Positions 1 through 25,185 of a stretch of 25,185 nucleotides of DNA are shown here, in pieces. Origin of the DNA: a virus; IMG/VR virus record IMGVR_UViG_3300032265_000489, positions 1 to 25,185 of that record; one strand, given 5' to 3'. Under the pieces are notes generated by a model that was not told where the DNA came from, did not search any database, and saw only the letters and a list, made by a program, of their open reading frames with translations. The stretch's first letter is position 1. Every line of letters begins with the position of its first letter. A program made the translations under genes and the position numbers.

Positions 1-3000
1 ACCACACAAGGAACTCCGTCAACCGTAACAGTTGCTAGTACAGCAACGTTGTATGCTAACATGCCTTTCTATGTAGTAAGTGCAGTTGGCGGGTTATCTA
101 CACTTACAGTATACTATGTAGCAAGTGTGTTAACTGGTACGACATTCTCAGTAACTGATTCAAGCGGTGGCACAGCCTTTACAAGTTCAATGTCAACTAC
201 TACAAGTCAGTCGGTTGCAATGTATGCCGCAGGATGGGATCATGTTATTCCAGGATACACTACGGTTATCACAACAGATTTAACTACAAACTATATCATT
301 GAGCCTCGTGTTTCTTATACTGCACCTGGTTATCGAGCAAATGCAAGAACTTTAAGCGGTGCCGGCAATTTATGGCAAGCAGTTACCTACGGTGCTGGCA
401 ATTATGTTGCAGTATCTAGCGGAAGTACTGCGGCTAGCTATTCAACTAACGGAACTACTTGGTCAGCAACTGGAGCATTAACAGGTTCTGCAACAGGTTG
501 GGCCGATGTTACGTATTTTGGCGGACAAAAAGCTAAAGCTACAGCAACAGTAGGCGGTCTTGGCGGTTCTGGAGCAACATTTAGTGCTACACTAGGATCA
601 GGATTAACAGCTGGACAGGTAGTGTCGGTAAAAGTATTAACACCTGGTTACAACTATACAACACCTCCTACAATTGTGTTCACTCCTACAAACGGTGGTT
701 CTGGAGCAACTGCTACAGCACAAGTACTAAACGGACAAGTTATTTCCGTTACTGTGGCTAACGGAGCAAGCGGCAGTGGGTACAACTCAGCACCAACAGT
801 TACTGCCTATACTGGAGCACTTACCAGTGTTACAATGAACAACTGGGGTATAAACTATAACAATACTTCAAAAGTAACTGTAACTGTTGATTTCCCAGCT
901 GGCTTAACACCGTCATCTTGGATAGCAAGTGCTACAGCAACTTTAAATAGTTACTACTATGTGCCAAGTACAGGTCTTATCTATAAAGCTACTACTGGAG
1001 GCACGTTTGGCACTGTAGCCCCAACACATACTAGTGGTAGTGCAAATAACAATAATGTTACTTTATTATATGTTGCTACACAAGCTATTTTAACTCCTAC
1101 ATATACTAACAACGGTATTAGCTCATTAGCAATAACAGTTGCTGGATATGGATACACAACAATCCCAACAGTTACTATTGTAGATACTAGTGCATATTTT
1201 GTTGCAATATCAGGTGATAGCACATCTGTTGCACTAAACACAGTAGCTAGTTTAGCCGCAACTTGGACTGCTGGTGCAAGTTGTCAAATAACTAATGCAA
1301 AATCTATAGCAACAGGTAATGGTTATCTAGTGGCAGTGGGTGGCGCAAGCGGAACAGCAAGTGCGGCATCAAGCACTGACCCAACAACTGCGTCAGGACA
1401 ATGGGTCAGCAGATCCGGTGCTATTACTGCATTGGGTGCAGGATACTACACTGGAGTTGCCTACGGTGCTGGAACATTCATTGCAGTAGCAAACGGATCT
1501 TCAGTTACGTCAGTTACAACAAATACAGTTACATGGACTGCTGGTGCAGTATTACCTGGTAGTATGACAACAGCAGTGAGCATTGCCTACGGTAATGGTC
1601 GTTTTGTAGTAATTGGATCAGACGGAAAAACAGCTTACAGTCTTAACTTTGGAACAACTTGGACTGCAGGAGTTTCTAATGGAATTTTAGCACAATTAAG
1701 TTCATCATACACATGGACTAAAGTTGCCTACGGTGAAGGCCTATTCATGGCAATAGCTAACGGCAGTGTTTGGGCAACTAGCCCAGACGGTGTTAACTGG
1801 ACTACACAAGCCGCTCCTAGCTCAAGTAACTGGAAAGGCCTAGCATTTGGAAACCCAATAGTTGAAACATCAGTTGGAGCAAGTCCTAGATTTGTAGCAG
1901 TCAGTAACACTAGCGGCACTATAGCGGCAAGTATAAGAACTGGCGCAAAGAGTATAGGTAGAGTCAAAGTTACTAGCGGTGTAGTAACCGAAGTTCGCAT
2001 GGTTGAACCTGGTAGCGGATATCCAAAAGGCAGCATAACAGCTACAACAGCTTCTACAAACATTATCACAGTTAGCGATACAACTAATTTAGTTGACAGT
2101 CAGCCTATTGAATTTACTGGATTAGATAGTTACGGATTATTCAGTAACATAACATATTATGTTATTGGTAGTACTATTGTAACCGATACATCATTCAAAG
2201 TAAGTGCCACAGCCGGCAGTTCAACACCAATGACACTGTCAACTGGTACAGGCTTAGCTGGAACATATCGTGCAGGTCCTATTGCAACAGTTACAGATAG
2301 TAATAAACTTATTGCTGTAAATACTCGCGTAAGATTAGGAGATGGTTCTCTAGCTAATCCAAGTTTTAGTAATAGAGGAACTGGTAATACAACCGCTACA
2401 GCTACTACATTAGGCGACGGATATAGCGATCTATTCCAAGCAAACCAATACATTAATATATCTAATTTGTTTAGCGTTCCGGCAGCAGGATCAAATATCC
2501 AATTTGGAACAATTTATCCAGGTACTGCATGGACACCGAGCACCTATGTTTCTGTAGGCAGTCAGTTAATTGCTACTACTGCGGTTACACTTAACAATGT
2601 AACTACCTACACTTATAATGTGTATACAGTAACTGTATCAGGAACTACTGGCACTACTGCTCCTAGTTTTGTATCTGGATCAGCAAGTGACGGTACTGCA
2701 ACATTAACATATGTTGGAACAAATCCAAATACTTGGTATAAACTTGTACAGGTTACTAACGTTCTAGGAGTTGCAGGTAATTACACTGCGCAGTTCCAGA
2801 TTAATCCAGCATTAACTACATACAATGCTCCAATTCACGGAACAACACTAACTACAAGATTAAAATATAGTCAAGTTCGTTTAACTGGACATGATTTCTT
2901 GTACATTGGTACTGGTAATTTTAACTCTACTAACTATCCATATGTAGTAGCGGCAAATGCTATCATTACTAATCAGCAGATTTCCAATGGCGGCGGTCGT

Positions 3001-3435
3001 GTGTTCTTTACAAGTACTGACCAAGACGGTAACTTTAACGTTGGTAACTTGTTCTCAGTTGCTCAAGCAACGGGTACTGCTACATTGAACGCTAATGCGT
3101 TTAACTTAACAGGTCTACAGAGCTTGCAGTTGGGTGGAATTTCACTAGGTGTTGGAAATGCGGTTATTACACAGTTCTCAACCGATCCTTACTTTACATC
3201 AAATAGTGATGCAGTTGTTCCAACACAGAAAGCTATTAGAAGTTACATTACTGCCCAAATTGGTGGTGGTTTGAGTACTTTGAACGTAAATACAATTACA
3301 GCAGGGCAGATTTATATTGCTAATAATACAATAACAAATACGCTAGGCTATCAAATTTTAGTGACAGCAAAAATGAATTTTACAGGCGGCATAGACGGAG
3401 CTCCCGTAGCCCTTGGGTTCTTTTTACAAAGATAA
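1..3435 (+). CDS. Large tail-fibre-like virion structural protein, 5' end outside window
   Basis: The frame is open from base 1, so the true start lies upstream; a TTG at 49 is only the first in-window start-like codon. At least 1,144 residues are present, dominated by Thr, Ser, Gly, Ala and Val with almost no Cys, typical of beta-rich phage fibres. Several repeats of the form YGxGxFxAVxxG...WT occur around nt 370-480, 1310-1410, 1450-1550, 1580-1670, 1720-1810 and 1840-1940, resembling BNR/propeller blades. Another repeat, GSGYxxxPTVT-like, occurs around nt 600-840 and 1090-1190. The last ~200 residues (nt ~2850-3435) read like the conserved tail of structural proteins in marine T4-like phages, with motifs TGHDFLYIGTGNF, TDQDGNFNVG and VVPTQKAI. 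It probably belongs to the tail fibre or baseplate periphery; the exact T4 equivalent cannot be named. Three small structural genes follow on the same strand. Confidence 0.75.
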   Translation, partial: TTQGTPSTVTVASTATLYANMPFYVVSAVGGLSTLTVYYVASVLTGTTFSVTDSSGGTAFTSSMSTTTSQSVAMYAAGWDHVIPGYTTVITTDLTTNYIIEPRVSYTAPGYRANARTLSGAGNLWQAVTYGAGNYVAVSSGSTAASYSTNGTTWSATGALTGSATGWADVTYFGGQKAKATATVGGLGGSGATFSATLGSGLTAGQVVSVKVLTPGYNYTTPPTIVFTPTNGGSGATATAQVLNGQVISVTVANGASGSGYNSAPTVTAYTGALTSVTMNNWGINYNNTSKVTVTVDFPAGLTPSSWIASATATLNSYYYVPSTGLIYKATTGGTFGTVAPTHTSGSANNNNVTLLYVATQAILTPTYTNNGISSLAITVAGYGYTTIPTVTIVDTSAYFVAISGDSTSVALNTVASLAATWTAGASCQITNAKSIATGNGYLVAVGGASGTASAASSTDPTTASGQWVSRSGAITALGAGYYTGVAYGAGTFIAVANGSSVTSVTTNTVTWTAGAVLPGSMTTAVSIAYGNGRFVVIGSDGKTAYSLNFGTTWTAGVSNGILAQLSSSYTWTKVAYGEGLFMAIANGSVWATSPDGVNWTTQAAPSSSNWKGLAFGNPIVETSVGASPRFVAVSNTSGTIAASIRTGAKSIGRVKVTSGVVTEVRMVEPGSGYPKGSITATTASTNIITVSDTTNLVDSQPIEFTGLDSYGLFSNITYYVIGSTIVTDTSFKVSATAGSSTPMTLSTGTGLAGTYRAGPIATVTDSNKLIAVNTRVRLGDGSLANPSFSNRGTGNTTATATTLGDGYSDLFQANQYINISNLFSVPAAGSNIQFGTIYPGTAWTPSTYVSVGSQLIATTAVTLNNVTTYTYNVYTVTVSGTTGTTAPSFVSGSASDGTATLTYVGTNPNTWYKLVQVTNVLGVAGNYTAQFQINPALTTYNAPIHGTTLTTRLKYSQVRLTGHDFLYIGTGNFNSTNYPYVVAANAIITNQQISNGGGRVFFTSTDQDGNFNVGNLFSVAQATGTATLNANAFNLTGLQSLQLGGISLGVGNAVITQFSTDPYFTSNSDAVVPTQKAIRSYITAQIGGGLSTLNVNTITAGQIYIANNTITNTLGYQILVTAKMNFTGGIDGAPVALGFFLQR

Positions 3436-3450
3436 AACGGAGAATAAAAT

Positions 3451-3801
3451 ATGTCAACAGGAAGAGTCGCAACCCTACAATTAGCCGCAACTACGCTTAC
3501 AACAGCGTATCAAGTTCCATCTGGCTACTATGGGGTATATAATGTTTCATTTACTAATACTACTAGTTCAGCAGTAACAATTCGTTTAGCTGTTTCAACT
3601 TCCGGCGGTGCAACACCTACACCGTCAGCAAGTGAATATTACGAATATGGAACTACTATTGTACCAAACGGTGTGTTTGAGCGTACCGGTATTGTTATTG
3701 GTTCTAGCTTGTACATTCTAGCTTATGCAAGTGCAGGTACAGCAGGTTTAGGTACCGCAGTTAATGTAAATGTGTACGGCATTGAGACATCAACACAATA
3801 A
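3451..3801 (+). CDS. Small beta-rich virion protein
   Basis: This 116-residue protein is preceded by GGAGA eight bases before the ATG. It is rich in Thr, Ser, Val and Tyr, has no Cys or Trp, and alternates short hydrophobic strands with polar turns (VPSGYYGVYNVSF, AVTIRLAVST, LYILAYAS, VNVNVYGIE), which suggests a single compact beta-sandwich. There is no signal peptide or membrane segment. It sits 15 bases after the large fibre-like gene and 13 bases before the next one, so it is probably a co-translated fibre or fibre-decoration subunit. I do not recognise a named family; the structural assignment rests on composition and position. Confidence 0.6.
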   Translation: MSTGRVATLQLAATTLTTAYQVPSGYYGVYNVSFTNTTSSAVTIRLAVSTSGGATPTPSASEYYEYGTTIVPNGVFERTGIVIGSSLYILAYASAGTAGLGTAVNVNVYGIETSTQ

Positions 3802-3814
3802 GAGAGAATAAAAT

Positions 3815-4588
3815 ATGGCACGTTATAATACGGTAATAACTAACACATCTACTTCGGCTAACACCACAATTAGCAATCCTGCTAGCGGTACATTTACAGA
3901 ATTTACCGGCAGTACAACCGCAGTTACAATTGGAGATCCTACGCTGTACGCAGGACAAAATCAATTATTTTGGAATAATACCAGTGGTAACGTAACATTG
4001 ACCAGCGGTAGCTCGGCAGTATTCAAAGGACCTGCAAGCTCAGGTACTACTACACAGGTAATGCCGGCAAATACTGCGCTTATGTTGTATTCCGATGGCG
4101 CTAATTGGGTTTTAGTTACAGAGGACGGAAACGCATTAACAGCTACTACTGGTATTTTCAGCGGTGCAGTTACACTATCAAGTTATGGTTCAATCAAAGC
4201 GTTACTTGAAACAGTATCAATAACTGGTGCCGCACCTGCATCAACACAACCGATCGATGTAGCAAACCAGGCAGTAACATATTTTAACGTAGCAAATACT
4301 AATAACTTTATTATTAACATTCGCGGGAATAGTACTACTACATTAGCTAGTATATTGTCAACAGGACAAAGTGCTACCAGTGCTATAATGGTTACCAACA
4401 CTGGTACTCCTTATTATTCTAACAGTATCCAAGTTGATGGAACAGCTACTGGTGTAACTACAAAATGGCAAGGTGGTGTAACTCCTACATCAGGAAATGC
4501 TAACTCAATTGACATATATACTATTACTGTATTAAAAACCGGAACAGGAACTTATAACGTATTTGCCAGCCAAACAAGATTTGCTTAA
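3815..4588 (+). CDS. Beta-rich tail/fibre structural protein
   Basis: The product has 257 residues, with a GAGAG ribosome-binding sequence before the ATG. It has two visible halves. Residues 1-110 form a Ser/Thr/Gly-rich beta region containing LYAGQNQLFWNNTSGNVTLT and a turn ALMLYSDGANWVLV, the hydrophobic-SDGxxW hairpin often seen at the ends of phage fibre domains. Residues ~111-257 contain VTYFNVANTNNFIINIRGN and end in YNVFASQTRFA, a pattern common in the last domain of marine phage fibre proteins. No enzymatic motif is visible. It lies between the small beta-rich gene and the fibronectin/polyglycine adhesin, so a role in the receptor-binding apparatus is likely, but this is inferred from composition and neighbours. 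Confidence 0.6.
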   Translation: MARYNTVITNTSTSANTTISNPASGTFTEFTGSTTAVTIGDPTLYAGQNQLFWNNTSGNVTLTSGSSAVFKGPASSGTTTQVMPANTALMLYSDGANWVLVTEDGNALTATTGIFSGAVTLSSYGSIKALLETVSITGAAPASTQPIDVANQAVTYFNVANTNNFIINIRGNSTTTLASILSTGQSATSAIMVTNTGTPYYSNSIQVDGTATGVTTKWQGGVTPTSGNANSIDIYTITVLKTGTGTYNVFASQTRFA

Positions 4589-4598
4589 GGAGTAAAGA

Positions 4599-6020
4599 AT
4601 GCCATTAATATCGACAAGAGGTGCAGCCTCGGCAATGGGTTTTGGATTTGCTGGAGTTTCTATTCCTCAGCCACCAACTAGTGTATCAGCAAGCTACAGT
4701 ACGGCATATCAAAGTCCTATGACCGCAAGCATAACATTTGTTGCACCAGCATACACTGGTGGTTTGCCTATATTAGATTATACAGTTACCTCTAGTCCTG
4801 GCAGCCTAACAGCCACTGCAAATAGCACAACACTAACGGTGAGCGGATTGACTAAAGGTCAATCATATACGTTTACAGTAACAGCAAGAAATGCTGTGGG
4901 CAGTAGTATTGCTAGTGGGACTTCAAATAGTATAACACCAAGTACCGTACCTAATGCACCTACTAACGTTAGTGCCACAGGATATAACGGATATTCGACA
5001 GTTAGTTGGACAGCATCAAGTGATAGTGGCGGTGCCGGTACTGTTACCTATACTGTAGTCGCATCTCGAGACGGTTATACGGCCAGTACTACTGGTACAA
5101 GCACTAACATTACAGCTAGCAATGGTAATGCTGTATACTACTATGTTTATGCCAGCAATTCTAACGGTAATAGTGCAAACTCATCAAACAGCGGAACAGT
5201 AACACCGGTTCGTCCTGGAATTAACTCAGGTTATTCGTCAACATCTAACTCTGGTGGATATTATTATTTCTACTTTTACAATCCACAAGGTTATAATGTT
5301 GGAATTACTGGAAGCGTAAGTGCTGACTATCTTGTAGTAGCAGGTGGTGGTGGTGGAAATGGTAATTATTATGGTGGTGGTGGCTCTGGCGGTGGCGGCG
5401 CCGGAGCATACTTCGCAGGATCAGTAACACTTGGTCCTGGACAAGGCGGAAGTTGGAACGTTGGTGGCGGAGGAGGTGGCGGCCACGGTTGGCCATTCGT
5501 TGGTGGTGGTGGCGCAAGCCATACGCCTTGGGTATATGCTTACGGCGGTGGGTCGGGAGCCTCTGGACATCACAGTAATTCCCATCACGGCGCCACAGGT
5601 GGATCAGGCGGCGGCGGCTCGTCGCACGCCGGTGACGGCCATTATGGCGGCGGCAGTTACGGTGGCGGCCACAATGGCGGACATGGACATTTCCACGCAG
5701 GTGGCGGCGGTGGCGGGATCGGCGGTGCAGGACATAACAGTCCACAAGCCGGTAGCCATTATGGCGGCCAAGGCGGCTTCGGAACCTACAATAGTGTAGG
5801 CGGCTCACATTATGCAGGTGGTGGTGGCGGTGGAGGCTATCAAGGCCGTGTCTACACAAACAGTGCTGGATCCGGTGGCGGCAGCCATCACGCACAAGAT
5901 GCTCAAAGTGCTTATCAAAGTCACAGCGGTTCAGGTGGCGGCGGTGCTGGCGGAAACTTTGGACATTTTAACCAAGGCGGGTCAGGTACCAGCGGTATTA
6001 TTGTAGTAAGACATACATAA
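4599..6020 (+). CDS. Adhesin: two fibronectin III domains plus His-rich polyglycine tip
   Basis: The 473-residue protein starts 10 bases after the previous stop, behind AAGGAG. Residues ~20-112 and ~115-205 read as two fibronectin type III domains (PPTSVSAS...GLTKGQSYTFTVTARNAVG; PNAPTNVSATGYNGYSTVSW). After a Tyr-rich linker (~215-245, GGYYYFYFYNPQGYN), a glycine-rich domain fills residues ~250-473. It has runs of four to seven Gly separated by aromatic, Ser and His residues, and ends GTSGIIVVRHT, the usual end of phage glycine-rich domains. Polyglycine-sandwich tips of this kind are known from the gp38 adhesins of T-even phages such as S16, where loops between the glycine strands bind the receptor. 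About 20 His residues lie in this region, which is unusual. The DNA there (about 5340-5990) is far richer in GGC/GGT than its surroundings. A receptor-binding role is the best inference. Confidence 0.75.
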   Translation: MPLISTRGAASAMGFGFAGVSIPQPPTSVSASYSTAYQSPMTASITFVAPAYTGGLPILDYTVTSSPGSLTATANSTTLTVSGLTKGQSYTFTVTARNAVGSSIASGTSNSITPSTVPNAPTNVSATGYNGYSTVSWTASSDSGGAGTVTYTVVASRDGYTASTTGTSTNITASNGNAVYYYVYASNSNGNSANSSNSGTVTPVRPGINSGYSSTSNSGGYYYFYFYNPQGYNVGITGSVSADYLVVAGGGGGNGNYYGGGGSGGGGAGAYFAGSVTLGPGQGGSWNVGGGGGGGHGWPFVGGGGASHTPWVYAYGGGSGASGHHSNSHHGATGGSGGGGSSHAGDGHYGGGSYGGGHNGGHGHFHAGGGGGGIGGAGHNSPQAGSHYGGQGGFGTYNSVGGSHYAGGGGGGGYQGRVYTNSAGSGGGSHHAQDAQSAYQSHSGSGGGGAGGNFGHFNQGGSGTSGIIVVRHT

Positions 6021-6030
6021 GAGAATAAAA

Positions 6031-6690
6031 ATGCCAAGATTTAAATCGTTAGACAATATTTTAAACAATACAGGGGAAATTTTTGACCCTGCATGGCTTC
6101 AGGGCGATCATATTGTAGTTCCTCCTTTCCCAGACTGGACAGAATCAAGAGAAATAACAGTCGAAGATGTATTAGTTTGGGAAGTTATTAGCGAATCCGG
6201 ACTTGCTCACGGATTTTATGCCGCATGGAATCCTCATGCGGAATTTTATTTACATATGGAAAATGGTAAAATAGTAGGAACTCATCACGGGCATGTAGGC
6301 CATAAACACATAGAAAAAAAATTAGCTGAAAAGGGAATCTTACACGCACCTGTAAGAAACAAACAGCATTTACAGCATCACCCTATGTTAAGACATAGCG
6401 ATCAATTAGCATGGCATAAAAGTGACCATCATGACCAACCAATTTTACCAACTGTACCGCCGCTTACTATATCTCAACCTGATCCTAATAATGTTCAACC
6501 CCAGATAATCCCAGTAGATAATCCACAATCCCCACCAATAGAAATACAACAGTCGAATGCTATAGGATCAAATAGTCCGTCTCCAGTCTATACAGATCCT
6601 ATAACAGGCAAAACTGTAGAAGGTGTTATGCCCGACGGAACTGCACCTGCAGCCGAGGCGCCTAACATTCACTGGCCTCGCGCTAATTAA
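6031..6690 (+). CDS. His-rich protein of unknown function next to the adhesin
   Basis: The product has 219 residues and starts 10 bases after the adhesin stop (GAGAATAAAAATG). Residues 1-75 form an ordinary folded-looking segment (FDPAWLQGDHIVVPPFPDW, EDVLVWEVISESGLAHGFYAAWNPHAEFYLHM). Residues ~80-140 are very rich in His (THHGHVGHKH, HLQHHPMLRHSD, WHKSDHHD). Residues ~140-219 are Pro-rich and probably disordered, ending in IHWPRAN. No family is recognised. Position directly after the receptor-binding gene is typical for a tip-associated protein or fibre assembly chaperone, but nothing in the sequence proves this. Its stop codon overlaps the stop of the first halogenase gene on the other strand by four bases, with no terminator between them. 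Confidence 0.55.
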   Translation: MPRFKSLDNILNNTGEIFDPAWLQGDHIVVPPFPDWTESREITVEDVLVWEVISESGLAHGFYAAWNPHAEFYLHMENGKIVGTHHGHVGHKHIEKKLAEKGILHAPVRNKQHLQHHPMLRHSDQLAWHKSDHHDQPILPTVPPLTISQPDPNNVQPQIIPVDNPQSPPIEIQQSNAIGSNSPSPVYTDPITGKTVEGVMPDGTAPAAEAPNIHWPRAN

Positions 6691-8291
6691 GATTTACTAT
6701 AATACGTATCTTTAAGATATTGGTACAGTGTTTTAGTTTTGGCAGCATTCTTTTCCCACTTAGATTTTTTTAAGTCCCATATTCTACTAATTTCTGTTAT
6801 ATCTTCTTTTATATTTCTAGTTGTTTGAGCAGATTCTATTTCTTCTCTATGACGATTAATCATATTGAGATTCATTCCAGTTGCAATATAAGTAATGCCG
6901 GCAATATTAGGAGGATGTGCCCAATCTTTCATATATCTATGAGTAATATTATAAAATGCATCAGTTCTTCCGTTATATGGAAAATACGGATCTCCATAAT
7001 TATCTTTAAAAGATGTGTTACGTATAGATCTCCAGTATTCTGTGTCGTCCCTGTGAGATAATGCATAATGTAACGCTACAAATTTAGCAAATCCGTCAAA
7101 CATATCTCTAACAGTGACATTATACATGTCTCGATCAAATTGACTAATTTCTCTGCGTTGTAAAATATCAATTAATTGCATTAAAAACTCGTGGACTGAA
7201 AATAATCCATTTGATTCTAAAGGCTCAATAAATCCTGCACTTAATCCGATAGCAACTACATTTTTAACAAATGTGCGTTGATGTATCCCAATTCTCATAG
7301 AAATATCTTTAAATGTTAGACTATCAACTTCTTCTTGAGACCTAGGCACAGTCATTTTATTAGACATTAAGTATGCTTTAAATTCTTTTATAGCCTGTTC
7401 TTTTGTGATAAACTTATCGCTGTATACATAACCTGTACCAATCCTAGACCATAACGGGATATTCCAACACCATCCATTTTCAATAGCAGTACAATTAGTA
7501 TATCCTTGTAATTCGTTTTCTTTATCTTTATATGGTAAGTGTGTAGCTACTGCACGATTATTAGGTAAAATATGAGAATAACTTACAAATGGTTCGCCTA
7601 ATGCCTCACCTAACAGTAAACTACGCCATCCTGTGCAATCTACATAGAGATCGGCAGTTATTGAACGGCCGTCTTTTAAAGTCAACGAGGAAACTCCAGA
7701 GTCATCTGTCAAAATTTTATCAACTGATCCTTCTATGTGTGTAACACCGTTGGGTAAACAAATATCATTTTTTAAATATTGTCCAAATTTTACAGCATCA
7801 AAATGATATGCAATATCATATTTAGGATTAAATTGATCAAATTCTCCATTTTCGTTTAATGAAAATTTATTATTTTCATACAGAGCAGATGAAGGGAATA
7901 GACTTAATATCATATCCTGCACTGGAGTTTCGGGGTAGTAATACTTTTTTAAGTGCCATTCATGGAAAGGATTTCTATTAGGTTCAAAGACTGGTTTACC
8001 AAATGGGTATTGAAATCTACCACTATCTTTTTTATAAAAATCAGTAAATGCAATGCTTAGTTTGTACGAGGCATCTGTTTGAGCAAAGAATTTCGTTTCG
8101 TCTAAGCCTACATATCTAGCCCATTGCATAATGCCACCTATTGTAGATTCGCCAACACCTACAATGGGTATATCAGCCGGTTCTATAACTGAGATATCCA
8201 TGTCTGGATAAGTTTTCACTAATGTAGTAGCAGTCATCCATCCTGCACTACCTCCGCCTACTACTACTATTTTTTTAATTGTTTGATCCAT
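6687..8291 (-). CDS. Flavin-dependent tryptophan-type halogenase (copy 1)
   Basis: This 534-residue protein has the length and landmarks of the PrnA/RebH family, which uses FADH2, O2 and halide to make HOCl and pass it through a tunnel to an aromatic substrate. Visible are the FAD-binding GGGSAGWMT (12-20), VGVGES (44-49), a lysine at 77 in ASYKLSI equivalent to catalytic Lys79 of PrnA, the halogenase signature WCWNIP (274-279) followed by TGYVYS, and EPLESNG (356-362), whose second Glu matches Glu346 of PrnA. All expected catalytic positions are therefore kept. It is the last gene of the minus-strand block; its start overlaps the preceding halogenase by 17 bases, with GGGAAA upstream as a possible ribosome site. 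No flavin reductase is visible in the window, so reduced flavin presumably comes from the host. Substrate (free Trp, peptide or other aromatic) cannot be read from sequence. Confidence 0.9.
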   Translation of the reverse strand: MDQTIKKIVVVGGGSAGWMTATTLVKTYPDMDISVIEPADIPIVGVGESTIGGIMQWARYVGLDETKFFAQTDASYKLSIAFTDFYKKDSGRFQYPFGKPVFEPNRNPFHEWHLKKYYYPETPVQDMILSLFPSSALYENNKFSLNENGEFDQFNPKYDIAYHFDAVKFGQYLKNDICLPNGVTHIEGSVDKILTDDSGVSSLTLKDGRSITADLYVDCTGWRSLLLGEALGEPFVSYSHILPNNRAVATHLPYKDKENELQGYTNCTAIENGWCWNIPLWSRIGTGYVYSDKFITKEQAIKEFKAYLMSNKMTVPRSQEEVDSLTFKDISMRIGIHQRTFVKNVVAIGLSAGFIEPLESNGLFSVHEFLMQLIDILQRREISQFDRDMYNVTVRDMFDGFAKFVALHYALSHRDDTEYWRSIRNTSFKDNYGDPYFPYNGRTDAFYNITHRYMKDWAHPPNIAGITYIATGMNLNMINRHREEIESAQTTRNIKEDITEISRIWDLKKSKWEKNAAKTKTLYQYLKDTYYSKS

Positions 8292-9852
8292 ACACTATTT
8301 TTTCCCATGTTTTTGTATCTAATCCAGATTGTATTATTCTATGGACTGTTGAATTTAGTTTATAATACGATTCATAAAATTCTAATATTAATTTTGGATT
8401 TTTAGTTAATAACTTTTCTTTTAATTTATCTTTATTAATAAGATTAAGTCCTGCTAATACTTGAATATAACTTTCATAACCGTATATATTAAGATTTTTG
8501 CTATCGTTTGGAACACTTCCGTGGCTCCATGCGGCTATCATATTTTTTAATCTAGATGTTGTTCTCTTTTTTTCATAAGCATGACCGCGCCAAAATTCAG
8601 TATCTCTTCGATGTCCTCTATAATGCAACGATAAGAAATCCATTGTTTCTAATTGAAAACTGTAAAATTCATCATTAAATATTTCAATTTCCCACGGTGT
8701 TGCATCTAAACTCCATAATCGATCAACTAACCCAATCCCGACTATAACAGAACCTAATCCATTTGCTTCTAAAGGTTCTAAAAATCCTGAACTAATTCCA
8801 ATAGCTATAACATTTTTATGCCAACATTTTTTAACTATACTGGGGGTAAATTTAACACTAGCAACTGGGTCAATTTTTTTATTAAATCTTTTTTCTGCTT
8901 CGTTTAATGCTGTATCTGAAGAAATTAAATCTGGATCGTATATATACCCATTACCAGCCCTATGATGCAAGTTGATATTCCAACTCCATCCGTATTCCAT
9001 AGCATATACCCGTGTATGATTTATTATTTCAGGCTCATTATCCCACCAAGCAACTACACTACGGGCTGGAAAAATATCAGTAAAATCGTCAAATTTTACA
9101 CCTAATTTTTTTTGTGTAAGTAATCGAGCAAATCCACTACAATCAAAAAAGAAATCACCTTTAATAGTACGATTGTTGTCTAATATTAGGCAATCGATAT
9201 TGCCTGATTTAGTTTGTACCGAATCTAAATACTTTCCTTCAATTAAAGTAATTCCTTTTTTTAATCCCATAGATTTAAGATAGTCAGCATTAGCTCTACT
9301 ATCAAAATGCCACATAAAATTAACAAACTGACTGTATTGAGTTTCATTTCCAGCAGGTACGTGCGGCAAATATTCGTTTACCATAGGAGTTATCGGTAGT
9401 CTGTTATTATGTATTAACCCACTACAAAAAAATAAAGTTTCTAACGGAACTTCTTCAGCAATGGCTGCCAATATAAAGTCTTTACTTGTATGATCTGAAA
9501 AGTCTCTAGCGGATCTAACGCCTTTATGCCTCGAAAGCCATTCTTGATTGTAATTTAAATTAACCATTCCGTGAGTGAATTTAGTTCCTACTTCATCCCA
9601 GTCGTAAAACTCACTACCTAATTTAGGCATAGCATTGACCGCTACAATCCAATTATCTAAATTAATACCTAAATATTCAAGGAAGCTAGTAAAAACTGTA
9701 GATCCGCTTTCACCTGCAATAATTGGTGGTTGGTTAGGATCTTCTATAACTGTCACTTGTAGATTTGGAAAAGTTTTATTAAAATATAAAGCAGTCATCC
9801 AGCCGGCACTGCCTCCACCTAATACTACAATTTTTTTAGATTTTTGATACAT
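8275..9852 (-). CDS. Flavin-dependent halogenase-like protein (copy 2)
   Basis: The 525-residue protein belongs to the tryptophan halogenase family and is closer to copy 3 than to copy 1. It has GGGSAGWMT (12-20), AGESGS (46-51), Lys77 in AMPKLGSEFYDW at the catalytic lysine position, DCSGFARLL (237-245) and EPLEANG (359-365) with the catalytic Glu at 362. The signature WxWxIP is altered to WSWNIN (289-294), followed by LHHRAGNGYIYDP. The chemistry is probably still flavin-dependent halogenation, since both catalytic residues are present, but the changed motif and the Ala-Asn after the Glu suggest a different substrate or halide site. The gene overlaps copy 3 upstream and copy 1 downstream by 17 bases each, so the three are probably translationally coupled. 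GGGAAAG upstream of its ATG may be the ribosome site. Confidence 0.85.
   Translation of the reverse strand: MYQKSKKIVVLGGGSAGWMTALYFNKTFPNLQVTVIEDPNQPPIIAGESGSTVFTSFLEYLGINLDNWIVAVNAMPKLGSEFYDWDEVGTKFTHGMVNLNYNQEWLSRHKGVRSARDFSDHTSKDFILAAIAEEVPLETLFFCSGLIHNNRLPITPMVNEYLPHVPAGNETQYSQFVNFMWHFDSRANADYLKSMGLKKGITLIEGKYLDSVQTKSGNIDCLILDNNRTIKGDFFFDCSGFARLLTQKKLGVKFDDFTDIFPARSVVAWWDNEPEIINHTRVYAMEYGWSWNINLHHRAGNGYIYDPDLISSDTALNEAEKRFNKKIDPVASVKFTPSIVKKCWHKNVIAIGISSGFLEPLEANGLGSVIVGIGLVDRLWSLDATPWEIEIFNDEFYSFQLETMDFLSLHYRGHRRDTEFWRGHAYEKKRTTSRLKNMIAAWSHGSVPNDSKNLNIYGYESYIQVLAGLNLINKDKLKEKLLTKNPKLILEFYESYYKLNSTVHRIIQSGLDTKTWEKIVYGSNN
8920..9006. repeat. 87-bp tract identical to 10481-10567 (halogenase copies 2 and 3)
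   Basis: These 87 bases match 10481-10567 with no mismatch, in the same orientation. They encode the segment containing the WSWNIN motif. A second identical tract of 54 bases links 8587-8640 with 10148-10201. Synonymous sites are identical across the tracts, while flanking parts of the two genes differ clearly. Confidence 0.9.
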
Positions 9853-11389
9853 ATATTTTTCTTTCCCACTCTGTTACTGTGATTCCTGTGTTTATTATTT
9901 TAATTGCATTTAAATTGTAATTATTATACACATCATAAAACGTTTTTAAAAGATTAGATTTTGTTCTTAATAATCGAGTTTTTAGTTTATTTTTATCAAT
10001 CAAATTAAGACCAGTTGCTACTTGTAAATTACTTTCATACCCGTATACATTAACACGATACTTGTCGTAAGGATATTGTCCTTCAGACCAGGCATCTAGT
10101 ATATATCGAAGACGCGGTGTTACTCGATTTTTTTCATAGGCATGACTGCGCCAAAATTCAGTATCTCTTCGATGTCCTCTATAATGCAACGATAAGAAAT
10201 CAATAAATTCTTGTTGTTGATTAGAATACTCTTCATTGAACATTTTAACTACATATTCTGTAGGATCAATACACCATGTTCTTTCAATTAGTTGAAGCGT
10301 CGAAATAACCTGAGTAAGACCGTTTGACTCTAAAGGCTCCAAAAACCCTGAACTAATTCCTATGGCTATAACATTTTTATACCAAGGAGTTGTTATTGTT
10401 GAAGGAGTAAAATTAATACTAGCAACCGGATCAATCTTTTTACCAAACTTTTTTTCTATTTCAGAGACTGCATTGTCTGGAGAAATTAAATCTGGATCGT
10501 ATATATACCCATTACCAGCCCTATGATGCAAGTTGATATTCCAACTCCATCCGTATTCCATAGCATACACTTGTGTATGGTTAATCCAGGTAGGAATGTC
10601 GTCCCACCAAGCAACTACACTACGAGCTGGAAAAATATCAGTAAGATCTTTAAAAGTTACACCTAATTTTTTTTGTGTAAGTAATCGAGCAAATCCGCTA
10701 CAGTCAAAAAAGAAATCACCGCTAACTTCTAAATTATTTGTTAATTTAATTGATAAAATATTACCGTCTAAGTCCTGTATAGAATCAATATATTTGCCTT
10801 CTTTTAACTCAATACCATTTTTTATCCCTACATTTTTAAAATATGAAGCGTTTGCTCTACTATCAAAATGCCACATTAAAGGATTAACTGGTTTGTATAC
10901 TACTGTATTGTTAATTTGATGGGGTATAATCGGCAACCTATTATTATGTATTAATTTGTTACAAAAAAATATGTTGTCTAAAGATATATTTTCAGAGATT
11001 GCAAACAATAAAAAGTCTTTATCAATATCGTCCCAAAATTTACCTGTTGAGTTTTTTCGATTAACATTGACCCAATCGTTAGAATAATTATTATCAATTA
11101 GTCCGTGAGTAAATTTAGTTCCTACCCCGTTCCAGTCATAAAATTCACTACCTAATTTAGGCATAGCATTGACTGCTACAACCCAATCATCCAAATCAAT
11201 GCCTAAGTAAGAAATAAATCGAGTAAGTATAGAAGATCCGCTCTCACCAGCAATTATAGGTGGTTGATTAGGATCTTCTATAACTGTTACATTATATTCT
11301 GGGTATCGCTTATTAAGAAATAGTGCAGTTAACCAACCTGCACTGCCGCCACCTAGCACTACAAGTTTTGCACAATCGTTCTTTATCAT
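9836..11389 (-). CDS. Flavin-dependent halogenase-like protein (copy 3)
   Basis: The product has 517 residues, with GGGSAGWLT (13-21), AGESGS (47-52), Lys78 in AMPKLGSEFYDW, DCSGFARLL (229-237), the altered signature WSWNIN (281-286) and EPLESNG (351-357) with Glu354 as the predicted second catalytic residue. Much of residues 225-300 and 345-435 is nearly the same as copy 2, while the region after residue ~100 and the C-terminus differ. This indicates an ancient tandem duplication with later homogenisation. It is the first halogenase of the block, 29 bases after the NUDIX stop; that gap is AT-rich and has no clear ribosome site, so its translation may be weaker than that of its neighbours. 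Placement in the family is firm; the actual substrate is unknown. Confidence 0.85.
   Translation of the reverse strand: MIKNDCAKLVVLGGGSAGWLTALFLNKRYPEYNVTVIEDPNQPPIIAGESGSSILTRFISYLGIDLDDWVVAVNAMPKLGSEFYDWNGVGTKFTHGLIDNNYSNDWVNVNRKNSTGKFWDDIDKDFLLFAISENISLDNIFFCNKLIHNNRLPIIPHQINNTVVYKPVNPLMWHFDSRANASYFKNVGIKNGIELKEGKYIDSIQDLDGNILSIKLTNNLEVSGDFFFDCSGFARLLTQKKLGVTFKDLTDIFPARSVVAWWDDIPTWINHTQVYAMEYGWSWNINLHHRAGNGYIYDPDLISPDNAVSEIEKKFGKKIDPVASINFTPSTITTPWYKNVIAIGISSGFLEPLESNGLTQVISTLQLIERTWCIDPTEYVVKMFNEEYSNQQQEFIDFLSLHYRGHRRDTEFWRSHAYEKNRVTPRLRYILDAWSEGQYPYDKYRVNVYGYESNLQVATGLNLIDKNKLKTRLLRTKSNLLKTFYDVYNNYNLNAIKIINTGITVTEWERKIYVSKI
10481..10567. repeat. 87-bp tract identical to 8920-9006 (partner copy)
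   Basis: This is the partner of the tract in halogenase copy 2, lying 1,561 bases away as a direct repeat. Together with the shorter tract at 10148-10201 it could allow recombination that deletes or fuses the two halogenase genes. Confidence 0.9.
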
Positions 11390-11418
11390 TGATTATATAT
11401 CAAAAAATAAAGCTACGT

Positions 11419-11874
11419 TTATAGGTCGTGAATGATGTCGATTATTGATTGAATCTTAGTTTCGATAATTCGATTTCGAAGACTTAGGTCAAGTCCTTTA
11501 TGCACAGGTTTTGGCAAACAGTCTAGATTAAACCAACCCCATGCTATATGCTCATCGCTAAGAATTGGTACAAATTCATTTTCAACCACACAAAAATATG
11601 TATGAAAATTAAACATACTGTCGTTAGACACAAAACGTTCTAAGGGTAGTGTTTTTTTAATATCGGGGAGCAAGCCGAGTTCTTCTTCAATTTCTCGTTT
11701 AAGGCCTTGCCATGCAGATTCGCCTAAGTGATTTGTACCCCCAACTAGACCCCAACGACCTGCATGCTTGCCTTCACACTTTTGTAACAGCAAGAATCGT
11801 CTTGTACTACGAGCACATATCAATGCTCCGCTACAATCAATTTGTTCGTTAGTTAGGCTAATTCTAGTCTCCAA
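11419..11874 (-). CDS. NUDIX hydrolase
   Basis: The 151-residue protein carries a complete NUDIX box. Gly46, five residues, Glu52, seven residues, then REIEEELGL (60-68) fits GX5EX7REUXEEXGU exactly. The surrounding sequence (GRWGLVGGTNHLGE) gives the usual beta strand before the catalytic helix, and the total length is that of a single-domain enzyme. Such proteins cleave a nucleoside diphosphate linked to another group with Mg2+; whether this one acts on dNTPs, NADH, FAD, sugar nucleotides or capped RNA cannot be told from the sequence. It overlaps the end of gp15 by 22 bases and lies directly before the halogenases, so it is in the same late transcription unit. A link to flavin turnover for the halogenases is possible but unsupported. 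Confidence 0.9.
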   Translation of the reverse strand: METRISLTNEQIDCSGALICARSTRRFLLLQKCEGKHAGRWGLVGGTNHLGESAWQGLKREIEEELGLLPDIKKTLPLERFVSNDSMFNFHTYFCVVENEFVPILSDEHIAWGWFNLDCLPKPVHKGLDLSLRNRIIETKIQSIIDIIHDL

Positions 11875-13457
11875 TTACCACGCTTGTATTCGCCTACAAA
11901 TGTTTTTGTCCAGGCTACCCCGTTCCATTTGTATTGAACCATAGTATAGTAATTAGTTTGATAGACTATCTGATCTGTTGTATCGTGAGCTGAAAATACT
12001 ACATGCCATGTATGACCATCCCACTCTATAATGTCGTTAGCATCTGCAATAAAATCACTACCGTCATTGTTTTTCCATGCATCGGGACCGTCTTCATTAA
12101 GATTTAACACATATTGTACTGTACTGTTAATAGCAATAGGTTGAGTGGTTACAATTAATAATTTACCGTTGCGTTCTATAGAAGGATTTAAACTTACTTC
12201 TGTTCCGTTTACAAATACATGACAAGATTTTACACGATTAAAATCTATTCCAGTATCAACAATTTGACTACGACTAGTAGCAATATATGTTTCTCTAATC
12301 CCGCCACCAATATTTTCTAATATTAGATATCGAGTTCCTGCTACAGGTTCGGGTAAACCACTGCCTCTAGGGCCTTTCAGTGTAGGATCAATCACAGCGT
12401 CAAAACTGCCTCTTGAGCCTGCGGCTCTACTAGGCCCCGCAATCAATGTGTTAGTTGGAAAAGTATCAGGATCCCATGCAACACTAACCATACTATCATC
12501 TAATGGATTAACACTTATTGTTCCAGAAACTTCAGAAGTATCTTGTTGTAGCAAATAGATTTTAGTAAGCCCGGCATGATACTTTCCGGGAAGTTGATCT
12601 AACACTATGGTCCAATGTAACCAGGCTCCGGGCTGTGTATCACTGATCAATCGTATGCTGTCGTCATTGACCAGTATGTCAAAATTACCAATAGTAGTTT
12701 TTTTATTAAACATTGGCGCACCTGGAACTTTTGATCCACTGTTAGGATCGTTACCTAAGCCGTTGATGTAATCAGGAATTGAAGGATCTACTCCGTCAAA
12801 CATACTAGAAACTAAATTGGTAACAACTCCTAATTTTTTAACTTTTGCAGGAGGAGTTAACCATACTGGTGTAGTCAATGTTAGTGTTGCAACATCGATA
12901 CTAGTAGCTTGTCCTACCGGTACTGTGCGACTAGTGAAGGTTACATTATCAAGATCAACAACACTTAAACTAGTCCAATCAACGAAGTTATCCGAAGTTT
13001 GTATTTCTAAACTAGGATTAAACAATACTAAAATTTGTTCTAATATTTGTAATTTTTGATCAGTACTAGTTGACCATATGTCTGCTTTTAAGGTTAACTT
13101 AAAAGGAGTAGGCATCAGACGCTCAACAGTATAGTTAGCTCCTTGTCCGCTAGTATATGCGCCGGTATCCGGATCTATATCTCTCTCACGAATATTAATC
13201 TTGCCAATATAAGAAGCATCACTAAGTCTAGTACGATCTAGTTGGAAATCGCTAATATAGACAGCAATTTTAGGAGCACTTAATAAAGTATTCTCACTGT
13301 TTTGGTTAATAATGTTATCAACTTGTCTATCAGGATCACCATAGATTACCGGTATGCGAACCAGTGTACCGTCACCATATTTGACCACAAAATTGCTTAA
13401 CAATCTTATGACTTGAATTAGGTATCTTCTTAATTGCCCGTCGTAGTAGTATAACAT
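11853..13457 (-). CDS. 15: Proximal tail sheath stabilisation protein, gp15-like
   Basis: The N-terminal ~210 residues match the architecture of T4 gp15, which forms the ring capping the tail tube and sheath and joins the tail to the neck. Seen are MLYYYDGQLRRY at the start, then VRIPVIYGDP, PKIAVYISDFQLD, TVERLMPTPFKLTLKADIWS, LQILEQILVLFNPSLEI and the strand region ending TTPVWLTPPAKV. T4 gp15 has 272 residues; this one has 534. The extra C-terminal half (residues ~215-534) is beta-rich and ends with repeated hydrophobic-WNGxxW hairpins (EWDGHTWHVVF, QYKWNGVAWTKTF). Its ATG shares one base with the gp14 stop (TAATG), so translation is probably coupled to gp14. Confidence 0.75.
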   Translation of the reverse strand: MLYYYDGQLRRYLIQVIRLLSNFVVKYGDGTLVRIPVIYGDPDRQVDNIINQNSENTLLSAPKIAVYISDFQLDRTRLSDASYIGKINIRERDIDPDTGAYTSGQGANYTVERLMPTPFKLTLKADIWSTSTDQKLQILEQILVLFNPSLEIQTSDNFVDWTSLSVVDLDNVTFTSRTVPVGQATSIDVATLTLTTPVWLTPPAKVKKLGVVTNLVSSMFDGVDPSIPDYINGLGNDPNSGSKVPGAPMFNKKTTIGNFDILVNDDSIRLISDTQPGAWLHWTIVLDQLPGKYHAGLTKIYLLQQDTSEVSGTISVNPLDDSMVSVAWDPDTFPTNTLIAGPSRAAGSRGSFDAVIDPTLKGPRGSGLPEPVAGTRYLILENIGGGIRETYIATSRSQIVDTGIDFNRVKSCHVFVNGTEVSLNPSIERNGKLLIVTTQPIAINSTVQYVLNLNEDGPDAWKNNDGSDFIADANDIIEWDGHTWHVVFSAHDTTDQIVYQTNYYTMVQYKWNGVAWTKTFVGEYKRGNWRLELA

Positions 13458-14752
13458 TATAAATCTGCCTTAGGTCTAAGTGCTTTAGATAGAGCTTGTC
13501 TTTCTTGAACTTGCTGTCCGGCAATTTCATTAACTGTAGTATTATTAATAAAACCGCCTTTGAGAGTATTTCTCGTGTCGGTGTTAGTCATAGTTGTTCT
13601 TACATCATCTTCATACTTGAGCCATCTGCGACCGTCATATTTGAACAATCTATTAGGTAAAAAATCTGTGCGTAAAAAGAAATCTCCGTTTTGCGCTTGT
13701 ACAGGGAAAGAAATGCCGTGACCAAAGTAATAACCATTATCTGGAAACCCGTCACCTACTAAGTAGCCCGTATAACCAGTTCGGCTTGGACGCTCATGGA
13801 ACGCACTGGCATCTTCGGTATCCATATCTGCTGTTATTGTAGATTCGTCTACAGTTTTTAATAATGGATGTCCAGTTTCTGGATCAACTGCTAGAGTAAA
13901 GAACTGTCTAGTTTCATAACCGCTTAACGGAGCATCAGCTTCTGCTTGGGCTAGTATTCCATCGTTAATGCTTAGATTAATGGCCGCAGTATTAGTTACA
14001 CCGGCAAGTGTAGTACCAGTATAAGGTGTAAAGAATCCCACATCTGGAGGCGTTGCCGAACTAGTAGTATTAGTTACAGTATACAACTGCCCTTGATAAC
14101 TGATAATCTGTCCTGCTGTATAGGTAGTTCCGGCTGTATAAGGCCCAACAAAGTTAGCATTAGCATCTGTTGGTACATTAAAAATACTGGCATACTGTTG
14201 CTGGTTACTGATCTTGTTTAATTTTAGTCTGTATAAATGTGGATACCAGGTACGACTAAAACCTTCAGCGGCACGCCCTACTTCTGTGATAACAAAGAAT
14301 CTCGGCAGTGCTACATCGGCAGTGTTTAATGCAAATTCATCTTTAAGATGCGGCAGTTCCACTACATCACCTGATATAGGCTTTCGGCCAATGTACTGAA
14401 TAAAATCATTAATGTGTACTGTCATAAAAACAGTATCGTTATCAATAAACAAACCAAATTGACTTAGATTAAAATCAATATCTGCTACATTATAAATGCC
14501 ACGGATTGTATAGATACTAGTGTCATAAGTTCTATCACGATTTTCTAATAACAAAAGATCTTGTATGTTTGTTATGCTAGTAGTAGCATAATTAGGCGTT
14601 GCCGCCGTAGCATTTGTAGGATCAGTGTTAGTGCCAAGATATTTGTGTAGGTACACATCAGTACCTCCAACCTGGAACATTTCAGAGATCTGACGATCTA
14701 TGTACTTGTAGTCATTGCCCTTTTCGGGACGATATAGTGATAAGCGTGGCAT
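13457..14752 (-). CDS. 14: Neck protein gp14-like
   Basis: The start chosen gives MPRLSLYRPEKGND, 431 residues; an upstream ATG at 14788 would run through the promoter region and adds an implausible leader. The N-terminal half resembles T4 gp14, a neck ring protein acting with gp13 when heads join tails: IQMRG-like IYTIRGIYNV, LSQFGLFIDNDTVFMTVHIN and GDVVELPHLKDEF line up with the FGMQVQDEVTLSIN...GDLIYFPM region I recall from T4. T4 gp14 is 256 residues, so this version carries a large beta-rich addition, including FLRTDFLPNRLFKYDGRRWLK written here only in part as KYDGRRWLKYEDD near the end. It is the first gene of the minus-strand block, divergent from gp13. The ATG lies five bases after a late promoter octamer and has no Shine-Dalgarno sequence. 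Confidence 0.75.
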   Translation of the reverse strand: MPRLSLYRPEKGNDYKYIDRQISEMFQVGGTDVYLHKYLGTNTDPTNATAATPNYATTSITNIQDLLLLENRDRTYDTSIYTIRGIYNVADIDFNLSQFGLFIDNDTVFMTVHINDFIQYIGRKPISGDVVELPHLKDEFALNTADVALPRFFVITEVGRAAEGFSRTWYPHLYRLKLNKISNQQQYASIFNVPTDANANFVGPYTAGTTYTAGQIISYQGQLYTVTNTTSSATPPDVGFFTPYTGTTLAGVTNTAAINLSINDGILAQAEADAPLSGYETRQFFTLAVDPETGHPLLKTVDESTITADMDTEDASAFHERPSRTGYTGYLVGDGFPDNGYYFGHGISFPVQAQNGDFFLRTDFLPNRLFKYDGRRWLKYEDDVRTTMTNTDTRNTLKGGFINNTTVNEIAGQQVQERQALSKALRPKADL

Positions 14753-14757
14753 AGTGA

Positions 14758-14765
14758 TATTTATC
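14758..14765 (-). promoter_or_regulatory. T4-type late promoter for gp14 block
   Basis: The minus strand reads GATAAATA, one mismatch from the T4 late consensus TATAAATA. The octamer ends six bases before the A of the gp14 ATG (five bases between), so the expected transcription start coincides with the start codon. It should drive gp14, gp15, NUDIX and the halogenases. Confidence 0.6.
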
Positions 14766-14766
14766 G

Positions 14767-14774
14767 AATAAATA
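14767..14774 (+). promoter_or_regulatory. T4-type late promoter for gp13
   Basis: The plus strand reads AATAAATA followed by TAATGGGAGACCAAG and the gp13 ATG at 14790. The predicted start is near 14780, giving a leader of about 10 bases containing GGGAGA (14779-14784). It is separated by one base from the oppositely directed octamer of the gp14 promoter. Confidence 0.6.
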
Positions 14775-14789
14775 TAATGGGAGACCAAG

Positions 14790-15569
14790 ATGACTGCACA
14801 AACAACTGAAACGCCAAATCCGCAACAAGAACGCCAAAATGTGTTCGATTATGTGCGACTAATGCTAGGCGATGGCATGATTGATGTTGAATTAGATCCT
14901 GCACACTACGAAGTTGCCCTTGAAAAAACACTGAGTCGTTTCCGTCAACGCAGTCCTAATGCTGTTGAAGAAAGCTATTTGATGCTTGAAACTAAAAAAG
15001 ACATCAATGATTATATTTTACCTAAAGAAGTAATTTCAGTTAGAAACGCACATCGTAGAACACTGGGATCAAGAACAGGTGGGGGAACAGGCAGTAATTT
15101 TGAACCTTTCAATTTGGCCTACACTAATACCTATTTGTTAAATTCAACTATGTTAGGCGGCATTGCTACCTACGACATGTTTGCACAATATCAAGAGATG
15201 GTAGGACGCATGTTTGGTAGCTACATTGAATTTGAATATATTCTATACAGCCGTACACTTAGAATTCTACAGCGCCCCTTTATGGACGGCGAAGTTATCA
15301 TGTTGCAGGTCTATAACTATCGTCCAGATTATGTCTTGTTAACAGATTTATATGCTAAACAATGGATACGAGATTATACTCTAGCACATTGTAAAATTAT
15401 TCTAGGCGAAGCTCGTAGTAAGTTTCAAAGTATTGCTGGCCCACAAGGTGGCGGCAGTCTAAACGGTAATGATCTAAAGAGTGCAGGTAAAGAAGAAATT
15501 ACAGCATTAGATAAAGAATTAGAAACACTTGTATCAGGTGGTACTGGATATACATTTGTTATTGGATAA
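14790..15569 (+). CDS. 13: Neck protein gp13-like
   Basis: The 259-residue product is soluble, with no signal peptide. It matches the gp13 neck protein of marine T4-like phages: an N-terminal region RQNVFDYVRLMLGDGMIDVELDP, a middle with FEYILYSRTLRILQRP and VIMLQVYNYRPD, and a conserved C-terminal segment KQWIRDYTLAHCKIILGEARSKF followed by GGGSLNGNDL and a helix ending TALDKELETL. T4 gp13 has 309 residues and with gp14 forms the collar to which tails attach. GGGAGA lies six bases before the ATG. In T4, 13, 14 and 15 are codirectional; here 14 and 15 point the other way from a shared promoter region. Identification is by remembered family pattern, so it is strong but unverified. Confidence 0.8.
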   Translation: MTAQTTETPNPQQERQNVFDYVRLMLGDGMIDVELDPAHYEVALEKTLSRFRQRSPNAVEESYLMLETKKDINDYILPKEVISVRNAHRRTLGSRTGGGTGSNFEPFNLAYTNTYLLNSTMLGGIATYDMFAQYQEMVGRMFGSYIEFEYILYSRTLRILQRPFMDGEVIMLQVYNYRPDYVLLTDLYAKQWIRDYTLAHCKIILGEARSKFQSIAGPQGGGSLNGNDLKSAGKEEITALDKELETLVSGGTGYTFVIG

Positions 15570-15574
15570 TTGAT

Positions 15575-16093
15575 ATGAAAGCACACGAAATTTTAAGCGA
15601 AGAATGGAGTCAAAAATACAAGAACAGTATTAACTGCTCTAATCCCAAAGGCTTCTCACAAAAGGCGCATTGTGCCGGTAAAAAGAAACATAATGAAAGT
15701 GTAGATGCAGAACAACTGTTTGACGCTATTGAAGAAATGGTAGAAGCACTTGCAAAAGCACACGGTGTTGATTCAGAAGTTATTTGGGAAGATCTTGAAA
15801 GTGTTGACGATGATGAACTATTAGATGAATCTGCCGCGTGGCATCGTTCAGCAGGCAAGAATAAAAATGGCGGATTAAACCGTAAAGGTGTTGCTAGCTA
15901 TCGTAGAGAGCATCCTGGCAGTCATTTACAAATGGCAGTGACTACTAAGCCTAGTAAACTTAAAAAAGGTTCTAAAGCAGCCAAACGCCGTAAGAGTTTC
16001 TGTGCTAGAATGAGTGGTGTTAAAGGTCCTATGAAGAAACCTAATGGTAAGCCTACACGCAAAGCCTTAGCTTTAAGAAAATGGAATTGTTAA
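15575..16093 (+). CDS. Basic DUF6321-like protein with capsid-targeting-like N-terminus
   Basis: The product has 172 residues. The C-terminal half (~95-172) is the conserved basic module seen in many marine T4-like phages: WHRSAGKNKNGGLNRKG, then KPSKLKKGSKAAKRRKSFC, ARMSGVKGPM and KPTRKALALRKWNC. The middle (~45-90) is acidic and helical (LFDAIEEMVEALAKAH...DDDELLDES). The first ten residues, MKAHEILSEE, resemble the T4 internal-protein targeting peptide MKTYQEFIAE, and L-S-E fits the (L/I)-x-E cleavage site of the T4 prohead protease gp21. A DNA-binding protein packaged in the head is a reasonable inference. It begins five bases after gp13; no strong ribosome site is seen. Confidence 0.65.
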   Translation: MKAHEILSEEWSQKYKNSINCSNPKGFSQKAHCAGKKKHNESVDAEQLFDAIEEMVEALAKAHGVDSEVIWEDLESVDDDELLDESAAWHRSAGKNKNGGLNRKGVASYRREHPGSHLQMAVTTKPSKLKKGSKAAKRRKSFCARMSGVKGPMKKPNGKPTRKALALRKWNC

Positions 16094-16094
16094 T

Positions 16095-16475
16095 ATGAAA
16101 ATACATGATATAATATCCGAAGGAAAGACTACAGATAGAAGACCTAGTCACGATGCAGTTAGCAAAGGTGCTACTCGCGCCAGAGATGTAGGCGGGTATG
16201 ATCGTGTATATCATATGAATCGTGTGGGCATGGCTATGGCAATGGCTGACGGACAAAGTACTAAAGCTGTAGACAGTCCTCAAGATACATGGTTTGAAAA
16301 ATATAATACATACCATCCTTATACTCAAGAAGAAGCTAACAAAGTCAAAGCGGCTATTAATACTATCCCGTCTGATACTAAAGAAGTTAGTAAATTTGGT
16401 AAGAGTGAAGAACCAGATTTTGTGAATAAAACAAGTCCCGTTGCGAAGCCCAAAAAGAACAAATACGGCGTATAA
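16095..16475 (+). CDS. Small conserved phage protein with capsid-targeting-like N-terminus
   Basis: The 126-residue product starts one base after the preceding stop. It begins MKIHDIISEGK, again fitting a T4 internal-protein targeting peptide with an I-S-E protease site. The rest contains VYHMNRVGMAMAMADG, DTWFEKYNTYHPYTQEE, a lysine-rich helix and a charged tail KPKKNKYGV. I know this pattern as a small uncharacterised protein carried by marine T4-like phages, but no function is attached to it. Pairing with the basic DUF6321-like gene and the shared N-terminal peptide suggest both are packed into the prohead. No catalytic motif, membrane segment or Cys cluster is visible. Confidence 0.55.
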   Translation: MKIHDIISEGKTTDRRPSHDAVSKGATRARDVGGYDRVYHMNRVGMAMAMADGQSTKAVDSPQDTWFEKYNTYHPYTQEEANKVKAAINTIPSDTKEVSKFGKSEEPDFVNKTSPVAKPKKNKYGV

Positions 16476-16480
16476 ATCTC

Positions 16481-16509
16481 TTGACCCCGTAATAAAAGTG
16501 TTATATACT
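16481..16509 (+). promoter_or_regulatory. Sigma70-type (early) promoter for dNMP kinase
   Basis: TTGACC (16481-16486) and TATACT (16504-16509) are separated by exactly 17 bases, each box one base from the consensus TTGACA/TATAAT. The start should fall near 16516, 17 bases before the kinase ATG. It is the only clear host-type promoter among late-type signals. Confidence 0.6.
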
Positions 16510-16527
16510 AGCACTAACTTACGGGGT
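16484..16527. promoter_or_regulatory. Inverted repeat spanning promoter and ribosome site
   Basis: ACCCCGTAA (16484-16492) pairs perfectly with TTACGGGGT (16519-16527) around a 26-base loop holding the -10 box. The right arm contains GGGG (16523-16526), the likely ribosome site six bases before the ATG at 16533. Read-through RNA can form the hairpin; RNA begun near 16516 lacks the left arm. It could also act as a weak terminator or operator. Confidence 0.6.
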
Positions 16528-16532
16528 TTCTT

Positions 16533-17207
16533 ATGATCATAGGTGTGTGCGGTTTTATCGGCTCGGGCAAAGATACAGTAGCTGACTATCTTACCAACTT
16601 CCATGGCTTTCGTCGAGAGTCATTTGCCAACAGTCTTAAAGATGCTGTAGCACATGTATTTGGCTGGGATCGAACCATGCTCGAAGGCCGCACAAAGACA
16701 GCCCGCGAATGGCGAGAACAAGTAGATCCGTGGTGGGCAGAACGTTTAAATATGCCTAATCTTACTCCACGCTGGGTACTACAATACTGGGGTACAGAAG
16801 TTTGCCGTAAAGGTTTTCATGACGATATTTGGATTGCCTCATTAGAAAATAAACTCCGCAATAGTAAAGACGACATTGTTATTAGTGACTGCCGTTTTCC
16901 TAACGAAATTAAATCAATCAAAGATGCAGGTGGTATTGTAGTTCGTGTAGTTCGCGGGCCTGAACCTGAATGGTATGACCTAGCATTACAGCACAATCAA
17001 GGCTCGGACAGAGCAAATATAGAACTGGCAAAACTAAAAATCCATACTTCGGAAACAGCGTGGGTGGGTACAGATTTCGACCATATACTGGACAATAACA
17101 ATACTATCGATGACCTTTATCAACAGGTCAAAAATATCATAGGTCTGGAACAAGATCGCCCTGACGCCAGCGAAACCCTTCCTTATGCAGAATTCGAGAA
17201 CAATTAG
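16533..17207 (+). CDS. 1: Deoxynucleoside monophosphate kinase, T4 gp1-like
   Basis: The product has 224 residues. It opens with a P-loop, GFIGSGKDT (7-15), the form seen in T4 gp1, and continues with FANSLKDAVAHVFGWDRTMLEG, TPRWVLQYWGTEVCR, DIWIASLE, VISDCRFPNEI and GGIVVRVVRGPEP, matching the gp1 order (substrate-binding helix, LMQALGTDL-like motif, VVPDTRQ-like Asp-Arg strand). The enzyme phosphorylates dNMPs to dNDPs with ATP for phage DNA synthesis in the cytoplasm. It has its own sigma70-like promoter, suiting early need. The last ~24 residues lie over the opposite-strand HNH gene and look like incidental coding (rich in D, E, P, N). T4 gp1 has 241 residues. Confidence 0.85.
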   Translation: MIIGVCGFIGSGKDTVADYLTNFHGFRRESFANSLKDAVAHVFGWDRTMLEGRTKTAREWREQVDPWWAERLNMPNLTPRWVLQYWGTEVCRKGFHDDIWIASLENKLRNSKDDIVISDCRFPNEIKSIKDAGGIVVRVVRGPEPEWYDLALQHNQGSDRANIELAKLKIHTSETAWVGTDFDHILDNNNTIDDLYQQVKNIIGLEQDRPDASETLPYAEFENN

Positions 17208-17478
17208 CACAAATTGTTTTTAAATTTGCAGGACGAGAATTATTTAAATTTCCGTCGATGTGATATACATTAAATTGTTCTTTAAAAGAACTTTTAAATC
17301 CGCACTTCTCACATAGGTTCTTCATACGGTATCCGTCTTGGTACCACTTAGGAAGACCTTTGTTCACTCCCCCATAGCGCAAACACACTTCACACTTGCT
17401 CCGATAGTAGGTGCGTCCGTCTTTGTGATAGTTAACAGCGGCCGGTCTTTGGCCGCACATACATAGTGGTCTTGACAT
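17137..17478 (-). CDS. HNH-type zinc endonuclease-like protein
   Basis: The chosen start gives MSRPLCMCGQRPAAVNY, 113 residues; the upstream ATG at 17586 would cross the promoter region. CxxC pairs at 29/32, 56/59 and 90/93 (plus C6/C8) suggest one or two zinc ribbons. The core VYHIDGN (71-77), NLKTICANC (85-93) and His98 fit an HNH nuclease active region. I recall near-identical small proteins in many marine T4-like phages, usually labelled HNH endonuclease. It could be a homing nuclease or a structural zinc protein; the strong conservation and lack of a disrupted host gene argue for a fixed phage function. The final 71 bases overlap the dNMP kinase on the other strand. Confidence 0.75.
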   Translation of the reverse strand: MSRPLCMCGQRPAAVNYHKDGRTYYRSKCEVCLRYGGVNKGLPKWYQDGYRMKNLCEKCGFKSSFKEQFNVYHIDGNLNNSRPANLKTICANCSRILHKEGFRWRQGDLVPDL

Positions 17479-17483
17479 AATTG

Positions 17484-17491
17484 TATTTATA
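17484..17491 (-). promoter_or_regulatory. T4-type late promoter for HNH gene
   Basis: The minus strand reads TATAAATA, the exact T4 late consensus, followed by CAATT and the ATG at 17478. The predicted start is the A of the ATG, and there is no Shine-Dalgarno sequence, so a leaderless mRNA is expected. Confidence 0.65.
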
Positions 17492-17515
17492 CTGCCCTTT
17501 TTGCGCCCTTTTTGG

Positions 17516-17538
17516 TTGGTTATATTAAGCCAATTTTT
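17516..17538 (+). terminator. Weak terminator-like hairpin after dNMP kinase
   Basis: TTGGTT (17516-17521) can pair with AGCCAA (17528-17533, one G-T pair) around a six-base loop, followed by five T. The stem has only two G-C pairs, so this is tentative. Confidence 0.3.
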
Positions 17539-17547
17539 GTTTTTATC

Positions 17548-17555
17548 AATAAATA
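17548..17555 (+). promoter_or_regulatory. T4-type late promoter for tail sheath gene
   Basis: AATAAATACT matches the late octamer in all but the first base. The predicted start near 17561 leaves a leader of about 27 bases with AGGAGA (17575-17580) seven bases before the gp18 ATG, which decides that start over an upstream in-frame start at 17501. Confidence 0.65.
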
Positions 17556-17587
17556 CTAGTAGAACAAAAACCTTAGGAGATCCCAAG

Positions 17588-20500
17588 ATGGCCCAATTAA
17601 GTTCACCAGGTGTAGCAGTTAGTGTAATTAACGAAAGTTTCTATACACCAGCCGCTCCCGGCACAGTTCCGCTGATCATTGTAGCATCAGCTGAAAACAA
17701 ACAAAACAGCGCAGGAACAGGCATTGCTCCTGGAACAACTAAAACCAATGTAGGCACAGCATACTTGCTAACAAGTCAGTCAGATTTAGGTGCAACCTTT
17801 GGAGATCCTATTTTTGAAGTAGACTCTGGTAGCAATCCGGTTAATGCTGGCGAGTTGAATGAATATGGTCTACAAGCTGCCTACAGTCTGTTAGGAGTTA
17901 GCGCATCAGCATATGTTATTCGCGCAGACATAGACCTAAATCAATTAAAGGGCACAGCAGTTGCTCCTTCAAATCACCCAGCAAATGGTACTTACTGGTT
18001 AGACACAGCAGAATCATTATGGGGTATTTACGAATGGAACGGCAGTCCTATAACAGCAAACAATGGTCAAACTTTTATCAATAAAAAACCTATTGTTGTT
18101 ACAGATACAAGCCATGTAGTATCAGGAAGCACTATACCAAAACCAGGTCTTGGCTCAATTGGCTCATATGCTGTAGTTGCTGTATCTCAAGACATTACAA
18201 TGTACTATAAAAATACACAAGGCAATTGGGTAGAAGTTGGTAGTAATGAATGGATCCGTAGCTGGCCAACTGTAGTCAGTGGTGCAATGGGCACATGGAC
18301 AACAGGAAAGACATTTAAAATTAACGGTACTACAATTACAACTGGTACAACTCATACAGCCGCTGGCCTAGTCACTGATATTTCAAATCATGTATCGGGA
18401 GTTACTGCTTCTGCAGTCAACGGAAGGTTGCAACTTACTTCAGTAAATTCGATTCTAATTGAAGACGGCGTGTCTAACGCAATTGGACTATCTAATATTG
18501 GTCTTACTGCGGCAACATACTATCCCCCAGCATTGCAAATCAGCAAGCATACACAGATTCCGTTGTTTAAAGATGTAGATGTTCAACCTCGTCCAACAGG
18601 TAGTGTATGGATTAAGACTACACAAAACAATGTAGGATCACACTTGTTTGTCAAACGTTGGAATTCAACTACTACAGTATTTGATACAATCAATGCACCG
18701 ATGTTTCCAAATCCGTCAACTGCACTAAACATTTTAGATGTTACCGGTGGCGGCCTAAACTTACCGATTGGTAAATTGTATGTAAAAACAAACATTGACC
18801 AGTATGCTAATCCTTTAGCAACTGAAACAATATATCGCCGTTCTGCAACAGGACCAACTACTATTACTAGTACTCCGATAACTTCTAATACATTTACAGA
18901 TGCTGTAAGTTATACATTTGAAATTGCTGAAAGTCAGTTAGGCAGCAATGCAATGAGTAGCATAATGACTGTAACATTTACAGGTACAGGATCTAGCAGT
19001 GATGCTGATGTTGTTGCAGGCGCAATTCACTCAGCAGGTTTTGATCACATTACAGCAGTTGTTGATAATATGAACAGAGTTGTAATTGGTCACAGTTTAG
19101 GCGGTGATTTTACTATCAGTGATTCATCCGGCGGACATAATCCATTAGTAGCAATGGGATTCACATCAAGTGGTTCATCTGCTACTAAGAATTTATTCGA
19201 CAGTATGGACAACGGCACAAGCGAGTATACAGCTAGTTTGTGGGCACCTTTAAGCTATACAGCTGGAATCACTGCTCCAAGTTCATTAACTGCCGATGGT
19301 ACACTATGGTATAGTTCTGTAGTCGATGAAGTTGATCTTATGATCCATAATGGTACAACTTGGGTTGGTTACATGGATGAAACAAATCCATATTACGGTA
19401 ATGGCACAGATCCAGCAGGACCGATTGTTATGGCCACAATGCCAATGAACGGAGATCGTTCAGATGCTGGCGATTTAGTAACCGGTGACCTATGGGTTGA
19501 CAGTAGTGATACTGCAAATTGGGGAACTGTATACCGTTATAATTACGATTTGAAAAAATGGTTGTTGATTGATAAAGCAGACCAAAATACAGAAAACGGT
19601 ATTCTTTTTGCTGATGCACGTTGGGCTACTAACGGCATGGACACAAATCCAGCATCAATTTTAGAACTACTAGGCAGCAATTACCTAGATCCAGATGCTC
19701 CAGATCCTGCACTATATCCACGTGGTATGTTGTTGTGGAATCTACGTCGTTCAGGATTTAACGTTAAAGAATTTAAACAAAATTACATTAACACTTCTTT
19801 ATTGAACCCACGTTATCCACACAGTAGCGGAGAGTCAATGGGCGAATATTATCCACATCGTTGGGTCACAGTAAGTGCTAATCAAGATGATGGCTCTGGA
19901 ACATTTGGTCGCAAGGCACAACGTAAAGTTGTTGAGATTGCACTAAAAGCAACAGTAAACAGCAATCAACAGATTCGTGATGAAGAAAGTCGTGTGTTTA
20001 ACCTAATTGCTTGCCCTGGATATCCAGAACTAATCAGCGCAATGATTGGTTTAAACTATGACAGAGGTTTAACAGCATTTGTTATCGGTGATACACCTGC
20101 TCGTTTAACACCAGATGCTACTAGTTTATTAGCATGGGGCATGAACACTAGAGGCGCATTAGAAGATAACGATCTTGGCGGAGTTAGCTACGATGAATAC
20201 ATGGCCATGTTCTATCCATGGGGCTTCACAAGCGACAACTTTGGCAGAAACATTGTTGTTCCACCAAGCCACATGATCTTAAGAACTATTGCTCTAAGTG
20301 ATCAAGTTAGTTATCCATGGTTTGCACCAGCTGGTGTACGCCGAGGCGGAATTACCAATGCATCAGCAGTTGGTTATGTAAATGCAGACGGCGAATTTAT
20401 GTCAGTTGCATTGAACACTGGACAACGCGATACACTATACCAAGCTGAAATCAATCCTATCACATTCTTGACAGGTACTGGTTTAGTTAACTATGGTCAG

Positions 20501-20857
20501 AAGACTCGTGCTAAAGGTTCAAGTTCATTAGATCGTATTAATGTTGCTCGTTTAGTTTGCTACCTACGTAAACAACTAGACAGATTAGCTAAACCTTACA
20601 TCTTTGAACCTAATGACAAGATCACTAGGGATCAGTTGAAAGCCGCAGCCGAATCATTAATGTTAGAACTTGTTGGTAATAGAGCATTGTATGACTATGT
20701 TGTTGTTTGTGATACAAGTAACAATACACCATCAAGAATTGATCGTAATGAATTATATCTTGACATTGCTATTGAGCCAGTCAAAGCAGTTGAATTTATC
20801 TACATTCCATTGCGTTTAGAAAATACCGGAGCCATTAAAGCTCTAGGCGTCAAATAA
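17588..20857 (+). CDS. 18: Contractile tail sheath protein gp18-like, enlarged
   Basis: The 1,089-residue product starts MAQLSSPGVAVSVINESFYT, the usual N-terminal sheath motif, and its C-terminal third carries the conserved sheath core: YPRGMLLWNLRRSGFNV, RVFNLIACPGYPELI, YPWGFTSDNFGRNIVVPPSH, RINVARLVCYLRKQL and a final VKAVEFIYIPLRLENTG. Sheath subunits stack around the tube and contract to drive it into the host. T4 gp18 has 659 residues; the excess lies between about 120 and 680. That insert has four modules of the form GxxWxxT...W (about 132-155, 336-366, 570-596, 628-665) and two segments like bacterial flagellin IN motifs (about 258-306 and 473-528). The insert probably projects from the sheath surface. 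AGGAGA precedes the ATG; gp19 follows after 11 bases. Confidence 0.9.
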   Translation: MAQLSSPGVAVSVINESFYTPAAPGTVPLIIVASAENKQNSAGTGIAPGTTKTNVGTAYLLTSQSDLGATFGDPIFEVDSGSNPVNAGELNEYGLQAAYSLLGVSASAYVIRADIDLNQLKGTAVAPSNHPANGTYWLDTAESLWGIYEWNGSPITANNGQTFINKKPIVVTDTSHVVSGSTIPKPGLGSIGSYAVVAVSQDITMYYKNTQGNWVEVGSNEWIRSWPTVVSGAMGTWTTGKTFKINGTTITTGTTHTAAGLVTDISNHVSGVTASAVNGRLQLTSVNSILIEDGVSNAIGLSNIGLTAATYYPPALQISKHTQIPLFKDVDVQPRPTGSVWIKTTQNNVGSHLFVKRWNSTTTVFDTINAPMFPNPSTALNILDVTGGGLNLPIGKLYVKTNIDQYANPLATETIYRRSATGPTTITSTPITSNTFTDAVSYTFEIAESQLGSNAMSSIMTVTFTGTGSSSDADVVAGAIHSAGFDHITAVVDNMNRVVIGHSLGGDFTISDSSGGHNPLVAMGFTSSGSSATKNLFDSMDNGTSEYTASLWAPLSYTAGITAPSSLTADGTLWYSSVVDEVDLMIHNGTTWVGYMDETNPYYGNGTDPAGPIVMATMPMNGDRSDAGDLVTGDLWVDSSDTANWGTVYRYNYDLKKWLLIDKADQNTENGILFADARWATNGMDTNPASILELLGSNYLDPDAPDPALYPRGMLLWNLRRSGFNVKEFKQNYINTSLLNPRYPHSSGESMGEYYPHRWVTVSANQDDGSGTFGRKAQRKVVEIALKATVNSNQQIRDEESRVFNLIACPGYPELISAMIGLNYDRGLTAFVIGDTPARLTPDATSLLAWGMNTRGALEDNDLGGVSYDEYMAMFYPWGFTSDNFGRNIVVPPSHMILRTIALSDQVSYPWFAPAGVRRGGITNASAVGYVNADGEFMSVALNTGQRDTLYQAEINPITFLTGTGLVNYGQKTRAKGSSSLDRINVARLVCYLRKQLDRLAKPYIFEPNDKITRDQLKAAAESLMLELVGNRALYDYVVVCDTSNNTPSRIDRNELYLDIAIEPVKAVEFIYIPLRLENTGAIKALGVK

Positions 20858-20868
20858 GGAGACACGAA

Positions 20869-21495
20869 ATGGCAATTTCAACATTAAATAAATTTACAGT
20901 ACCTTTAGCATCAGATCAAAGCTCTAGCACACAGGGCATGCTGATGCCAAAGTTGAAGTATCGCTTTCGCGTTACTTTAGAGAACTTTGGAGTTGGTAAC
21001 GGTCAAACTGAACTAACAAAGATGGTTGTAGACTTTACTCGTCCTACAGCTAACTTTGAAGAAATCAAACTAGACACATACAACTCTACAGTTAAGATGG
21101 CAGGTCGTCACAGCTGGGCGGATGTAACATTGAATGTGCGTGATGATGCAAGTGGCAATGTAACAAAACTGATTGGCTCACAACTACAGAAGCAATTTGA
21201 CTTTTTTGAAATGGCAAGTGCTTCCAGTGCAATTGATTATAAGTTTCTTGCAAGACTTGAAATGTTAGATGGCGGTAACGGCGCCACTGAAATTAAAGTA
21301 CTTGAAACTTGGGAACTATATGGTTGTTATTTGAAGTCTGTAAACTACAACAACGTGGCTTACGGTGCCAACGAGGCAGCTACAATTGCAATGACAATTA
21401 CTTACGATAATGCACAACAAAGTCCACAAGGACAAGGCGTTGGCACAGCAGTTGGTCGTACTCTTGGTACACTGGCCACTGGCGCAGGCAAGTAA
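20869..21495 (+). CDS. 19: Tail tube protein gp19-like
   Basis: The product has 208 residues and is preceded by AAGGAGA eight bases before the ATG. It has the tail-tube pattern: a strand KLKYRFRVTLENFGV, DFTRPTANFEEIKLDTYNS, a beta-strand WADVTLNVRDDASGN, the helix LIGSQLQKQFDFFEMAS, then VLETWELYGCYLKSVNYNNV and EAATIAMTITYDNA. T4 gp19 has 163 residues; the extra length is a Gly-rich C-terminal tail after residue ~185. Hexamers stack to form the tube through which DNA passes. It follows gp18 as in T4 and is closed by a strong terminator. Confidence 0.9.
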   Translation: MAISTLNKFTVPLASDQSSSTQGMLMPKLKYRFRVTLENFGVGNGQTELTKMVVDFTRPTANFEEIKLDTYNSTVKMAGRHSWADVTLNVRDDASGNVTKLIGSQLQKQFDFFEMASASSAIDYKFLARLEMLDGGNGATEIKVLETWELYGCYLKSVNYNNVAYGANEAATIAMTITYDNAQQSPQGQGVGTAVGRTLGTLATGAGK

Positions 21496-21496
21496 T

Positions 21497-21522
21497 AAAA
21501 AAACACCTTCGGGTGTTTTTTT
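21497..21522 (+). terminator. Rho-independent terminator after tail tube gene
   Basis: AAAACACC pairs with GGTGTTTT around a TTCG tetraloop, with A-tract before and T-tract after, directly behind the gp19 stop. It separates gp18-gp19 from the next late unit and could also work on the minus strand. Confidence 0.9.
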
Positions 21523-21556
21523 ATGACTATTCATTATCTACGTAGTTAATTTTTTA

Positions 21557-21564
21557 ACTAAATA
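21557..21564 (+). promoter_or_regulatory. T4-type late promoter for tube-fold protein
   Basis: ACTAAATA is followed by TTGTT and the ATG at 21570, the same five-base spacing as at gp14 and HNH. No Shine-Dalgarno sequence is present. Two mismatches to TATAAATA make it weaker than the others. Confidence 0.5.
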
Positions 21565-21569
21565 TTGTT

Positions 21570-22634
21570 ATGAGCGGATTTGGTAATCAACTAGTACAAG
21601 GTATTCTTAACCCCAAAGGCAATGTAGCCGATTGGCAGCATGCCTCGCGACTGTTTGTAGACAGTGACTTTAGACTAGCTCCAAAGACTAAATTTAATTT
21701 TTATGTTAATTTTAGCATCAATACAAACGCTCTCAAAAGTTTAAATTTTAGTTATCAGCATGCTAATGAAATTAACATGTTAGTTAAGACTTGTGAATTA
21801 CCTAAATTTACAATTGATACAGTAACAGCAGAACAGTATAATAGAAAACACATTATACAAACTAAAATTAATTATCAACCAATAAACATTACATTTCACG
21901 ATGATAGATTAGGTGTAGTAGGACAGCTATGGCAAAACTATTTTAGTTACTATTATGCAGACCCGTCAGTGGCAAAACAATCATCTGCATATAAAAATAC
22001 AGCATACAGTCCCGGAACATTGATTACAGCACCGTATGGATTAGATAACAACAGTAGTATTCCGTTCTTTGATAAGATTACCATCTATCAAATGGCCAAC
22101 CATCAGTATCAAAGTTATACATTAGTTAATCCTAAAATATCTTCATGGAATCATGATTCCATGGACATGAGCCAGGGAAGCTCTCCTGCTAGTCAATCAA
22201 TGACATTAGTTTATGAAGCAGTGGCTTACAATACTGGAGCAGTTGTGCCCGGAGTTGATCCTCCGGGATTTGGCGGCCCAGATCATTATGATTCAATACC
22301 TAGCCCATTAAGTTTAGCAGGCGGCGGAACTTCTACACTATTTGGAACCGGCGGAGTTCTTGCAGGGCTTGCCAGCACATTTGGTGTTATTGGTCAGGCC
22401 GTACAGCAGGGTAATTTAGATAATATTAATCTAGTAGGCGCGGCAATCACTGCGGTTAATACATATAACAATGCTTCAAAATTAAATTCAGCAAGCATTA
22501 AAAATGAACTAACTAATGTTGCTACTACTGGAATTACAAAATTAGGAAATGTTGGACTTAATAATGTATCTTTCCCTGTAAATGATACTAGTAAAAATCC
22601 CACAACGGTAGCAACACAAAGAACATTACCATGA
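21570..22634 (+). CDS. Tube-fold virion protein (baseplate/tail tube family-like)
   Basis: The product has 354 residues. Residues ~30-225 show the pattern of T4 tail-tube and tube-initiator proteins: FNFYVNFSIN, VKTCELPKFTIDTVT, QPINITFHDD, a Trp-containing helix LWQNYFSYYYADP, then YTLVNPKISSWNHDSMDM and SMTLVYEAVAYNTGAVV. The C-terminal ~130 residues are low-complexity, Gly/Ala/Asn/Ser-rich and probably disordered or helical. T4 makes tube-like gp19, gp48 and gp54; this protein might be a gp54-like initiator or another structural paralogue, and I cannot decide. It overlaps the next gene by four bases (ATGA). It has its own late promoter after the gp19 terminator. Confidence 0.55.
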   Translation: MSGFGNQLVQGILNPKGNVADWQHASRLFVDSDFRLAPKTKFNFYVNFSINTNALKSLNFSYQHANEINMLVKTCELPKFTIDTVTAEQYNRKHIIQTKINYQPINITFHDDRLGVVGQLWQNYFSYYYADPSVAKQSSAYKNTAYSPGTLITAPYGLDNNSSIPFFDKITIYQMANHQYQSYTLVNPKISSWNHDSMDMSQGSSPASQSMTLVYEAVAYNTGAVVPGVDPPGFGGPDHYDSIPSPLSLAGGGTSTLFGTGGVLAGLASTFGVIGQAVQQGNLDNINLVGAAITAVNTYNNASKLNSASIKNELTNVATTGITKLGNVGLNNVSFPVNDTSKNPTTVATQRTLP

Positions 22635-23014
22635 GTGTAAACGCATATTTAAATTTACCGCCACAAAACTCTAACCCCGACAGTTCTGCGCCAATAAAAA
22701 CTTTCTTTGATAATTATTTTATTAACCAAGTAAGTTTTCCCGCCGCACAGGTAGATGCAGTTGTTGGTTACTTTTTAAAAAGAGGGTTTACTGACGATGC
22801 TGCCAAAAGCACAGCAATAGTACTATTAAATCAATCTAGAATTGATAATATTAATGTTATTCAATTGTTAGACACACTTAAAGGTCTTACTGATGTACAA
22901 CTAAGTCAAATAGTTACAGAAGTTCTTAACATATACCGCGACAAAACTAGTACGTTAGGTTATAAAGTGATTAACAACGAAGAAACACTTGAAAGTCGAA
23001 ACATAGTACTATGA
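22631..23014 (+). CDS. Small conserved virion-region protein
   Basis: The product has 127 residues, helical throughout, with start and stop both overlapping neighbours by four bases (ATGA), a sign of translational coupling. Landmarks are FFDNYFINQVSFPAAQVDAVVGYFLKRGF, STAIVLLNQSRIDNINVIQLLDTLKG and VLNIYRDKTSTLGYKV. I know the same pattern from uncharacterised proteins next to tail and head-completion genes in marine T4-like phages, so it is a conserved lineage protein, probably structural. No enzymatic or DNA-binding motif can be seen. Confidence 0.6.
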   Translation: MSVNAYLNLPPQNSNPDSSAPIKTFFDNYFINQVSFPAAQVDAVVGYFLKRGFTDDAAKSTAIVLLNQSRIDNINVIQLLDTLKGLTDVQLSQIVTEVLNIYRDKTSTLGYKVINNEETLESRNIVL

Positions 23015-23448
23015 GTAGATTTGCTCAGGGCAAATTTACGCCCACAAACCCTGAAAAATATATAGGCAAACGCACTCCTACTTTTAGATCAAGTTGGGAG
23101 TGGGCCTTTATGAGATTCTGCGATAACAATCCTAGCATACAAAAATGGGCCAGTGAGGCAATCAGTATTCCCTATAAAGATCCTTTTACTGGTAAAAGTA
23201 CAATTTACATCCCAGACTTTTTTATACAATACGTTGACAAACAAGGGCAACACCACGTTGAACTTATAGAGGTTAAACCTCAGAATCAAACTGTGTTAGA
23301 AAAAGTAGGCAAAAATCGCAACAACCAATATCAATATGTTAAAAACATAGCCAAATGGCGTGCCGCACAAAGTTGGTGCAAAAATCAAGGTATTAAATTT
23401 CGTGTGTTAAACGAACAAGATTTGTTTCAGGGTACCAAAGGTAGATAA
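23011..23448 (+). CDS. 4: Head completion protein gp4-like, nuclease fold
   Basis: The 145-residue product starts MSRFAQGKFTPTNPEKYIG and has the gp4 pattern TPTFRSSWEWAFMRFCD, then YKDPFTGKSTIYIPDF. A PD-(D/E)xK-like site is visible: Glu30, Pro68-Asp69 and Glu87-Val-Lys89 (ELIEVKP), as in Tn7 TnsA-type endonucleases. In T4, gp4 is needed to finish DNA-filled heads before the tail joins; its catalytic relevance there is not settled. Length is close to T4 gp4 (about 150). It overlaps the preceding gene by four bases and is followed eight bases later by the gp16-like gene. Confidence 0.85.
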   Translation: MSRFAQGKFTPTNPEKYIGKRTPTFRSSWEWAFMRFCDNNPSIQKWASEAISIPYKDPFTGKSTIYIPDFFIQYVDKQGQHHVELIEVKPQNQTVLEKVGKNRNNQYQYVKNIAKWRAAQSWCKNQGIKFRVLNEQDLFQGTKGR

Positions 23449-23456
23449 GTAATAGT

Positions 23457-23930
23457 ATGAAAAAACTTGAAGAAATTTTAAATCTACCTGAGACTAAAAA
23501 GACTATCAAAAAAGCTGAAAAAGAAAAGGCTGTAGAAGTTGCACAACCTTTTCTTCGAGATATGTCAGAGTTTGACAAAATAGCATCGGCTCTACCAGCT
23601 GTAAAAGGTCTAGGAGATGCAAGCGATGCTGAGTTTGATGCACTAGCGCAACGTGCTACAGATGCCTACGACGATCTAATGGATCTAGGGATGAACGTTG
23701 AAGCTCGTTATAGTGGTCGTATTTTTGAAGTAGCTGGCGGCATGCTTAAAAATGCTATTGATGCAAAAGCCGCTAAAATTGACAAAAAACTCAAAATGAT
23801 TGAGTTACAGCTTAAGAAACAGAAATTAGACCAAGAATCTAACAATGATGATAGCGTAGATGTGTCTGGAACTGGTGTTATTGTTTCAGATCGTAATAGC
23901 CTATTGGAAAAACTTAAGAGTATGAAATAA
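23457..23930 (+). CDS. 16: Probable small terminase subunit, gp16-like
   Basis: The product has 157 residues. It begins MKKLEEILNLPE, has a charged linker, and then a long helical hairpin (~50-125) with DAYDDLMDLGMNVEARYSG, IFEVAGGMLKNAIDAKAAK and DKKLKMIELQLKKQKLDQ. This is the shape of T4 gp16, whose central coiled coil assembles rings that recognise concatemeric DNA for the gp17 motor. T4 gp16 has 164 residues. A flexible tail and final SLLEKLKSMK resemble the end region that engages the large subunit. No large terminase gene lies beside it in the window, unlike T4 where 16 and 17 are adjacent, which lowers certainty. Confidence 0.6.
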   Translation: MKKLEEILNLPETKKTIKKAEKEKAVEVAQPFLRDMSEFDKIASALPAVKGLGDASDAEFDALAQRATDAYDDLMDLGMNVEARYSGRIFEVAGGMLKNAIDAKAAKIDKKLKMIELQLKKQKLDQESNNDDSVDVSGTGVIVSDRNSLLEKLKSMK

Positions 23931-23933
23931 ATA
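23926..23933 (+). promoter_or_regulatory. T4-type late promoter before 23952 gene
   Basis: AATAAATACT overlaps the stop of the gp16-like gene. The expected start near 23939 leaves a 13-base leader holding GGAA (23941-23944) before the ATG at 23952. Confidence 0.5.
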
Positions 23934-23951
23934 CTATATCGGAATTAACCT

Positions 23952-24578
23952 ATGAAATCGTTTACAGAATATCTAACAGAAAGCAAGGAAGAGCACAAGT
24001 ACTCTTTCAAAATTAAAATTGCCGGAGATCTTCCAGAGCATTGTGAAGATGTCATGGAAACTGCTCTACAAAAATATCAAGTTGGAAAGTTTGCAAAAAC
24101 AAAAACAACGCCAATTCAAAAGAAACTAAATGACTTTCCAGAACTAGAAAATCTAGAAGTTCATATGTTTGATGTTGAATTAGATTACCCTACTACTAGT
24201 TTGGTATTATCAAACTATGTAGCAGAGCAAACAGGTATTCCTTTAGCTCGTGTTCGTGTTCGTAGCCTAGGTGAAGAATCAGAAAGCGAATTAAATGTTG
24301 AACATGCTGAAATAGATAGCAAGGCACTGTTAACCAGTGACCTAGCAAAAGAAAATCATCAAGGCATGGTAGGTGACAAAGGTGTTGCTAACTTCTTAAA
24401 AGAGTTATCTAAAGAACGCAAAAACACACAGCCTACAGAATACAAAGGTGTAAATGAAAAGATCCTCGCTAAAAAAGCGTTTAAAGAAAAATCAAACGAA
24501 TTACCAAAACCTGGTCCAGCAAGAAGTCCTCTTGGAACTGTAGCTAATCCAGATCCAAGAAAAGGAAAAACAAAATGA
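23952..24578 (+). CDS. Unknown protein with capsid-targeting-like N-terminus
   Basis: The product has 208 residues. The first ten, MKSFTEYLTE, resemble T4 internal-protein peptide MKTYQEFIAE and end with L-T-E, a fit to the gp21 protease site. Residues ~17-110 look like an alpha-beta fold with YSFKIKIAG, MFDVELDYPTTSLVLSNYV and IPLARVRVRSLGE. From ~120 on it is charged, Lys-rich and probably disordered, with PGPARSPLGTVANPDPRKG near the end. I do not recognise a function. The next gene starts inside its stop (ATGA). It may be a scaffold-associated or packaged head protein; that inference rests on the N-terminal peptide and position. Confidence 0.6.
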   Translation: MKSFTEYLTESKEEHKYSFKIKIAGDLPEHCEDVMETALQKYQVGKFAKTKTTPIQKKLNDFPELENLEVHMFDVELDYPTTSLVLSNYVAEQTGIPLARVRVRSLGEESESELNVEHAEIDSKALLTSDLAKENHQGMVGDKGVANFLKELSKERKNTQPTEYKGVNEKILAKKAFKEKSNELPKPGPARSPLGTVANPDPRKGKTK

Positions 24579-25185
24579 ACTTTAATCAATTATTTCAAAA
24601 GATGAGAGAGCTTGATGCTCCTGTTAGCGAAGAACTTGTTGGCGGCCAAAAGAAACTAGATGTTGACCATGACGGTGACATTGAAGGTGATGATCTAGCA
24701 GATCTTCGCGCTGGTAAAAAAGAAGTTGACGAATGTGGACCAATGAGCATGCCAGACATGCCCAGACCTGCTCCACAACAAGATTCAGTTAACATGAATG
24801 TCAGCATGAATGGTAGTGGTGCAAATGGTATTCGTGACCTAATGGATCTATTGCGTCACTTAGAACAAGGCGGCGAAGGTCATGAGCATAGCGAACCTAT
24901 TGAAATTGAAATGGAGCCAATGTTCGGCAGCGACATGGAAGAAGAGCGCCTAGCTAACGCACCAGATGAAAAATATGCTCCTATGAGCAGAATGACTGCC
25001 ACAGGCGACGACCTACACAGTGCCGGAGATGAGGCGCCTAAGGTCAATGGTGGTGGCAACCCAATGGAAGCATTAAAGGCTAAACTACAAGAATTGTATG
25101 ACCAGATGTCATTAGATGAAGCAGGATATGTAGGTCCAGGACAATCAAAACCAGCACCGGCAGCACCAGCCGCTGATCCTGCAAA
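24575..25185 (+). CDS. Acidic protein with EF-hand-like loop, 3' end outside window
   Basis: Translation from the ATG at 24575 stays open to the window edge (203 full codons). The protein starts MNFNQLFQKMRELDAPVSEE. Residues 29-40, DVDHDGDIEGDD, fit a calcium-binding EF-hand loop: Asp at 1, 3 and 5, Gly at 6, Ile at 8, Asp at 12. The remainder is acidic and Met-rich, with MNVSMNGSGANGIRDLMDLL, a short EGHEHSEPIEIEME stretch, KVNGGGNPMEALKAKLQELY and a Pro/Ala-rich run at the end. I recall comparable acidic proteins with the NMNVSMNGSGA motif in marine T4-like phages without a defined role. It overlaps the previous gene by four bases, so it is likely co-translated. A prohead scaffold or internal head protein is possible. 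Confidence 0.6.
   Translation, partial: MNFNQLFQKMRELDAPVSEELVGGQKKLDVDHDGDIEGDDLADLRAGKKEVDECGPMSMPDMPRPAPQQDSVNMNVSMNGSGANGIRDLMDLLRHLEQGGEGHEHSEPIEIEMEPMFGSDMEEERLANAPDEKYAPMSRMTATGDDLHSAGDEAPKVNGGGNPMEALKAKLQELYDQMSLDEAGYVGPGQSKPAPAAPAADPA

Follow-up and report, generated by a model that had tools for sequence, protein, structure and literature searches.

Halogenases of viruses have been on record at least since 2010, and the structure of one has been solved. VirX1 of cyanophage Syn10 (PDB 6qgm) was the first viral flavin-dependent halogenase to be characterised; it prefers iodide, has an open active site that accepts bulky substrates, and halogenates many small aromatics in vitro (reviewed in PMC8407142). 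The literature examined gives no natural substrate for viral halogenases. The VirX1 gene (CPUG_00131) is located after two Gly_rich_2 tail proteins; downstream of it come 2OG oxygenases and also a JmjC protein, from a family that is known to hydroxylate proteins. VirX1 is the last of two overlapping halogenase genes of this marine cyanophage, both of which belong to the VirX1 clade. Flavin halogenases that act on ribosomal peptides are exemplified by MibH, SrpI and ChlH, and MibH requires an earlier proline hydroxylation (PMC12615548, PMC12518702).

The window analysed here, positions 1 to 25,185 of IMG/VR record IMGVR_UViG_3300032265_000489, carries three flavin-dependent halogenase genes in tandem. 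The relevant features are as follows.

1..3435, plus strand: tail fibre protein, 5' end beyond the window (PHROG 9851 tail fiber, E 5.7e-44)
4599..6020, plus strand: Gly_rich_2 tail-tip-like protein (PF21722, E 3.3e-5, with fn3; Gly_rich_2 domain at 5316-6011)
6031..6690, plus strand: small protein between Gly_rich_2 and hal1 (alignment of 10 relatives)
6687..8291, minus strand: hal1, flavin-dependent halogenase of the VirX1 clade, 534 aa (PF04820, E 4.9e-106)
8275..9852, minus strand: hal2, flavin-dependent halogenase of a second phage type, 525 aa (PF04820, E 6.5e-84)
9836..11389, minus strand: hal3, tandem duplicate of hal2, 517 aa (PF04820, E 1.3e-76)
11419..11874, minus strand: NUDIX hydrolase, conserved gp15 partner in jumbo relatives (PF00293, E 2e-15)
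11853..13457, minus strand: gp15-like tail sheath stabiliser (PF16724, E 1.5e-19; PHROG 11196)
13457..14752, minus strand: gp14-like neck/virion protein (PHROG 11591 virion structural protein); start set at the ATG at 14752, frame open to 14788
14758..14764, minus strand: ATAAATA, a late-promoter-like motif 5 bases upstream of the gp14 start codon; proposed operon start

It is near certain that the three enzymes are flavin-dependent halogenases of the PrnA/RebH/VirX1 family. The whole-protein scores of hal1, hal2 and hal3 against Pfam Trp_halogenase (PF04820) are 355.7, 282.8 and 258.8 bits, respectively, with a curated cut-off of 21 bits, and the corresponding E-values indicate that the assignment does not arise by chance. 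Neighbouring frames overlap by 17 nucleotides, at 9836-9852 (hal3/hal2) and 8275-8291 (hal2/hal1); a single gene split by an artefact or frameshift was rejected, since every frame is a complete halogenase. The dinucleotide-binding motif GxGxxG, present as GGGSAG, starts at residues 12, 12 and 13. The catalytic lysine (K77, K77 and K78) and glutamate (E359, E362 and E354) are retained in all three and correspond, in an alignment numbered by hand, to Lys75 and Glu354 of PyrH. The tandem at 6687-11389, the overlaps and the residues are exactly those given in a first-pass annotation of this DNA. The FAD motif and both catalytic residues are conserved over 187 non-redundant relatives.

The window enzymes have the fold, FAD motif and catalytic pair in common with the tryptophan halogenases PrnA, RebH and PyrH. 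The tryptophan motif WxWxI(P) reads WCWNIP in hal1 and WSWNIN in hal2 and hal3, which keep both tryptophans and the isoleucine and replace the final proline, found in 168 of the 187 relatives, by asparagine. The best PDB match of hal1 is VirX1 (337 bits, residues 5-532 aligned), whereas its alignment with PrnA, RebH and PyrH is lost after about residue 440. The AlphaFold2 model of hal2 (pLDDT 87.7, pTM 0.89) superimposes on 48 solved halogenase entries of the tryptophan-type fold with Z of 36-47 over 455-485 residues. Bacterial BrvH (6frl) and Xcc4156 (6y1w) are among the closest solved relatives of hal2 and hal3 in sequence and fold, although the identity is only ~25-27%. Sequence alone lends no support to free tryptophan as the substrate.

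Phylogenetic trees divide the three genes between two phage clades. hal1 falls inside the VirX1 clade (60 rows, support 100; in a second tree, 64/65 rows, support 82/100), while hal2 and hal3 belong to a separate clade (24/25 rows, support 99), in which hal3 is the sister of hal2 (support 100; 61% identity by BLASTP). By these criteria hal2 and hal3 are read as a duplicate pair of a second phage halogenase type and hal1 as the VirX1 type, which amends the first-pass annotation. Phage and bacterial halogenases are mostly apart in the tree.

hal1 aligns over its full length with VirX1 and, like VirX1 in Syn10, is the last in an overlapping tandem and lies beside a Gly_rich_2 tail gene. The window differs in having three halogenases, two of them from the other clade, and in its phage background. 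Its tail sheath protein and gp15 are closest to those of the jumbo phages Phosso (Sinorhizobium), Atu_ph07 (Agrobacterium) and Paride/PA5oct (Pseudomonas), in which the gp14-gp15(-NUDIX) synteny is also found. On these virion genes the window is read as a fragment of a phage of the T4 superfamily with jumbo-phage relatives rather than of a cyanophage (Kyanoviridae), and the cyanophage-like comparison made earlier does not hold. A near-identity search of the phage collection with the window gave no match. In organism tallies of the searches no halogenase match was seen for Phosso, Atu_ph07, Paride or PA5oct, unlike the window.

Similar arrangements are observed among the IMG/VR relatives (L092-L098 and L102, one contig of 270 kb; L099, L100, L101, L009, L044 and L074). 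The gp15-NUDIX order recurs in Paride and in L009, L044, L074 and L093-L098; in most of the IMG/VR relatives halogenases follow, three or four in a row where this context is present, usually with the hal1 type last. Several share convergent Gly-rich tail proteins with the window. They also interleave many 2OG-Fe(II) oxygenases, in contrast to the window, where no 2OG oxygenase was found. One jumbo relative (L095) contains three Gly_rich_2 proteins, four halogenases and about ten oxygenase-like frames. Two statements of the first-pass annotation are superseded here: single halogenases in T4-like cyanophages are an outdated standard given the overlapping pair of Syn10, and three in a row has counterparts in the IMG/VR relatives.

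The gene order gp14-gp15-NUDIX-hal3-hal2-hal1 runs entirely on the minus strand with the halogenases last. Their position downstream of gp14-gp15, on the same strand and continuous, had been noted before; the NUDIX gene between gp15 and hal3 had been passed over. Gene overlaps, the absence of a predicted minus-strand terminator between 14752 and 6687, and a late-type motif only before gp14 point to one operon. ATAAATA occurs five times in the window, each 6-24 nt from a gene start, and none lies inside the operon ahead of the halogenases. The gp14 start and promoter motif of L074 resemble those of the window, and in L099 and L100 a single halogenase on the opposite strand is directly preceded by ATAAATA. 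The PF01613 profile detected no flavin reductase in the window or in 13 relatives, and the reductase partner is probably supplied by the host.

The Gly_rich_2 gene is convergent with hal1 at a distance of ~1 kb and encodes a protein of 26% Gly, 7.2% Tyr and 4.2% His. Among complete isolate phage genomes, 10 of the 11 with a VirX1-clade halogenase have a PF21722 protein no more than 3 kb from it, compared with none of 13 for other halogenases. Cultured cyanophages with VirX1-clade enzymes include Syn10, S-WAM1, P-TIM40 and S-CREM1, whereas S-PM2 and P-SSM2 have the other type only. Single-genome permutation gives p of 0.02-0.07 in ten genomes and 0.86 in one; the combined p of 1e-6 is optimistic given the relatedness of the isolate genomes. 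In S-B64, a phage with a VirX1-clade enzyme, the halogenase is situated amid replication genes. For the IMG/VR fragments the same kind of permutation is not significant (Gly_rich_2, p 0.06; 2OG oxygenases, p 0.21), and the association is therefore argued from the complete isolate genomes only. In several cyanophage genera a Gly_rich_2 gene, a single small gene and a halogenase recur in this order, whereas non-VirX1 halogenases, including some that occur in these phages, are absent from this position. Tandem phage halogenases were already known; the genomic linkage of the VirX1 type to Gly_rich_2 is new. The literature covered, which is partial, yielded no report of a link between halogenases and tail fibres, or between cyanophage tail fibres and prolyl hydroxylases.

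We tentatively favour, at somewhat below an even chance, the reading that the window halogenases act as late enzymes on tyrosine, and also tryptophan or histidine, of the Gly-rich tail-tip protein that the phage itself encodes. The linkage of the VirX1 clade to Gly_rich_2, the gene sets of Syn10 and L095, the precedent of the peptide halogenases and the open active site of VirX1 suggest it. The enzymes would be expressed late with the neck and tail operon. Each would take FADH2 from a host flavin reductase and, with O2 and halide, form hypohalous acid, which would be handed to the catalytic lysine for halogenation of an electron-rich aromatic ring. The target would be aromatic residues of the neighbouring Gly_rich_2 protein, before or during tail assembly, and halogenation might tune adhesion; the two enzyme types, one VirX1-like and two of the second type, may serve different residues or steps. 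Late expression, activity, substrate and benefit are all what we infer for this locus. A virion protein, a host aromatic metabolite and a peptide had been offered earlier as targets, and the virion target is judged the best of the three.

Several observations weigh against this reading: the non-significant Gly_rich_2 permutation in IMG/VR fragments, the place of the S-B64 halogenase, the mostly metabolic surroundings of the cyanophage relatives of hal2 and hal3, and the lack of a 2OG oxygenase in the window. Passenger genes also tend to gather in tail-fibre regions, and linkage by itself is no proof of a protein substrate. The view that the halogenases are mobile cargo in such a hot spot, with a substrate unrelated to the neighbours, draws on the very different cargo found in the same insertion interval of relatives and on a halogenase GC of 0.32-0.33 below the 0.39 of the window. 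It is nevertheless unlikely, as it sits poorly with the recurrent gene order in cyanophages and with the location of non-VirX1 halogenases elsewhere. A somewhat better case, though still on the doubtful side, can be made for the late halogenation of a metabolite, of the host or phage-directed (tryptophan, indole or a tyrosine-derived compound), by a viral biosynthetic cluster. Iyer and colleagues proposed this for a halogenase-carbamoyltransferase-2OG cluster in the jumbo cyanophage S-SSM6a (PMC7824862). L044 contains, between halogenases, a 595-aa frame for a putative carbamoyltransferase, and another frame with a sub-threshold glycosyltransferase match. The activity of VirX1 on small aromatics (PMC8407142) and the location of the cyanophage relatives of hal2 and hal3, mostly in metabolic-gene regions, agree with such a role. 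However, no further biosynthetic enzyme was recognised in the 25 kb window, and the tracking of Gly_rich_2 tail genes by the VirX1 clade is left unexplained.

That the target is instead a protein or glycan of the host's surface or envelope, its halogenation leading to a superinfection block or an altered cell surface, is very improbable; a tandem halogenase array in the bacterium Hellea (L116) adjoins a TonB-dependent receptor gene, but this is an analogy with a single bacterial locus, and late expression would be ill-timed for the purpose. That the window genes encode decaying or catalytically dead FAD-binding proteins is hardly credible. An array member of L101 (9989-11464) has glycine in place of the catalytic glutamate and many bacterial array members have serine or threonine at the lysine and glutamate positions, whereas the window holds three full-length frames with intact motifs and hal2 is modelled as a complete halogenase fold.

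If tail-tip halogenation holds, phage adhesins bear enzymatically halogenated residues, of which we know no report, and enzymes of the window type are candidates for the halogenation of intact proteins. With rather more reserve, we consider it possible that at least two distant phage groups, cyanophages and jumbo-phage relatives, share a widespread and so far unrecognised module that post-translationally halogenates and hydroxylates Gly-rich tail-tip adhesins, often with 2OG-Fe(II) and JmjC oxygenases; such a module would extend host-recognition chemistry past the 20 amino acids. The Gly_rich_2 linkage, absent for the other phage type, names a concrete protein for mass spectrometry in cultured phages.

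The small protein at 6031-6690 had no Pfam, PHROG or phage match and a low-confidence model without a fold match; a role as tail adhesin or chaperone was set aside, as no family, phage or fold match favours it. Its homology to the cyanophage small protein at the same position was not shown. The gene is kept near hal1 in other IMG/VR phages. The cyanophage small protein from the interval between Gly_rich_2 and the halogenase has a relative in L095.

The window is an IMG/VR virus contig of 25,185 bases, and the genes of its halogenase region are arranged as follows.

4599-6020, convergent with hal1: Gly_rich_2 tail-tip-like protein (PF21722)
6031-6690, convergent with hal1: small protein after Gly_rich_2, with no family assigned
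6687-8291, minus strand: halogenase hal1 (PF04820 Trp_halogenase, E 5e-106; PHROG 2928)
8275-9852, minus strand: halogenase hal2 (PF04820 Trp_halogenase, E 6e-84; PHROG 2928)
9836-11389, minus strand: halogenase hal3 (PF04820 Trp_halogenase, E 1e-76; PHROG 2928)
11419-11874, minus strand: NUDIX hydrolase, upstream of hal3
between NUDIX and gp14, minus strand: gp15, tail sheath stabiliser (PF16724)
ATG at 14752, minus strand: gp14, upstream of the halogenases

The three tandem halogenases reported in the first-pass annotation are confirmed by these family matches, of which those to PF04820 span most of the length of each protein, and by overlaps of 17 nt at both the hal3/hal2 and hal2/hal1 junctions. 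The GGGSAG FAD motif, the catalytic Lys (77, 77, 78) and the catalytic Glu (359, 362, 354) lie where that annotation placed them and form conserved columns among 187 non-redundant relatives, while the Trp motif reads WCWNIP in hal1 and WSWNIN in hal2 and hal3. In structural superposition, an AlphaFold2 model of hal2 (pLDDT 87.7, pTM 0.89) scores Z of 36-47 against solved tryptophan-type halogenases (36.4 for VirX1, the halogenase of cyanophage Syn10, PDB 6qgm). The family assignment of all three is secure. The GC content of the genes (0.32-0.33) is below that of the rest of the window (0.39).

hal2 and hal3 are sisters sharing 61% identity, whereas hal1 shares 27-32% with them. hal1 and VirX1 belong to one phage clade (support 100), and hal2/hal3 to the other (support 99), together with halogenases of P-SSM2, S-PM2, Syn1, S-SRM01 and HTVC008M; bacterial halogenases are mostly apart from those of phages in the tree. 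Both main phage types are thus joined in one operon, one of them duplicated, and the equal overlaps would be consistent with tandem duplication of a segment that included the junction. The tail sheath and gp15 of the window are closest to those of the jumbo T4-superfamily phages Sinorhizobium Phosso, Agrobacterium Atu_ph07 and Pseudomonas Paride/PA5oct, and Paride has the same layout of gp14-gp15-NUDIX followed by convergent genes. No halogenase matches were seen in these phages in the homology searches.

A row of three is less unusual than the first-pass annotation suggested. Overlapping pairs, with an overlap of 11 nt each, are present in cyanophages S-RIM44, P-RSM6, Syn10 and P-TIM40, VirX1 (CPUG_00131) coming second in the Syn10 pair, and a genome with two prnA genes was already included in a 2010 cyanophage comparison (PMC3037559). 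Among IMG/VR relatives retrieved with the hal2/hal3 alignment, four halogenases stand in a row in L092, L093 and L095-L098 (the L095 contig being 270 kb), three plus one in L099/L100 and three in L101, although several of these contigs resemble near-copies of one phage, so that independent lineages are fewer than loci. The arrays sit downstream of gp15-NUDIX wherever the locus contains that region. Bacterial arrays were found in 37 of 55 fetched loci, chiefly from Caulobacterales and sphingomonads. The trio therefore illustrates a recurring architecture well and is not a one-off. In many bacterial arrays one member carries Ser in place of the catalytic Lys and Thr (or Ser) in place of the catalytic Glu (L111 1917-3443, L113, L115, L116, L121, L125, L134 and other bacterial loci), apparently a recurrent non-catalytic paralogue. 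We also note overlapping pairs of short (~400 aa) halogenase-like proteins beside full-length ones in L044 (12562-14966) and G006 (10795-13007), which score weakly against PF04820 and form a reduced subfamily.

The gp14, gp15 and NUDIX genes, the last left out of the first-pass annotation, overlap one another, and 29 nt separate NUDIX from hal3. All five copies in the window of ATAAATA, the core sequence of T4-type late promoters, are situated 6-24 nt from a gene start (sites 14758-14774, 17484, 17549 and 23927, just upstream of gp14, gp13, HNH, tail sheath and the gene starting at 23952). The chance of this is ~7e-10 under independence, with a strand-matched start-proximal zone of 1.5% of positions, an indicative figure for a motif picked after a looser scan. 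The motif looks like the late promoter of this phage; it also precedes gp14 in the related locus L074 and directly precedes a halogenase gene in L099/L100. The window scan found no copy within the gp15-hal1 stretch, and no minus-strand terminator-like site was predicted from 14752 to 6687. Late co-transcription from gp14 to hal1, as previously proposed, is well supported by sequence features, but an internal promoter at hal3 is possible because a TATAAT-like stretch lies just before this gene. The copies between gp14 and gp13 stand back to back. Between the dNMP kinase and tail sheath genes, an HNH-endonuclease-like ORF (17137-17586, minus) runs on the opposite strand; it has its own TATAAATA 5-6 nt ahead of an internal ATG and is possibly a homing element. 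The gp14-like neck protein (13460-14788, minus) contains a CBM_5_12 carbohydrate-binding module at residues 217-247.

The tail genes convergent with hal1 end in the Gly_rich_2 protein and the small protein. The Syn10 locus reads, in order, two Gly_rich_2 genes, a small protein, a halogenase and VirX1, followed by 2OG-Fe(II) oxygenases, a JmjC protein and DUF6445, and L095 carries three Gly_rich_2 genes, oxygenases, four halogenases and a homologue of the small cyanophage protein (hhalign 99%). In a test on 20 complete isolate genomes, VirX1-clade halogenases lie within 3 kb of a Gly_rich_2 protein in 10 of 11 phages (combined circular-permutation p 1e-6), the sole exception being S-B64, versus 0 of 13 for other halogenases (Fisher exact 6e-6), kinship among phages being ignored in both figures. 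The clade split was rechecked with a second tree; S-MbCM25 is possibly a basal member of the VirX1 clade, which would make the count 10/12, and second copies of S-RIM44, Sf-CH11, P-TIM40 and Sf-FP1, outside the fetched loci, were scored as other without tree placement. When IMG/VR fragments, a good number of which are short, were tested in a similar way, p was 0.06.

Enzymes of this family use FADH2, O2 and halide to form hypohalous acid; the Lys then passes this to the aromatic ring, whose activation takes place near the Glu. FADH2 would come from a host reductase; no PF01613-type reductase was found in the window or 13 relatives. With 26% Gly, 7.2% Tyr and 4.2% His, the Gly_rich_2 protein of the window is rich in residues that electrophilic halogenation can target. 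The halogenases may modify aromatic residues of this tail-tip protein, tentatively the likeliest role. A small-molecule role, as proposed by Iyer and colleagues for another jumbo-phage cluster (PMC7824862), is somewhat less likely; halogenation of the tail-tip protein is preferred on the precedents of the ribosomal-peptide halogenases MibH, SrpI and ChlH (PMC12615548, PMC12518702) and the open active site of VirX1, which accepts bulky substrates (PMC8407142). The dependence of MibH on prior proline hydroxylation (PMC12615548, PMC12518702) suits the oxygenases adjoining phage halogenases.

That viruses carry halogenases, that these occur in tandem pairs and that jumbo cyanophages have halogenase-oxygenase clusters is already known. 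The literature searched holds no report of the link between VirX1-type halogenases and Gly_rich_2 tail genes or of phage arrays of three to four halogenases with gp15-NUDIX synteny. That the halogenases form part of a tail-adhesin modification module is possible, though less likely than not.

Several other arrangements were observed around phage halogenases. Dense small 2OG-Fe(II)-oxygenase-like genes, up to ~ten per cluster, surround those of L095 (1870-7527 and 15277-17163) and L099 (11726-18709). Related proteins (PHROG 7084/17480) occupy both flanks of the L095 array (7783-8544 and 14546-15280), and by-eye look-alikes adjoin halogenases in L044 and L099. In Synechococcus phage S-SRM01 (L109), a hal2-clade halogenase (6998-8455) lies between a tail fibre gene and a gene annotated as gp37-gp38 adhesin tip complex, with no PF21722 match. 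Actinomycetia phage DSL-LC01 (L108, 3094-9636) has a divergent halogenase with Asp at the Glu position, beside which lie annotated collagen-repeat genes and one annotated glycosyltransferase gene.
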